Shown here one piece after another: positions 1-64,000 of a stretch of 64,000 bases of DNA. The translations under genes and the position numbers were made by a program. The first letter of the stretch is position 1. Each line of letters opens with the position of its first letter. The stretch is from Pseudonocardia thermophila. GTDB taxonomy: Bacteria > Actinomycetota > Actinomycetes > Mycobacteriales > Pseudonocardiaceae. The notes under the pieces were generated by a model that did not search any database, had not been told where the DNA came from, and saw only the letters and a list, made by a program, of their open reading frames with translations. The stretch spans positions 62,001 through 126,000 of the forward strand of contig NZ_FRAP01000012.1 of the NCBI RefSeq assembly GCF_900142365.1, written 5' to 3'.

Positions 1-69
1 GAGGGCCGTGTCGGGGATTTCGCGGCGACAGCGGCGTCCCTGACGGACCTCCCCGGCGGTTCCGCGCAG

Positions 70-113
70 ACGACCCGCCACTGCGACTCCGAGAGTCCGC
101 GGTGGCGGGTCGT
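70..113. terminator. Nested hairpin, probable terminator
   Basis: A 12-bp perfect stem (70-81 with 102-113) encloses a second 5-bp stem (85-89 with 93-97). Only a short T-poor tail follows, as is usual in high-GC actinobacteria. It probably ends a gene lying outside the window to the left. The rest of 1-226 shows no coding region I can support. Confidence 0.5.
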
Positions 114-226
114 TGCGCCTGCGCGGTTCCACAGCTCATGACCTCGCAGGTCATCGACCCGCAGCGGGTGCCGGACCGAGAGTGGGTGCCGTCGGACGAA
201 CCGGACCACCCATCTCGGAGGCACCC

Positions 227-646
227 ATGACCGCCATCACCGCGTCCCTCACCCGCATCGCCTCGACCGCCGACGGCGGCCGGCTGCTGCGCGTGGCGCT
301 GCGCGTCGACGCGCTCGCCTCCGGTGTGCTCGGCCTCGCCGGCCTGGTGGCCGCCCCGGCCATCGCCGAGCTCACCGGTGCTCCCGCCCCGGTCCTGCGC
401 GGGGTGGGCGGCTTCCTCGTCCTGTTCGCGATCGCGCTGCTCGTGCTCGCCGCCCGCGTAGCGCCGCCGGTGGCGGGCTCGCGGGCCGTCGTCGTGGTGA
501 ACGTCTGCTGGGTGCTGGGCAGCATCGCCGTGGCGCTGCTCGCCCCGCTCACCGTGCTGGGTACCGTGCTCGTGCTGGTGCAGGCGATCGGCGTCGCCCT
601 GTTCGCCGACCTGCAGTGGCTGGGCATCCGGCGGGCCACGGCGTGA
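227..646 (+). CDS. Small four-helix membrane protein, function unknown
   Basis: The 139-residue product has about four hydrophobic segments, at roughly residues 30-50, 62-80, 88-108 and 112-132, joined by very short loops. It looks like an integral membrane protein with little outside the bilayer. The ATG at 227 is chosen because CGGAGG stands 5 bases before it; the reading frame is open further upstream but without a comparable ribosome site. No catalytic motif is visible and I do not recognise a family. It stands alone, with a 215-base gap to the next plus-strand gene, so context gives no function. Confidence 0.75.
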   Translation: MTAITASLTRIASTADGGRLLRVALRVDALASGVLGLAGLVAAPAIAELTGAPAPVLRGVGGFLVLFAIALLVLAARVAPPVAGSRAVVVVNVCWVLGSIAVALLAPLTVLGTVLVLVQAIGVALFADLQWLGIRRATA

Positions 647-861
647 CCGGGCCGAGGACGGACCGCGCTCGCCCCTCGATCGTCACACAGCGACGGCCAC
701 CGGCACCGCTGTGTTCCCGCCCGCCCGGCGAGGTGGCCTCGCCGCACCTCCGGGCCGGCCCCGGGGATGAGATTTTGCCCTCAGTTTGCCCAGTTTCGGC
801 CACGTGTCATTAACCTCACCCCGCCCACATGCCCACCTCCTGTGTCGTAGGCGGCGAACGA

Positions 862-2031
862 ATGAGCGTGGTCGACGTGCCGATGTGCGCCGACGGGTCC
901 GACCGGACCCCACGAGTCGTGCAGGACCGCACCGTGCTGGCGCAGCTGGGCGCCGCGCTCGACGCCCTCCACGACGCCGTCGGCACACACATCATGGCCC
1001 GCCGCACGTGGCTGCAGACCTGCCTCGACCACGACACCCGCTACGAGCCGCTGGCCGTCGTCGTCCCGGGCCCGGACGACAGCATCGAGGCCGTGGCGCT
1101 GCTGGCCGTACGCCGTCGCGGCCGCCGCGCGTCGATCGTCGCGCTCGGCCACGGCCACTCGGACGTCTCGGCGTTCCCCGCCCGCACCCCGGCCGTCGCG
1201 GCGGCGCTCGCCGACGCGGTCGTGGAGATGCTGGTCGCGCGGCGCGGCTCGTGGACGCTGCGGGTGCGCCACATCGACCGCGGCGACCCCGTGGCAGCCC
1301 GGATCGCAGCCCGGCTGCGGCACGGCTGGCTCGTCCCCGGCGGCACCTCCCCCTGCCTCGTCCTGACCCCCGGCCGCGACCTGCGCTCCTACGTCGGCAA
1401 GCACTACGTGAAGAACCGCAGGCGCCGGCTGGCGAAGATCGCCGAGCTCGGGCACCCCGTGGTGGAGGAGATCACCCGCGATCCCGACGCGATCGCCGCG
1501 GCCCTCCCGGAGATCGTCGACATCTGCCGGATGCGCGACCTCGCCAAGGGCCGCACCGGGATGGTGGCCACCCCGGAGGGCGCCGCCCGGTTCCGCGACG
1601 CCGTCCTGGCACACGCCCGCGAGGGACGGATGCTCCTGCTCACCGCCCGCATCGGCGACGCGCTCGCCGGTTACGCGCTCTGCTTCGTCGACGGCACCGT
1701 CGTGCGGGTGTGGAACTGCCGCTTCGACCCGGCTTGGTCGGCGTACGGCATCGGCCAGATCTGCCGGGCCGCGCTCATCGACCACGCGATCGCCACCGGG
1801 CTGACCAGCGTGGACTGGATGCTGGGCAACGAGCCGTACAAGCAGGCGCTCAGCAACGCCAGCCGGCCCGCCGAGGACTTGTTCGCCGCGTCCGGGCTGC
1901 TGCTCGCGATGCTGACCCGCCTGGGACTGCTGGTGCGGGCCTGGGCGCGCACCGCCACCGCCGACGACGCCGACCCGCCGCGTTGGGTCCGGATCGTGCG
2001 GCGCGTGGGCAAACCGCTGCTCGGCTCCTGA
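862..2031 (+). CDS. GNAT-fold acyltransferase of the CelD/BcsL (FemAB-like) type
   Basis: The protein of about 389 residues resembles the Acetyltransf_6 group of GNAT proteins. It has a divergent N-terminal half and a C-terminal half with the family hallmark seen here as VDWMLGNEPYKQAL near residues 322-335, where the family usually has a D-x-x-x-G-x-E-P-Y-K pattern. Members are linked to exopolysaccharide or peptidoglycan-related acylation, and the fold is shared with FemX transferases that use aminoacyl-tRNA. The ATG at 862 is preferred; an in-frame ATG at 829 would add 11 residues. The ligase-like gene at 2096 follows after 64 bases in the same direction, so the two may be co-transcribed. 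The substrate is unknown. Confidence 0.7.
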   Translation: MSVVDVPMCADGSDRTPRVVQDRTVLAQLGAALDALHDAVGTHIMARRTWLQTCLDHDTRYEPLAVVVPGPDDSIEAVALLAVRRRGRRASIVALGHGHSDVSAFPARTPAVAAALADAVVEMLVARRGSWTLRVRHIDRGDPVAARIAARLRHGWLVPGGTSPCLVLTPGRDLRSYVGKHYVKNRRRRLAKIAELGHPVVEEITRDPDAIAAALPEIVDICRMRDLAKGRTGMVATPEGAARFRDAVLAHAREGRMLLLTARIGDALAGYALCFVDGTVVRVWNCRFDPAWSAYGIGQICRAALIDHAIATGLTSVDWMLGNEPYKQALSNASRPAEDLFAASGLLLAMLTRLGLLVRAWARTATADDADPPRWVRIVRRVGKPLLGS

Positions 2032-2095
2032 CCGCCCGGGTGCGGCCTGCGCCACGGTCGTCCCCGTGCCTGCCGATCCGTGCCACCATGCGGGG

Positions 2096-3244
2096 GTGAC
2101 GTCGGAGAACACCGTCCTGCACCCCGCGTCCGGGCGCGGCGTGACCGCGGCGCTGCGGCTGGGCGGACAGCAGCTGACCCTGACCGTGCCCACACGCATG
2201 TACCTGTGCGGCATCACCCCGTACGACGTGACGCACCTGGGGCACGCCTCGACGTTCGTGTGGGCCGACACGGTCGCCCGCGTGCTGCGGATGGCCGGCA
2301 CCGACACGGTCGTGGCCCGCAACGTCACCGACGTCGACGACGTGCTGACCCGCACCGCGCGCGAACGGGGCCGGCCGTTCGACGAGTTCGGGCTCTCCCA
2401 GGAGTTCTTCTTCGACCAGGACATGGCCGCGCTGCACGTGCGGCCACCGGACCATGCGCCGCACGCCCGCCACCACGTGCGCCACGTCGTCCGGCTGACC
2501 GGCGCCCTGCTCGCCGTCGGCGCGGCGTACGAGCGGGACGGGCGGGTCTACTTCCGCGGTGGCCACGTGCCCGAGCGGGCGGGCCTCGACCGGACCGCCG
2601 CGCTCACCCTCGCCGCGGAGTACGGCGACGATCCCGCCGATCCCCGCCGCGAGGACCCGTTCGACGTGGTGCTGTGGCAGGCGTCCGGGGAGGGCGAGCC
2701 GGCCTGGCCCAGCCCGTGGGGCCCCGGCCGGCCGGGCTGGCACGTGGAGTGCGCGGCGATGGCGCTGGCCACCCTCGGCGGCGTCGTGGACGTGCTCGCG
2801 GGCGGCGCGGACCTCACGTTCCCGCACCACGCGTACGTGACCGCGATGGCCGAGGCCGCGACCGGGGCGGCGCCGTTCGCCCGGGCGGCGTTCCGGGTGG
2901 GCACCGTCGGGCTCGGCGGCGCGAAGATGGCCAAGAGCACCGGCAACCTCGTGCTGGTGTCGGACCTGCTGCGCGAGGTCCCCGGCCCGGTGGTGCGGCT
3001 GATGCTGCTGCTGCGGCACTGGTCGGACGACTGGGATTACCGGCCCGAGCTGCTCACGGAGGCCGCGAACGCGCTGGAGCGGCTCTACTCGGCCGCCGGC
3101 GCGCCCCGGGGCTCGGCCGCCGCCGAGGCCGCCGTGCAGGCCGCCCTGCTCGACGACCTCGACGTCGCGACCGCGCTGGCGATCGCCGACTCCGACGGCG
3201 GCGCGGCGGCCCGGCAGGTGCTGCGCACGCTGGCGCTGCAGTGA
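2096..3244 (+). CDS. MshC/cysteinyl-tRNA synthetase-like ligase
   Basis: This class I synthetase-type protein of about 382 residues is closest in pattern to MshC, the ATP-dependent ligase that joins cysteine to glucosaminyl-inositol in mycothiol synthesis. Visible features are the HIGH-equivalent THLGHAS preceded by MYLCGITPYD, then WPSPWGPGRPGWHVEC, FPHH, and a KMSKS-equivalent written KMAKS. The zinc ligands expected for MshC (Cys of MYLCG, Cys of WHVEC, His of FPHH) are all present. The usual MshC N-terminus is missing and the C-terminus is short, so this may be a paralogue rather than the main MshC. The GTG at 2096 follows GGGG and begins VTSENTV. It could also be a stand-alone CysRS-like enzyme serving the neighbouring FemAB-like transferase. 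Confidence 0.7.
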   Translation: MTSENTVLHPASGRGVTAALRLGGQQLTLTVPTRMYLCGITPYDVTHLGHASTFVWADTVARVLRMAGTDTVVARNVTDVDDVLTRTARERGRPFDEFGLSQEFFFDQDMAALHVRPPDHAPHARHHVRHVVRLTGALLAVGAAYERDGRVYFRGGHVPERAGLDRTAALTLAAEYGDDPADPRREDPFDVVLWQASGEGEPAWPSPWGPGRPGWHVECAAMALATLGGVVDVLAGGADLTFPHHAYVTAMAEAATGAAPFARAAFRVGTVGLGGAKMAKSTGNLVLVSDLLREVPGPVVRLMLLLRHWSDDWDYRPELLTEAANALERLYSAAGAPRGSAAAEAAVQAALLDDLDVATALAIADSDGGAAARQVLRTLALQ

Positions 3245-3245
3245 G

Positions 3246-4480
3246 TCACCCCATCCCGGACGCCGCCAGCGGGTCGTAGCCGGGTGCCTTGAGGAGCGCC
3301 TGCATCTGGCGGCGGCGCACGCCGATGTTGGATCCCTCGATCACCGGGTAGGCCAGTGCCTCGAGCAGGTGGCGGACCAGCGGGAACTCGTTGTCGTAGG
3401 CCGACACCCCGACGACCTGCACGAGGTCGTTGATCACCGCGACCGCGGTCTCGGAGCCGAACACCTTGGCGTGCAGCGCCCACTCCAGCCCGTGCGGGTC
3501 GCCGGAGAGCGCAGCGTCCAGTGCGCGCCACGACAGCAGCCGCACCGCCTCGATCCGCGCCTTGGCGTTCGCCAGCACTTCGGCCACGGCCTGGTGCTCG
3601 ATGATCGGGACGAGCCCGCCGCGGTGCTCGGTCGCCGCGAACCGGTGGGCGACGGCGAAGGCCTGGCGCATCGCCGCCACCGCGAACGCGCCGATCGACG
3701 CCCCGCTGCCGACGAACGCGTTGCGGGTCAGCTCCACGCCCTGGCCCTCGGCCCCGATCAGGTTCGCCTTCGGCACCCGCACGTCGTGCAGCCGCACCCG
3801 CGCGGTGAGGCAGCCGCGCAGAGCGGGCAGGTCGTAGAGGTGTTCGGTCTCGACGTGCCCGGCCAGGTGCTCGCGCTCGGCCACGATCACCGAGATCCCG
3901 CCGGGTGCGCGGCAGACGATGCTCATGACGTCCGGGCCGTCGCCGTCCCATCCGGGCAGGTGCGACGCCCACGCCTTGCGTCCGTTGATCACGTAGTGGT
4001 CACCGTCGGGCACGGCGGTGGTGCGGGTGCCCTCGGCCGGGCGGACGCGTCGAAGTTGGCGCTGCCGCCGGGCTCGGAGTAGGCCATCGCAGCCAGCGGG
4101 GCGCCGCCGGCGGCGAGGAACGGCGCGACGAACCGCTGGATCTGCTCAGGCGTGCCGGCCTGGTAGACGGGCACGAGCGCGATGATCGGGCCGGCCATCG
4201 AGATCACGAAGTCGGGACTCGCCGCGGCCCACTCCTCGATGAGGATCGCCGCGTCCACGCCGTTGCCCGCGGCGCCGCCGAACGGTGCCGGGATGAAGCC
4301 CTTGAGGAACCCGGCCGCCACGGCCTTCTCGAACACCGGCCGGGCGAGCGCCGCCCGCCGGGCCGGGTCCGGCTCGGCCCGCACGGCAGCGGCGAGATCG
4401 ACCAGATGCGCCTCGGCGAACTGCCGGGCCACCTTCTTCAGCTGCTCCTGCTCGGCGGACAGAGAGAACGACACCGCCAC
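3246..4480 (-). pseudogene. Acyl-CoA dehydrogenase gene broken by one frameshift
   Basis: Two adjacent minus-strand frames together make one acyl-CoA dehydrogenase. The first part (about 4480 to 4035) gives the helical N-terminal domain and the start of the beta domain, ending in AYSEPGGSANFDAS. The rest (about 4035 to 3246) continues with PDGDHYVINGRKAW and runs to the C-terminal flavin-binding helices. The frames switch in a GC run near 4030-4040; the ancestral text across the break reads approximately A-E-G-T-R-T-T-A. A single-base indel explains it, so it could be a sequencing error. Two further disrupted genes nearby make genuine decay plausible. The stop lies one base from the convergent ligase stop at 3244. 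Confidence 0.8.
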
Positions 4481-4543
4481 GGCTACCTCCCGCGTCGACC
4501 CTGGCTAGGGCGAAGGATCGCCGCGGCGGACGCCGGTGTCTGT

Positions 4544-5491
4544 TCAGTCCGTGCGGAGTTGCTGTGCCGTTCGTGCGCCGCGGCGCACCTCGGTGGGGGT
4601 GCAGCCGAACTCGCGGCGGAACGCCCGGCTGAACGCGGCCGGTCCGTCGTAGCCGACGGCGGCGGCGATCTCGGTGACGGTCGCGCCCCGGCGGGTGGTG
4701 AGCAGCTCGTGCGCCCGCTCCATCCGCCGCCTGCGGACCAGCGCGGCGAACGTCTCGCCGCCTGCGCTCACGGCCGTGTGCAAGGTCCGCGGGGACACCC
4801 CGAGCCGGCGGCTCACGCTCGTCACGGACAGCGTGGGATCGCCCAGCCACTCGTCGACCCGACGCACGACCTCGGCCCGCAGGGCGGCGTACCGATCAGC
4901 GGGCGGCCCGGCGCGTTCCGCCGCGGCCGCCGAGACCGCGGCCGCGAGCGCCTGCTCGACGTCGATCGCGGCCGGGCCGTCGGCGGTGAGGTCCCACATC
5001 GCCGCGAGCACCGCCGTCACGACGCCGCCTGCGCCCGTGGCGTCCCAGCATCGGCCGGTCTGGGCCCGCACCTCGGCCAGACGCCCGCCCAGCAGCTCGT
5101 GCGGGATCCGGTAGGACACCATCCCCCACGGCTGCGCGAACTCGAAGTGGTACGGCGCGGCCGTGTCGACCAGCGTGAACTGCCCGGGTCGCACGATGGA
5201 CCGGCGGCCGTCCTGCTCGACCGCGCACGTGCCGGCGGTCTGCAGGTTCACGAAGAAGTACTCGCCGGTCGTCCGGGCGACCTCTACCGGGCCGTGCGAG
5301 GTCCGCTGCGGCTGCGAGGCGATCCGGGCGCGGACGACGCGGGAGAGCGGGCGGGTCTCCACACGGCTGCGGAACCCTTCGCCCGGTTCCATCCGGAACG
5401 GGGTCAGCGGCACGAACGCCGCGCAGATGACCTCGCGCCAGTACCCGAACTGCTCGTTGGCCGGGCGCGCCGCCACGTCCCACACCGCCAT
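4544..5491 (-). CDS. AraC-family transcriptional regulator
   Basis: The 315-residue protein has an AraC-binding-like N-terminal sensor domain (residues about 10-190) and a C-terminal double helix-turn-helix (about 215-310). The second helix-turn-helix carries the familiar signature around VGYDGPAAFSRAFRREFGCTPTEVRR. The ATG at 5491 is set by a strong GGAGGTG 4 bases upstream. Members bind DNA and activate neighbouring catabolic genes on sensing a small molecule. It reads divergently from the RibD-type remnant at 5614 and in the same direction as the broken acyl-CoA dehydrogenase downstream, either of which may once have been its target. Confidence 0.85.
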   Translation of the reverse strand: MAVWDVAARPANEQFGYWREVICAAFVPLTPFRMEPGEGFRSRVETRPLSRVVRARIASQPQRTSHGPVEVARTTGEYFFVNLQTAGTCAVEQDGRRSIVRPGQFTLVDTAAPYHFEFAQPWGMVSYRIPHELLGGRLAEVRAQTGRCWDATGAGGVVTAVLAAMWDLTADGPAAIDVEQALAAAVSAAAAERAGPPADRYAALRAEVVRRVDEWLGDPTLSVTSVSRRLGVSPRTLHTAVSAGGETFAALVRRRRMERAHELLTTRRGATVTEIAAAVGYDGPAAFSRAFRREFGCTPTEVRRGARTAQQLRTD

Positions 5492-5613
5492 GCCGCACCT
5501 CCGGGAAGGTGCCGACCAGCCTCGACCCGGGCGGGGAGCCGGGTCAACCTCCGGATCTCCACCCCGGACTCCCACCGCGCGATGTCGAATCCCGGTCCGT
5601 CCCGCTCGCGGCC

Positions 5614-6097
5614 TGAATGAGGGCCGGCAGCTGCTGGCGCACCGGGCGGCAGCGTTCGCCGCGCCGCACCGGATGGTCGTCGGCGCCGCCACGTTCCGCC
5701 AGCTCGTCGGGATGGTCACCGACGTGCCCGACGCCTGGTTCACGGCGATGCGGAGCATGCCCGCCTACGTGGTCTCGTCGACGCTCGCAGGAGCCGCTCG
5801 ACTGGCCGGACGCCACCGGTGGTGCGCGGCGACCCCGTCGACATCGTCGCGCGGCTGAAGGAGGAGTCGGACGGGCCGCTGCGGTCGCACGGCAGTCTCT
5901 CGGTGAACCGGGGCTGAGGGCCGCCGGCCTCGTGGACCGGCTCCAGATCACGATCTTCCCGGTGATCAGCGGCCGCACGGGGACCGAGCCCGTCCTGGGC
6001 GGCACGGAGGACTTCGACCTCGAGCTGCTGGAGCAGCGCACCGTCGACGGGCGGACGCAGGGAGCTGGTCTACCGGCCTACCCTGCACACACGCTGA
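5614..6097 (+). pseudogene. Remnant of a RibD C-terminal-type dihydrofolate reductase family gene
   Basis: Pieces of one reductase can be read in order but in changing frames. These are MVVGAATFRQL and YVVSSTL (near 5670-5790), then EPLDWPDAT, then IVARLKEESDGPLRSHGSLSVNR (near 5840-5915), then GLVDRLQITIFPVISG and ELVYRPTLHTR ending at the stop at 6095-6097. At least three frameshifts separate them, and roughly the first 30 residues of the family are absent. The family reduces pyrimidine or folate-like substrates with NADPH; this copy cannot make a product. It fills the 627-base gap between the AraC and DUF488 genes, which otherwise holds nothing I can identify. Confidence 0.75.
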
Positions 6098-6118
6098 CCG
6101 GACGGGAGGTGGGCCGGT

Positions 6119-6634
6119 GTGCACGCCGTGACGATCGGGGTCTACGAGTTCGACGAGGGATCGTTCCTGCGGGCGCTCGCCGAGGCGGGCGTCGGGCTGC
6201 TGGTGGACGTGCGGCAGCGGCGCGGGGTGCGCGGCAGCGAGTACGCGTGGGCGAACGCACGGCGGCTGCAGGCCGCGCTCACCGATGCCGGGATCGCCTA
6301 CGCGCACCACCCCGAGCTCGCTCCCACCACGGAGATGCGGCGGCTCCAGTACGCCGAGGACGACCGGCAGAGGCTCGGCCAGCGGTCCCGGCGGGAGCTC
6401 TCCCCCGAGTTCGCCCGCCGCTACACCGCCGAGGTGCTCGATCCCGCCGATCTCACCCCGATCGTGACGGCACTCGCGGACGGGGTGGTCGCGGCGCTGC
6501 TGTGCGTCGAGCGCGATCCGCGGGCCTGCCACCGCGGTCTGCTCGCTGCGCGGCTCGCCGAGCAGCACGGCGTCACGATCGAGCACCTGCTGCCCGATCG
6601 ATCGTGCGGTGCCTCGCCCCCTCGACGAGAATGA
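6119..6634 (+). CDS. DUF488 family protein
   Basis: The 171-residue protein starts at GTG 6119 behind GGGAGGTG. It shows the DUF488 layout: TIGVYEFDEGSFLRAL near residues 5-20, LLVDVRQRR near 28-36, a central AYAHHPELA, and LLCVERDPRACHRGLLA near 124-140, whose Cys-His pair is the conserved family motif. Biochemical function is not established for the family, which is widespread and mostly cytoplasmic. The following GAF-ANTAR frame begins within or just after its end, so the two could be co-transcribed. Confidence 0.8.
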   Translation: MHAVTIGVYEFDEGSFLRALAEAGVGLLVDVRQRRGVRGSEYAWANARRLQAALTDAGIAYAHHPELAPTTEMRRLQYAEDDRQRLGQRSRRELSPEFARRYTAEVLDPADLTPIVTALADGVVAALLCVERDPRACHRGLLAARLAEQHGVTIEHLLPDRSCGASPPRRE

Positions 6635-6698
6635 CCGGCGGCAACGGTCCGCGTGCGGGTGCTCCGTGTCCGCCGCGTGGTGCGACCCGGGAGCGGGG

Positions 6699-7415
6699 GT
6701 GGTCGTGGTGGGGCAGGGAGTCGACTGGGAGGCGATGGGCACACGGCTCGCCGACGCGGCCCGCGACCTGGCCGCACAGGACGGCGTGCAGGACACCCTC
6801 GACCGGATCACCGAGTGGGCCGTCGACCTGGTCGACGGCTGCGAGGCCGCCGGCATCCTCGTCGTGCGCGACGAGCAGGTGGTGACCGTCGCCGGGACCG
6901 ACAACGTGGTGCGCGCCTCCGACCGGCTGCAGGACGAGCTGCGCGAAGGTCCCTGCTTCGACGCCACGGTGCAGAAGCAGCGCGTCTTCCGCCTCGCCGA
7001 TCTGACCGAACCCGACGAGGCGTGGCCCCGCTACACCGCGCGCGCCCGGGAACTGGGCATCGGCTCGATCATGGGCGTCCTGCTCTACACGACCGACAAG
7101 GACAACCTCGGCGCGCTGGCCCTGTACTCCTCCCGGCCGGGCGCGTTCACCGAGGAGTCCGAGCGGGTCGCGCTCGCGTTCGCCTCCCACGCGGCCGTCG
7201 CCCTCGCCGGCGCGGTGCACGACCAGAACCTGCACGCCGCCCTCGACAGCGCCCGCACCATCGGCGAGGCGATCGGCATCATCCGCTCCCGCCGGATGAT
7301 GACCAACGACGACGCGCTGGCGCTGCTCAAGGAGACCTCGCAGAACACGAACACCAAGCTGCGGGAGCTGGCGGAGCGGATCACGCACACCGGGGAGATC
7401 CCGCAGCGGCACTGA
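6699..7415 (+). CDS. GAF-ANTAR domain RNA-binding antiterminator
   Basis: The product of about 238 residues has a GAF sensor domain (about residues 20-165) and a C-terminal ANTAR domain (about 175-232). The ANTAR part contains IGEAIGIIRSRRMMTNDDALALLKETSQNT, matching the family pattern of a helical hairpin ending in S-Q-N-T-N-x-K-L-R. ANTAR proteins bind paired RNA stem-loops and prevent transcription termination. The GTG at 6699 preceded by a G-rich run is the likeliest start; GTG codons at 6705 and 6708 are alternatives, and an ATG at 6609 would overlap the DUF488 gene. The signal sensed by the GAF domain is unknown. Confidence 0.8.
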   Translation: MVVVGQGVDWEAMGTRLADAARDLAAQDGVQDTLDRITEWAVDLVDGCEAAGILVVRDEQVVTVAGTDNVVRASDRLQDELREGPCFDATVQKQRVFRLADLTEPDEAWPRYTARARELGIGSIMGVLLYTTDKDNLGALALYSSRPGAFTEESERVALAFASHAAVALAGAVHDQNLHAALDSARTIGEAIGIIRSRRMMTNDDALALLKETSQNTNTKLRELAERITHTGEIPQRH

Positions 7416-7417
7416 CG

Positions 7418-7441
7418 CGTGCTTGCCGTACGGCAAGCACG
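7418..7441. terminator. Perfect 24-bp palindrome between convergent genes
   Basis: The palindrome reads CGTGCTTGCCGTACGGCAAGCACG without a spacer. It starts 3 bases after the GAF-ANTAR stop and ends 10 bases before the end of the convergent kinase pseudogene, so it probably acts as a bidirectional terminator. Confidence 0.55.
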
Positions 7442-7450
7442 TCTCCCTGA

Positions 7451-8701
7451 TCAGCGGTTCTTCCTGCCTCTGGAGGCGATGGTTCTCCCCCGTTCAGGGG
7501 CGGAACGTCGGCGCCCGTTCACCGTCGTGTCGACGAGGACGAGACCGGCACCGGTAGCGACGGCGAGCAGGGTGGCGTCCCCGAAGACGTCGATGCCGCG
7601 CGGGCCCGGGCCGACGGGGATCGTGGAGTCGACCGGGGCCGTGAGGGTTCCTTCGGGCGGGGTGTCCTCGACGGTTCGGGCGGGGAGCAGCACCGGCGCA
7701 GCGATCGCGGCGGCGACGACGAGGGCGGCGGCCACGCCCCCGCCGGGGACGAGCGGGGTGCGGCGGCGCGGCGGGGCCGGATCGGCGAGGGTCGGTGACG
7801 GGGCGACCGCGGTCGGGGGCGGGGCCTCGGCGGTGGGCGCGGGAAGAGTGCGGGTGGATGGTAGGCCGGGCTCGGGCACGGGGCCGGTGGCCCCGATGGC
7901 CGCGCGGGCCGCGGCGGCGAGCGCGCCGGCGGACGGATGACGCTGCTCGGGGTCTTCGGCCATGCCGCGGGCGACGACCGCATCGAGCGCGGCCGGGACG
8001 CCGGGGCGGCGTTCGGAGCAGGACGGCGGCGGTGAGTGCAGGTGGAGGTACATCCTCGCGAGGGGCTCGTCGGCGAGGAACGGTCTGCTGCCGGTGAGCG
8101 CCTCGAAGAGCAGGCACGCGAGGGCGTCGACGTCGACGCGGTGATCGAGCGAGTCGCCGTGGAAGCGCTCGGCGCCATGTAGTCGGTGGTGCCGACGGTC
8201 GCGCCGGTGTGGGTGAGCGCGGTGTCGTCGGCGGAGCGGGCGATGCCGAAGTCGACGAGGTACGCGAAGTCGCGGTCCGTACCGGTGAGCACCACGATGG
8301 ACGGCTCCACGTCGCGGTGGACGAGGCCTTCGGCGTGCGCAGCGTCGAGGGCCTCGGCGACCTGTCCGACGATGTCGACGGCGCGGCACCGGGAGCGGGC
8401 CCTGCTTGAGGACGGTCGCGAGGTCGCAGCCGCGGACCAGGGGCATCTCGATGAACAGCCGGCCGTCGATCTCGCCGTAGTCGTGGATCGGCACGACGTG
8501 GGGTGCGCTGGTGCGAGCGGCGAGCGCGGTCTCGCGGCGGAAGCGGGTCTGGAACTGCTCGTCGGTGGCGAGCTCGAGGCGCAGCCGCTTCGCGGCGACG
8601 GTGCGGCTCTTCCCGGTGTCGACCGCTCTGTGCACCTCGCCATGCCGCCCTCGGCCGAGCAGCTCCACCAGCACGTACAGGCCGAACTGCTCGTCCGCCA
8701 C
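7451..8701 (-). pseudogene. Ser/Thr protein kinase gene with two frameshifts and a damaged active site
   Basis: Starting at GTG 8701 behind GAGGAGA, the frame gives a Pkn-type N-lobe: a GRGRHGEV glycine loop and the TVAAKRL lysine. A +1 shift near 8385 moves the HRD and DFG segments to another frame. A -1 shift near 8178, inside the APE motif, restores the first frame for the C-lobe, a membrane segment ([17 protein letters not shown]) and a short outer tail. The catalytic loop reads [10 protein letters not shown] where kinases need HRDxKPxN, so both the catalytic Lys and the metal-binding Asn are replaced. The DFG motif is intact. Frameshifts plus catalytic substitutions argue for a decaying gene rather than only read errors. 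Confidence 0.8.
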
Positions 8702-8823
8702 GCGTCGATCTCCTCGCTCGTGCTGTGGGGTCGACCGGGCTGGACCGGTCCGCGGCGCGGCGCCCGAACAGCATCGCGGTGATCCACCGGGGCGTAGCCG
8801 TAGCGGATCAGCCGACCGCGATC

Positions 8824-8856
8824 TAATCTGCACATATGAGCAGATGTTCAAATATG
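8824..8856 (+). promoter_or_regulatory. Leaderless promoter with overlapping ArsR/SmtB-like operator
   Basis: A -10-like TAATCT (8824-8829) lies 6 bases before the ATG at 8836, and no Shine-Dalgarno sequence is present, which suggests leaderless transcription. Over the start lies an imperfect 12-2-12 inverted repeat (8831-8856) built around TGAGCA-GA-TGTTCA, with 9 of 12 positions symmetrical. Its layout resembles the TGAACA-N2-TGTTCA operators of ArsR/SmtB metal sensors. No such regulator gene is in the window, so this is inference. Confidence 0.5.
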
Positions 8857-10029
8857 GCTCGTGGGCTGCTCGCCGCGCTCCTGCTGCTCACCACAGCGTG
8901 CTCGGCTTCGGTGGCCGGGCCCGCTGCGCCCGCCGGCCACGGGTGCATCACCGCGTTCGACGCAGCGACCGACTACTTCCCGGTGAAGGTGGAGCCCACG
9001 CACGCCACGAACTTCTCGCTCACCTATCACCGCAGCTACGCGGTGCTGACCGTGCGGCAGCCGTACCCCGGCGGCGCGCCGGAGTCGTACGTGCTGCTGC
9101 GCTGCGGCGCGCCGGCACCCGATCTGCCCGCCGAGCTGGCGGACGCGCAGGTCGTCCCGGTGCCGGTGACGAGCCTGTACGCGCAGTCGACGACGCAGCT
9201 GCAGCTGATCGCCGACATCGGCGCGCTCGACGTCCTGACCGGCGTGGGAACGCCTGACTTCGCCTCCGGGCCCGAGGTCCGCGCGAAGATCGACGCCGGC
9301 GAGGTGCGCGGCTTCGCGGTGAACGGTCAGATCGAGGCGGAGCAGATCATCGCTGACCGGCCCGACGTCCTGCTCAGCCAGGGCACTGACGACCCGACGT
9401 TCCCCGTGCTGCGCAACGCGGGCGTGCCCGTGATCGGCTGGGCGGAGTACCTCGACTCCAGCCCGCTCGGGCAAGCCGAGTGGATCAAGGCGATGGGCGT
9501 GCTCACGGGCCACGAGCGCGAGGCCGCGGCCGTCTTCGACGAGATCGTCGCGCGCTACGAGGCGCAGCGAGCCGAGGTCGCGGGTCTCCCGCCGACCCCC
9601 GTCCTGCTCGGGCAGCTCCACCAGGGCAGCTGGGGCGTGCCGGCCGGCAACAGCACGACGGGGACGCTGGTGCGGGACGCGGGCGGGATCTGGTCGGAGG
9701 CGGAGAACCCGTCGGCGGGACGGGTCGACAAGGACTTCGAGAGCGTCTTCGTGCGCGACGGCGCGGCACCGGTCTGGCTCCTCACCCGGCACGGCGTGCG
9801 CACGATGGCCGACGTCCTCGCCGAGGACGCCCGCTACGGCGAGCTGGCGGCCGTCGGGACGGGCCGCGTGTGGGTCCTGGACCGCTGGATCGGGCCGACC
9901 GGCGGCAACGTCTTCTACGAGCGCGGGGTCCTGCACCCCGAGGAGATCCTCGCGGACCTGGTCGCGGTGCTGCACCCCGAAGCCGCGCCCGGCCACGAGT
10001 TCGTCTACTACCGGCAGGTCGGCACGTGA
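8836..10029 (+). CDS. FecB/BtuF-type ABC transporter substrate-binding lipoprotein
   Basis: The 397-residue protein has a lipoprotein signal peptide with hydrophobic core [12 protein letters not shown], predicting acylation at the Cys near residue 23. It then has a periplasmic-binding type III fold spanning about 60-390. A segment near residue 48 ([20 protein letters not shown]) is typical of a subgroup of iron or metal-chelate binding proteins. It should capture a metal chelate such as a siderophore or corrinoid outside the membrane and pass it to the permease, whose GTG start overlaps its stop by 4 bases. An ATG at 8854 is an alternative start but would break the fit with the -10 element. 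The ligand is not determinable. Confidence 0.85.
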
Positions 10030-11069
10030 CCCCGCGCCGGGCCTGGCTCCTGCCCGTGCTGGGTGCGGTCGCCGGGCTGCTGCTGGTGCCGGCCGTGGCG
10101 CTGGGTCCGATCAGCATCCCGTTCGGCGACACGATCGCGGTCCTCGTCGGCGGCGAGCCGTCGGACCCGCGCTGGACGGTCCTCATCGGCACGGTCCGGC
10201 TGAGCCGCGCGATCACCGCCGTGCTCGCCGGGGCCGCGCTCGGGGTCGCCGGGCTGACGATGCAGACGCTGTTCCGCAACCCGCTCGCCGATCCGTACAT
10301 CCTCGGCGTCAGCTCGGGCGCGAGCCTCGGGGTGGCGCTCTTCCTCGCGACGACGACGGCCGCGGCGTTCGGGGCCACGTTCGGGACGGGCCTGGTCGGG
10401 CTTGGCCGAGTCGGCGCGGTCGGTGCCGCCGCAGCCGGGGCGTTCCTGGTGCTGGCGATCGTGCTGGCGCTGTCGCGGTGGGTCCGCTCCGCGGTGACGC
10501 TGCTGATCGTCGGCGTGATGGTCGGCGCGGTCACCTCGGCGGTGGTGAGCCTCGTGCTGGTGTGGACCGATCCGCGGATCGCCCAGCAGTACGTCGTGTG
10601 GGGGCTGGGCAGCTTCGACGCCACGTCGGGCCGGGATCTGCAGATCTTCGCGCCGATCGTGCTCGCCGGCCTGCTCGTCGCGGGCGCACTCGGCAAACCG
10701 CTCAACGCGCTGCTGCTCGGGCAGGGCTACGCGACCAGCATGGGCGTCGAGGTGCGGCGGACGCGGCTGGTCGTCATGGTCGCGGCCGGGCTGCTCGCCG
10801 GCGGGGTGACCGCGTTCTGCGGGCCGGTCGCGTTCATCGGGATCGCGATCCCCCACCTGGCGCGGCTGCTCGTCGGCACGTCCGATCACCGGTTGCTGCT
10901 GCCCGCGACCGCGCTCGTCGGGGCGATCACCGCGCTGCTCTGCGCGATCGCGAGCCACCCACCGGGCACCGAGACGGTCATCCCGCTGAACGTCATGACG
11001 TCGCTCGTCGGCGCACCGGTGGTGATCGCGGTGCTGCTGCGAGCCCGGCGATCGGAGGTGGTCACGTGA
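10026..11069 (+). CDS. FecCD-family ABC transporter permease
   Basis: This 347-residue polytopic membrane protein has about ten hydrophobic segments. It carries the family signature AGLTMQTLFRNPLADPYILG near residues 76-95 followed by SSGASLGV, and the coupling region GPVAFIGIAIPHLARLLVG near 264-282. It forms the transmembrane channel for metal-chelate import with the lipoprotein and ATPase encoded on either side. GTG 10026 overlaps the previous stop as GTGA, and its own stop overlaps the next start in the same way, so translation of the operon is coupled. Confidence 0.9.
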   Translation: MTPRRAWLLPVLGAVAGLLLVPAVALGPISIPFGDTIAVLVGGEPSDPRWTVLIGTVRLSRAITAVLAGAALGVAGLTMQTLFRNPLADPYILGVSSGASLGVALFLATTTAAAFGATFGTGLVGLGRVGAVGAAAAGAFLVLAIVLALSRWVRSAVTLLIVGVMVGAVTSAVVSLVLVWTDPRIAQQYVVWGLGSFDATSGRDLQIFAPIVLAGLLVAGALGKPLNALLLGQGYATSMGVEVRRTRLVVMVAAGLLAGGVTAFCGPVAFIGIAIPHLARLLVGTSDHRLLLPATALVGAITALLCAIASHPPGTETVIPLNVMTSLVGAPVVIAVLLRARRSEVVT

Positions 11070-12109
11070 TCGAAGACGAGCACGGGCTGCGGTTCACCGG
11101 CCTAGCCGTCGGCTACCGCCGCACGAGCGTGCACACCGGACTGACCGGGCGGGCCCGTCGCGGCGAGCTGACCGTGCTCGTCGGCCCGAACGGGGCCGGC
11201 AAGTCGACGCTGCTGCGCACCCTCGCGTGCCTGCAGCCACCGATCGCCGGCACTGTTCGCCTGGACGGGACCGACCTGGCGGGCATCGCCCCGATGGAAC
11301 GGGCACGGCGGCTCGCGGTCGTCCTCACCGATCGCGTCGACGTCGGGCTGCTCAGCGGCCGGGAGCTGGTGGCGATCGGCCGGCATCCGCACACCGGACC
11401 GAGCGGGCGGCTCGGTCCCCGCGACCTGGCGGTCGTCGACGACGCGATCGCCGCGGTCGGTGCCGGGCACCTCGTCGGCCGCCGGGTCGCCGAGCTCTCC
11501 GACGGGGAACGCCAGCGGGTGCTCACCGCCCGAGCGCTCGCCCAGGAGCCCGGCCTGCTCCTTCTCGACGAGCCGAGCGCGTTCCTCGACGTCGCCGCCC
11601 GCGTAGCGCTGCTCGGGATGCTGCGCGACCTGGCCCGGGAGCGCCACATGGGCGTCGTGGTCTCCACCCACGACCTCGAGCTGGCGCTGCGGCTGGCCGA
11701 CCACGTGTGGCTGCTCGACCGCACCGGGCTGCGCTGCGGCTCCCCGGAGGAGCTGGTGGTCAACGGTGCAGTGGCCGCGGTGTTCGACACCCCCGCGCTG
11801 GCGTTCGATCCGGTCAGCGGCACGTTCACGCTCGCCGACGGCTCCGCGGGTCGCCCGGCCCTGGTCGTGGCGGAGCAGCCGCACCGGGCCCTGGCCGCTC
11901 GGGCGCTGGCGAGAGCCGGATGGCGGGTGGTGCCGACCAGCCCGGCCGACGCCCAGATCGAGCACATCGGCGGAGACCGGTTCGTCGTCCGGCACGCCGG
12001 ACGCATCACCACCGTCGAGAGCTGGGCCGCCCTGGTCGCCTGGGCCCGGCGCGTCCCCGCCCCGCAGCCCACCGCAGCGGCGATGGCCGCCGGAACGGAG
12101 GAACGATGA
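11066..12109 (+). CDS. FecE/BtuD-type ABC transporter ATPase with C-terminal extension
   Basis: The first ~250 residues are a complete nucleotide-binding domain: Walker A GPNGAGKST (about 39-47), signature LSDGERQR (about 144-151), Walker B LLLLDEPSAFLD (about 165-176) and the switch His in STHD. It energises the FecCD-type permease. At 347 residues it is roughly 90 longer than typical members. The extra part (about 255-347) is soluble, with a small alpha-beta look and no recognised motif, and may be a regulatory or substrate-sensing appendage. The start GTG 11066 and stop at 12109 both overlap neighbouring genes by 4 bases. Confidence 0.88.
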   Translation: MIEDEHGLRFTGLAVGYRRTSVHTGLTGRARRGELTVLVGPNGAGKSTLLRTLACLQPPIAGTVRLDGTDLAGIAPMERARRLAVVLTDRVDVGLLSGRELVAIGRHPHTGPSGRLGPRDLAVVDDAIAAVGAGHLVGRRVAELSDGERQRVLTARALAQEPGLLLLDEPSAFLDVAARVALLGMLRDLARERHMGVVVSTHDLELALRLADHVWLLDRTGLRCGSPEELVVNGAVAAVFDTPALAFDPVSGTFTLADGSAGRPALVVAEQPHRALAARALARAGWRVVPTSPADAQIEHIGGDRFVVRHAGRITTVESWAALVAWARRVPAPQPTAAAMAAGTEER

Positions 12110-12654
12110 CCGCACCCACCCTGGTCGAGGAACCCGGCAACGGCACCCTGCACGTCTGGCCGCTGCCGACCGACGAGGACACGCTCCTGTCGCTCGTCCG
12201 CGACGTCTTCACCGAGCACTGGCACCACATCTTCTTCGGCCCCCTCGTGCAGGGCGCCGCGTGGGAGGTGGCCGCGCCCAACGCCCCCGAGCGGATCTCG
12301 GTGCACGACGGCTACGTCACCGTCGACTTCGGGCGCTGGCACTTCCACCTGTGCATCGGCGAGCACACCGCGAGCGGCCCCGAGCTCGGCGCGATCCGCC
12401 GCTGCCGCCGCGCCGAGTTCTACCGCCGCCTCTCCGACGGCGTCCCCACGTCCTGGGGCATCCGCATGTTCAACGGCGCCGGCGAGCAGCAGATGACCGT
12501 CATGCTGCCCAACCCGTTCCTCGACGACCGCCAGAACATCCTCGACGAACCCGACTTCAGCCGCCTGGCCGCCTGGGACTCCCTCCGCAAGACCTACCTC
12601 GGACTCGATCCGGACCCGCTGGACAGAGCGGGGAAGGGCTTCCGGCACGGTTGA
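12106..12654 (+). CDS. Conserved-looking His-rich soluble protein in the metal uptake operon, unknown
   Basis: The 182-residue protein has no signal peptide or membrane segment. Two segments are rich in possible metal ligands: EHWHHIFFGPLVQG near residues 37-50 and RWHFHLCIGEH near 76-86. Its start overlaps the ATPase stop as ATGA, so it is made in step with the importer. I do not recognise an enzyme family. The His, Cys and aromatic content plus its place suggest that it handles the imported metal or chelate in the cytoplasm, for example as a chaperone or chelate-processing protein. That role is inference from context only. Confidence 0.75.
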   Translation: MTAPTLVEEPGNGTLHVWPLPTDEDTLLSLVRDVFTEHWHHIFFGPLVQGAAWEVAAPNAPERISVHDGYVTVDFGRWHFHLCIGEHTASGPELGAIRRCRRAEFYRRLSDGVPTSWGIRMFNGAGEQQMTVMLPNPFLDDRQNILDEPDFSRLAAWDSLRKTYLGLDPDPLDRAGKGFRHG

Positions 12655-12684
12655 GCGCGCGAGCTGGTGCAGGGGGGGCCGAAC

Positions 12685-12737
12685 GCAACGAACGGCACTT
12701 TCGTCCACTCGGAGTGGACGAAAGTGCCGTTCGTTGC
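12685..12737. terminator. Exceptionally long perfect hairpin after the metal operon
   Basis: Arms of 26 bases (12685-12710 and 12712-12737) are perfect reverse complements with a single central base. The core is AACGGCACTTTCGTCCACTC on the left arm. It follows the operon's last stop by 30 bases and precedes the convergent tRNA-Ala, so it probably terminates both ways. A related imperfect hairpin occurs at 61847-61889, which suggests a repeated intergenic element family. Confidence 0.7.
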
Positions 12738-12789
12738 GCAGACCTGGGCCCCTACCCGCTTCTCGATCGCTCGGCCGAGGCCCTGTGAG

Positions 12790-12865
12790 TGGTGGAGACG
12801 AGGGGAATCGAACCCCTGACCCCCGCCTTGCAAAGGCGGTGCTCTGCCAATTGAGCTACGTCCCC
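12790..12865 (-). tRNA. tRNA-Ala (anticodon TGC), CCA encoded
   Basis: On the minus strand the cloverleaf begins GGGGACGTAGCTCAATTGGC, has anticodon loop TTTGCAA with anticodon TGC, the T-loop GGTTCGATTCC, and an acceptor stem closing as CGTCTCC with discriminator A. The genome supplies CCA at the 3' end. The tRNA-Ile gene lies upstream at 13061-13134, the usual pair downstream of gyrA in actinobacteria. Confidence 0.95.
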
Positions 12866-12912
12866 GTTCCCCGCTGCGGATCCGGGGACCCGCTCGGCGG
12901 GAGCCAACCGGG

Positions 12913-13026
12913 TCAGCTGTTCGTGGCCTCCTGCCAGAGGTCAGCCTCGTTGCGCCCGGAGCGAACCTTGTTGAACACGACCGCGCCGACGGCCAGCGCG
13001 ACGAGTGCGATGAGGACCTTCTTCAT
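12913..13026 (-). CDS. DLW-39 family small membrane-anchored protein
   Basis: This 37-residue protein begins MKKVLIALVALAVGAVVFNK, a single N-terminal membrane segment. It ends with a short charged tail containing EADLWQEAT, whose D-L-W gives the family its name. Such peptides are commonly found in this spot between the tRNA-Ile and tRNA-Ala genes of actinobacteria; no function is known. The start ATG is at 13026. No strong ribosome site is visible. Confidence 0.85.
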   Translation of the reverse strand: MKKVLIALVALAVGAVVFNKVRSGRNEADLWQEATNS

Positions 13027-13060
13027 GACGTCACTGTCCTGTCGTCAACGGGTCTGGGAG

Positions 13061-13134
13061 TGGGCCTAGCTGGACTTGAACCAGCGACCTCATCATTATC
13101 AGTGATGCGCTCTAACCGACTGAGCTATAGGCCC
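13061..13134 (-). tRNA. tRNA-Ile (anticodon GAT)
   Basis: The minus strand folds into a cloverleaf with 5' arm GGGCCTA, D-arm AGCTCAGTCGGTTAGAGC, anticodon stem-loop CATCA-CTGATAA-TGATG (anticodon GAT), T-arm with GGTTCAAGTCC, and closing TAGGCCC plus discriminator A. CCA is not encoded, unlike the neighbouring tRNA-Ala. Confidence 0.95.
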
Positions 13135-13157
13135 CTGCGACGACGTCGAGAGTACCG

Positions 13158-13175
13158 CAGGCCTCTGGAGGCCTG
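13158..13175. terminator. Short perfect hairpin after the DUF3566 gene
   Basis: CAGGCCTC and GAGGCCTG pair perfectly around two central bases. It sits 33 bases past the stop of the minus-strand DUF3566 gene and just before tRNA-Ile, so it probably ends the gyrB-gyrA-DUF3566 transcript. Confidence 0.45.
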
Positions 13176-13207
13176 TGCACCGGGCTCCCCCTACGCCGTC
13201 GACCTGG

Positions 13208-14578
13208 TCAGTCGCGCTCGGACAGCGTGACCTCGATGCCGCCGACCAGGTCGGCGGACACGTTGTAGACGAACGCGCTGATCGTCATCGCGACCGCGAA
13301 CAGCAGGCTGTTGATCGCGCCGACCACCGCCGCGAACCCGAAGACCCGGCCCGCGCTGATCAGCTGGTTGCCCGTGGGTGCGTTGTCGGTGACGAGGTTC
13401 GCGTAGGTGCCGTTCAGCTGGTCCCACACGCCCATGCCGTCCAGCACGCCGTAGAGCACGCCGACGGCGACCAGCCAGATGAAGAACAGCACGACGGCGA
13501 GCACCAGCGCGAGCTTGAGCACCGACCACGGATCGAGCCGCTTGAGCTGCAACGCGGCCTGGCGCGGCGCCCGGGCGCGGGTGGCCCGCACGGCCTGCCA
13601 GCCGCCCGTCGCCGAGGCCGGCGACGAGGACGAGGAGGTCGGGCGGGTCGGCTCCTCGGAACCGCTCGGCTGCGCAGGCTGCGGCGCCTCCATGACGACC
13701 GTGGGGCCGTCGCCGAACAGCGCCCCGACCGCGGAGGGCTGCTGCTGCTGGGGGTGCGGCTGCTGGCCGTCGTGCTCCTGGCCGGGGACCCGGTGCCACG
13801 GCGGCGGAGCGGCCGCCTCCGGGCCGGGGCCGGGGACCGGTCCGGGAGCCGGACGCGGACCCGGCGCCGGACGCGGTGCGGTCACGTTCACCGCAGCCGG
13901 CTTCTGCGCGACGACCGTCGGCGGCTCGGCCGGGCCCGTCGGCTTCTCCCCGGGTCTGCTCGCCGCCGCAGGCTTGCTCGTCGACACGGTCGCGCCCGCC
14001 GCGGTGACGACTCGGGTCGGCTCGTCGCCCGTGCTCTCGGCCGCCGAGCCCGACGCGGCGGCCGGCTTCTCCGCAGCCTCCGTAGGGACCTGATCGGTGG
14101 TCTCCTCGTCCGGCTTCTTCACCGACCGAGTCTTCGCCGACGACGAGGAGGCCGACCCCGTGGGCGTGGTGACCACGGTGGTCGGCTCCGCCGTGTCCTC
14201 CGCAGCGTCCTTCGCGCTGCCCTTCGCAGCGCCGGACTTCCCTGCGTCAGCCTCCTCGGCGTCCTTCGCGCCGGCGGCGGCCGCGGCCCCCGACTCCGCG
14301 TCCGGCTTCGCCGAGTCCGCGGACGTCTCGCCCGTGGCCGGCTTCGCCGTGACGGTGGGCTCGTCAGCACCCACCGTCGGTGACCCACTGCCCGGTGCGC
14401 CGTTCGGCGTGACGGCCGCCTCGTCGGCGGACGCGGTCTTCGTCGACCCGGCCGCCTTCGCGCCCGTGCCCGCCCCGTTGCCGGCGGCCGCCCCGTTGCC
14501 CTCGCCACCTGCGGCGCCGCCGGTGGCCACCGTCCCCCGGCCCTCGGGCTCCTCCGGCGTGCTCGTGTTGTCACTCAC
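13208..14578 (-). CDS. DUF3566 membrane protein with long disordered N-terminus
   Basis: The 456-residue protein has an N-terminal ~330 residues of low-complexity Ala/Thr/Pro/Glu/Lys sequence, followed by a conserved C-terminal DUF3566 domain (about 345-456). That domain has two membrane segments, LALVLAVVLFFIWLVAVGVLYG and VFGFAAVVGAINSLLFAVAMT. It matches the protein encoded just after gyrA in mycobacteria, whose role is unclear. The start is GTG 14578 with AGGAGA upstream. The gene follows gyrA after 72 bases and is probably co-transcribed. The charged, repetitive tail would lie in the cytoplasm if both ends are inside. Confidence 0.85.
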   Translation of the reverse strand: MSDNTSTPEEPEGRGTVATGGAAGGEGNGAAAGNGAGTGAKAAGSTKTASADEAAVTPNGAPGSGSPTVGADEPTVTAKPATGETSADSAKPDAESGAAAAAGAKDAEEADAGKSGAAKGSAKDAAEDTAEPTTVVTTPTGSASSSSAKTRSVKKPDEETTDQVPTEAAEKPAAASGSAAESTGDEPTRVVTAAGATVSTSKPAAASRPGEKPTGPAEPPTVVAQKPAAVNVTAPRPAPGPRPAPGPVPGPGPEAAAPPPWHRVPGQEHDGQQPHPQQQQPSAVGALFGDGPTVVMEAPQPAQPSGSEEPTRPTSSSSSPASATGGWQAVRATRARAPRQAALQLKRLDPWSVLKLALVLAVVLFFIWLVAVGVLYGVLDGMGVWDQLNGTYANLVTDNAPTGNQLISAGRVFGFAAVVGAINSLLFAVAMTISAFVYNVSADLVGGIEVTLSERD

Positions 14579-14650
14579 GTACCGAGAGTCTCCTCTGTGC
14601 TCGGTGCTGCGGTCGACCGGGGCGGCCGCGTGTCGGGACGGCCGTCGGTG

Positions 14651-17194
<2,544 letters not shown>

Positions 17195-17241
17195 GTCAGT
17201 CCTTCCACGAGGTCACCCGAGGTCCGAGTCCGATGGGGCAC

Positions 17242-19579
<2,338 letters not shown>

Positions 19580-20260
19580 TTACCCGTACGTGTCACGCGG
19601 GCCGCGGCCGCGCACGGAGCGTGGCCCGTACCGCCAGCTCGGACCGGCGGGCCCCAAGACCCGGATCCGCTTGACCACGTCGGGACCGACCGCGTCGGCG
19701 AGCCGGCGCAGCAGCTGGCGCTGCAGCTGGCGCAGCTGAGTCGCCCACGCCGTCGACTCGGCCTGCAGGACCAGCTCCCCCTCCCGCAGCGAGACCGGCG
19801 TGCAGTGGTCGGCGATGTCCGGACCGACGAGCTGGGGCCAGCGGCCCAGCACGGTGGCGTCGGTCAACCGCGACGACCAGCCCCGGTCGCGTGCCACCCG
19901 GGCCACCAACGCGCCGAACCGCTGCGGATCGCGCTCGTCCGGGCCGGCGCCCGACCAGCGGCGCCGCTGCCCGCGATCCCCGCGCACGATCCCCAGGCGC
20001 TCCTTCTCCCGCTGCGCGGCGCGCGCGGCCGAGGCCTCCCGGGCAGCCCGCAGCGCCTCGCGGGCGATGTCGACACCCCGAGGGGGAACCGGATCATCGC
20101 CGAGCGGTTCTTCCCCAGGGCTGTGGACAACTGGGGCCGTGCGGGGGATGCCGGACGGTCGATCCGCCGCGCCGGGCGGTCGAAGACCGCCGCTATCACC
20201 GTTCCCCGACGAGTTGTCCACAGTATCCACAGACTTATCCCCAGCTGCTTGCGTCGTCAT
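19580..20260 (-). CDS. dciA: DUF721 protein, DciA-type replicative helicase loader/operator
   Basis: The 226-residue protein has a variable N-terminal half and a conserved C-terminal DUF721 domain (about 125-205), including [21 protein letters not shown] and [15 protein letters not shown]. In mycobacteria the protein at this position is required for replication and works with DnaB. The start ATG 20260 overlaps the recF stop as ATGA, so it is translated with recF. The first ~50 codons contain a cluster of DnaA boxes (see 20122-20243), which may shape the composition of its N-terminus ([12 protein letters not shown]). Confidence 0.9.
20122..20243. promoter_or_regulatory. Cluster of four DnaA-box-like sites inside dciA
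   Basis: Two perfect actinobacterial DnaA boxes TTGTCCACA occur at 20214-20222 (plus) and 20130-20122 (minus). GTATCCACA at 20223-20231 follows directly, and TTATCCCCA is at 20235-20243. The sites lie within the 5' third of dciA, 3.5 kb from oriC. They could serve DnaA-dependent control of the recF-dciA segment or DnaA titration. Confidence 0.6.
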
Positions 20261-21366
20261 GTGACCAACGGCTCGATGCCGTCGTGCGAGACCGCGAACC
20301 GTACTCCGCTCAGCCCAGCCGGCACGTCCTCCTCGACCGCGGCGGTGACGATCACCTGCTCGGCCGCCGCGGCGACCTCCGCCAACGCCCGGCGCCGGCG
20401 CGTGTCGAGCTCGGCGAACACGTCGTCGAGCACGAGCACCGGCTCCACGTCGTCGTCCTGCAGCAGCCGGTACGACGCCAGCCGCAGCGCGAGCGCGAGC
20501 GCCCACGACTCGCCGTGGCTGGCGTAGCCCTTGGCCGGCCCCTCGCCCAGGCGCAGCTCCAGCTCGTCGCGGTGCGGCCCGACGAGGCACACCCCGCGCT
20601 CGATCTCCTGGCGGCGCACCCGGGCCATCGCCTCCAGCAGGGCTTGCTCCAGTTCGGGCACCGTGCGCGGCACGTCCGGGCCGATGCTGCACCGGTAGGC
20701 CACGGAGATCGCCTCCGACGACGGCGCCACCTCGGCGAACGCCGCCGCTGCCCGCGGCGCGATCTCGTCCACCAAGTCCATCCGCGCCGCCAGCAGCGCC
20801 GCGCCGTGCGCGGCGAGGTGGCCGTCCCACACATCCAGCGTGGACAGATCCGATCGGCCGGCCTTCGCGGTCTTCAGCAACGCCGAGCGCTGGCGCAGCA
20901 CCCGCTCGTAGTCGGAGCGGACCGTCGTGAACCGCGGTACGCGCGCCACCAGCAGGTCGTCGAGGAATCGGCGGCGCTCCCCCGGATCGCCGCGCACCAG
21001 CGCCAGGTCCTCCGGCGCGAACAGCACCGTGCGCAGGATCCCGGCCACGTCCCGCGGTCTGGCGGGTGCCCGGTTGAGCCGGGCCCGGTTGGCCCGTCCG
21101 GCCGCGATCTCCACCTCGATCGCCAGTTCGCGGCCGCGGTGCACGACGATGCCGCGGACCACCGCGTGCTCGGCGCCGCGGCGGATCAGCGGCGCGTCGG
21201 TCGCCACCCGGTGCGACGACAGCGTGGCCAGGTACCCGGCCGCCTCGACGAGGTTGGTCTTGCCCACCCCGTTGGAGCCGATCAGCACCGTCACCCCGGG
21301 CGCGAGGTCGAGCTCCGCCTTCTCCCACGACCGGAAGTCGGCGACGGCGAGGCGACGCAGGTGCAC
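20257..21366 (-). CDS. recF: DNA replication and repair protein RecF
   Basis: The 369-residue SMC-like ATPase helps load RecA at gaps during recombinational repair. Walker A is GSNGVGKTN (about 30-38). The signature region lies around [37 protein letters not shown], and Walker B is [16 protein letters not shown] 21366 starts 3 bases after the gnd stop. Its stop overlaps dciA by 4 bases. The order dnaN-gnd-recF-dciA is typical of actinobacteria. Confidence 0.97.
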
Positions 21367-21369
21367 CGG

Positions 21370-22305
21370 TTACGGGGTGGGCCCCGAGGGACCCGCGGTC
21401 TGGCCGGGCGCGCCGGACGGGCCGGCGGCGAACCGGACGGCGTGCCCGCCGAACTGGTGGCGCAGCGCGGCCACCGCGCGCATCGCGGGCGAGGACTCCT
21501 GGCGGGAGGCGAACCGGGCGAACAGCGCCGCCGAGATGACCGGGAGCGGCACGGCGTGCGTGATCGCCTCCTCGATCGTCCAGCGGCCCTCACCGGAGTC
21601 CTCGACGTAGGCCTCGAGCTTGGCCAGCTCCGGGTCCTCGGCCAGCGCCCGGACCAGCAGGTCGAGCAACCACGAACGCACGACCGTGCCGCGCGACCAC
21701 GCCCGCAGCACCGCCGGCACGTTCTCCACGAGCTCGGCGGCCTGCAGCAGCTCGTAGCCCTCCGCGTAGGCCTGCATCAGCCCGTACTCGACGCCGTTGT
21801 GGACCATCTTCGCGAAGTGGCCGGCGCCGACCGGGCCGGCGTGGGCGAAGCCTTCCTCGCGCGGACCCTCAGGGCGCAGCGCGTCGAAGATCGGCATCGC
21901 GCGCTCGATGTCCTCGGGCGCGCCGCCGGCCATCAGGCCGTAGCCGTTCTCCTTGCCCCAGACGCCGCCGGACACCCCGCAGTCGACGAAGTGGATCCCG
22001 CGCTCGCCGAGCAGGGCAGCGTGCGGACCGTCGTCGGTGTAGCGGGAGTTGCCGCCGTCGATGACCAGGTCACCGGGCTCCAGCACCTCCGCCAGCGCCT
22101 TGATCGTGTTCCGGGTGATCTCCCCGGACGGCACCATCACCCACACCGTGCGGGGCGGGGTGAGGGCGGCGGCCAGCGCCTCCAGCGAGTCGACGTCGGT
22201 GACCTCCGGCCGCGGGTCGTAACCGATGACCTCGTGCCCGGCGGCACGGATCCGGTCCCGCATGTTGCCGCCCATCTTGCCCAGACCGATCAGGCCGAGT
22301 TGCAC
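21370..22305 (-). CDS. gnd: 6-phosphogluconate dehydrogenase, decarboxylating (short type)
   Basis: The 311-residue protein belongs to the short 6-phosphogluconate dehydrogenase type, often NAD-linked, which oxidatively decarboxylates 6-phosphogluconate to ribulose 5-phosphate. The dinucleotide fold is GLIGLGKMGGNM at the N-terminus. The substrate region DCGVSGGVWGKENGYGLMAGG and the catalytic lysine segment HFAKMVHNGVEYG follow. It ends in a Gly/Pro-rich tail not found in the core family. GTG 22305 has CAGGAG upstream. The gene's place between dnaN and recF is a known actinobacterial arrangement without an obvious mechanistic reason. Confidence 0.94.
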   Translation of the reverse strand: MQLGLIGLGKMGGNMRDRIRAAGHEVIGYDPRPEVTDVDSLEALAAALTPPRTVWVMVPSGEITRNTIKALAEVLEPGDLVIDGGNSRYTDDGPHAALLGERGIHFVDCGVSGGVWGKENGYGLMAGGAPEDIERAMPIFDALRPEGPREEGFAHAGPVGAGHFAKMVHNGVEYGLMQAYAEGYELLQAAELVENVPAVLRAWSRGTVVRSWLLDLLVRALAEDPELAKLEAYVEDSGEGRWTIEEAITHAVPLPVISAALFARFASRQESSPAMRAVAALRHQFGGHAVRFAAGPSGAPGQTAGPSGPTP

Positions 22306-22371
22306 GGTGCACTCCTGGAGTCAGTCGTGTGTCGGGAACGTGCGAGGGGCCGCCGGGCGGCGTCGGCTCGC

Positions 22372-23532
22372 TCAGCCGGGCAGCCGGACGGGCATCAGGA
22401 GGTGAAGGTAACCCGGCACGGGCTCGGCCGCACCGGACCCCTCCCCGTCCTCGGCGGGCGCCGCCGGCACCGGCCGGACCAGCGCCGGCCGGTTGGGCGT
22501 CGTGAAGGTCATCTGCGCCCGCTCGGTGTGCAGCGCGCCGAACGCGTCGAGGAGGTAGCCGGGGTTGAACGCGATCGTCAGCTGCTCGCCCTCCAGCTCG
22601 CAGGGCAGCTCCTCCTCTGCGCTGCCGACGTCGTCACCGCCCGCCGCGAGCCGCAGCCCGTCCTCGCTGAACTCCATGCGGACCTGCGCCACCCGGTCGG
22701 TCACCAGCGCGACGCGCTTGACCGCCTCGACGAGCGCAGCGACCTCGACGACCGCGGCGGTCGTGTGCTCGGTCGGGATCAGCCGGCGGAACGCGGGGAA
22801 CTCCGCGTCGAGCAGCCGCGTGGTCGCCCGCCGTCCGCCGCCGGTGATGCCGAGCATGCCGTCGCCCGCCGACAGGGCGATCTCGACCGTGCCCGCGCCG
22901 GAGAGCGTCTTGGTCACCTCGGACAGGGTGCGTGCCGGGATCAGCACGGCGCTCTCCAGCGCCGGATCCTCCGGCGTCCACTCGAGCTCGCGCACGGCGA
23001 GCCGGAACCGGTCGGTGGCGGCGAGGGTCAGCTTCGCGCCCTCGATCTCCATGCGGATGCCGGTCAGCATCGGCAGCGTGTCGTCGCGGCCGGCCGCGAC
23101 CACCACCTGACCGACCGCCTCGGCGAGCAGGTCGGCGTGCGCCGTGCCGGCGATCTGCGGCATGGCCGGCAGCTGCGGGTAGTCCTCGACCGGCATCGTC
23201 GGCAGGCTGAACCGGCTCGATCCGCAGCTGATCGTCGCGCGGGCACCGTCCACGACGAGATCGACCGGCTTCGAGGGCAGTGCCCGCGTGATGTCGGCGA
23301 GCAGCCGCCCCGAGACGAGCACCCGGCCGGGGTCGCCGACCGTCCCGTCGAGCTCGACCCGTGCCGACGTCTCGTAGTCGAACCCGGACACCATCAGCCG
23401 ATCACCGGCCGCTCCGGTGGTCGCCTCGACCAGCACACCACCGAGGACCGGGACCGGGGGCCGGGCGGGCAGGCTGCGCGCCACCCACGCAGCGGCGTCG
23501 GCCAAGACATCGCGTTCGACCCGGAACTTCAT
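22372..23532 (-). CDS. dnaN: DNA polymerase III sliding clamp (beta subunit)
   Basis: The 386-residue ring-forming clamp tethers DNA polymerase III to DNA. The start [20 protein letters not shown] is typical of actinobacteria, at ATG 23532 behind GAGGTG. Three repeats of the clamp fold can be followed, and the protein ends [11 protein letters not shown], the usual clamp C-terminus. A Pro/Glu-rich loop ([20 protein letters not shown]) just before the end is an insertion relative to many clamps. The oriC gap lies directly upstream. Confidence 0.97.
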
Positions 23533-24877
23533 GGCGGGGAGCACCTCTCGCGCCGGCGGTTTCTGCTCATGGTGGGCCGAAGGACAGCTGCCCCCGGCGT
23601 GCCGCGGCTCCGCCCGGCTGTCGCAGCGGACGGCCGGGGCGAGACCGGAGCACCACCGTAGAGGCTGCCGGGTTCGGGTGTCACTTCGGCCAGGAGCGGG
23701 TAATCGCTGCGTGGTCGTCCGGACACGCAGGCGGACACCGCCGCCCGGACGCGTCTTCCCCACCGCGGTTTCTTCTCTGTTTCGCTGTGGAAAAGATCTC
23801 CAGCAGTCGTACCAGCCCCTGTGCATGGTGTGGACGGAGGCCGTCGGCGCAGGTCGGACGGTGTGGCGGCGTGTGGACTCCGCCGCGGACACCGCCGTGG
23901 GTGGATCGTCGCAGCCGTGGATGGACGGCGATCCACCACAGCTGTCCCCCGGCTGGACACCGGTTGTCCACGGAATCGCGGCGATCCGTCCACGGGGCTC
24001 GACGCGACTGTCCACAGAGTTGTCCCCAGATGTGGGTGAAACGGCGGCCTCGTGGGGACACGTGGTGTTGCCCAGATCGCACCGGAGTGGCGGTCGCGCC
24101 GTCGGGGGACAACCCACATCCGCACCATTCGTCACGGGTTTCGCGACGCTCTGTGATCGGCTGATCAACGCGCCGCGCCGAACGCTCGCCGGCGATGCGA
24201 CGAACGGTCTCGGTTGGACGCCGAACGGTTCGTGAACCGTCGGCTGGGCGCGCTGAGCCGTCGTAACCGACCGGCGGGCCGATCGTTGGGGTGCGGCCGG
24301 ACGGGTGGGTGGTGAATCGACGAGCGGCCGAGGACGGAGCTGAGGACCGCCGAGCCCGGGGTGCGGAGTCGCCGGGTCCGAGGTTGTGGATCGACCGGCG
24401 CGGTGCAGAGAGCGCCGGACGGCGGGGAGCGCCGCGGGTCGCTCCGGCCGCGAGTCGCGCGTCCGGCCCGCCGAGAAGGCGCGTTCGAGCCGAGTCGCGC
24501 ACGTGGTGCAGTGAATCTCGCGAACGCCCCCGTCGAGATGTCCGAACGGTGCAGGAGGTGCTGGCGAGGATGGCGGAAGGCGGCCCTACCGCCACGCCGT
24601 GGCAGCAGAGAGCGTTCCTGCAGACGTGACGTGATCCACGGTGCCCGGACCTCGTACGGACTGCCCCACCGCCACTGACCGAGGACTACCGGAAGGTGAC
24701 CACAGCGCTCGCGCGCGTCGTCGACTCGCGCGAGTCGCGATCCGGTGACGAAGGAGCCGGGCGCGATCAACGAGGAAGGAACCGGGAGGCGGACTCGTGT
24801 GCGGTGAGTGCGGGAGGACCGGAGCGGGCCGTCCTCTCCTTATCGACTACTCAGCAGCACTCGGCAGCACTGACTAC
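23533..24877. other. Origin of replication (oriC) between dnaN and dnaA
   Basis: No credible gene lies in this 1345-base gap. DnaA boxes matching TTGTCCACA at 8 of 9 positions are TGTGGAAAA 23786-23794 (minus sense), TTGTCCACG 23964-23972, CTGTCCACA 24008-24016 and TTGTCCCCA 24020-24028. Weaker copies (7 of 9) lie at 23829, 23872, 24052 and 24105. A locally less GC-rich stretch at 23768-23800 beside the first box is a candidate unwinding element. The right half (24290-24870) holds repeats of CGAGTCGCG but no boxes I can see. Confidence 0.85.
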
Positions 24878-26473
24878 TCAGCCCCCACCCCGCGCCCGCT
24901 GCCGGATCCGCGTGGTCAGCTCCTGCACCTGCTCGAACGTCTTGCGCCGCTGCGCGATCTCGTTGCGGATCTTCTTGTCCGCGTGCATGACCGTCGTGTG
25001 GTCACGACCACCGAACGTCTGCCCGATCCGCGGCAGCGACAGGTCCGTCAGCTCGCGGCACAGGTACATGGCGATCTGCCGCGCCTGGGCGAGCGCCTTC
25101 GTCTTCCCCGGGCCGCACATCTCCTCGATGGTGATGCCGAAGAAGTCGGCGGTGACCGCCATGATCGTCGGCGCGGTGATCTCCGAGTTGGCCGAGTCGG
25201 GGATGAGGTCGCGCAGCACGATCTCGGCGAGCTGCGTGTCGACCGGCTGCCGGTTCAGCGACGCGAACGCCGTGACCCGGATCAGCGCGCCCTCGAGCTC
25301 GCGGATGTTGCGCTCGATGCGCGTCGCGATGAACTCCAGCACCTCGTCGGAGACGGCGAGCCGGTCCTGCGCGGCCTTCTTGCGCAGGATCGCGATGCGG
25401 GTCTCCAGCTCGGGCGGCTGGATGTCGGTGATGAGGCCCCACTCGAACCGGGTGCGCATCCGGTCCTCGAGGGTCTCCAGGCGCTTCGGCGGCCGGTCGG
25501 ACGAGACGACGATCTGCTTGTTCGCGTTGTGGAGGGTGTTGAAGGTGTGGAAGAACTCCTCCTGGGTCCCTTCCTTGCCCTCCAGGAACTGGATGTCGTC
25601 CACCAGCAGCACGTCGACGTCGCGGTAGCGGCGCTGGAAGGCCACCTTGCGGTCGTCGCGCAGCGAGTTGATGAAGTCGTTGGTGAACTCCTCGGTGGAC
25701 ACGTACCGGACCCGCATACCGGGGAACAGCCGCTGCGTGTAGTGGCCGACGGCGTGCAGCAGGTGGGTCTTGCCCAGCCCGGAGTCACCCCAGATGAACA
25801 GCGGGTTGTACGCGCGCGCCGGTGCCTCGGCGACCGCGACGGCGGCGGCGTGGCTGAACCGGTTCGACGCCCCGATGACGAAGGTGTCGAACGTGTACTT
25901 CTCGTTGAGCCGGCTCTGCGACCGCGGCGCGTCGGCGGGGGTCGGGCCGGCGGGCGGCCACACCTCGCGGTGCACCCGTCCGGGGGCGGGGTCGACCGGA
26001 CGCCCGACGCCGGCGGCCGGGGCGATCGGGTCCCCGCCGGGCAGCGGACCACCCGGCGGCGGCAGGTCCGGCGCCGTGGCCGGGGCGGCGTGGGGGGAGG
26101 CCAAGAGGGCGGTGTCGGTGGCCGGCTGACCGGCTGCGGGCCCCGCGGCGGGGCGCTCCACTGCCGGCGGCGCGGGCGGATCGGGGAGCTCGGTGCCGCC
26201 GGAGGCCGCGGAGGCGTCGACGACGACGGCGAGGTTCACCGGCACGCCGAGGTGGCGGCCGAGGGCCTCGCTGATCGGGCGGCGCAGGATGCGCTCGATC
26301 GCGTCCTTGGCGAAGTCGCTCGGGGCTGCGAGCAGCGCGGTGCCGTCGATGAGGCCGAGCGGACGGGTCAGCCGGAGGAAGGCCCGCTGTTGGCCCGAGA
26401 GGGACGACGAGCCCGAGAGGTCGGCGATGACCTGGTTCCAGACCTCACCGAGATCTCCCGGTTGATCCGCCAC
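24878..26473 (-). CDS. dnaA: Chromosomal replication initiator DnaA
   Basis: The 531-residue initiator binds DnaA boxes, melts oriC and recruits the helicase. Domain I (1-85) is followed by a long Pro/Ala-rich domain II (about 95-185). The AAA+ domain III has Walker [10 protein letters not shown] (229-237) and Walker [12 protein letters not shown]. Domain IV contains the DNA-binding signature [17 protein letters not shown] 26473 begins [15 protein letters not shown] and has GGGAGGGGG upstream. One perfect DnaA box 69 bases upstream suggests autoregulation. Confidence 0.98.
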
Positions 26474-26916
26474 CGGCCGGCACCCCCTCCCGGTCGTCAC
26501 CTGTGGACCGGCCGCCGCAGTGCGCCGATCGATCCCCAGTTTTGTCCACAGCTGTGCGCAAGCAAGACCGTACGCGGCCCGCTCGACGAGGCGTCGTGCG
26601 GCCCTGTGTGAACGAGCTAGGTTGTCGGTCCCCCCTGTAACCGCGATGGAGTGGCGCACGCTAACAACGGAGGGCCTCCGCCACAAGCCGGAGGGGTACG
26701 CCCGTGACAACGGTGCGGGGCGGGCCCGGGTTACGGCGGTTCGGGCCGCGGCCGGGGACCGGGTCGTCGCCGGTCCGAGGTGCTGCGTTACCCTTGTGCG
26801 AAGCCGTGTCCGGGCTGACCGCCCACCCCCGACACCGGATGAGCAGGACCGTCCGAGCCGACGCACGACGATGACGGCGACGGCCCGTGCCCGCCGCCGA
26901 CCAGGAGAGCCGAGAA
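26474..26916. promoter_or_regulatory. Divergent dnaA-rpmH control region with a DnaA box
   Basis: This 443-base gap separates the two divergent blocks. A perfect TTGTCCACA lies at 26542-26550, with a partial TGTGGACCG at 26511-26519, placed to let DnaA act on its own promoter. On the plus strand TACCCT at 26789-26794 is a possible -10 for rpmH. No gene is supported here. Confidence 0.55.
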
Positions 26917-27060
26917 GTGAGCAAGGGTAAGCGCACCTTCCAGCCGAACAACCGCCGCCGCGCGCGCAAGCACGGGTTCCGGCTGCGCATGCGGACCCGC
27001 GCGGGCCGGGCGATCATCGCCAACCGGCGCAGCAAGGGCCGCGTGCGGCTCTCGGCCTGA
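26917..27060 (+). CDS. rpmH: 50S ribosomal protein L34
   Basis: The 47-residue, strongly basic protein reads [19 protein letters not shown] then [19 protein letters not shown], the invariant L34 pattern. It sits in the large ribosomal subunit. The start is GTG 26917 with AGGAG 11 bases upstream. The order rpmH-rnpA-yidD-yidC is nearly universal in bacteria, and the stop is 11 bases before rnpA. Confidence 0.97.
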
Positions 27061-27071
27061 TCCGGGGCCCG

Positions 27072-27425
27072 GTGCTGCCGGCCGCATCCCGGCTCACGCA
27101 CCGGGACGACTTCACCGCGGTCATGAAGCGCGGTCGCAGCAGTGGCCGCTCACGACTCGTGGTCCATCTGCTCCGAGCCGGCCAGGGGGAACGCCCCCGG
27201 GCCGGCTTCGTCGTGAGCAAGGCCGTGGGGAACGCCGTGGTCCGGCACCGGGTCACCCGCAGGCTCCGCCACCTGGTGGCGGACCGGCTGCCCGAGCTCC
27301 CCGCCGACACGATGCTGGTGGTGCGGGCGCTTCCCCCGGCGGCGCAGGCGAGCTCGGCCGAGCTCGGCGCCGACCTGGACGCCGCGCTGCGCAGCGCGCT
27401 CCGCAAGGCTGGTGCGTCCCGATGA
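27072..27425 (+). CDS. rnpA: Ribonuclease P protein component
   Basis: The 117-residue basic protein assists the RNase P RNA in trimming tRNA 5' leaders. The family motif is seen as [20 protein letters not shown] (about residues 49-68), with His replacing the common Asn in the RNR box. It starts at GTG 27072 and its stop overlaps yidD by 4 bases (ATGA). Confidence 0.95.
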
Positions 27426-27748
27426 GGAGCCTCGTCCACCGGACCAGCGGTGCCGTCGTCACGGCGCTGGTGTTCCTGCTGCGGATCTACCAGGTGCACG
27501 TCTCGCCGGCGTTCCCGCCGACGTGCCGGTTCTACCCGAGCTGCAGCCAGTACGCGGTGGAGGCGCTGCAGATCCACGGCGTCCTCCGCGGTGTCGGACT
27601 GACCACCTGGCGCCTCCTGCGCTGCCACCCGTGGCACCCTGGAGGGGCCGATCCGGTGCCGCCGCGCCGCGGTGACCGGACGTCTCCCGTCGCCGCCCTC
27701 ACCTGCGTCGACGCCGAGGACCATCACGAGGAGCAAGCTCCGTGCTGA
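27422..27748 (+). CDS. yidD: Membrane protein insertion efficiency factor YidD
   Basis: The 108-residue protein has the YidD signature: [22 protein letters not shown] near residues 21-41 and [16 protein letters not shown] near 70-84, including the three conserved Cys. It is a peripheral inner-membrane protein that helps YidC insert proteins. It is coupled to rnpA upstream and overlaps yidC by 7 bases. The C-terminal tail (about 20 residues) is variable. Confidence 0.95.
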
Positions 27749-28860
27749 ACTTCATCTACTACCCGGTGTCCTTCATCCTCTGGTGCTGGCACTGGGTCTT
27801 CAGCAAGGTCTTCGGTGACGAGGGCCTCGGCGGCGGCATCGCCTGGTCGCTGTCGGTCGTCTTCCTCGTCTTCACCCTGCGCGCACTCCTGTTCAAGCCG
27901 TTCGTCGCCCAGGTGCGATCGATGCGCAAGATGCAGGAGTTCCAGCCGGAGATGCAGCGCATCCGGAAGAAGTACGCCAACGACCGGCAGAAGCAGGCGC
28001 AGGAGATGCAGCGCCTGCAGGCCGAGCACGGCGTCAACCCGCTCATGGGCTGCCTTCCGGTGCTGGTGCAGGTCCCGGTCTTCATCGGCCTGTTCCACGT
28101 GCTGCGCACGTTCGGCCCGGTCAACGCCGACGGCGTCCCGGTCAACGACGACGGCTCGATCCGCACCGAGAACTACTTCTTCGACCAGGAGGGCGTCGAG
28201 TCCTTCAACCGCGCCAGCCTCTTCGGTGCGAAGCTCGGCGAGTGGGTCACCAAGGGCGAGGCTGCGCTCAACGCGGCCGGTACCTCGGTCGGCCAGATGC
28301 TGGTCGTCATGATCCCGTTGATGATCGCGGCGGGTGTGTTCACGCACATCACCGCGCGGCACTCGGTCGCCCGCCAGACCGCGGCGCAGGCCGAGAACCC
28401 GCAGACGGCGATCATGAACAAGCTGATGTTGTACGTCTTCCCGATCGGCGTCGTCGTCGGTGCCCCGTTCCTGCCGTTGGCAATCCTCATCTACTGGGTC
28501 GCGAACAACCTGTGGACGCTCGGCCAGCAGTGGGTCGTCTACCGCAAGATCGACCGCGAGGAGGCGGAGAAGCGCAACGCCATCGAGGCGACCCAGAAGG
28601 CGCTCGCTCCGAAGCCCGGCCAGAAGCCCGTCCGCCCCGATCAGCAGCGCTCCGAGAACCGGGACAAGAAGCCCGGTGCGAAGCCCGTCACCCGCAAGCC
28701 GGCCACTCCGAAGGGCCCCGCGGGAGGTTCTCCGAACGGCAAGGCAGGCAGCACCGGTCAGGCGTCGGGCGCGTCGAGCCCGAACGGCTCCGCCACGACG
28801 TCGGCGAACCGGAACGCCCCCGCCCGCAGCGGGAACCGCAAACAGCGCAGACGTCGCTGA
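27742..28860 (+). CDS. yidC: Membrane protein insertase YidC
   Basis: The 372-residue insertase has five membrane segments. After the first (about residues 5-20), a cytosolic hairpin carries RKMQEFQPEMQRIRKKYAND, then HGVNPLMGCLPVLVQVPVFIGLFHVL. A long outer loop and the segments around QMLVVMIPLMIAAGVF and LMLYVFPIGVVVGAPFLPLAIL follow. The last ~90 residues are a Lys/Pro-rich cytosolic tail ending NRKQRRRR, able to bind ribosomes. It starts at GTG 27742. Confidence 0.96.
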   Translation: MLNFIYYPVSFILWCWHWVFSKVFGDEGLGGGIAWSLSVVFLVFTLRALLFKPFVAQVRSMRKMQEFQPEMQRIRKKYANDRQKQAQEMQRLQAEHGVNPLMGCLPVLVQVPVFIGLFHVLRTFGPVNADGVPVNDDGSIRTENYFFDQEGVESFNRASLFGAKLGEWVTKGEAALNAAGTSVGQMLVVMIPLMIAAGVFTHITARHSVARQTAAQAENPQTAIMNKLMLYVFPIGVVVGAPFLPLAILIYWVANNLWTLGQQWVVYRKIDREEAEKRNAIEATQKALAPKPGQKPVRPDQQRSENRDKKPGAKPVTRKPATPKGPAGGSPNGKAGSTGQASGASSPNGSATTSANRNAPARSGNRKQRRRR

Positions 28861-28951
28861 CCCACGAACCACTCGGCCGTCCGCGGACGGCCGCCGCGCC
28901 GACGTCCGGCTCCCCGGCGGCGGCGCGCAGGCTAGGCGAGAGGAGACGTAC

Positions 28952-29464
28952 GTGGCGAAGACCGCACAGCAGGGTGGAGGGTCTGCTGCCTCGACCAACG
29001 AGGATCTGCTGGTCCGCGAGGGGGACGTCGCGGGCGACTACCTCGAGCGCCTGCTCGACCTCCTCGACTACGACGGCGACATCGACCTCGACGTGGAGGC
29101 CGGCCGGGCAGTCGTCAGCATCGACGGCGGAGACGATCTGGACAAGCTCGTGGGCGAGCGGGGCGCGGTGCTGGAGGCCCTGCAGGAGCTGACCCGGCTG
29201 GCCGTGCAGCAGACGCTGGGCAGCCGCAGCCGGCTGATGCTCGACATCGCGGGCTGGCGAGCCCACCGCCGCGCGGAGCTGACCGAGCTCGGTACCCGGA
29301 CCGCCAAGGAGGTGCTCGCCACGGGGAAGTCGGTGCGGCTCAAGCCGATGACTCCGTTCGAGCGGAAGGTCGTCCACGACGCGGTGGCGAAGATCAAGGG
29401 CGTCGCCAGCGAGAGCGAGGGCGAGGAGCCGCGGCGCCAGGTGGTTGTCTTCCGCAGTGCCTGA
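28952..29464 (+). CDS. khpB: KhpB/Jag RNA-binding protein (KH and R3H domains)
   Basis: The 170-residue protein has a KH-II domain (about 25-95, with [18 protein letters not shown]) and an R3H domain (about 95-165, with [13 protein letters not shown] and [18 protein letters not shown]). It lacks the N-terminal Jag domain of Firmicutes, as usual in actinobacteria. Relatives bind RNA and influence cell envelope gene expression. GTG 28952 has AGGAGA 5 bases upstream. Its end overlaps rsmG, keeping it in the yidC-rsmG-parA block. Confidence 0.92.
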
Positions 29465-30104
29465 ACCGGCCCCCGCGAGCGCAGCGAAGGTCTTCGGCGA
29501 GCGGCTCCCGCTCGCCGAGCGGTACGCGGAGCACCTGGTCACCACCGGGGTCGAACGCGGCCTCATCGGCCCGCGGGAAGCCCCGCGCATCTGGGAGCGC
29601 CACATCCTCAACTGCGCGGTCGTCGCGGAGCTGATACCTGACGCCGCTCGGCTGGTGGATGTGGGTTCGGGTGCGGGCCTGCCCGGACTACCCTTGGCAC
29701 TGGCGCGGCCGGACCTCGGCATCGTCCTCGTGGAGCCCCTGTCCCGTCGGGTCGAGTGGCTGCGCGAGGTGATCGACGACCTGGGCCTGCCCGTCGAGGT
29801 GGAGCGAGGCCGGGCTGAGGAACCGGCAGTGCGCCGGCGATGGGAGGGAGCCGACGTGGTGACCGCCCGGGCTGTGGCGCCCCTGCACCGGCTGGCCCGA
29901 TGGTGTCTCCCGCTCCTGCGTCCCGGAGGCGTCATGGTCGCCGTCAAGGGTGAGTCCGCACCGGAGGAGGCTCGGCGCGACGCCGCGGCCGTCGCGCGCC
30001 TGGGCGGCGGCACACCCCGCGTGCAGCGGTGTGGCGGCGACATCGTCGATCCGCCCAGCACGGTGATCGTCGTCGAGCGTGTACCTCGGCGGAGGAAAGG
30101 GTGA
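29457..30104 (+). CDS. rsmG: 16S rRNA (guanine-N7) methyltransferase RsmG
   Basis: The product of about 215 residues methylates G527 of 16S rRNA using S-adenosylmethionine. The SAM motif [19 protein letters not shown] (about residues 66-84) and IWERHILNC just before it identify the family. The start is uncertain: GTG 29457 (overlapping the khpB stop) is preferred; TTG 29445 would add four residues. Its stop overlaps parA as GTGA. Loss of RsmG gives low-level streptomycin resistance in many bacteria; this copy looks intact. Confidence 0.93.
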
Positions 30105-31033
30105 GCGTGTCGTTCAACGTGTCCGACGTTCCACGTGAAACACCCGCGTCCGCACCGGAATGGACGCCCATCGCGGAGGAGGCCGCGCGCGCGGCCCGGG
30201 TGCTGCACCCGGAGCGCTACCGCATGCCGCGCCCGCTGCACCGGCGAGTCCTGACGGTCGCCAACCAGAAGGGCGGAGTCGGCAAGACCACCAGCACCGT
30301 CAACATCGCCGCCGCGCTGGCCATGCACGGCGTGCGCACGCTCGTCATCGATCTCGATCCCCAGGGCAACGCGAGCACTGCACTCGGCGTGGAGCACCGC
30401 ATCGGCACCCCGTCGGTGTACGAGCTGCTGCTGGGTGAGATGGACCTGCGCGAGGCCGCGGTACCGAGCACCGCCTCGCCGCAGCTGCTCTGCGTCCCGG
30501 CGACGATCGACCTGGCTGGCGCCGAGATCGAGCTCGTCAGCATGGTGGCCCGGGAGAACCGGCTGAAGCAGGCCCTCTCCCCCGAGGCGCTCACGGAGCT
30601 CGACGTCGACTACGTCTTCATCGACTGTCCGCCGTCGCTCGGTCTGCTCACGGTCAACGCGCTCGTGGCGGCGTCCGAGGTGCTGATCCCGATCCAGTGC
30701 GAGTACTACGCCCTCGAGGGGCTCGGCCAGCTGCTGAGCAACATCGATCTGGTGCGCTCGCACCTCAACACGTCGCTGCACGTCTCGACGATCCTGCTGA
30801 CGATGTACGACGGGCGCACCAAGCTCGCCGACCAGGTCACCCAGGAGGTCCGCGGACACTTCGGCGACACGGTTCTGCGGACAGTTATCCCGCGGAGCGT
30901 GAAGGTGTCAGAGGCGCCCGGGTACAGCCAGACGGTGCTCGCGTACGACCCCGGATCCCGCGGCGCGATGAGCTACGTGGACGCCGCGCGCGAGATCGCG
31001 GAGCGCGGCGCGGGCCGGGTGGAGGCGCCGTGA
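30101..31033 (+). CDS. parA: Chromosome partitioning ATPase ParA
   Basis: The 310-residue Walker-type ATPase drives chromosome origin segregation with ParB. The deviant Walker A is KGGVGKTT (about 57-64) after [17 protein letters not shown] and [11 protein letters not shown] follow. GTG 30101 has GGAGGAAAG directly upstream. A parS-like site lies within codons 9-14 and is translated as VPRET, so the DNA site and protein sequence are used together. It overlaps rsmG and parB by 4 bases each. Confidence 0.96.
30127..30142. promoter_or_regulatory. parS-like site inside the start of parA
   Basis: CGTTCCACGTGAAACA differs from the canonical TGTTTCACGTGAAACA at two positions. It lies 26 bases into parA. 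Confidence 0.7.
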
Positions 31034-32043
31034 GCGACCGTCCGGCCTCGCCGCAGCGCAAGGGCGGGCTGGGCCGCGGGCTCGCCGCGCTGATCCCGAC
31101 CGGCACTGCCGCGGGCGCGTTCTCCGCCCCGGCGGACGCCGGACGCCCACCCGCCGGCCCGCAGCTGTCCTCGGGTGGCGCCGTTCCCCCAGCACCTGCC
31201 CCGGCCTCGACGGCGCCGGCATCGACCAACGGCGAGATGGCTGCCGAGTTCCGGGAGATCCCCATCTCGGCCGTCCAGCCCAACCCGAAGCAGCCGCGCA
31301 CGAACTTCGACGAGGAGGCGCTCGCCGAGCTCGAGCACTCCATCCGCGAGTTCGGGTTACTGCAGCCGATCGTCGTCCGCGAGGTCGCTCCCGGCTCTTA
31401 CCAACTCGTGATGGGCGAGCGGCGGCTGCGGGCCGCGCGCCGCGCCGGGCTCGCCACGCTGCCCGCGATCGTCCGGCACACCGCCGACGACGAGATGCTG
31501 CGCGACGCGCTGCTGGAGAACATCCACCGGGTCCAGCTGAACCCGCTCGACGAGGCCGCGGCGTACGAGCAGTTGCTCGAGGAGTTCGGCGTCACGCACA
31601 CCGAGCTCGCCGACCGGCTCGGCCGTAGCCGCCCCGTCGTCACCAACACGATCCGCCTGCTGAAGCTCCCGCTCGCGGTGCAGCGCCGGGTCGCGGCCGG
31701 TGTGCTGTCCGCGGGCCACGCCCGAGCGCTGCTCGGCATCGACGACCCGGCGCAGCAGGAGGAGCTCGCCGCTCGGATCGTCGCCGAGGGCATGTCGGTC
31801 CGGGCCACCGAGGAGGCGGTCGTCCTCCTCCGCAACCAGTCGCCGAAGAAGCAGAAGGCGCCCCGGCGGAAGCAGATGCTCGCGCCCGGGCTGCAGGACC
31901 TCGCGGAGAAGCTGTCCGATCGCTTCGACACCCGTGTGAAGGTCGAGCTCGGTCAGCGCAAGGGACGCATCGTCGTCGAGTTCGGTTCCGTCGACGATCT
32001 CCAGCGCATCGTGGACATCATGAGCCGCGGCGCGGACGAGTGA
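31030..32043 (+). CDS. parB: Chromosome partitioning protein ParB
   Basis: The 337-residue protein binds parS and, by its CTPase activity, spreads as a clamp on DNA. The start [15 protein letters not shown] is the ParA-stimulating motif. A Pro/Ala linker (about 25-70) leads to the CTP-binding domain with [14 protein letters not shown] and GERRLRAAR. The helix-turn-helix region around [22 protein letters not shown] contacts parS, and a C-terminal dimerisation domain follows. GTG 31030 overlaps the parA stop. Four parS-like sites are within 3 kb. Confidence 0.96.
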
Positions 32044-32137
32044 GCACGCCGGACTAGCCGACAGTTATCGACAGCACCCGGAAACCGATCACAGCGGGGT
32101 CGGTCCGTTCGCCGGCAGCCCCACCTGGTTTCGTCGC

Positions 32138-33100
32138 TCACGCTGTTTCACGTGAAACACGGGCGATGGTCCACTCGACCAACCCCGCGTAGACCGCGCC
32201 GAGCTCCCGCCCCGCGGCGCGGGCGGCGAGCGGCAGCAGCGACGTGTCAGTGAGGCCGGGTGACACGTTCACCTCCAGCACCTGGACCGCTCCGTACTCG
32301 TCGACGACCGCATCCATGCGCGAGACGTCGCGCAGCCCGAGCAGCCGGTGAGCGGCGACCGCCGTCTCAGCGAGGCGATCGAGCACGTCGGCGTCGAGCC
32401 GCGCTGGGCAGTGGAACGTCGTGGCGCCCGGGGTGTAGCGGGCGGTGTAGTCGTAGATGCCGCCCGTCGGGCGGATCTCGACGGGCGGCAGCGCGACCGG
32501 TGTCCCGTTCTCCTCGACGACCGACACGGCCACCTCCGTGCCCTCGACGAACCGCTCGGCGAGGACCGTGTCGGAGTAGGCGAGGCAGCTGACCATGGCC
32601 GACGGAAGTTCCGCGATGTCGGTGACGACCTGCGCACCGAGCGCCGAGCCGCCCTGATCGGGTTTGATCATCATGGGCAGGCTGAGCTTGTTCACCATCG
32701 CCTCCAGGACGGCCTGCGCCCCGAGTGCGCGGAACGTCGTGTGCGGGAGCGCGACCCAGTCCGGCGTCAGGATGCCCGCTTCGGCCATCGCCGCCTTCGC
32801 CGTCGGCTTGTCCCACACGCGGCGGCAGGCGTGCGCGGGCGTGCCGACGAACGGGACGTCGAGGAGTTCGAGGACGGCCTGGATCGACCCGTTCTCCCCT
32901 TCTCCCCCGTGCAGCGCCACGATCGCGGCATCGGGCTTCTCCGTCCGCAGTCGGGCGACGAGGCTCGCGTCGACGTCCCACTCGACCACGTCGATCCCGA
33001 CGCTGCGCAGCGCCTGAGCGAGCCGCCGCCCGGAGCGCATGGACACCTCCCGCTCGTGCGAGAGTCCGCCGGCCAGCACCGCTACCGTCCTGTCGATCAC
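32138..33100 (-). CDS. D-alanine--D-alanine ligase family protein
   Basis: The 320-residue ATP-grasp protein has the Ddl order: VAVLAGGLSHEREVS at the start, ALHGGEGENGSIQ (about 62-74), PMMIKPDQGGSALG in the ATP-grasp centre, and LEVNVSPGLTDTSLLPLAA near the end. Ddl makes the dipeptide used in peptidoglycan; canonical enzymes have HGxxGEDGxIQ and EVNTxPG, so this is a slightly divergent member. The final codons encode VSRETA across a perfect parS site. It starts at GTG 33100 and converges on parB across a 94-base gap. Confidence 0.85.
   Translation of the reverse strand: MIDRTVAVLAGGLSHEREVSMRSGRRLAQALRSVGIDVVEWDVDASLVARLRTEKPDAAIVALHGGEGENGSIQAVLELLDVPFVGTPAHACRRVWDKPTAKAAMAEAGILTPDWVALPHTTFRALGAQAVLEAMVNKLSLPMMIKPDQGGSALGAQVVTDIAELPSAMVSCLAYSDTVLAERFVEGTEVAVSVVEENGTPVALPPVEIRPTGGIYDYTARYTPGATTFHCPARLDADVLDRLAETAVAAHRLLGLRDVSRMDAVVDEYGAVQVLEVNVSPGLTDTSLLPLAARAAGRELGAVYAGLVEWTIARVSRETA
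32144..32159. promoter_or_regulatory. Perfect parS site in the end of the ddl-like gene
   Basis: TGTTTCACGTGAAACA matches the bacterial parS consensus at all 16 positions. It is 100 bases past parB and inside the last codons of the Ddl-family gene. Confidence 0.92.
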
Positions 33101-33148
33101 TGCCGCATTCTCCCCGCTGCGGCCGTGCCCAGCCGGGTCGGGGTCGGC

Positions 33149-33164
33149 GGTTTCACGTGAAACA
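33149..33164. promoter_or_regulatory. parS site upstream of the ddl-like gene
   Basis: GGTTTCACGTGAAACA matches parS at 15 of 16 positions. It lies about 50 bases upstream of the Ddl-family start, where ParB could also affect transcription. Confidence 0.88.
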
Positions 33165-33187
33165 CGGCCACGTCCACGGCGCAGAAC

Positions 33188-33223
33188 GGAACACCGCCTG
33201 CGGTTCGTCGCAGGCGGTGTTCC
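33188..33223. terminator. Strong hairpin terminator sharing bases with a parS-like site
   Basis: A perfect 15-bp stem (33188-33202 with 33209-33223) has a 6-base loop GTTCGT. It lies downstream of the minus-strand aminotransferase gene and would end its transcript. The last six bases of the right arm are also the left part of the parS-like site at 33218. Confidence 0.75.
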
Positions 33224-33233
33224 ACGTGAAACC
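33218..33233. promoter_or_regulatory. parS-like site overlapping a terminator
   Basis: TGTTCCACGTGAAACC differs from consensus parS at two positions. Its left end is embedded in the terminator stem at 33188-33223. Confidence 0.65.
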
Positions 33234-33251
33234 GTGATCTACGGTGCCGCT

Positions 33252-34571
33252 CTACGGGGTGTGCGGCGACGGCGCCTGCGGGCCTGGGCGCAGGGCGGGC
33301 CGTGCCGACGAGCCGAACGTGCGCACCACGTCCAGCTCCGCCTCCAGCACGCGGGCGAGCCGGCGGACGCCCTCGGTGATGCGCTCCGGTGGTGGGTAGC
33401 AGTACGAGAGACGCAGCTGCCGGCTGCCGAGCCCGTCCGCGTAGAAGCCGGTGCCCGACGCGTAGGCGACGCGGGCGGTGACGGCGCGCGGGAGCATCGC
33501 CTTCGTGTCGACGCCCTCCGGCACGGTGAGCCAGACGTAGAAGCCGCCGTCGGGCACGTTCCAGCTGCAGCCCTCCGGGAGGTAGGTCTCCAGTGCCGCG
33601 AGCATCGCGTCGCGGCGCTCGCGGTAGGCCTCGGTGAAGGTCTTGATCTGCGCGCGCCAGTCGTGCCCGGCGAGGTAGCGCGAGACGAGCATCTGGTTGA
33701 ACGACGGCGGGCAGAGCGTGGCGGACTCAGCGGCGAGCACCAGCCGGTCGCGCACCGCGGGGGGGACGAGCGCCCAGCCGACGCGCAGCCCGGAGGCGAA
33801 CGTCTTCGAGAACGAGCCGAGGTAGATCACGTCGCGGTCCATCGACCGCAGCGCCGGGTAGCGGACACCGCTGAAGCCGAGCAGACCGTAGGGGTTGTCC
33901 TCGACGACGGCGACGCCGTGCGACGCGCAGATCTCGAGCACCTCCGCTCGGCGCTCGACGGACAGCGTGACGCCGGCGGGATTGTGGAAGTTCGGGATCG
34001 TGTAGAGGAACTTCGGCACGATGTCTTCGGCAGCGAGCGTGCGCAGCGTGTGGCGCAGGACGTCCGGGATCAGCCCGTGCTCGTCCATCGCCACGTGCAC
34101 GACGCGGGCCTGGTACGCGGCGAAGCTCCCGAGGGCGCCCACATAGGACGGTCCCTCGGCGAGCACGACGTCGCCGGGGTCGCACATGATCCGCGTGACC
34201 AGATCGAGGGCCATCTGCGACCCGACGGTGACGACGACGTCGTCCGGATCCGCGCGGATCCCCTCCTCCGCCATCACCTCGCAGATCTGCTCGCGCAGCA
34301 GCGGGATGCCCTGCGCCGAACCGTACTGCAGCGCGGTCTGCCCCTCACGCGCGACGAGGTCGGCGACCTCGGCGGAGAGGGCATCGAGCGGCAGCGCGGC
34401 CAGGTTCGGCATGCCGCCGGCCAGCGACACCACCTCGGGTCGGCTCGCCACCGCGAACAGCGCCCGGATCTCCGACGCGGTCATCCCCGCCGTGCGTGCT
34501 GCGAACCGCTCTGCTGCCGGGACGTCGGTCTTGTGATCGTGCTGGACGGCCGGCGGGCGCGGTTCGGACAC
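33252..34571 (-). CDS. PLP-dependent aminotransferase (class I/II, 2-aminoadipate type)
   Basis: The 439-residue protein is a fold type I aminotransferase of the LysN/MocR-like group. SLAGGMPN at the start, LQYGSAQGIPLLREQI, the substrate and PLP Asn in YTIPNFHNPAG, and the PLP lysine in LGSFSKTFASGLRVGW identify it. It transfers amino groups between an amino acid and a 2-oxo acid; relatives act on aminoadipate, aromatic or branched substrates, and specificity is not visible. The start is GTG 34571. It reads in the same direction as the Ddl-family gene but a terminator and two parS sites separate them. Confidence 0.88.
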   Translation of the reverse strand: MSEPRPPAVQHDHKTDVPAAERFAARTAGMTASEIRALFAVASRPEVVSLAGGMPNLAALPLDALSAEVADLVAREGQTALQYGSAQGIPLLREQICEVMAEEGIRADPDDVVVTVGSQMALDLVTRIMCDPGDVVLAEGPSYVGALGSFAAYQARVVHVAMDEHGLIPDVLRHTLRTLAAEDIVPKFLYTIPNFHNPAGVTLSVERRAEVLEICASHGVAVVEDNPYGLLGFSGVRYPALRSMDRDVIYLGSFSKTFASGLRVGWALVPPAVRDRLVLAAESATLCPPSFNQMLVSRYLAGHDWRAQIKTFTEAYRERRDAMLAALETYLPEGCSWNVPDGGFYVWLTVPEGVDTKAMLPRAVTARVAYASGTGFYADGLGSRQLRLSYCYPPPERITEGVRRLARVLEAELDVVRTFGSSARPALRPGPQAPSPHTP

Positions 34572-34775
34572 GCTGTCTCCCGGTTGACTGGGGGCGGACG
34601 ATCAACCCCGAGTGTAACCGGGACGGGCGAACCTCCTACCCTTCGTCGTCGCTGAGACACCGGTCGCAGCAGATGGGGTGTCAATCCGGCCTTCTTCGAT
34701 CTATCGTCGAAGGTCCTGGTGCGGAGAGTGCCGCGCTGGTTCGGGGTTCTGCGTGGGGTTCGCCGCCGGAGGTTG

Positions 34776-35507
34776 ATGTTGTCCTGGCACATGGCTGCAC
34801 TCACGCTGGACAATCTGGATGATCTGCCCAAAAGGTGTCGCCGCTGCGTCTTCTGGGAGCTCTCGGAGAACCTCGGCGCGCACGCGGCCGACTTCGGTTC
34901 CACCGAGCTCGAGAAGGAGGCGTGGGTCTCCGAGGTCCTGCTCGAGTGGGGCTCCTGCGGCCGGGTCGTCTACATGGACGGCGCACCGGCCGGATACGTG
35001 ATCTACGCGCCGCCGTCCGCGGTGCCGCGCGCTGCTGAGATGCCGACCGGCCCGGTGAGCGCCGACGCCGTACTGCTCACCACGATGCAGGTGATGCCCG
35101 AGTTCGCCGGTGAGGGCCTGGGACGGCTGCTGGCGCAGGCGGTGGTGAAGGACCTCACCCGCCGCGGTGTGAGGGCGATCGAGGTGTTCGGCGAGCAGCA
35201 GCCCACAGAGCCGGGCTGCCTCGTGCCGGCCGAGTTCCTCCGGCGGGTCGGGTTCAAGACGATCCGCCCTCACCCGCGCTGGCCGCGGCTGCGCATGGAG
35301 CTGCGCTCCGGCCTCACGTGGAAGGAGGACGTGGAGGCCGCGCTGGAGCAGCTGCTGGGCACCATCACGATCCCCATGCAGTCCTCGCCGGTCACCGGCG
35401 TCCCGAGCCGGGCAGGGGTGCGCTCTGCGAGCCGCTGCGGGACGGCTCAGGGATCGGCGCGGGAAGCGGCTCAGACGGCCTGTGCGCGGTCGCGCTCCAT
35501 CTCGTAG
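34776..35507 (+). CDS. GNAT-family N-acetyltransferase next to cwlM
   Basis: The protein of about 243 residues has a GNAT domain (about 15-170). It begins LTLDNLDDLPKRCRRCVFWEL, a conserved actinobacterial start with a Cys pair, and has the acetyl-CoA loop around VMPEFAGEGLGRLLAQA. It matches the uncharacterised gene between parB and cwlM in mycobacteria. The start is uncertain: ATG 34776 and TTG 34779 lie just after GGAGG, and ATG 34791 is also possible. The tail beyond residue 195 is low-complexity and overlaps the convergent cwlM end by 37 bases, with no room for a terminator. Confidence 0.8.
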   Translation: MLSWHMAALTLDNLDDLPKRCRRCVFWELSENLGAHAADFGSTELEKEAWVSEVLLEWGSCGRVVYMDGAPAGYVIYAPPSAVPRAAEMPTGPVSADAVLLTTMQVMPEFAGEGLGRLLAQAVVKDLTRRGVRAIEVFGEQQPTEPGCLVPAEFLRRVGFKTIRPHPRWPRLRMELRSGLTWKEDVEAALEQLLGTITIPMQSSPVTGVPSRAGVRSASRCGTAQGSAREAAQTACARSRSIS

Positions 35508-36622
35508 GCGAGCACGTCGGCGTAGGTGAAGGTGCCCGTCGGCTGGTCGTTCTGGCCGAGCAGGTACAGCCGCTTCACAGCGACGAGGATGCCCTCGGCC
35601 ACGACGTCGCGGAACGCCGGGTCGAGCAGCTTGCGCCGGTCGCCGATGTGGGTCAGGTAGCCGATCTCGACCCGCACGGTCGGCATGCGCGTCAGCCGCA
35701 GCAGGTCCCACGTGCGGCCCTGCACGCGGCAGTCGAGCATGCCGGTGCGGGCGAGCAGCTCGCGGTGGATCAGCCCGGCGAGCGCCTCCCCGACCGTCGA
35801 CGTGGCGCCGGAGCCGTTGCCGAAGTGGAACGTGGCCAGCCCCTGCGCGTGCAGCGACGGGTTGGCGTCCGTGTGCAGCGACAGGACGAGGTCGGCGTTG
35901 GCGTTGTTGGCCAGCGCGGCCCGCTCCGGCTCCGACGGGCAGGTGTGCTCCTGCCGGGAGAGCATCGCGTCCATGCCGGTGGCGGCCATCCGCCCGACCA
36001 GCCGCCGCGCCAGGTCCCACATGAGGTCTGCCTCGGCGACCCCGGCGACCACGACCCCGCGGTCGGGACCGCCGTGGCCCGGGTCGACGACGATGCGCTT
36101 ACCGCGCAGCCGCGGCCCGGACTGGCGCAGCTGCTCCTCCTCGCGCAGCAGCCGCGGCCGGCCGCCGGTCACCTTGCGGCCGAGCTGGCGCAGCGACCGG
36201 AGGGTGGCCGGTCCGCACAGGCCGTCGGGCACGAGGCCGTACTCGCGCTGGAACCGGCGCAGTGCGCGCTCGGTCTGCTCGTCGAACACTCCGGCGGGGC
36301 GGCCCGGGTCGTAGCCGAGCTCCAGCAGCCGCTCCTGAAGCGCGACGACGTCGTCGCCGGTCATCGGCGAGGAGATCATCAGGCCGAGCATGCGGTCGCC
36401 GAGCTTCCACCCGGCGTCGCGCAGCGCGCGGTACGTGGCGGGCCCGACGATGCCGTCGCAGATGAGGCCGCGCTGCTGCTGGAACGCCCGGACCGCACGC
36501 TCCAGCTCCTCGTCGAAGAACGACTCGTCGGGTGCCGGGGCAGGGTCGAGGAGTCCCAGATCGCGCAGTCTCGAACGGATGTCGAGGACTGCGGGACCGC
36601 TGTCACCGTAGCGCAGCTGCAT
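35471..36622 (-). CDS. cwlM: CwlM-type N-acetylmuramoyl-L-alanine amidase homologue
   Basis: The 383-residue protein has two N-terminal peptidoglycan-binding domains (about 5-65 and 80-145) and a C-terminal Amidase_3 domain (about 170-365). The amidase part keeps VDPGHGGPDRG, a mid-domain Glu and SLHTDANPS. In mycobacteria CwlM sits in the same place and, when phosphorylated, activates MurA rather than cleaving wall. There is no signal peptide here, in line with a cytoplasmic regulator. ATG 36622 follows GAGGGG. The gene order cwlM-trxA-trxB-anti-sigma-sigM supports the identification. Confidence 0.88.
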   Translation of the reverse strand: MQLRYGDSGPAVLDIRSRLRDLGLLDPAPAPDESFFDEELERAVRAFQQQRGLICDGIVGPATYRALRDAGWKLGDRMLGLMISSPMTGDDVVALQERLLELGYDPGRPAGVFDEQTERALRRFQREYGLVPDGLCGPATLRSLRQLGRKVTGGRPRLLREEEQLRQSGPRLRGKRIVVDPGHGGPDRGVVVAGVAEADLMWDLARRLVGRMAATGMDAMLSRQEHTCPSEPERAALANNANADLVLSLHTDANPSLHAQGLATFHFGNGSGATSTVGEALAGLIHRELLARTGMLDCRVQGRTWDLLRLTRMPTVRVEIGYLTHIGDRRKLLDPAFRDVVAEGILVAVKRLYLLGQNDQPTGTFTYADVLAYEMERDRAQAV

Positions 36623-36762
36623 GCACCCCTCGCTCGTCGTCCGGTCGTCGTGCTCGGCTGCTCGTATTGTGCACTGCCGTCCCTCTACCGAGCGGCAGCG
36701 GGCCGTGTTCGGGCGTGTTCGGCACGTGATAGCGCAGGTCGAGTCACTCTCCCCGGGAACTC

Positions 36763-36797
36763 CGATGCCCCGGATCGGGAGCCGATCCGGGGCATCG
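36763..36797. terminator. Strong hairpin after trxA
   Basis: A perfect 16-bp stem (36763-36778 with 36782-36797) with a GAG loop follows the trxA stop by about 75 bases on the minus strand. It separates the trx operon from cwlM, which must therefore have its own promoter in 36623-36760. Confidence 0.75.
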
Positions 36798-36871
36798 TGG
36801 CGCTGAGTGCCGAGCACCGCCCGAACCGCCGCGGGCACCCCCGGAACGGGGTACCGCCGGGCGGAGCGGCC

Positions 36872-37201
36872 TCAGGACAGGAAGTCGGCGAGCTCGTTGA
36901 GCAGGGCGGCCTTCGGCCGTGCGCCCACGATCTGCTTCACCGGCTTGCCGTCCTTGAACACGATCATCGTCGGGATCGACATGACCTGGTACTGGGCGGC
37001 GGACTGCGGGTTGGCGTCGATGTCGAGCTTCGCCACCTTGATCTTGTCCTTGTGCTCGCCCGCGATCTCGTCGAGCACCGGCGCGACCATCTTGCACGGG
37101 CCGCACCAGGTCGCCCAGAAGTCGACCAGGACGGTCTTGTCGCTGTTGATGACGTCCGACTCGAAGGTGGCGTCGGTGACGTCGACGGTGTTGGCGCCCA
37201 T
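36872..37201 (-). CDS. trxA: Thioredoxin
   Basis: The 109-residue protein has the redox motif WCGPC at residues 32-36 in the context VLVDFWATWCGPCKM, and the cis-proline loop SIPTMIVFKDG. It reduces disulfides in the cytoplasm and is recharged by the reductase encoded 29 bases upstream. The start is ATG 37201 (MGANTVDV). It is transcribed with trxB. Confidence 0.97.
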   Translation of the reverse strand: MGANTVDVTDATFESDVINSDKTVLVDFWATWCGPCKMVAPVLDEIAGEHKDKIKVAKLDIDANPQSAAQYQVMSIPTMIVFKDGKPVKQIVGARPKAALLNELADFLS

Positions 37202-37230
37202 CAGGGGTCTCCGTTTCTCGTGGGTCGGGT

Positions 37231-38229
37231 TCAGGCGGTGGTGGTGGCGACGGCGTCGGACGCGGTCCCGTACCCGCCGCCGACGAGCTCGGTGGGGATC
37301 TCGGCCTCGGCGAGCCAGCGCTCGGCGTCGATCGCTGCGGCGCAACCGGAGCCGGCCGCGGTGATGGCCTGCCGGTACGTGCGGTCGACCAGGTCGCCGC
37401 AGGCGAACACGCCCTCGACGTTGGTGTGCGTGGTGGGCGACTTGACCTTCACGTAGCCGTCGTCGTCGAGGTCGACCTGGCCGCGGACGAGCTCGCTGCG
37501 CGGGTCGTGGCCGATCGCGACGAACATCCCGCTGACCTCGAGGTCGCGCTCCTCGCCCGTGCGCGTGTCACGCAGGCGCAGCCCGCTGACCGCGCCGTCG
37601 CCGATCACCTCGGCGACCTGGGCGTTCGTGATCCACTTGATCTTCGGGTCGTTCTTCGCGCGCTCCAGCATGATCCGCGAGGCACGGAACTCGTCGCGCC
37701 GGTGGATGATCGTGACCGAGTCGGCGAAGCGGGTGAGGAACGTTGCCTCCTCCATCGCGGAGTCACCACCACCGACGACGGCGATGTCCTTGCCGCGGAA
37801 GAAGAACCCGTCGCAGGTGGCGCAGGCGCTCACCCCACGGCCGAGCAGCTCCTGCTCACCCGGCACGCCCAGGTAGCGGGCCGCGGCCCCCATCGCGAGG
37901 ATGACCGCCTGCGCGCGGTAGGTGACGCCGTTCGCGACGACGGTCTTGACGGGGCCCTGGAGCGAGACCTCCTCGACGTCCTCGGCGCGCAGCTCGGCGC
38001 CGAAGCGCTCGGCCTGGGCACGCATCTGCTCCATGAGCTGGGGGCCCATGATGCCCTCGGGGAAGCCCGGGAAGTTCTCGACCTCGGTCGTGGTCATGAG
38101 CGCACCCCCGAACTGGGTGCCCTCGAAGACCAGCGGCTGCAGCTGCGCCCGCGCCGCGTAGATCGCGGCGGTGTAGCCCGCAGGGCCCGAGCCGATGATG
38201 ATGACCTTGCGCAGGTCGTCGGTGGTCAC
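37231..38229 (-). CDS. trxB: Thioredoxin reductase
   Basis: The 332-residue flavoenzyme transfers electrons from NADPH to thioredoxin. The FAD site is [18 protein letters not shown] near the start, the redox-active disulfide is Cys136 and Cys139 in SACATCDG, the NADPH site is [12 protein letters not shown], and the second FAD motif is [16 protein letters not shown]. The C-terminus runs about 15 residues past the conserved core. It starts at GTG 38229, 100 bases after the anti-sigma gene, and may have its own SigM-type promoter. Confidence 0.97.
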
Positions 38230-38329
38230 TGGCCTGCCGTCCTCTCGTCGCGTACGCCCGGATCAACACGATGACAGGCGCCGGCATTCCGGTGGCTGCG
38301 GGGGTCGAGCCCTGAGCGTGAGGTGTCTC

Positions 38330-38992
38330 TCAGGGGACCTCCCGCCGGGTCAGCACCGCCGTGCACCGCTCGTCGACGACCACCGCGGTGAACTGGCCGA
38401 GTCGGCCCGTGCCCAGCAGCAGGAGGGTGCCCGGGCGGCCGTCGAACAGCACCTCGCGGCCCCCGACGAGCGGGGCGTCTGCCGGTACGTCCGGGGCGAC
38501 CGCGGCCAGGCACCGGGCCCGCCGGTCCGGGTCGGCCAGCTCCCCGGCGTCGGCGACGCCGCGGGTGGCCAGGGCCTCACCTGCGAGCTGCACGCCCGAC
38601 ACCTCCGGGCGCGCCGGTGCTGTGAACACGCCACCGACTGCCCCGCCGACCACGATCGCCGCACCGGTGACCGCGGCGGCCAGGCCACCGAAGAGGCCGA
38701 ACCGCCGTCTGCGGGCTGCGCGCACGGGCTCGGTGGCGGTCGTCAGCTCCTCCACGAGCGCCGCCCAGCGCTGTGGGGCGCCCTCCGGCAGCGGCACCTC
38801 CGAGGCGACCGCCAGCTCCGCCCGCGTCGCCGCCAGCGCGTCCACGGCGGCCCCGTAGCCCGGCTCGGCGGCCAGCTCCGCGCGGCGGACCATGAGCGTC
38901 GCGGCATCGGCCTCCCGGCCGGCCACGAGGCCCTCCTGCACTTCGGCCACCTGCTCCAGCAGCCGGTCGGCCGGCAGCTCCCGGTCGCTCAT
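38330..38992 (-). CDS. Probable anti-sigma-M factor, single-pass membrane protein
   Basis: The 220-residue protein has a cytosolic N-terminal ~95 residues, one membrane segment (LFGGLAAAVTGAAIVVGGAVGGVF, about 98-121) and an outer domain of ~100 residues. Its start overlaps the sigM stop as ATGA, the standard pairing of an ECF sigma factor and its membrane anti-sigma factor. It should hold SigM at the membrane until an envelope or redox signal releases it. No zinc-binding HxxxCxxC motif is visible. Confidence 0.8.
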   Translation of the reverse strand: MSDRELPADRLLEQVAEVQEGLVAGREADAATLMVRRAELAAEPGYGAAVDALAATRAELAVASEVPLPEGAPQRWAALVEELTTATEPVRAARRRRFGLFGGLAAAVTGAAIVVGGAVGGVFTAPARPEVSGVQLAGEALATRGVADAGELADPDRRARCLAAVAPDVPADAPLVGGREVLFDGRPGTLLLLGTGRLGQFTAVVVDERCTAVLTRREVP

Positions 38993-39543
38993 CCGGCCTC
39001 CTCCCGCAGGTGCCCCAGCAGCACGGCGAGCTTCGCCCGGCCCCGCGCGCACCGACTCTTCACCGTCCCCGGACGCACGTCCAGGATCTGCGCGGCGTCG
39101 GCGACCGACCAGCCCTCCATGTCGACGAGCACCACCGCGAGCCGGTGCTCGACCGACAGCGCCGCCAGCGCCTCGTCGATCGCCATCCGGGTGGTCAGCT
39201 CGGCCGCCGGATCGCTGCGCCGCGGCGCGGCCGGCTCGGTGTCGGGCATCGGCACCGTGCGCCGCGACCGGTCGTGGCGCATCCGGTCGATGCAGGCGTT
39301 GACCACGATGCGGTGCAGCCACGTGCTGACCGCCGCGTCGCCGCGGAACGTGCGGGCCCCGCGGAACGCCGCGATGAGCGCCTCCTGCACCGCGTCCTCG
39401 GCGTCCACCGGGTTGCCCAGGGCGCGGACCGCCACGCTCCACAGCCGCCGCTCGTGCCGGCTCACCAGCCGGCCGAACGCCGTCCGGTCGCCCGCCCGGT
39501 GCGCGGCCAACAGCTCCGCGTCGCTCGGCGACGGTGGGGTCAC
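38989..39543 (-). CDS. sigM: ECF RNA polymerase sigma factor SigM
   Basis: The 184-residue protein has sigma region 2 (about 10-85, with DAEDAVQEALIAAFRGARTF and TWLHRIVVNACIDRMR) and region 4 (about 115-170, with LSVEHRLAVVLVDMEGWSVADAAQIL then RPGTVKSRCARGRAKL). The neighbours trxB, trxA and cwlM match the Mycobacterium sigM locus. It probably directs envelope and oxidative stress genes. It begins at GTG 39543 and overlaps its anti-sigma gene by 4 bases. Confidence 0.93.
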   Translation of the reverse strand: MTPPSPSDAELLAAHRAGDRTAFGRLVSRHERRLWSVAVRALGNPVDAEDAVQEALIAAFRGARTFRGDAAVSTWLHRIVVNACIDRMRHDRSRRTVPMPDTEPAAPRRSDPAAELTTRMAIDEALAALSVEHRLAVVLVDMEGWSVADAAQILDVRPGTVKSRCARGRAKLAVLLGHLREEAG

Positions 39544-39603
39544 CCGCCGAGCGTAGGTGCGCGAGATCGTCCGCCGTGGGCGTTCCGGAGAACTCGCCGA
39601 GGA

Positions 39604-41325
39604 TCAGCCCGTCGCCCGCCGGAACTTGATCTCGTCGATCTGCGTGGCGATGTCCCCGTTCACGGTGGACAGCTTCGTGATCCACACCAGCACGTGCTTG
39701 ACCGGCTGGCTGTTGGCCAGCGGGATCGTGGTGCTGCCGGCGTTCAAGGTGGCCGTGGCCATCACCGCGGTCTCCTCGAGCGCGGCGTCGACCGACGGCG
39801 TCGAGCGGATCTCCACCACCGTGCCGACGCTGGGCGACTCGATCGTGAGGTCGGCCAGCTGAACTGCCGATTCGAACGTCACCACCACACCGATGCCCGG
39901 CTTGAACGCGGGGAACTGCTGCTTGTAGGAGGACGTGCGCCATGAGCTGTTCGGGTCGCCGTCGATCACTCGGCCCACGCGCGAGCCGTTGTCGCCGTCG
40001 CCGAACTTGTCGTAGACGTCGGCGTCGAGCGCGAGCACCGTACCGGTGCGCGGCACGGCGGCGGCCGGCGCGTTCGCCCCCGGCGCGGCCAGGCTCCCGG
40101 GCACGACGATCGCGGGCTCGCTCGGGGTGAACACCGACAGCACCTGCGAGCCGACGAAGCCGAACGTCGCCAGCACCGCCACCCCGAGCGCGGACAGCCC
40201 CAGCAGCAGCTTCCGCCGCCGCCGCGGATCGGGTGGGGTGGCGTCCTTCTCCTGCCAGACGTCGCCCGGCTCGGCCGGGACGCCGTCGCGCTCGGGCGGG
40301 AACAGCGCGACCCGCTCGTCTTCCTCGACGACCTGGTCGAGGAGGGCGCGCACGGACGCGGCGGTGTGCACGTGGCCGGGGCTGCCCTCCGGGCCGAGGG
40401 TGCCGACCGTGAGCGTGTCGAGCTCGACGGGCACCCCCGGGCGCTGCGTGGACGGCGGGACGGGGACGTCGTCCGCGTCGCGGAGAGCCGCCTCCAGGCC
40501 GGCCCGGGCGGCGTCGGCGCGGCTGAGCGGCCACTGCGCGGTGAGCAGCGTGTAGAGGACAGCGCCGAGGCCGCGGACGTCGTCGGCGGGGGTGGTCTCC
40601 GGCCGCGGCATGGCGAACCCGATCTGCGCCCGGCCGTCCGGGGTGACGCGGACCCGCTGAGGATGGTCGCACCCCAGCACCAGTCCGTGCAGGTGCGCCG
40701 CCTCGGCCGCCCCGGCGAGCGGCAGCACGGCGCGGGCGGCGGTGAGCGGGCGCAGCAGCCCGCCGGAGACCGCCTCGGCGAGGCTGCGGCCCGGCACCCA
40801 CTCGGTGACCGCGACCCCGAGCACGTCGCGCGGCAGACCGGGCGCGCCGGGGGTGAGCACGTCGAGCAGGCGGGCGCAGCCGCGGTGCTCGAACGAGCCG
40901 GACCGCAGCGCGCGGCTGACCATCTCCTCGGCGCGGTCGCTCCAGCCCGGGTCGGCACCGGCGGAGTCGACGCCGAGGCGGCGCAGGACGGTCAGCGCGA
41001 CGTCGCGCTGCAGCACGGTGTCGACGGCCTGCCAGAACTCCGCACCCGCCGCCGGATCGGTGCCAACCCGGGTGGTGAGGCGGTAGCGCCCGGCGAAGAC
41101 GGAGCCCGGAGCGGTGCCGTCCGACGCGCTCTTCTCGGCGGTCTCGTCAGCGGCCTCGTCAGCGCCCTGGCCGGTGGTCTTGCCGGCAGTCTTGTCGGCG
41201 GGCGTGCGGTCGTGCTCGGCCTCGGCCTGCGCCGGAACGGTCGCCGGCTGGGTGCCCGGCTGCGTGTCGGGGCCCGGATCCTCGGAGTGGGCGGCGCCGG
41301 ACGGTGGGCTCACCAGCTCACTCAC
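39604..41325 (-). CDS. Membrane pseudokinase with extracellular discoidin-like domain
   Basis: The 573-residue protein has a disordered N-terminus (1-75), a protein-kinase-like domain (about 76-330), a membrane segment (LLLGLSALGVAVLATFGFVG, about 375-394) and an outer beta-rich domain (about 430-573) resembling F5/8-C carbohydrate-binding folds. Catalytic features are gone: no glycine loop, and the HRD region reads GCDHPQRVRVTPDG. In mycobacteria the same module is fused to MurJ and is bound by FhaA after phosphorylation; here it is a separate gene just after murJ. GTG 41325 follows GGAGGCGG. It probably regulates lipid II flipping. Confidence 0.85.
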   Translation of the reverse strand: MSELVSPPSGAAHSEDPGPDTQPGTQPATVPAQAEAEHDRTPADKTAGKTTGQGADEAADETAEKSASDGTAPGSVFAGRYRLTTRVGTDPAAGAEFWQAVDTVLQRDVALTVLRRLGVDSAGADPGWSDRAEEMVSRALRSGSFEHRGCARLLDVLTPGAPGLPRDVLGVAVTEWVPGRSLAEAVSGGLLRPLTAARAVLPLAGAAEAAHLHGLVLGCDHPQRVRVTPDGRAQIGFAMPRPETTPADDVRGLGAVLYTLLTAQWPLSRADAARAGLEAALRDADDVPVPPSTQRPGVPVELDTLTVGTLGPEGSPGHVHTAASVRALLDQVVEEDERVALFPPERDGVPAEPGDVWQEKDATPPDPRRRRKLLLGLSALGVAVLATFGFVGSQVLSVFTPSEPAIVVPGSLAAPGANAPAAAVPRTGTVLALDADVYDKFGDGDNGSRVGRVIDGDPNSSWRTSSYKQQFPAFKPGIGVVVTFESAVQLADLTIESPSVGTVVEIRSTPSVDAALEETAVMATATLNAGSTTIPLANSQPVKHVLVWITKLSTVNGDIATQIDEIKFRRATG

Positions 41326-41366
41326 CGCTCCGCCTCCCCCGACTCGGCCCCACCGCCTGAACGAGC

Positions 41367-43355
41367 CTACCGTCCCCGGTCGCCGCCTCGTCGAGGATCG
41401 AAGCGGGCGGCGAGCCCCGCGAGCCGCCGCACGACGGGATCCAGCTCGGCCACTCGCAGCAACCGCAGCCCGACCACCGTCAACGGCAGCCAGAGGAGCG
41501 CGCCGACCACCACCTGGATCCACGCCCTGGCCAGCGGGGCGAGGCCCGACATGGGGCCGAGCAGAGCCACGACGCCGCGCGCCGCGAGTGCAGCCAGCGC
41601 CGCGGCGACGAGGGTGCGCCACAGCGTGTTGAGCACCTCGCGGGCGCGCACGCTGCCCAGCCGCCTGCGCAGCAGCACCTGGCCCACCAGGGCGCCGGCG
41701 ATGAACGACACCGCGTTCGCCGCGACCAGGCCCAGCACGACGTCCTTCGGCGGGAGCAGCAGCGGGCAGATCAGCAGCAGCGGTACCTTCACCAGCACGG
41801 TGACCAGCTGGATCAGCGCCGGGATGCGACCGTCGGTGAGCGCGTAGAACACGCGCAGCTGCAGCAGCGTGATCGCGTAGGGCACGAGCCCGAACGCTGA
41901 GCACGCCAGCGCGAGCCCGATCTGCGCGGCTCCCTCGACGCCGGAGGAGCGCCACCCGAACAGGGCCACCCCGATGGCGGGGCCGAACGCGGTGAAAAAC
42001 GCCGCGAGCGGCAGCAGGAACACCGTCGACAGCCGGCTGCCCAGGCTGAGGTCGTCGACGACGTCCCCGGTGCGGCCCTCGGCGGCGGCCCGGCTCATCC
42101 GCGGCATCAGCGCCGTCAGCAGTGACACGCCGAGCACCCCGTACGGGACCTGCAGCAGCAGCCACGAGTTCGCGTACACGACGTACGCACCGCCGTCCGC
42201 CGCCGTCGCCACCTGGGTGGTGACGTTCAGCCCGATCGCGCCGATCAGCACGTACGCGATCGCCCAGAGCGCCAGTCCGCCGGTCGCGGTCATGCGCGAG
42301 TCCCAGCCCCACACCGGGCGGTACCGGAACCCGATCCTGCGCATCGCCGGCAGCAGCACCAGCGTCTGGGCGACGATGCCCAGCGTCGTGCCGATGCCGA
42401 GCACGAGCAGCTTCGCGTCGCCCATGCGGACCGGGTCGAGGCTGATCTCCCCCGGCACCGCCACGTACACCGCCAGGACGACCAGCACCACGATGTTGTT
42501 CAGCACCGGTGCCCAGGCGAACGCGCCGAACGAGCCCTTCGTGTTCAGCAGCGCCCCCATGAGCGCGCCCAGCCCGTAGAACACGATCTGCGGCAGCAGC
42601 AGGTAGGCGAACGCGGTCGCCAGCTCCCTGTTGCCGTCGGACGAGATGTACAGGCTGGTCAGCAGGGGTGCGGCCGCCATCGACAGCGCGGTCGCCACCA
42701 GCAGCGCGGCGCCCGCGAGCGTGAACAGCCGCCTGGTGTATCGCTCGCCGCCGTCCGGGTCCTCGGTCTGCGCCCGCACCAGCAGCGGGATCATCACGCT
42801 GGAGAGCACGCCGCCGATCAGGAACTCGTAGACGATGTTCGGCAGCGTGTTCGAGACCGTGTACGCATCGTTGAGCACGGTCGCGCCGAGCACCGCGAAC
42901 AGCGCGATCTGCCGCAGGAACCCGGTGATGCGGCTCACCAGGTTCGCGATCGCCATCATCCCGCTGGAGCGACCGATAGCGGCGTCGCTGTCCTTGCGCG
43001 GGACCGTCGGCGCGATCTGCAGCGTCGGGAAGATCTCCGTGACCGGCTCGGTGTAGAACCGGCGGATCGGCGCCGTTACCGCCCGGGGATCGGCGTCCGG
43101 GACGGGTCGGGGCGGACGTCTCGGCCCCGGGCCGGGCCGCCACTGCCGAGGGGGCCCGGCAGGCGGTCCGGGGACTGGTCCGGCGGGGGGCCGGGGTCCG
43201 GGTCGCGGTCCTGGACCGGGTCCGGGGGCGGGCCCGGCGGGAGGTCCGGGGGGAGGCCCGGGCCGGGCGGGTGGTCCGGGCCGCCACGGCGGCGCCGGAG
43301 GACGCGACGGGCCACCAGGAGCACCAGGAGCGCGCCCGCCGTCGCCGTCAGCCAT
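41367..43355 (-). CDS. murJ: Lipid II flippase MurJ with proline-rich N-terminal extension
   Basis: The membrane core has about 14 helices and is of the MviN/MurJ family, which flips lipid II across the membrane. It begins near GRSSGMMAIANLVSRITGFLRQIAL and includes LNDAYTVSNTLPNIVYEFLIGG and QVPYGVLGVSLLTALMPRMS. It ends soon after the last helix and lacks the pseudokinase tail found in mycobacteria. The only in-frame start before the core is ATG 43355, which gives a Gly/Pro-rich cytosolic extension of about 110 residues. That start lies inside the DUF6049 gene, a 280-base overlap, without a clear ribosome site; a non-standard start nearer 43070 remains possible. Confidence 0.85.
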   Translation of the reverse strand: MADGDGGRAPGAPGGPSRPPAPPWRPGPPARPGPPPGPPAGPAPGPGPGPRPGPRPPAGPVPGPPAGPPRQWRPGPGPRRPPRPVPDADPRAVTAPIRRFYTEPVTEIFPTLQIAPTVPRKDSDAAIGRSSGMMAIANLVSRITGFLRQIALFAVLGATVLNDAYTVSNTLPNIVYEFLIGGVLSSVMIPLLVRAQTEDPDGGERYTRRLFTLAGAALLVATALSMAAAPLLTSLYISSDGNRELATAFAYLLLPQIVFYGLGALMGALLNTKGSFGAFAWAPVLNNIVVLVVLAVYVAVPGEISLDPVRMGDAKLLVLGIGTTLGIVAQTLVLLPAMRRIGFRYRPVWGWDSRMTATGGLALWAIAYVLIGAIGLNVTTQVATAADGGAYVVYANSWLLLQVPYGVLGVSLLTALMPRMSRAAAEGRTGDVVDDLSLGSRLSTVFLLPLAAFFTAFGPAIGVALFGWRSSGVEGAAQIGLALACSAFGLVPYAITLLQLRVFYALTDGRIPALIQLVTVLVKVPLLLICPLLLPPKDVVLGLVAANAVSFIAGALVGQVLLRRRLGSVRAREVLNTLWRTLVAAALAALAARGVVALLGPMSGLAPLARAWIQVVVGALLWLPLTVVGLRLLRVAELDPVVRRLAGLAARFDPRRGGDRGR

Positions 43356-45520
43356 ACAGTGATGGTGCCGTAGGCGGTCGAGACCACCTTGAGCCGACTC
43401 GCCGCACCCAGCTGTCCACCCCCCGGTGTGATGACCCGCGTCACCACCGTGAACTGCCCGGATCGGGTGACCTTGGCGTTCACCGAGAGCTGCCGCCGGC
43501 CCAGCGGCGGGATGCTCTGCTCGGCGATCGGGGCCACCTGCAGACCCGGTGTGGGGGACACCTCGATCCGCACCCGCACCGGCACCGGCAGCCCGTTGAC
43601 GATCGTGATCGGCAGCGGCGCGTCGGAGGTGCCGAGCGAGAACGGGATGGTCGGCTCCACGACGGCGACCAGGCCGCGCAGCGCTTCCACCCGGTCGTCC
43701 TGCAGCCCGGCGAAGGTCTCCGCGGCACCCGGCGAGCCGCGCAGCGCCGCCGACAGCGGGCGCACCAGGCCGCGCCGGACCGGCGTGAACGCCTGCTCGG
43801 GGCCGACGCCGACGGTGCCGGGATCCGGCTCCTCCGCCGCCGTGACGAGATCGGCCAGCGCAGCACCCGTCCGGCGGACCTGCTCGACGACCGCGCCCGG
43901 GATCTCCCGGGCACCGACCGGGGTCGGGTACACGAGCGCGCGCTGCGGCGCGTCCTGGTCCGGTCCCGAACGCAGCACGTCCACCGGGTTGCGCGGGGTC
44001 AGCTCGCCCCGCGAGATCAGCTCGGACACGGCCGACAGCAGCGCCCGGGCGCCGGTCCCCTCCACCCCCCACTCGCGGGGCGGCGCCAGCACCATCGGAT
44101 CGCCGGACGCGGCAGCGCGGTCCGCCTCGGCTGCGCGGAAGGCCAGCGCGCCGATCGTGTCCTGGGTCGACAGCGGTGTGCTCGTGCCGCTCGGCGTCGT
44201 CGTCGCCGCCGCTCCGCCGATCGCCACTCCCGAGACCTGACGCGTCGACGCCTGCCCGGCCGCCGTCAGCAGGGGATCGGACAGCAGCGCGTAGAGCGGC
44301 GAGCCGGCGATCGTGACCATGCCCCGGCTCCGCCGGAGCCGGCCCTGCTCGACCGCGTCCGCCGAGAGGATCAACGCCTGATCGCCCGCCTCGACGATCG
44401 GGGCCAGCGTCGGCTCGTCCACCGCGCCGTCGGCCGGCCAGGTGACCGGGGGCAGCGCTGAGAGACCGAGCAGCTCCTGATCGGTCAGCAGGTCACGCGC
44501 GTCCCGGATCGTCTGGGTGGCCACCGCCCCCAGCCCGCCGCGGGTCAGCGCGACCAGGTCGGCGTCAGCGTAGGGCAGCGCCACCGTGCAGCCGGCCTTG
44601 GCGACCGACGCCAGCATGTCCAGCCACTTCCCGGCGGCGTCCGCGCCGGTCCCAGCCGCTGCCGAGCCGTCCGGTTGCAGCACCTCGTAGCCGTCGCGCA
44701 TCGCGGCCGCCGTCTCGACCAGCGCCGGATCGATCGCCAGGCACGTCGCCGCCCGCACCGGCGAACCCGCCGGCGCCTCCTGGGCGACCGCGGTGACCAG
44801 CCCGTGCAGCCGCCCGCCCGACGCGAACGACGCCGCCAGCGCGTCGTCGGCGAGCAGCGTCTTCTGACCCGGCACCGTCGCCAGCCGGTGCGGCCGATCG
44901 CTGATCGGGTAGAGCATCGAGAACGGCACCGCCGATCCCGTCGAGCGGGGGCTCACGCCCGCGCTGCGGCCGTCCGGCGGCAGCGAATGCACGGGGAGCA
45001 GCATCCGCACCGCCGCCACTCGGGCCAGCTGGCCGCGCGTCGGGACGCCGTTGACGTTCACGAGGATCTCGTGCACCCCGGTCTGACCGAGCGCCAGCCC
45101 CTCCGCAGGCGAACCGCGCAGCGGCACCGACAACCGGAACGGGATCGACTCCCCCGGCGCCAGCTCGTCCGCGATCGGCTGGAACTGCGGCGTCACCGCG
45201 TCCGCCGCGGCGTTGCCCTCCAGCGCGTCGCGCAGCGCCCCCTCCGTGGTGATCGGGTTGCCGCGCTGCACCCGCGCCCGCAGCTGCTCCACCGGCTGGT
45301 CACCGGTGTTCGTCAGCGTGCCGATGATCGTGAGCGTGTCCGGGCCGGTCGCCGTCACGATCCGCGGCGACATGTCCGTCAGGTCCAGGCGCAACGACAC
45401 GCCCGAAACCCGGTCGACCGCAGGTTCGGCGGCAGCCGCGGCACCGGTTCCCCCGAGCGGGCCGATCAAGCCCGCAAGCAGCAGCACCGCGGTCGCGACC
45501 AGGGCCGCGACCGGTTTCAC
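43076..45520 (-). CDS. DUF6049 family secreted, membrane-anchored protein
   Basis: The 814-residue protein has a signal peptide ([21 protein letters not shown], cleavage near AAAAAEP) and a large extracytoplasmic part of several immunoglobulin-like or glycosidase-like domains. One C-terminal membrane segment ([22 protein letters not shown]) and a Pro-rich cytosolic tail follow. It matches the conserved actinobacterial protein encoded before murJ (the Rv3909 position), whose function is unknown. GTG 45520 has GGAGGACT upstream and overlaps the Nudix stop by 4 bases. The tail-coding region overlaps the presumed murJ start. Confidence 0.85.
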
Positions 45521-46011
45521 GCGGAGTCCTCCAGAAGTTCGGTGGCGCGGCGGATCAGCCGCCGCTCGTCGGCGTACGCCAGCCGGCTCTCCAGCTGGTC
45601 CAGTGGCACCCACGCCACCTCGGCCACCTCGACGTCGTCGTCGCACAGCTCCCCGCCCAACGCGCGCAGCAGGAAGTGGTGCACGGTCTTGTGCACCCGG
45701 CGGTCCTCGGCGACGAACCAGAAATCGATGGTGCCCAGCGGCGCGACCACGGCGCCGATGATGCCCGTCTCCTCCTCGACCTCGCGCACCGCCGCCTCCT
45801 CGGCCGTCTCACCGGCCTCGATGTGGCCCTTGGGCAACGACCACAGAAGGCGCCCACGACGATCGAGCCGGCCGATCACAGCGGCGGCGCCAGAGCTGTG
45901 ATCGACGACGAGTCCCCCCGCGGACGTCTCGTCCACGGTGCGTAGCCGTCTCCGGCGGTCGTGGGATCGGCCCGCGCGACGCCCACCCGAGCGACTGCGC
46001 GAGGTCGACAT
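45517..46011 (-). CDS. Nudix hydrolase (MutT4-like)
   Basis: The 164-residue protein carries a full Nudix box, G-H-I-E-A-G-E through E-E-E-T-G-I (residues 62-84), in the context LLWSLPKGH. An Arg-rich N-terminus of about 25 residues precedes the domain. The family cleaves nucleoside diphosphate-linked compounds, and the mycobacterial gene in this place is called mutT4; the substrate is not shown by sequence. It heads the DUF6049-murJ-pseudokinase run and is the last backbone gene before the catabolic island. Confidence 0.9.
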
Positions 46012-46405
46012 GACTAGATGGTAGCTGTGTTTGATTGCCTCCTGCTCCTTCGTCGCAGGAGCTGGGTGGTCGCCTCGCGGAGGTCTCGGTCAGGTGCGGT
46101 CAGAGCGCGGGATCCGGCCTTCGGCTGGCTGGAGGGTTCGGTGCCGGGGGCGCGAGCCGTGCGTTCGGTGCGGCGAGTCGCGCAGCTGGCACGGCGAGTC
46201 CTGCGTTCGGTCTGGAGCGTGCGGCACACGAAGCGGAGCCCCGGCACCCTGCCGGGGCTCCGCTCGCTCGGGGGTTCGTCGGTCGGCGGCCGTGGTCACA
46301 GCTCCGGCGTCGGTGCCGACCGCGAGCGAGGGCCATCAGGTAGAAGAGGTCACCTGCGGTCCAGCCACCCTCGAGCTGCCATGACCACCACCCGGGGAGC
46401 GGTCG
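46012..46405. repeat. Intergenic gap with repeated CGAGTCGCGCGTTCGG-like 16-mers
   Basis: This 394-base gap has no supported gene. It contains three near-copies of a 16-base motif: CGAGCCGTGCGTTCGG at 46153-46168, CGAGTCGCGCAGCTGG at 46174-46189 and CGAGTCCTGCGTTCGG at 46195-46210. Related copies occur at 24451, 24491, 24731, 60206 and 60275. The Nudix promoter must also be here. Confidence 0.55.
46232..46264. terminator. Strong hairpin at the end of the catabolic operon
   Basis: A perfect 15-bp stem (46232-46246 with 46250-46264) with a CCC loop lies about 140 bases beyond the last gene of the minus-strand catabolic operon. It probably ends that transcript before it reaches the Nudix gene. 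Confidence 0.75.
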
Positions 46406-47155
46406 TCAGGTCATCCGGGCGAGCAGGCCGCCGTCGGCGAGCAGGGTCTGCCCGGTGATGAAGCTCGCGGCGTCGCTGACCAGGAACAGCAGGATCTTCG
46501 CGATCTCCTCCGGCTGCGCGGCGCGGCCGAGCAGGCAGCGGTCCACCTCGGCGCGGACGGTCTCCGACCAGGTATCGGCCATGTCGGTGAGGACGAAGCC
46601 GGGAGCGACGCAGTTCACCGTGATCGCCGGCGCCAGCTCGCGGGCGTAGGTGGTGGTGAGGTTCTCCACCGCGGCCTTGGCCGCGCTGTACGCCGCGACC
46701 TCCGGTGAGGAGAGCGGGTCCTGCCCGCGGATCGAGGACACGGTCACGATCCGGCCGTGGCCGCGGCGCTGCATCGCGGGGGCGACCGCGCGGATGAAGT
46801 GGGCCGGGCCGAGGACGTTCGCGGCGAACTGGTCGAGCCAACCGCCGGTGTCGCCCCCGCAGGCCGGGGTGGCCGCGACCGCCCCCAGTGCGCAGACGAG
46901 GCCGTCCGGGACGATCCCGTCGGCGAGCAGGCCCTCGACGGCGGCGGTCACAGCCGCCTCGTCGCGTCCGTCGCAGGTGATCGTGCGGGCCGACAGCTCC
47001 TGCGCGAGCTCGTCGAGGCGCGGGCCGGGCCGGCTGCCGTGCAGGACGACCTTCGCGCCCGCGTCGACGGCGAGGCGGGCGGTCGCGGCACCGATGCCGC
47101 GGGAGGAACCGGCGATGAGCAGGGTCTTGCCGGACAGGCCGAGCAGATCGGTCAT
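46406..47155 (-). CDS. Short-chain dehydrogenase/reductase (last gene of catabolic operon)
   Basis: The 249-residue SDR has the cofactor motif GSSRGIG (about 16-22), a catalytic serine in VTVSSIRGQ, the pair YSAAK (about 153-157) and the C-terminal SFITGQTLLADGG. It would oxidise or reduce a hydroxyl or keto group with NAD(P)H; in this operon oxidation of a 3-hydroxyacyl-CoA is plausible. The ATG 47155 is 29 bases after the MaoC stop. It resembles the other operon SDR at 54714 only at family level. Confidence 0.9.
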   Translation of the reverse strand: MTDLLGLSGKTLLIAGSSRGIGAATARLAVDAGAKVVLHGSRPGPRLDELAQELSARTITCDGRDEAAVTAAVEGLLADGIVPDGLVCALGAVAATPACGGDTGGWLDQFAANVLGPAHFIRAVAPAMQRRGHGRIVTVSSIRGQDPLSSPEVAAYSAAKAAVENLTTTYARELAPAITVNCVAPGFVLTDMADTWSETVRAEVDRCLLGRAAQPEEIAKILLFLVSDAASFITGQTLLADGGLLARMT

Positions 47156-47184
47156 CAGTGCGCACCTTTCGGATCGGGAGGGGG

Positions 47185-47604
47185 TCAGGAGTCCGCGACC
47201 ACGGCGAGGATGTGCGTCGCGACCAGGCACGTCGTTCCGTCCTGGGTGGCACCGCGCACCGCCGCGCGGACTCGGCGGCGCTCCTCGTCGATCGACTCGA
47301 CGGTGTAGTCGATCGTGACGGTGTCGCCGATGCGGACCGGGCCGGTGAAGCGGACCCGGTCGTACCCGGCGGAGACGGTGGTGCCGGGGATGCGGCCGGC
47401 CAGGATCGTCGATGCGGTGGACGCGAGCCCCAGGACGAGCACACCGTGCGCGATCCGGGTGCCGTACGGGGTGGTCCGCATGTACTCCTCGTCGACGTGG
47501 TTCGGCGCGAAGTCGCCGGTGATCCCGGCGAACAGGCCGACGTCGGACTCGGTGACGGTCTTGCGGAACCGGACGGTCTCGCCGACCGAGACGCCGAGGC
47601 TCAT
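47185..47604 (-). CDS. MaoC-like (R)-specific enoyl-CoA hydratase
   Basis: The 139-residue hot-dog fold protein has the hydratase-2 motif with Asp31 and His36 in TGDFAPNHVDEEY, followed by TRIAHGVLVLGL. It adds water to an enoyl-CoA. Its ATG overlaps the stop of the enoyl-CoA hydratase gene. Having both a crotonase and a MaoC hydratase suggests either two hydration steps or opposite stereochemistry. Confidence 0.9.
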   Translation of the reverse strand: MSLGVSVGETVRFRKTVTESDVGLFAGITGDFAPNHVDEEYMRTTPYGTRIAHGVLVLGLASTASTILAGRIPGTTVSAGYDRVRFTGPVRIGDTVTIDYTVESIDEERRRVRAAVRGATQDGTTCLVATHILAVVADS

Positions 47605-48338
47605 CGCGTGCCTCCGCGGGCGGCGGTGACGGCGCGGACCTCGACGGACTCCACGGTCGCGGCGGCGGCGAGCCGTTCGACGAGATCGACGGCGGGTCGC
47701 ACCGGGTCGGCGAGGGCGGCCAGCGCGAGCCGGACGGCGACCGGTGGCCTGCCCGCCAGCTCGTCGGCGATCGCCCTGGCGGCCGCGACCGGGTCCGGGG
47801 CGACCCGGTCGACGAGCCCCCAGTCCAGCGCCGTCGCGCCGGTGACCCGTTCGCCGAGCACCAGCAGCCGCCGCGCCCGCTGGGTACCGACGAGGGCGGG
47901 CAGCCGGCTCAGCCCGGACCAGCCCGGCAGCGTGCCGATCTCGATCTCCGGCATGCCGAGGACGGCGTCGGGGGCGGCGACCCGGAAGGTCGTCGTCGCC
48001 GCCAGCTCCAGCCCGCCGCCCAGGGCGTGCCCGGCGACGGCCGCCACCGTCGGGACGGGCAGGGCGGCGAGCCGGGCGAAAGCGCGCTGGCCCGCCGGCG
48101 TCCACTCCTCAACGGCCGCCCGCGGATCGACCTGCGCGAACTCGGCCAGGTCGGCCCCCGCGCAGAACGACGGGCCCTCTCCGCGCAGAACGACGGCCCG
48201 CACGTCCGGGTCCTCGGCGAGCCGATCGGCGCACCGGCCGAGCTGCGCCAGCATCTGCGTGGTGAGGGCGTTGCGCCGGGCCGGCCGAGCCAGCACCAGC
48301 TCGGCGACCGGGCCGAGGCGCTCCAGCCGCACGGTCAC
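47601..48338 (-). CDS. Enoyl-CoA hydratase/isomerase (crotonase family)
   Basis: The 245-residue crotonase-fold protein has the oxyanion segments EGPSFCAGADLAEF and AVAGHALGGGLELAA, then MPEIEIGTLPGWSGLSRLP. The second catalytic position is Gly or Pro rather than a clear Glu, so the exact reaction (hydration, isomerisation or ring chemistry) is open. GTG 48338 behind GGAGGCG overlaps the DUF993 stop by 4 bases. It acts in the cytoplasm on CoA thioesters made by the upstream genes. Confidence 0.88.
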   Translation of the reverse strand: MTVRLERLGPVAELVLARPARRNALTTQMLAQLGRCADRLAEDPDVRAVVLRGEGPSFCAGADLAEFAQVDPRAAVEEWTPAGQRAFARLAALPVPTVAAVAGHALGGGLELAATTTFRVAAPDAVLGMPEIEIGTLPGWSGLSRLPALVGTQRARRLLVLGERVTGATALDWGLVDRVAPDPVAAARAIADELAGRPPVAVRLALAALADPVRPAVDLVERLAAAATVESVEVRAVTAARGGTR

Positions 48339-49507
48339 GACGCCTCCAGCCCGTGCAGGGCGAGTACGCCGCGGACCCGGTGCGCGGCCAGCTCGGGATC
48401 GTCGAAGTACCCGATCGCGTTCGCCGCTTCGTAGACCCGGAGCAAGTGATCGAGGCTGCGTGCCGACTCCCGCCCGCCGATCATGCGGAAGTGCGGCTGC
48501 TGCCCGGCCAGGTACGCCAGCCAGACGATGCCCGTCTTGTAGTGCTGGGTCGGCGCGGTGAACAGCAGCCGCGCCAGCTGCTGGGTCGGGCCGAGGACCT
48601 CGCGGAAGCCCGCGGTGTCCCCGCGCTCCAACCGGTGCAGTGCCGCGGCGGCGTAGCGGGGGACGGCGGCGAACGCGCCGAGCAGCGCGTCGCTGTGCCG
48701 CCCCGCCTCGTCGTCGACCATCAGGTCGACGTAGTTGAAGTCGTCCCCGGTGAACATGCGGACGCCGGCGGGCAGCCGAGCCCGCAGCGCCCGCTCGGCG
48801 GCCGCGTCGAGCAGGCTCAGCTTGATCCCCGCGACGACCGGCGCGTGCCGGCCGATCAGGTCCAGCACGGTCTCCGCAGCGCGGCCGGGATCGGTGCTGC
48901 CCCAGTAGCCGCGCAGCGCCGGGTCGAACACCTCCCCCAGCCAGTGCAGCACCACCGGCCGTCGCGCGGCTGCGAGCACCGCGTCGTAGACGGCGAGGTA
49001 GTCCTCCGGCCGGGTGGCGGAGGCCGCGAGCTGCCGGCTCGCCATGACGACGGCGGTGCCGCCGCGGTCCTCGACGAACGCGAGCTGCTCCAGGTACGCC
49101 TCGGTGACGGCGGGGAGCGCCGCCGGGCCGGGCGGGAGCTGGTCGGTGGCGATCCCGACCACCGTCTCCCCACCCGCCTCGGCGAGGGTGCGGTCGATCA
49201 GGGTCCTGGCCTCGGTCCAGCCCAGCCCGCTGCCGCGCTGGGCGGTGTCCATGGCCTCGGCGACGCCGAGCCCGAGTCGCCACATCCGCCGCCGCACGGC
49301 GAGCGTGGCCTCCCAGTCGATCGCCGCCTCCGCGGTCGACGCCCGCCAGGGATCGGCGACGACGTGGACGGCCGCGTAGACCTTCCGGCACGAGACGGGC
49401 TCGGCGGTGTGCGGGTGCCCGGCGGGTTCACCGAGCGGGACGGTGGCGGCGGTGCCGTCCGGTCGGGGTAACCGGACGGCACCGCGCGTCGGCTGCGCGA
49501 CGGTCAT
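48335..49507 (-). CDS. DUF993 family protein, aldolase-like TIM barrel
   Basis: The 390-residue protein belongs to DUF993, a group related to dihydrodipicolinate synthase-type class I aldolases. Visible landmarks are WEATLAVRRRMWRLGLGVAEAMDTAQRG, VLHWLGEVFDPALRGYWG, AGIKLSLLD with a possible Schiff-base lysine, and MFTGDDFNYVDLM. No reaction has been firmly assigned to the family as far as I know. Between an alcohol dehydrogenase and a crotonase it may carry out a carbon-carbon cleavage, which would explain the absence of a thiolase. It lies 2 bases after the alcohol dehydrogenase stop. Confidence 0.85.
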   Translation of the reverse strand: MTVAQPTRGAVRLPRPDGTAATVPLGEPAGHPHTAEPVSCRKVYAAVHVVADPWRASTAEAAIDWEATLAVRRRMWRLGLGVAEAMDTAQRGSGLGWTEARTLIDRTLAEAGGETVVGIATDQLPPGPAALPAVTEAYLEQLAFVEDRGGTAVVMASRQLAASATRPEDYLAVYDAVLAAARRPVVLHWLGEVFDPALRGYWGSTDPGRAAETVLDLIGRHAPVVAGIKLSLLDAAAERALRARLPAGVRMFTGDDFNYVDLMVDDEAGRHSDALLGAFAAVPRYAAAALHRLERGDTAGFREVLGPTQQLARLLFTAPTQHYKTGIVWLAYLAGQQPHFRMIGGRESARSLDHLLRVYEAANAIGYFDDPELAAHRVRGVLALHGLEAS

Positions 49508-49509
49508 CG

Positions 49510-50622
49510 TCAGTGCTCGTGCACCAGGACGCCGCGCAGGTTGCGGCCCGCGTGCATGTCCTCGTAGGCCTCGTTGACCTGCTCCACCGTGTAGGTGCGG
49601 GTGACCAGGTCGGCGAGGTTGAGGTGCCCCGACTTGTAGTACGACAGCAGCTTCGGGATGTCGTGGCTCGGGTTGGAGTTGCCGAAGAGCACCCCGCGCA
49701 GCGTCTTGGCGTACACCACCAGCTCCAGCGGGTTGACCTCGATGCCCGGCTCGTGCGACCCGATCGACACGACGGCGCAGCGGCCTTCCTTGCGGATCGC
49801 GGAGAAGGCTTCGCCGATGATCGCGCCGTCGACCCGGCCCACGGTGACGATCGCCGCGTCGGCGCCCTGGCCGTTGGTGACCGAGTGCACGAACGGCATC
49901 GCCTCGGCGATCGAGCTGAACGCGTGGGTGGCGCCGAACCGCAGCGCCGACTCCCGCTTGAACTCCACCGGGTCGACGGCGACGATGTGCATCGCGCCGG
50001 CGTGCCTGGCGCCCTGCACCGCGTTGATCCCGACGCCGCCGACGCCCATCACGATCACGGTCTCGCGGGGCCGCACGGCCGCGCCGTTGACCGCGGCGCC
50101 CCAGCCCGTGGTGACTCCGCAGGCGACCAGGCAGGCGATCTCGAACGGGATGTCGTCGTCGATCTTGACGCACTGCTCCTGGCTGGTCACCAGGTAGTTG
50201 GCGAACGTCCCGAGGCGCTGCATGGCACCGCACGGGGTGCCGTCGGAGAAGAAGAACCGCGGCGTGCCGTCGAGCATGAACCCGGTCTGCACGTCCCGGC
50301 CGTTGTCGCAGATGTACTGCATGCCCTGAGCGCACCAGGTGCACGTGCCGCACATCGGCAGGTAGGCGGTGGCGACGTGGTCACCGACCTGCACCCGGGT
50401 GACGCCGGGGCCGACGGCGTCGATGATGCCGGCGCCCTCGTGCCCGCCGACGAACGGCAGGTCGACCACGGAGTCACCGGTGACGATGTGGTCGTCGGAG
50501 TGGCACAGGCCGGAGGCCATGACCTTGATCCGGACTTCACCCGGGCCCGGATCGGCCAGTTCGAGGGTCTCGGCCGTCCACTTGTCGCCGACCGCCCGCA
50601 CGACTGCTCCACGAACCTGCAT
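49510..50622 (-). CDS. Zinc-dependent, NDMA-type alcohol dehydrogenase
   Basis: This 370-residue medium-chain dehydrogenase has catalytic zinc ligands Cys40 (SGLCHSDDH) and His61 (GGHEGAG), structural zinc cysteines 91, 94, 97 and 105, and the cofactor loop MGVGGVGINAVQGARHAGA. The pattern matches actinobacterial NDMA-dependent alcohol dehydrogenases, which keep their nicotinamide cofactor tightly bound and need another electron acceptor. It should oxidise the alcohol group of the imported substrate to an aldehyde. ATG 50622 shares one base with the upstream stop (TGATG) and follows GGGAG. Confidence 0.9.
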   Translation of the reverse strand: MQVRGAVVRAVGDKWTAETLELADPGPGEVRIKVMASGLCHSDDHIVTGDSVVDLPFVGGHEGAGIIDAVGPGVTRVQVGDHVATAYLPMCGTCTWCAQGMQYICDNGRDVQTGFMLDGTPRFFFSDGTPCGAMQRLGTFANYLVTSQEQCVKIDDDIPFEIACLVACGVTTGWGAAVNGAAVRPRETVIVMGVGGVGINAVQGARHAGAMHIVAVDPVEFKRESALRFGATHAFSSIAEAMPFVHSVTNGQGADAAIVTVGRVDGAIIGEAFSAIRKEGRCAVVSIGSHEPGIEVNPLELVVYAKTLRGVLFGNSNPSHDIPKLLSYYKSGHLNLADLVTRTYTVEQVNEAYEDMHAGRNLRGVLVHEH

Positions 50623-51977
50623 CACATGCTCCCTTGCACACTGATCCATCGACGTTCCGTCAGCAGGTCCACGTTGGCCGACCCGCCGAACCGCTCCCCG
50701 CAGCCCGACGCGCCGATCCCGCCGAACGGGACCTGCGGCTCGTGCATCGCCGTCGTATCGTTGACGTGCACCATCCCGGCCCGCAGCCGCCGGGCGAGCA
50801 CCCGGCCGCGCTCGACGTCCCGGGTGAACAGGGCCGCTGACAGCCCGTACTCGGTCCGGTTGGCCAGCGCGATCGCGTCCTCGTCGTCCTCGGCCACGGT
50901 GATCGCTGCGACGGGGGCGAACGTTTCCTCGTCGAACAGCGGCATCCCGGGCCGGACCCCGCTGACCACGGTCGCCGGCACGTACCGGCCGTCGTGCCCG
51001 CCGCCGATGTGCAGGGTGGCTCCGCGGGCCACGGACTCGGCGACCATGGCGGCGGCGCGGGCGGCCTGCCGTTCGCTGATCAGCGGGCCGAGGTCGACGT
51101 CACCGGTCGCGGGGTCGCCGACGGTGAGCCGGGCGGCGTGGTCGGTGAGCGCGGCGGTGTAGGCGTCGGCGTGCTCGCGGACCACGATGTGCCGGCCGGT
51201 GGCGATGCACACCTGGCCCTGGTGGACGAACGTCCCGGCGGCCGCGCAGGAGACCGCGAGATCCAGGTCGGCGTCGGAGAGCACGACGGCGGCGTTGTTG
51301 CCGCCGAGCTCGAGCGCGACCTTCTTCAGGGTGCGGGCCGCGACCTCGGCGACCCGGCGGCCGACGGCGCTCGACCCGGTGAAGTGGATCATGTCGACGC
51401 CCGGGTGCTCGACGAGGGCGGGCCCGGCGTCGTGCCCGGGCAGCACCGCCAGCACGCCGTCCGGCAGGCCGGCGTCCACCAGCACCCGTGCCCAGGCGAG
51501 CCCTCCGGAGTGCGGGGTCTCCGGGGCCGGTTTGAGCAGCACCGCGTTGCCGAGCGCGAGCGCGGGCGCGGCGATCCGCAGCGCCAGGTGCATGGGGAAG
51601 TTCCAGCCGGTGATCAGGCCGATCACCCCGACCGGGACCCGTTCGACGACGTTCTCGCGGCCGGGCCGGACGGACGGCACGATCTCGGCCGTCGGGGTGA
51701 GCGCCAGCGCGCCCGCGAGGTGCAGCTCCTCGATGCTGTCGCCGACCTCGCCCTCGGCTTTGCGGCGCGTCCCGCCGGTCTCGGTGATCACCAGGTCGAC
51801 GAGCTCCGGGCGGCGGGCGTCGAGCGCGGCGGCGGCGCGGCGCAGGACCAGCCTGCGCTCAGGTCCGGGCGTGGCGGCCCAGCGCGGTTGCGCCTCCCGG
51901 GCCCGGGCGATCGCCGAGTCGACGTCGTCGCGGGTCGCCTCCCGGACCGGGGGCGGGGTGGTGGTGAGAGTGGTCAT
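50622..51977 (-). CDS. NAD(P)-dependent aldehyde dehydrogenase
   Basis: The 451-residue enzyme carries the catalytic Cys257 in HQGQVCIATGR and the general base Glu223 in VALELGGNN, with cofactor motif FTGSSAVGRRVAE. It resembles benzaldehyde/vanillin-type dehydrogenases by overall pattern. It would oxidise the aldehyde from the next gene's alcohol dehydrogenase to an acid ready for CoA activation. ATG 51977 overlaps the upstream stop as ATGA. Confidence 0.92.
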   Translation of the reverse strand: MTTLTTTPPPVREATRDDVDSAIARAREAQPRWAATPGPERRLVLRRAAAALDARRPELVDLVITETGGTRRKAEGEVGDSIEELHLAGALALTPTAEIVPSVRPGRENVVERVPVGVIGLITGWNFPMHLALRIAAPALALGNAVLLKPAPETPHSGGLAWARVLVDAGLPDGVLAVLPGHDAGPALVEHPGVDMIHFTGSSAVGRRVAEVAARTLKKVALELGGNNAAVVLSDADLDLAVSCAAAGTFVHQGQVCIATGRHIVVREHADAYTAALTDHAARLTVGDPATGDVDLGPLISERQAARAAAMVAESVARGATLHIGGGHDGRYVPATVVSGVRPGMPLFDEETFAPVAAITVAEDDEDAIALANRTEYGLSAALFTRDVERGRVLARRLRAGMVHVNDTTAMHEPQVPFGGIGASGCGERFGGSANVDLLTERRWISVQGSM

Positions 51978-53158
51978 GGGGTCCTCAGCGGTGCGGGGAC
52001 CGGGGCCGTCCAGTCCAGCGAGCTCGCGGCTCGGCCGAGCATCAGCTGGTGGATCTGGCTGGTCCCGTCGATGATCTGGATGATCTTGGAGTTGCGGAAG
52101 TAGCTCTGGACGAGGTAGTCGGCGTGCACGCCGGCCCCACCCAGCAGCTGGACGGCGACGGTGGACTGGGTCATCGCCGCCTCGGTCGTGGCGAGCTTCG
52201 CGGCGGAGATCAGCGTGTTGTCGCCGCCGCCCCCGGCGGCGAAGCTCGCCAGCGCGGCGTGCACGAGGTGCCGCCCGGACAGGTACGCCGCGAGCATCGA
52301 CCCGAGCTGGGCCTGCAGGAGCGGGTTGCGGGCGAGCGGCCCGCCGAAGGCCTCCCGTTCGCCCAGGTAGGTGGTGCACTCACGGAGCGCGCCGCGGATG
52401 AACCCGAGCGCGTACGAGGCGCAGTCCAGGCGCGCCAGGTTGACGCCCTCGAGCATCCCGGAGAAACCCTCGACGTTCATCCGCGCCTCGGCCGGTACCC
52501 GGCATCCGGAGAACGTGAGCGTCCCCAGCGGCACACCGCGGAACCCGATGAGCGGCTCCGGCGGGCCGGCTTCGGCGCCTTCGGTGGCGAGGTCGACGAC
52601 GAACGCCGCCGTGTCCGCGTCCCGGCCGCGGTGGTCGAGCTTGGCGAGCACAACGGCGAACCGGGCCCGCGGGCCCTGGGTGATCCAGGCCTTCTCCCCG
52701 TCGAGGACGTAGTGGTCGCCGTCCCGGCGGGCGACGGTGGTGATCGCGCGGACGTCGGTGCCGGCGTGCGGCTCGGAGATCGCGAACGCGCCGAACCCGG
52801 TCCCGGCGAGCAGACCGGGCAGCCAGCGGTCGCGCACCTGCGGGTTCGCGTACTTGCACAGCATGTAGGCGTGCAGCCGGGCGATCGACAGCGCGAGCGC
52901 GAACGAGCCCGAGTACGACGCGACGATCTCGTTGCTCTCGTGGGCGAGGGCGAACCCGGCCGGGTCGATCGCCCCGCGTTCGTCGACGATCAGGCCCTGC
53001 AGGCCGATCTCGGCGGCGGTGCGCATGAGGTCGGTGTCGTAGATCGCGGTGCCGTCCTCGATCGCGCGGACCTGGGGCAGCACCTCCTTCTCGCAGAACT
53101 CCTGCACCACGGCCAGCAGCTCGCGGGTCTCCGCGGTGGTCTCGAACAGCCCGGTCAC
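51974..53158 (-). CDS. Acyl-CoA dehydrogenase
   Basis: The 394-residue flavoprotein has the three-domain acyl-CoA dehydrogenase order: a helical start, FGAFAISEPHAGTDVRAI with GDHYVLDGEKAWITQG in the beta domain, and the C-terminal QLLGGAGVHADYLVQSYFRNSKIIQIIDGTSQIHQLMLGR. It inserts a 2,3 double bond into an acyl-CoA and passes electrons to ETF. GTG 53158 overlaps the CoA-transferase stop. Unlike the broken paralogue at 3246, it is intact. Confidence 0.93.
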   Translation of the reverse strand: MTGLFETTAETRELLAVVQEFCEKEVLPQVRAIEDGTAIYDTDLMRTAAEIGLQGLIVDERGAIDPAGFALAHESNEIVASYSGSFALALSIARLHAYMLCKYANPQVRDRWLPGLLAGTGFGAFAISEPHAGTDVRAITTVARRDGDHYVLDGEKAWITQGPRARFAVVLAKLDHRGRDADTAAFVVDLATEGAEAGPPEPLIGFRGVPLGTLTFSGCRVPAEARMNVEGFSGMLEGVNLARLDCASYALGFIRGALRECTTYLGEREAFGGPLARNPLLQAQLGSMLAAYLSGRHLVHAALASFAAGGGGDNTLISAAKLATTEAAMTQSTVAVQLLGGAGVHADYLVQSYFRNSKIIQIIDGTSQIHQLMLGRAASSLDWTAPVPAPLRTP

Positions 53159-54717
53159 GACGCCACCCGCCCTTCGGCCGCGGTGAACAGCCCGGCCGGC
53201 ATCGGCACCACCTCGCGATCGACGACCGGTTCGAAGCCCATGAGCGCGGTGATCCCCTCGACGGTCTGGCCGGGTGCGATCTCCCGCAGGGCGACGCCCC
53301 GGTCGGTCAGCTCGAACACGGCGCGTTCGGTGACGTAGAAGACCTCCTGGCCGCGGGCTCGGGCACGGGCCGCGTTGAAGGTCATGTGCTGCACGCGCGG
53401 CACGAACTTGCGCACCCGGCCCTCGGAGAGGACGGTCAGCCGCCCGTCGGCGATCTCGGTGCGCAGCCCGCCAGCTGTGAGCGTTCCGCAGAACACCACC
53501 CGCCGGGCGGACTGCGAGATGTTGATGAAGCCGCCGGCGCCGAACACCCGCCCGTCGACCAGCGACGAGTTGACGTTGCCCTCCGCGTCGACCTCGGCGA
53601 ACCCGAGGCAGGTGACGTCGAGGCCGCCGCCGTCGTAGAAGTCGAACTGGGCGGCGTGCTCGACGACGGCCTCGGGGTTCCACGCCACGCCGAAGATGAC
53701 CCCGCGGGCGGGCACCCCGCCGACCAGGCCCTGCTCCACGGTCAGGGTCAGCTCGTCGAGCCGGCCCTCTTCGGCGACCACCGCGGCGACCCCGTCGGCC
53801 ATGCCGACCCCGAGGTTCACCACGGCACCCCGGGGGATCATGGCCGCGGCCCGGCGGGCGACGACCGCGCGTTCGGTGAGCGGCAGGGGCTCGGCCAGCC
53901 CCAGCGGGACGGACAGCTCGCCGGAGAACGCCGGCTCGTAGTCGGTCTGCGCGGTCTGGCGCTGCTCGGGATGGACCACGACGTAGTCGACGAGGTGCGC
54001 CGGCACGACCACGTCCCGCGCCTTGAGGCTCCCGGCCGCGGCGACCCGCTTGACCTGGGCGATCACGATGCCGCCGCTGTTGCGCACGGCGGTCGCGGCG
54101 GCCAGCACGCCGATCTTGGCAGCCTCCTGCTCGAGGGTGAGGTTGCCCTTCTCGTCGGCCGTGGTGCCACGGATGAAGCCGACGTCGAACCGCGGGGTCC
54201 GGTAGTGCAGGTACTCCTCGCCGTCGATCTCGACGACCCGGACCAGCTGTTCGGTGGTGCGGTCGTTGAGCCGTCCGCCGTCGATGCGCGGATCGCAGAA
54301 CGTGCCCAGCCCGGTGCGGGTGAACAGGCCCGGCCGGCCCGCGGCGGTCTCGCGCAGCAGCTGCGCCAGCACGCCCTGCGGCAGGTTGTAGGCCTCGAAC
54401 TCGCCGTCCTGGGCCATCGCGGCGAGCTTCGGCGACATCGCCCAGTGCCCGGCGACCATCCGGGCCAGCAGCCCGGGCTGGGCGAAGTGGTCGATGCCCG
54501 AGCCGGCGCGGTTGCCGACACCGCTGCACGCCAGCGCGGAGATCCCCTGCGGGTGGCCGGTGCGGGCGAAGCGCTCGCCGAGGGCGGACAGCAGCAGGTC
54601 GGGCTCGACGACCCCGCCGCCGGAGGCCTCGATGAGCAGGCTGGCGCCGTCGGGAACGAGTGCGACGGCCTCCTCGGCGCTGACGAACCGTGCCTTGACG
54701 TCCTTCGTGTACCTCAC
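53155..54717 (-). CDS. Fused-subunit acyl-CoA:carboxylate CoA-transferase
   Basis: The 520-residue protein joins the alpha and beta halves of a class I CoA-transferase. The N-terminal half begins KARFVSAEEAVALVPDGASLLIE; the C-terminal half holds VNLGVGMADGVAAVVAEEG and the active-site glutamate in LTVEQGLVGGVPA. It moves CoA from a donor such as acetyl-CoA or succinyl-CoA to the carboxylic acid made by the two dehydrogenases. GTG 54717 overlaps the SDR stop and its own stop overlaps the acyl-CoA dehydrogenase start. Confidence 0.9.
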   Translation of the reverse strand: MRYTKDVKARFVSAEEAVALVPDGASLLIEASGGGVVEPDLLLSALGERFARTGHPQGISALACSGVGNRAGSGIDHFAQPGLLARMVAGHWAMSPKLAAMAQDGEFEAYNLPQGVLAQLLRETAAGRPGLFTRTGLGTFCDPRIDGGRLNDRTTEQLVRVVEIDGEEYLHYRTPRFDVGFIRGTTADEKGNLTLEQEAAKIGVLAAATAVRNSGGIVIAQVKRVAAAGSLKARDVVVPAHLVDYVVVHPEQRQTAQTDYEPAFSGELSVPLGLAEPLPLTERAVVARRAAAMIPRGAVVNLGVGMADGVAAVVAEEGRLDELTLTVEQGLVGGVPARGVIFGVAWNPEAVVEHAAQFDFYDGGGLDVTCLGFAEVDAEGNVNSSLVDGRVFGAGGFINISQSARRVVFCGTLTAGGLRTEIADGRLTVLSEGRVRKFVPRVQHMTFNAARARARGQEVFYVTERAVFELTDRGVALREIAPGQTVEGITALMGFEPVVDREVVPMPAGLFTAAEGRVAS

Positions 54718-55505
54718 GGCATCACCCCGCCGCCGTTGGCCGAGATCGTCTGCCCGGTGAGGAAGGAGGCCGCGTCGGAGAGCAGGAAGCGGATGACGGC
54801 CGCGATCTCGTCGGCGGTGCCGAAGCGGCCGAGCACCATCTTCGAGGTCTTGCGCTCCACCCACTCCGGCGTGGCGTGCGGCCGGGTCATCGGGGTGTCG
54901 ACCGGGCCGGGGGCGACCGAGTTGACCCGGATCCGCGGCCCGAGTTCGTGCGCGAGCGCCCGGGTGAGCCCGAGCGTGCCCGCCTTCGAGGCGGTGTAGG
55001 CGGCGACGTCCCGGGCGCCGGTGTAGGCCAGCTGGGACGCGACGGTGACGATCGCCGCGCCGGTGGCCCGCTGCAGGAACGGCAGGGCCGCGCGGGCGCA
55101 GCGGTAGGTGCCGGTCAGGTTCGTCTCGACGGTGCGGTGCCAGATCGCGGGCTCCAGCTCGGCGAACGGCACCTGCTCCATCACGCCTGCGGCGGTGACC
55201 AGGCCGTCCACCCCGCCGAACCGGTCGGCCGCGGCGGCGAACAGCGCCGCGACGGACCCGTCGTCGAGGACGTCGACCGGGACGGGGTGGGCGCGGTCCT
55301 CACCCAGCCGGTGGGCGAGCTCTTTCGCGCTCTGCTCGTCGTCGGGGGCGGGTCCGTGGCCCAGCACCACCGAGGCACCGGCCCGCACGGCCAGTTCGGC
55401 GGTGGCCGAGCCGATGCCGCCGGACGCGCCCGTGATCACCACGGTGCGGCCGTCGAGCCGGGCGAAGGGATCCGGCCCGGACGAATGGGTATCGCTCACG
55501 ATCAT
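54714..55505 (-). CDS. Short-chain dehydrogenase/reductase (first enzyme after transporter)
   Basis: The 263-residue SDR has GASGGIG (about 26-32), VASQLAYTGARDVAAYTASKAGT with the catalytic Tyr and Lys, and ends in the usual SFLTGQTISANGG. ATG 55505 overlaps the ABC ATPase stop as ATGA; GTG 55499 is an alternative. Its place directly after the importer genes suggests an early redox step on the imported molecule. Confidence 0.9.
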   Translation of the reverse strand: MIVSDTHSSGPDPFARLDGRTVVITGASGGIGSATAELAVRAGASVVLGHGPAPDDEQSAKELAHRLGEDRAHPVPVDVLDDGSVAALFAAAADRFGGVDGLVTAAGVMEQVPFAELEPAIWHRTVETNLTGTYRCARAALPFLQRATGAAIVTVASQLAYTGARDVAAYTASKAGTLGLTRALAHELGPRIRVNSVAPGPVDTPMTRPHATPEWVERKTSKMVLGRFGTADEIAAVIRFLLSDAASFLTGQTISANGGGVMP

Positions 55506-57019
55506 CCCTTGAATGCGTAGGAGAGGACGGACTCTTCGTCGGCGCTCGCGGCGTCGAGCTCGCCGACGGTGCGCCCGCCGCGCATGACGACGATGCGGTC
55601 GCAGGTGAGCAGCAGTTCCTGGAGCACGGACGAGACCATCACGATGGCCAGGCCGGACTCGGCCAGCTCCCGGATCAACCGGTGGACCTCTGCCTTCGCG
55701 CCGACGTCGATGCCGCGGGTCGGCTCGTCGAGCAGCAGCACCCGGGGCCCGGTCGCCAGGACGCGGCCGAGCACGACCTTCTGCTGGTTGCCGCCGCTCA
55801 GCGTCGCGACCGGGGCGCCGGGATCGGGCGCCTTGATCCGCAGGCGCTTCGCGTAGGCGGCGTAGAGCTCGGCGCCGCGGGCTCGCGAGACCCACGGTCC
55901 CCGCGACAGCGCGTCCAGGGCTGCCAGCTCGAAGTTGTGCTGGATGCTGTGGTCCAGGCTCAGCCCCTGCTCCTTGCGGTTCTCCGGGACCAGGCCGATC
56001 CCGGCGCGGATGGCGTCACCGGGCCGCCGCGGCCGGTACGGCTCGCCGAACAGCTCCATGGCGCCCGCGGTCGCGCGGGTGGCGCCGAAGATCGCGGCGA
56101 GCAGCTCGCTGCGACCGCTGCCGACCAGACCGGCGACGCCGAGCACCTCACCCGGCGCGACCTGCAGCGACGCCGACACCACCCCCGGCGCGGCGAGCCC
56201 GTCGACCCGCAGGGCCGGGCCGTTCGGGGCGATGCGCTGCGCGGACCGGTCCCCGCGCTCGTACACCGCCGAGACGTCGGAGCCGATCATGTTGCGGATC
56301 AGCGCGTCCTCGTCGAACGCCGAAGCGCGGTCGGAGGCCACGAGCCGGCCGTCGCGCAGGACCGTGACCCGGTCGGCGACCTCCAGCACCTCGGTGAGGT
56401 CGTGGCTGATGAGCACGATGCCGTGCCCGCCGTCGCGCAGCTCCCGCATCAGCCCGACCAGGCGGCGGGCGTCCTCCGGGCCGAGCGAGGACGTCGGCTC
56501 GTCGAGGATGATGATCCGAGCGTCCTGGGCGAGCGCTCGGGCGATCTCCACGAGCTGCTGCCCGGAGACCGACAGGGTGGCCGCGGGCCGGCGCGGATCG
56601 ACGTCCAGGCCGACCCGCTCGAGGTAGGTGCGGGCGAGCGCGGTCAGCCGCCTGCGGTCGATGAACCAGCCGTGCGCCGGCTCGATGCCCATCAGCACGT
56701 TCTCGCCGACGGACAGCGACGGGATGACGGTCAGCTCCTGGTGCACCATCGCGATGCCCTGGGCGGCCGACGCAGCGGCTCCGCCGTGCCGGGGCCGCCC
56801 GTCGACCAGGACCTCGCCCGCGTCCGGGGCGTACACCCCGAACAGCACCTTCGACAGGGTGGACTTGCCGGCGCCGTTCTCACCGACCAGTGCGTGGATC
56901 TCTCCGAGGTGCACGTCGAGGGTGACGTCGCGGAGCGCGTGCACCCCGGAGAAGCTCTTGGTGATGCCGGTCATCCGCACGAAGGCGGTGTCGGCCGGTG
57001 CGGAGATCGTGCCGGTCAT
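55502..57019 (-). CDS. Ribose/monosaccharide-type ABC importer ATPase with two NBDs
   Basis: The 505-residue protein carries two nucleotide-binding domains, as in RbsA/MglA. The first has GENGAGKST (about 46-54), LSVSGQQLVEIARAL and IILDEPTSSLG. The second has a degenerate Walker A GLVGSGRSE, with intact LSGGNQQKVVLGR and LLLDEPTRGIDVGAK. It powers uptake through the permease encoded upstream, with which it shares a 4-base overlap. The CUT2 class to which it belongs takes up sugars, polyols, autoinducers and other small polar molecules. Confidence 0.93.
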   Translation of the reverse strand: MTGTISAPADTAFVRMTGITKSFSGVHALRDVTLDVHLGEIHALVGENGAGKSTLSKVLFGVYAPDAGEVLVDGRPRHGGAAASAAQGIAMVHQELTVIPSLSVGENVLMGIEPAHGWFIDRRRLTALARTYLERVGLDVDPRRPAATLSVSGQQLVEIARALAQDARIIILDEPTSSLGPEDARRLVGLMRELRDGGHGIVLISHDLTEVLEVADRVTVLRDGRLVASDRASAFDEDALIRNMIGSDVSAVYERGDRSAQRIAPNGPALRVDGLAAPGVVSASLQVAPGEVLGVAGLVGSGRSELLAAIFGATRATAGAMELFGEPYRPRRPGDAIRAGIGLVPENRKEQGLSLDHSIQHNFELAALDALSRGPWVSRARGAELYAAYAKRLRIKAPDPGAPVATLSGGNQQKVVLGRVLATGPRVLLLDEPTRGIDVGAKAEVHRLIRELAESGLAIVMVSSVLQELLLTCDRIVVMRGGRTVGELDAASADEESVLSYAFKG

Positions 57020-58032
57020 GACGTCGTGCGGTCCCGTCGGACGAGCCGGTCGAGTACGACGGCGGCCACGATCACGGCGCCGGTGACGATCCGCTGCCAG
57101 TAGTCGGGCACGTTCAGCAGCTGCAGCCCGTTCACCAGCGATCCGATCAGCAGCGCGCCGAAGAACGTGCCGGCGAGCCGGCCCCGGCCGCCGAAGAGGC
57201 TCGTGCCGCCGACCACGACCGCGGCGATCACGTCGAGCTCCAGGCCGACGCTGCCCGCGGGCTGCCCCGACGACAGCCGCGACGACAGGATGAGCGCCGA
57301 GATCGCGACGCAGATGCCGCCGAAGACGTAGACGAACATCAGTACCCGGTTGACCCGGATCCCGGCGAGCCGGGCGGCCTCGGGGTTCCCGCCGACGGCG
57401 TAGATGCGCCTGCCGATCTTCATCCGGTGCAGGACCAGGTAGCCCAGCCCGAACACCACCGCCATGATGATCACCGGGATCGGGACGCCGAACACGTCGC
57501 CGAGGCCGATGCGCAGGTAGGGGCCGTCCGGGATCGACACCGGGCTGGAGTCGGTGACCAGCAGCGCGACGCCGCGGACTGCGGTCATCGTGGCCAGCGT
57601 GGCGATGAAGGCCGGCACCACCGCGACCGTGACCAGCAGCCCGTTGAGGGCGCCGACGACCGCGCCGACCGCCAGGGCGAGCAGGACGGCGAGCACCGCG
57701 CCGCCGAGCGAGTGCCCTGCCGGGTCGGCGGCCAGGCTCAGCGCCGCGAGGCTGCCGGTCAGGGCGGCCAGCGAGCCGACCGACAGGTCGATCCCGCGGA
57801 CCAGGATGATCAGTGTCATCCCGACCCCGGCGATCGCGGTGATGCTCACCTGGCGCACGACGTTCGTCAGGTTGAACACCGTGAAGAAGTTCGGCGCGAT
57901 GATCGCGAACAGCACCAGCAGGACGGCGAACGCCGCGATCGGGCCGAGCTCGGCGAGGCCGCCGGCCCGGGACCGGATCCGGGACGCGGGCCGGGTGGTC
58001 ACGGGGGCGCTCTCGATCAGCTGCGTGCTCAT
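57016..58032 (-). CDS. Ribose-type ABC importer permease
   Basis: The 338-residue membrane protein has about nine hydrophobic helices and the RbsC family signatures GMTLIILVRGIDLSVGS (about 72-88) and RRIYAVGGNPEAARLAGI (about 215-232). It forms the membrane pore with the double ATPase. ATG 58032 comes 32 bases after the binding-protein stop; GAGGAG is present upstream. Confidence 0.93.
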   Translation of the reverse strand: MSTQLIESAPVTTRPASRIRSRAGGLAELGPIAAFAVLLVLFAIIAPNFFTVFNLTNVVRQVSITAIAGVGMTLIILVRGIDLSVGSLAALTGSLAALSLAADPAGHSLGGAVLAVLLALAVGAVVGALNGLLVTVAVVPAFIATLATMTAVRGVALLVTDSSPVSIPDGPYLRIGLGDVFGVPIPVIIMAVVFGLGYLVLHRMKIGRRIYAVGGNPEAARLAGIRVNRVLMFVYVFGGICVAISALILSSRLSSGQPAGSVGLELDVIAAVVVGGTSLFGGRGRLAGTFFGALLIGSLVNGLQLLNVPDYWQRIVTGAVIVAAVVLDRLVRRDRTTS

Positions 58033-58064
58033 CGGCAGCTCCTCGGGTCGTGGCCGGGCAACGG

Positions 58065-59150
58065 TCAGAAGGCCGGCTGGAGGGTGCCCGCGCGCACTTC
58101 CTCCGCGGTCACCAGCTCGCCGAGCTGGACCGAGTAGGCGGGGACGGGCTCGCCGCGCAGGTACTTGACGGTCGACTCCACGGCCGTGGCCGCCGTGGGC
58201 AGGTGCCGGACAGTGGCCAGCGCCTTGCCGGCGGCGATCGCGTCGAACATCTCCTTCTGGCCGTCGAGCCCGATGACGTCGATGCCGCTGCGGCCGCTCG
58301 CCTCGATCGCGGAGATCGCGCCGAGCGCGGCCTCGTCGTTGGCGCCGAAGATCAGCTGGACGTCGGGGTGGGCGGCGAGGATCGACTCGGCCGCCTTGGC
58401 CGACGCGTCGCGGCGGTACTGGCCGGGCTGTTCGGCGACGATCTCGAAGTTGCAGGCCTTGCGCAGCTCCAGCTCGAAGGCGCTGGTGCGGGCCACACTG
58501 GACTGGTCGCCGGTGATGCCGGAGATGATCGCGACCTTGACGCCCGGCTGGCCTTCGTAGTGCTTGACGATCCACTCGCCGATCGTCTTGCCCTCCGACG
58601 CGTACGGCGCCAGCGCCTGCGAGGCGGGCTTCACGCCGAGCATGCCCTTCTGCGTGAAGCTGTAGGCGATGTCGCGCTGCTGGGCCTCCTGCAGGACCGC
58701 GTTGAGACCCTGGGTGTTGGCCGGCATCATCACGATCGCGTTCGAGCCGCTCGCGATCGCGTTCTGGATGTCGTTGAACTGCTTGTTGACGTCGTCGTTG
58801 GCGCTCACGACGTCCAGCTGCACCCCGAGCTCGGCGGCCTTCGCCTGGGCCAGCTGCTGCTGGGTGACCAGGAACGGGTGGGAGAGCCCCTCGATCGAGA
58901 AGGTGATCTTGATCGGCGCGTCCGGCGGGAGCGGCTTGGGGTTGGTGTTCAGGGTCTTTCCGGCATCGGCCGCGGCGATCCCGTAGAGGTTCTTCGACAG
59001 GGTCTCCTCGAGCTCGGCGATCCGCTGGGCGTTCTCCGGGCAGTTCGGGCTGATCGCCTGGGCGTCGACGGTCGAGGCCGTCGAGCCGCCGCATCCGGCC
59101 AGCAGCAGGGTCGCCGCCACGACGGCGGCGCCGAGGGTGATCGATCGCAT
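58065..59150 (-). CDS. Ribose-type ABC substrate-binding lipoprotein with N-terminal insert
   Basis: The 361-residue protein has a lipoprotein signal (VVAATLLLAGC, Cys about 20) and a periplasmic-binding type I fold from about residue 80. It includes NDIQNAIASGSNAIVMMPANTQGL and FGANDEAALGAISAIE. Between them about 55 residues form a helical insert (NAQRIAELEETLSKNLYG) that common RbsB proteins lack. It binds the operon's substrate outside the cell. ATG 59150 follows GAAGGAGAT. It begins 41 bases after the iclR stop. Confidence 0.92.
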   Translation of the reverse strand: MRSITLGAAVVAATLLLAGCGGSTASTVDAQAISPNCPENAQRIAELEETLSKNLYGIAAADAGKTLNTNPKPLPPDAPIKITFSIEGLSHPFLVTQQQLAQAKAAELGVQLDVVSANDDVNKQFNDIQNAIASGSNAIVMMPANTQGLNAVLQEAQQRDIAYSFTQKGMLGVKPASQALAPYASEGKTIGEWIVKHYEGQPGVKVAIISGITGDQSSVARTSAFELELRKACNFEIVAEQPGQYRRDASAKAAESILAAHPDVQLIFGANDEAALGAISAIEASGRSGIDVIGLDGQKEMFDAIAAGKALATVRHLPTAATAVESTVKYLRGEPVPAYSVQLGELVTAEEVRAGTLQPAF

Positions 59151-59191
59151 CGGTGCGATCTCCTTCCGTTGACGGGGGAAGAGCCGAGGGG

Positions 59192-59995
59192 TCAGGTGCG
59201 ACGGGAGCGCCGGGCCGGGGCCATCGCGACCGGCGGGAAGAGCAGGCTCGAGATCTTCTCGGCGGCCTTGATCAGCAACGGGGCGAACTCGTCGACCGCC
59301 CGGTGGTCGTCGAGCCGGAACTTCGGCGCGCCGATGCAGACGGCGGCGACCGCGTTGCCGAGCGGGTCGAGGATCGCGGTGGCGACCGACCGGACGTCGG
59401 GCTCGCGCTCCTCGAAGTTCAGGGCGTAGCGGCGCTTGCGCACCTGCTCGAGATCGGCGGCGAGCTCCGCCATGCTCGTGACGGTGTTCGGCGTGTACCG
59501 GATGTAGTCGAGCCGGGGGAGCAGCCGCTCCACGAGCACCGCGGGCAGGAACGCGAGGATCGCCTTGCCCTGCGAGGTGGCGTGCAGCGGAACCCGTTGC
59601 CCGACCTCGCCGTACATCTGGACCGGGTGCGGCGAGCGCAGGCACTGGACGTAGGTGACCTCCAGGCCCTCGCGCACCGACAGGAAGACCGTCTCCCCGC
59701 TGGTCTCCCGCAGCTCCTCGAGCACCGGCAGCGCCAGCTCGCCGAGCGAGCGCCGATCGATGCGCAGCGTCCCGAGCAGGCGGGCCTGCGGCCCGAGCTC
59801 GTAGAGCTTGGTGACCTCGTCCTGCACCGCGAAGCCGCGGTCGCACAGCACGCGCAGCAGCCGTCGCGTCGTGCTGAGCGGGAGGTCCAGTGCCTGGGAC
59901 AGGCTCGTGAGGTTCGCGCCTCCGGCCTGGATGCCCAGCTCGCTGAGGACGTCGAGCAACCGGTAGGCCGCCTGCGCCCCTTGTACTTCCACCAT
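59192..59995 (-). CDS. IclR-family transcriptional regulator of the catabolic operon
   Basis: The 267-residue protein has an N-terminal winged helix-turn-helix (about 8-68, with LTSLSQALDLPLSTTRRLLRVL) and a C-terminal IclR effector domain (about 80-255, with HATSQGKAILAFLP and VRSVATAILDPLGNAVAAVCIG). Such regulators repress or activate catabolic genes and release on binding a pathway compound. ATG 59995 follows GAGGAG. It is the first gene of the minus-strand run, so it probably controls its own promoter and the 12 genes after it. Confidence 0.92.
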   Translation of the reverse strand: MVEVQGAQAAYRLLDVLSELGIQAGGANLTSLSQALDLPLSTTRRLLRVLCDRGFAVQDEVTKLYELGPQARLLGTLRIDRRSLGELALPVLEELRETSGETVFLSVREGLEVTYVQCLRSPHPVQMYGEVGQRVPLHATSQGKAILAFLPAVLVERLLPRLDYIRYTPNTVTSMAELAADLEQVRKRRYALNFEEREPDVRSVATAILDPLGNAVAAVCIGAPKFRLDDHRAVDEFAPLLIKAAEKISSLLFPPVAMAPARRSRRT

Positions 59996-60365
59996 GTGGC
60001 AACTCCTCGTCGTGTTGCGGGCGAAAGAGTGCGGATTCGGCAGGCGATCTGTCAAGATGTCCGTCGAAATCTCCCAGAAAACTCGGGATTTCAGATGCTG
60101 GATCGCCGTGGAACATGTGCGCCACGATGTGGCGATATTCCACGATGTGACAGTCTCGCGAGGTCGGTGTGCGGTCAGTGACGGGACCCGGGTCGGCCGA
60201 CGCGGCGAGTCGCACGTCCGGTCGGGTGAGTGCTGCTGCGCCTCACCCGCCCTCTCACCCGCTGCCTCACTCGCCGAGTCGCGTGTTCGGCCCCGGTTGC
60301 GGGTGCCCGGGAACACGATCGCCTCCGGCGGGGGCGCCGTCCGGCGGCCGGTAAAGTGGTTCGCC
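59996..60365. promoter_or_regulatory. Divergent iclR-cca gap with candidate IclR operator
   Basis: No gene fits in these 370 bases. At 60107-60149 lie an outer inverted pair (CGTGGAA 60107-60113 with TTCCACG 60138-60144), an inner pair (CGCCAC 60120-60125 with GTGGCG 60129-60134), and a 10-base direct repeat CCACGATGTG (60122-60131, 60140-60149). TGGAA...TTCCA symmetry resembles known IclR-type operators. On the plus side TAAAGT at 60352-60357 is a -10 for cca. Two copies of the CGAGTCGCGCGTTCGG-like motif lie at 60206 and 60275. Confidence 0.55.
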
Positions 60366-61826
60366 GTGTCTCCTGCAGTTTCCGCACCCGCCGTCGACCC
60401 CGAGCTGCAGCGCGCGCAGGAGAATGCGGTTGTGCAGCTGATCGCGGTACCGCCGGTCGCCGAGGAGCTCGCGGCCGAGTTCGCCGCGGCCGGACATCGG
60501 CTGTACCTGGTGGGCGGCAGCGTGCGTGACGCACTGCTGCAGCGGCCGGTGAGCGACCTCGACTTCACCACCGACGCGCGGCCCGAGCAGGTCGTGGCGC
60601 TGCTGAAGGCGCGGCGGGGGCCGATCTGGGACACCGGCATCGAGTTCGGCACCGTCGGCACGAAGCGCGGCGACTACTCGATCGAGATCACGACGTTCCG
60701 CTCCGACGCCTACGACCGCGTCTCGCGCAACCCGGTCGTCGCGTTCGGTGACTCCATCGAGGACGACCTGCGCCGGCGTGACTTCACCGTGAACGCGATG
60801 GCGCTGGAGCTGGTCCCGGACGGCCAGCACCGGTTCGTCGACCCGTTCGGCGGCCTGGCCGCGCTCGCCGCCGGCACCCTCGACACGCCGGCCACGCCCG
60901 AGGAGTCGTTCGCCGACGATCCGCTGCGGATGCTGCGCGCCGCGCGGTTCGTCTCCCAGCTCGGGCTCACCCCCGCCCCGCGCGTGGTCACCGCGATGAC
61001 GGAGATGGCGGGGCAGCTCAGCCGGATCACCCGCGAGCGCGTGCAGGCCGAGCTGACCAAGCTGATCCTCGGCCAGCACCCGCGCCGCGCGATCGAGCTG
61101 ATGGTCGACACCGGCCTCGCCGAGGACGTGCTGCCCGAGGTGCCCGCGATGCGCCTGGCCATCGACGAGCACATGCAGCACAAGGACGTCTACACGCACT
61201 CGCTCGTCGTCATGGAGCAGGCGATCGAGCGGGAGACCGACGGGCCCGACCTGGTGCTGCGGCTGGCCGCGCTGCTGCACGACATCGGCAAGCCGGCGAC
61301 CCGGCGCAAGGAGCCCGACGGTCGGGTGAGCTTCCACCACCACGAGGTCGTCGGCGCGAAGATGGTGCGCAAGCGGCTGCGGGAGCTGCGCTACCCGAAG
61401 CAGATCGTGGACGACGTGGCGCAGCTGGTGTTCCTGCACCTGCGCTTCCACGGCTACGGCAAGGGCGAGTGGACCGACTCCGCCGTGCGCCGCTACGTCA
61501 CCGACGCCGGGTCGCTGCTGGACCGCCTCCACAAGCTCGTGCGCTCCGACTGCACCACGCGCAACAAGCGGCGGGCCGCCGCGCTGCAGCGCAGCTACGA
61601 CTCGCTGGAGGAGCGGATCGCCGCGCTGCGGGCCAAGGAGGAGCTCGATGCGATCCGGCCCGATCTCGACGGCAACCAGATCATGGAGATCCTCGGCATC
61701 TCGCCGGGCCCGCTGGTCGGCAAGGCGTACAAGCACCTGCTGGCGCTGCGGATGGAGCGCGGCCCGCTGGGGCACGACGAGGCTGTGGCCGAGCTCAAGC
61801 GCTGGGCGGCTGATCACGGCCTCTGA
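60366..61826 (+). CDS. cca: CCA tRNA nucleotidyltransferase
   Basis: The 486-residue enzyme adds or repairs the 3' CCA of tRNAs. The nucleotidyltransferase core is LYLVGGSVRDALL then DLDFTTDA (about 44-70), with the second motif EDDLRRRDFTVNAMAL. An HD-type domain follows with LRLAALLHDIGKP and RVSFHHHEVVGA. GTG 60366 begins 8 bases after a TAAAGT -10 and has no Shine-Dalgarno sequence, so the mRNA may be leaderless. In mycobacteria this gene (pcnA) is next to the Nudix gene; here 14 kb intervenes. Confidence 0.95.
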   Translation: MSPAVSAPAVDPELQRAQENAVVQLIAVPPVAEELAAEFAAAGHRLYLVGGSVRDALLQRPVSDLDFTTDARPEQVVALLKARRGPIWDTGIEFGTVGTKRGDYSIEITTFRSDAYDRVSRNPVVAFGDSIEDDLRRRDFTVNAMALELVPDGQHRFVDPFGGLAALAAGTLDTPATPEESFADDPLRMLRAARFVSQLGLTPAPRVVTAMTEMAGQLSRITRERVQAELTKLILGQHPRRAIELMVDTGLAEDVLPEVPAMRLAIDEHMQHKDVYTHSLVVMEQAIERETDGPDLVLRLAALLHDIGKPATRRKEPDGRVSFHHHEVVGAKMVRKRLRELRYPKQIVDDVAQLVFLHLRFHGYGKGEWTDSAVRRYVTDAGSLLDRLHKLVRSDCTTRNKRRAAALQRSYDSLEERIAALRAKEELDAIRPDLDGNQIMEILGISPGPLVGKAYKHLLALRMERGPLGHDEAVAELKRWAADHGL

Positions 61827-61846
61827 TCCGGCCCCGGGTCGCTGCG

Positions 61847-61889
61847 AACGGCGCTTTCGTGAGGAACGGTGCTCACGAAGAGGGCCGTT
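61847..61889. terminator. Hairpin after cca, related to the 12.7 kb element
   Basis: Imperfect arms 61847-61863 (AACGGCGCTTTCGTGAG) and 61872-61889 enclose an 8-base loop. The AACGGCRCTTTCGT core is shared with the perfect hairpin at 12685-12737. It lies 20 bases past cca and before the convergent MFS gene, so it probably terminates both. Confidence 0.65.
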
Positions 61890-61946
61890 GGTTGCTCTGG
61901 GGACGGTGTTCAGGACGGCGCGGCCGGTGCGCGGCTCGAGCCGGGT

Positions 61947-63284
61947 TCAGGAAGCCTTGCGGCGCCGGAGCAGCAGCAACAGGTCGTGCCCCAAGTAGCC
62001 CACGACGTAGAGCAGCGCGGCCGCCCCGAGCAGCAGCGGCGCGCGGCCGTCGGGCGGGGACAGCAGTGCCGTGACCGTGACGGCGATCACGTACCCGACG
62101 TTGAACACCACGTCGTAGAGCGCGAACACCCGGCCCAGCGCGGCGTCGCGCACCTCGCTCTGGACCGCGGCGTCGGTGCACAGCTTCACGATCTGGCCGG
62201 TCATCCCGATCACGAACGCGCCGGCGAGCACTGCGGGCATCGACAGCAGCGCGGCCACGACGACCTGGCTGAGCACGGCCGCGATCAGCGCCGCCCGCAC
62301 GGTCCACGTGCGCCCGATCCACCGCACCAGCGCCGGGGTCACCACCGCGGCCAGCACCAGGCCGGCGGCGGTGCAGGCGAGCGCCTCCCCGATGCCCTCC
62401 AGCCCGGCTCGGAACACGCCCTCGTCGACGAACGCGTACCGGTAGAGCAGCAGCGTCAGCAGCGTGCTGATGCCGAACGCCAGCCGGTGGCAGCCCAGCG
62501 CGAAGAACGACGACGTCACCGTCGGGGTGGCGAGCGAGGCCTTCGCCCCGTCGAGCAGGCCGCGGGCGACCGCGATGAGGGCCTGCGGGTGCTCGTCGAA
62601 CTGGTCGGGGCCCAGCCGTTCGCGGGAGAACCGCACCGCGATCAGCGCCGCGACCACCGCTCCGAGGATCGACACCGACATCGTGGCGGCCGATCCGGCG
62701 TCGTCCCCGCCGAACACGTGCCGCAGCCCGACCGCGCTGCCCGCCCCGAGCGCGGACATGCCCGTGCCGATCGTCACGGCGAGCGTGTTCGCCTCCACCA
62801 CGTTGTGCTTGGGCACCACGTGCGGCAGCGACGCCGACAGCCCGGCCAGCGCGAACCGGCCGATCCCGGCCACCACCAGCGCCCCGACGTAGAACAGCGG
62901 GCCCTGGTTGCCGGCGAGCACCAGCAGCGCGACGAGCGGGATGATCGCCGCCTTCGCGAGGTTGGCGACCGTGAGCACCAGCCGTCGGTCCCACCGGTCG
63001 AGCAGGGCCCCGGCGAACGGGCTGACCAGCGAGTACGGCAGCAGCAGCACGGCCAGCCCGGCGGCGACGGCCAGCGGATCGGCCTGCCGCTGCGGGTTGA
63101 ACAGCACGGACGCGCCCAGCGCGGCTTGGAACAGCCCGTCGCCCCACTGGGTGGCGAACCGGACCGCGAGCAGCCTGCGGTAGCCCCGGGTGCGCAGCAG
63201 GCGCACCACGCCGAGCCGGTCGGTCGTGGGGCGGGAATCCCCGGTCACGCCCTGTTCACGGGGCGTGGCGGAAGGCGTGGGCAC
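61947..63284 (-). CDS. Major facilitator superfamily transporter
   Basis: The 445-residue protein has about 12 membrane helices in two six-helix halves. The loop after helix 2 reads GALLDRWDRRLVL, the MFS motif between helices 2 and 3. Overall pattern resembles MFS_1/MFS_3-type exporters, but no substrate can be read. The start is weakly supported: GTG 63284 is chosen because the N-terminus then leads directly to the first helix; the frame remains open upstream. It converges on cca and diverges from the YqgE gene, whose start is 43 bases away. Confidence 0.85.
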   Translation of the reverse strand: MPTPSATPREQGVTGDSRPTTDRLGVVRLLRTRGYRRLLAVRFATQWGDGLFQAALGASVLFNPQRQADPLAVAAGLAVLLLPYSLVSPFAGALLDRWDRRLVLTVANLAKAAIIPLVALLVLAGNQGPLFYVGALVVAGIGRFALAGLSASLPHVVPKHNVVEANTLAVTIGTGMSALGAGSAVGLRHVFGGDDAGSAATMSVSILGAVVAALIAVRFSRERLGPDQFDEHPQALIAVARGLLDGAKASLATPTVTSSFFALGCHRLAFGISTLLTLLLYRYAFVDEGVFRAGLEGIGEALACTAAGLVLAAVVTPALVRWIGRTWTVRAALIAAVLSQVVVAALLSMPAVLAGAFVIGMTGQIVKLCTDAAVQSEVRDAALGRVFALYDVVFNVGYVIAVTVTALLSPPDGRAPLLLGAAALLYVVGYLGHDLLLLLRRRKAS

Positions 63285-63327
63285 GGTGGGCAAGGCTACG
63301 CGCTCGGGCAGGTGCGACGATGAGACC

Positions 63328-63915
63328 GTGGTGGACGCCCGATCCGGTGAAGGTCTCGATGTGGAACCGGGCAGTCTGCTCATCGCTGCACCCGGTCTGA
63401 CCGACCCGAACTTCCGCCGCACGGTCGTGTACATGATCGAGCACCGTGCGCGCGGCAGCCTCGGCGTCGTGCTCAACCGGCCGAGCGAGGTGCAGGTGCG
63501 TGACGTGCTCCCCTCGTGGGCACCGCTCGCGTCGAGACCGCACGCAGTGTTCGTCGGAGGACCAGTCGAGAACGAGACGGCGCTGTGCCTCGCCACGCTC
63601 CGCGCGGGGCAGGACCCGAGGGCCGTACGCGGCCTGGTACCCGTACGCGGACCGGTCGCGCTGGTCGATCTCGAGTCCGATCCGCGCGCGCTCGAGCAAC
63701 GATTGCGCGGGCTGCGGGTGTTCGCCGGGTACGCCGGGTGGGACGCCGGCCAGCTGGAGGGCGAGATCGCCCGTGGGGACTGGATCGTCGTGCCCGCCCT
63801 TCCGGACGACGTCCTGTCGGGGCACGACAGAGGGCTCTGGGAGCACGTGCTGCGCCGTCAGGGCATGCCCCTGGCGCTGCTGGCCACGTACCCGGTGGAC
63901 GTGCGGCGCAACTAG
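63328..63915 (+). CDS. YqgE/AlgH family protein
   Basis: The 195-residue protein has the DUF179/AlgH pattern: SLLIAAPGLTDPNFRRTVVYMIEH near residues 15-38, GSLGVVLNRPSEVQVRDVLPSW, VFVGGPVENETALCL and FAGYAGWDAGQLEGEIARGDWIVV. The biochemical role of this conserved cytoplasmic family is not established. GTG codons at 63328 and 63331 are both possible starts. The last 85 bases of the window after its stop contain nothing recognisable. Confidence 0.88.
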   Translation: MVDARSGEGLDVEPGSLLIAAPGLTDPNFRRTVVYMIEHRARGSLGVVLNRPSEVQVRDVLPSWAPLASRPHAVFVGGPVENETALCLATLRAGQDPRAVRGLVPVRGPVALVDLESDPRALEQRLRGLRVFAGYAGWDAGQLEGEIARGDWIVVPALPDDVLSGHDRGLWEHVLRRQGMPLALLATYPVDVRRN

Positions 63916-64000
63916 CTGGGTGCGCCGACGCGCCCGGCGAGGGCGGTCGCGCCTGGCGCGTCCGGATCGTGCGGAGGACCGCCGGACGAATCTCCGCGCG

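Follow-up and report, generated by a model that had tools for sequence, protein, structure and literature searches.

A block of thirteen genes, located in a window of 64,000 nucleotides from Pseudonocardia thermophila, is best explained, with a little more than even confidence, as a horizontally acquired operon, probably controlled by its IclR-family regulator, that would break down a small polar primary alcohol via CoA and a DUF993 cleavage. A ribose-type ABC system would import this alcohol, an NDMA-type alcohol dehydrogenase and an aldehyde dehydrogenase would convert its CH2OH end into a carboxylate, and a YdiF-type CoA-transferase would turn the acid into a CoA ester. The chain would be dehydrogenated by an acyl-CoA dehydrogenase (ACAD), hydrated by an enoyl-CoA hydratase (ECH) and a MaoC-type hydratase, and oxidised by an SDR. 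DUF993 would act, before or after CoA transfer, as a Schiff-base class I lyase cutting a carbon-carbon bond beside a ketone made by an SDR. The pathway is expected to yield a short acyl-CoA together with a short hydroxy acid, the latter probably glycerate; the glycerate would be phosphorylated by a kinase that is encoded elsewhere in the genome and that lies inside the clusters of several relatives. We infer every reaction, the order of the steps and the substrate.

Direct support concerns the gene content and linkage of the block, its insertion, the recurrence of much of the enzyme set, and the fold and conserved lysine of DUF993. The sequence-only reading had proposed twelve coupled genes at positions 46406-59150; all of them are present on the minus strand, running from 59150 to 46406. 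The importer genes come first and encode a lipoprotein-like, ribose-type (CUT2) substrate-binding protein (SBP; 58065-59150, Peripla_BP_4), an ABC permease (57016-58032, BPD_transp_2) and an ABC ATPase with two ATPase stretches (55502-57019, ABC_tran in both). They are followed by an SDR oxidoreductase with a YxxxK motif (SDR1; 54714-55505, adh_short_C2), the YdiF-type CoA-transferase (53155-54717, CoA_trans; 468 bits with YdiF, 2ahu), the ACAD (51974-53158, Pfam and alignment), the aldehyde dehydrogenase (50622-51977, Aldedh) and the NDMA-dependent alcohol dehydrogenase (49510-50622; TIGR03989, 505 bits for a cut-off of 440), for which an alternative GTG start lies 3 bases earlier. The last four genes encode the DUF993 protein, a probable lyase with a predicted DHDPS/NAL fold (48335-49507; PF06187, 508 bits vs a gathering score of 24), the crotonase-fold ECH (47601-48338, ECH_1), whose alignment shows both Glu positions kept, presumably the catalytic ones, the MaoC-type hydratase (47185-47604, MaoC_dehydratas) and a second SDR oxidoreductase (SDR2; 46406-47155, adh_short_C2).

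An IclR-family gene that was absent from the earlier reading (59192-59995, minus strand; Pfam IclR_C and HTH_IclR) is co-directional, lies 41 nt before the SBP gene and is probably the first gene of the same unit. Pfam confirmed the families of all 13 genes and NCBIfam those of 11 of them, in agreement with the enzyme and importer set initially described. The gaps at the eleven junctions between the twelve genes are, in order, 32, -4, -4, -4, -4, -4, -1, 2, -4, -4 and 29; nine of them, as previously counted, overlap or are at most 2 bases apart. The rough binomial probability of at least nine tight junctions out of eleven is 0.0016 against a baseline of 19/56 same-strand neighbour pairs, made up of 9/31 pairs of the window outside the island, with approximate gene starts from our own gene caller, and 10/25 annotated pairs from a Rhodococcus plasmid stretch that itself contains a related cluster. 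The interpretation as one tightly coupled catabolic unit is retained, as is oxidation of an alcohol to an acid followed by CoA activation as its likely logic. Upstream, an inverted repeat (CGTGGAACAT/ATATTCCACG, inner CGCCAC/GTGGCG) at positions 60107-60144 is a candidate IclR operator; no conservation of it is visible upstream of the IclR gene of S. spinosa. After the last gene, a 15-bp perfect inverted repeat with a 3-nt loop (46232-46264) is terminator-like without a T run, and a terminator scan of the region returned zero sites.

The thirteen genes form a single insertion that separates pcnA from a NUDIX gene, both of them housekeeping genes. The spacing between them is 14,379 bp here vs 109-362 bp in 13/13 relatives chosen by hand, with 12 congeners taken from at least 24 listed. 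Since the pcnA and NUDIX matches are close together in all of these chosen relatives, the block is considered as inserted. No operon gene was found above 150 bits near the adjacent pcnA/NUDIX pair in any of the 13. The island has the same G+C content as its flanks, and the search for direct repeats at the borders gave a longest common word of 12 bases, which is not convincing.

Judging from sequence similarity, a large part of the enzyme set is also found in other actinobacteria, where it is built from partly non-orthologous parts and often accompanied by a glycerate kinase. S. spinosa carries a core that is 72-87% identical (IclR, which heads the cluster at 75%, SDR1, CoA-transferase, ACAD, DUF993, ECH and MaoC), has an MHS-type symporter alongside and has no alcohol dehydrogenase, aldehyde dehydrogenase, SDR2 or ABC system at this locus. 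Because this core exists without them, these four components look like an add-on. The clusters of Rhodococcus plasmid L157 and of genomes G968 and G777 encode an ABC system, alcohol and aldehyde dehydrogenases, a CoA-transferase, an ACAD, an SDR, DUF993, a TIM isomerase and a glycerate kinase; that of G777 also encodes a MaoC (58% identical to that of the window) and, as read by eye, EtfB and EtfA. The cluster of plasmid pUSK13_1 from Rhodococcus sp. USK13, with a near copy in G968, resembles the window in its ABC system, alcohol dehydrogenase (75%), aldehyde dehydrogenase, CoA-transferase, ACAD, SDR and DUF993 (58-59%). Unlike the window, it adds a TIM, a glycerate kinase, a GMC oxidoreductase, an AKR, a LacI and another Gfo/Idh, and MaoC and ECH are missing from its annotation. 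Furthermore, identity with the Rhodococcus counterparts is only 24-45% for the window CoA-transferase, ACAD, aldehyde dehydrogenase and SBP.

The add-on could also be viewed as one of two unrelated functions sharing a transcript, i.e. an alcohol uptake and oxidation module joined to an acid beta-oxidation module from an S. spinosa-like source. S. spinosa indeed has the second half only, and the ABC system and aldehyde dehydrogenase of the window match their counterparts in the Rhodococcus cluster at only 24-37% identity. However, the alcohol dehydrogenase of the window is 70-75% identical to enzymes located beside CoA-transferase-DUF993 clusters in other genera (75% for Rhodococcus L157, 70% for G777), and the alcohol and aldehyde dehydrogenase genes lie inside the coupled run, between those of the ACAD and DUF993. 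This makes two independent modules unlikely.

Other searches concern the distribution of these genes. The YdiF-type CoA-transferase was found at E 1e-100 in 8 of the 297 genomes of the window's family, and DUF993 is at most 4 kb away in seven of these eight. The eighth genome (G104) has a related CoA-transferase (51%), which lies at the edge of a contig, and lacks DUF993. In these genome searches, as in those for the alcohol dehydrogenase and ACAD, scoring was limited to the few best candidates of each genome. CoA-transferase relatives on Caballeronia and Tsukamurella plasmids have no DUF993 in the stretches read. Among the 62 plasmid records matching the alcohol dehydrogenase at E 1e-80, 61 are less than 60% identical, the best of those reaching 51.4% among the matches listed, and the SBP has zero plasmid relatives at E 1e-30. 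Alcohol dehydrogenase relatives in G346 and G888 (61%) belong to a different cluster, with no CoA-transferase or DUF993 match in the 40 kb read, and were set aside. NDMA-dependent alcohol dehydrogenases and mycofactocin maturation genes belong together, and the window genome encodes the mycofactocin maturase TIGR03962 (660 bits vs a cut-off of 265, passed by 0/14 control genomes).

DUF993 (PF06187) is a family with hundreds of members, present in 165 of the 297 genomes of the window's family. We found no description of its function in the literature; the available text of PMC9007349 does not mention DUF993, and an expression table in the accessible part of PMC12542648 includes two of SMc04132, SMc04133 and SMc04131. 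The window protein has zero NCBIfam model matches at E 0.001. Its AF2 model (pLDDT 92) indicates a TIM barrel of the DHDPS/NAL fold: Foldseek placed 4dnh, a solved structure of the DUF993 family, first, followed among the matches listed by DHDPS/NAL-family chains (E 3e-11 to 2e-9, TM about 0.6 to the query). Lys229 is invariant in the 25 aligned rows kept after dropping 3 of 28, and a TGDD motif occupies positions 253-256. By motif, the lysine and GDD may match the placement of the Schiff-base lysine of DHDPS; DUF993 resembles that superfamily in fold, and perhaps in residue placement, and differs from it in sequence (12-17% identity among the matches listed). This structural model suggests that DUF993 is probably a carbon-carbon lyase, and the aldolase-like cleavage proposed earlier gains support from the fold.

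DUF993 neighbourhoods were counted within 8 kb in 85 loci, those shorter than 11 kb being left out; this sample is non-random, the loci being picked for similarity to the window DUF993 or for holding a CoA-transferase. DUF993 usually keeps company with a TIM isomerase and with a Gfo/Idh oxidoreductase of a single type. A YdiF-type CoA-transferase occurs in 12 loci and is missing from 73. The triad-type Gfo/Idh is found in 0/12 of the former vs 69/73 of the latter, and an SDR match in 12/12 vs 2/73. The 73 loci hold no ACAD, no MaoC and a single ECH match, and alcohol or aldehyde dehydrogenases are also missing within 8 kb. Clusters of the Gfo/Idh-DUF993-TIM type, found in Streptomyces, rhizobia, Paenibacillus and others, resemble the window in their DUF993, which has 80 positions in common with it and keeps the invariant lysine, but have a triad-type Gfo/Idh where the window has an SDR, and no YdiF-type CoA-transferase, ACAD, alcohol dehydrogenase or aldehyde dehydrogenase within 8 kb. 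Conversely, the window has neither triad-type Gfo/Idh nor TIM within 8 kb of DUF993, and a search of its genome at E 1e-5, run without a positive control, found no TIM relative. Three CoA-transferase loci (L157, L166 and L033) carry a Gfo/Idh of another type 4-6 kb away, so the SDR is not always the sole candidate dehydrogenase. Since SDR and CoA-transferase are constant in the 12 loci and ACAD and MaoC are optional, CoA transfer looks central.

The sequences were also compared. The DUF993 set (149 plus 5 added places) was reduced to 144 by dropping fragments, duplicates and L150, which has a stop in the chosen frame. On a tree of 45 rows hand-picked for spread, nine CoA-transferase-linked DUF993 form one clade (support 100/100), and the 12 linked rows need 3 label changes vs a shuffled mean of 10.6. 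All nine rows of this clade have Lys229, as do no fewer than 98% of the 115 triad rows. The two groups have 80 positions in common, including Lys229 and TGDD; only two positions (252 and 314) are class-specific.

The sequence-only reading had placed DUF993 after beta-oxidation; it may instead act on a free acid, since 73 of the 85 loci have no YdiF-type CoA-transferase and no ACAD, with one ECH match. A lesser but substantial possibility is that DUF993 acts before the CoA enzymes, as it presumably does in the Gfo/Idh-DUF993-TIM clusters, and that SDR1 supplies it with a free keto acid or a keto sugar; the CoA enzymes would then degrade just one of the resulting two fragments, and the alcohol and aldehyde dehydrogenases would oxidise the substrate or an aldehyde fragment. 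Besides the composition of these 73 loci, the small number of class-specific positions (two, with 80 shared) argues for it, as does a glycerate kinase directly after TIM in three loci lacking the YdiF-type CoA-transferase (L053, L082 and L160). Against it stand the apparent centrality of CoA transfer, even if this leaves the order undecided, and the CaiB-type CoA-transferase and ECH of L160.

Among the CoA-transferase loci, a glycerate kinase was counted in 5/12; further ones are present in L050 (37%) and in L033, where the locus ends within the gene. These kinases are a clue invisible from the window alone. Neither the window operon nor the S. spinosa cluster contains one, and three are encoded elsewhere in the window genome. 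Because both clusters are without glycerate kinase and TIM, the route they encode may not be the one used by Rhodococcus and G777.

One point against the favoured reading of an acquired alcohol-degrading operon is the ACAD. Its IIDGT has Asp at what we take to be the usual catalytic Glu site, in place of the Glu of the (Y)EGT motif. S. spinosa shares this Asp, and three other sampled ACADs have Glu. An ACAD with Asp at this position may still work. Among 396 genomes of the phylum, no close relative besides the window ACAD was found at E 1e-110. Cyclohexanecarbonyl-CoA and hydroxycyclohexanecarboxylate dehydrogenase models are among the better sub-cut-off matches of ACAD and SDR1, and the best equivalog match of the S. 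spinosa MHS symporter, also below cut-off, is a shikimate transporter model. These weak hints could fit a polyhydroxylated cyclohexane with a CH2OH (carbasugar type), converted into a quinate- or shikimate-like acid and opened as in cyclohexanecarboxylate degradation. All such matches fall far short of the cut-offs and other models do equally well or better, making this substrate very improbable.

Concerning uptake, the PDB chains closest in sequence to the SBP belong to proteins that bind ribose or sugars (at most 122 bits). When aligned with RbsB, using what we take to be its seven polar ribose contacts, the SBP keeps 3/7 and shows N13->H, D89->Q, R90->K and Q235->H. In the literature, searches gave no described pathway with the enzyme set of the window among the papers listed, as initially thought. 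The closest described logic, by analogy and as far as the available text of PMC6365646 goes, would be deoxyribonate catabolism, for instance the CoA variant of Klebsiella michiganensis, which uses a CoA-synthetase, a hydroxyacyl-CoA dehydrogenase and a thiolase (PMC6365646). The text of PMC6365646 contains neither 'acyl-CoA dehydrogenase' nor 'dihydrodipicolinate', and its accessible part does not name MaoC, an NDMA-dependent alcohol dehydrogenase or a ribose-type ABC system. The operon could be a variant of this route acting on ribose, deoxyribose or another ordinary sugar, with a similar logic of SDR, CoA-transferase, glycerate kinase and transporter, within what that text covers (PMC6365646). 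However, Pfam finds no thiolase or beta-keto acid cleavage enzyme among the 13 genes, and deoxyribonate offers no obvious task for ACAD or MaoC. The presumed ribose-contact positions of the SBP are also largely changed. We consider such a variant quite unlikely. The earlier remark that the pathway runs without thiolase holds for the 13 genes and means little, since thiolases may lie elsewhere in the genome.

The CoA-linked clusters constrain the role of DUF993 through the keto group made by an SDR, the acid that accepts CoA and the glycerate-type product; its function thereby becomes testable with few purified enzymes. Moreover, the pathway would name a catabolic trait moving as a block between soil actinobacteria. 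As for the importers, the closest match to the binding protein of Rhodococcus is 2rjo. The Gln at the place of ribose contact D89 is common to the binding proteins of Rhodococcus, G777 and M. aquaticum and is not found in that of L050; it is too weak to use as a substrate clue.

The twelve genes running from 59150 down to 46406 on the minus strand form an operon that is real, horizontally acquired, catabolic and of a recurring kind; as far as the literature was searched, this kind is undescribed. Family-model searches recovered all twelve genes that the sequence-only reading had claimed, in the order binding protein, permease, ATPase, SDR1, YdiF-type CoA-transferase (CoAT), acyl-CoA dehydrogenase (ACAD), aldehyde dehydrogenase (ALDH), NDMA-type alcohol dehydrogenase (ADH), DUF993, enoyl-CoA hydratase (ECH), MaoC hydratase and SDR2. 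The tight junctions of that reading were also found, nine of the 11 overlapping or being at most 2 bases apart, versus 19 of 56 same-strand neighbour pairs (window outside the island and one Rhodococcus plasmid stretch) as a rough baseline (P ~0.0016). An IclR gene lies 41 nt ahead of the run. Repeat searches identified a nested inverted repeat upstream of the IclR gene (60107-60144), with no visible conservation in S. spinosa, and a perfect 15-bp hairpin after SDR2 (46232-46264), given no score by a terminator scan; judged from sequence, they are plausible candidates for the operator and terminator, respectively.

The block is an insertion between pcnA and a NUDIX gene, which border it. The matches to these two genes are 109-362 bp apart in 13/13 relatives (12 hand-chosen congeners and S. 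spinosa; stretches of 7-12 kb) versus 14,379 bp in the window, and none of the operon proteins exceeds 150 bits in those stretches. Elsewhere in the window, gyrA and gyrB lie side by side (14651-19335, minus strand), and gyrA is followed downstream by the genes for tRNA-Ile and tRNA-Ala (12790-13134); therefore, the window lies within the chromosome's gyrase region. The block is rare: CoATs of the window's kind (E 1e-100) occur in eight of 297 family genomes, only that of S. spinosa being close (88%). Among the matches listed from the 80 loci kept in a contig scan, the closest DUF993 is also that of S. spinosa (76%), the others reaching at most 59%; one found by another route, in genome G052, shares 61%.

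In S. spinosa, the IclR, SDR1, CoAT, ACAD, DUF993, ECH and MaoC genes follow the window's order (72-87% identity). ABC, ADH, ALDH and SDR2 genes are absent at this core locus, which is adjoined by an MHS-type symporter gene whose best NCBIfam models (metabolite/H+ symporter and shikimate transporter) both match below cut-off. Since this core lacks the ABC, ADH and ALDH genes and has a symporter alongside, these data suggest that the core acts on an acid and that the three functions are the window strain's entry from the alcohol. The ACADs of the window (51974-53158) and S. spinosa (L147 8172-9347; 87%) carry Asp where three other sampled ACADs have Glu, at what is normally the catalytic Glu position (IIDGT as against IYEGT). 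Three of the seven ribose contacts considered are conserved in the binding protein. NDMA-type ADHs depend on mycofactocin, and a mycofactocin maturase gene is present in the window genome. In addition to the operon copy, three genes of this genome (contigs C15, C12 and C2) score above the cut-off for NDMA-dependent alcohol dehydrogenases.

Similar enzyme sets occur in other actinobacteria. For instance, a plasmid cluster of Rhodococcus sp. USK13 encodes GMC oxidoreductase, ALDH, ADH, a ribose-type ABC system, glycerate kinase, AKR, SDR, ACAD and CoAT, and the genes for DUF993 and a TIM isomerase run divergently from these; genome G968 carries a near copy (89-98% over matched proteins). The cluster of genome G777 encodes LacI, ABC, TIM, DUF993, ADH, ALDH, CoAT, ACAD, SDR, MaoC and glycerate kinase, together with the two ETF subunits (named by eye from sequence, not by family search). 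The window ADH shares 75% identity with those of Rhodococcus and G968 and 70% with that of G777. Among plasmid records at E 1e-80, 61 of 62 are below 60%, the best of these among the matches listed reaching 51.4%. Five of 397 genomes in the order search passed E 1e-140: the window's, G968, G777, and G346 and G888, whose ADHs (61%) are located in another cluster. CoAT, ACAD, ALDH and binding protein share only 24-45% identity between the window and Rhodococcus. Similar functions have therefore been put together from different homologues, which argues for a functional pathway over chance linkage.

DUF993 neighbourhoods were counted within 8 kb, with thresholds that we set, for 85 loci with enough flank, a non-random set; this limit cuts off some genes of L157 (the USK13 plasmid) and L166. 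YdiF-type CoAT is absent from 73 of them, which have triad-type Gfo/Idh (69), TIM partner (71), SDR (2), ECH (1) and glycerate kinase (4), and in which ACAD, MaoC, ADH, ALDH and MHS were never found within 8 kb. The 12 CoAT loci, including the window, have no triad-type Gfo/Idh, three of them (L157, L166 and L033) having another type 4-6 kb off; they have SDR (12), MHS (9), TIM (8), ACAD (6), ECH (6), MaoC (5), ALDH (4) and ADH (2). One of the 73, L160 (2562-13180, Glaciihabitans plasmid), combines Gfo/Idh-DUF993-TIM-glycerate kinase with adjoining CaiB CoA-transferase, enoyl-CoA hydratase and DUF2264 genes, a further CoA-linked DUF993 setting with another CoA-transferase family. On a 45-row DUF993 tree, the 12 CoAT-linked members need three label changes (shuffled mean 10.6; 0/500 as low). 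Nine of them, including the window's, form a single clade (support 100/100), with L050 and the L149/L151 pair outside.

The window DUF993 matches PF06187 (508 bits). Its AF2 model (pLDDT 92) matches, after the solved relative 4dnh (SMc04132), dihydrodipicolinate synthases and N-acetylneuraminate lyases. Two elements are invariant in 25/25 aligned sequences, K229 (within GIKxSLL) and TGDD 253-256; by motif comparison, we take them to stand at the superfamily's Schiff-base lysine and GDD motif. No description of DUF993 function was found in the literature searched. Since the clade of nine and 115 triad DUF993 have 80 positions in common and only two (252 and 314) distinguishing them, the chemistry is probably the same in both settings, so that action on a CoA ester is only one possibility.

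The sequence-only reading recognised no described pathway, and none matching was found in the literature searched. The closest described logic is that of deoxyribonate catabolism: an acid is converted to a 3-keto acid or CoA ester, which is proposed to be split into glyceryl-CoA and an acetyl unit, and the route includes a glycerate kinase (PMC6365646). As far as described there, the window operon departs from this route in its lyase and importer, in its entry from an alcohol and in ACAD/MaoC. Glycerate kinase genes belong to five of the 12 CoAT clusters by the 8-kb count, and to two more by locus comparison. Among the 73 other loci, they immediately follow TIM in three (L053, L082 and L160) and lie 7 kb off in a fourth (L083). 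In L149, an apparent DUF1537-type acid-sugar kinase (named by eye) overlaps DUF993 in place of glycerate kinase. The simplest reading is that one product is a short sugar acid. Outside the operon, the window strain's genome encodes three glycerate kinases; a search of it at E 1e-5, run without positive control, gave no TIM relative. L149 (9178-17821) is a second type of CoAT-DUF993 cluster, with CoAT, CaiB-like CoA-transferase, DUF993, the apparent DUF1537-type kinase, NAD epimerase, MHS transporter and aldolase-like genes, several of which were identified by eye. CoAT, CaiB-like, DUF993 and transporter genes are also present in L150 and L151, of the same genus, and the DUF993 of L149 and L151 form a separate lineage on the tree. 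Beside another CoAT-DUF993 cluster, L153 (3417-8103) carries an apparent KdgT-like permease, RuBisCO-like protein and DUF1537 kinase (named by eye), which we take to resemble apionate-type genes.
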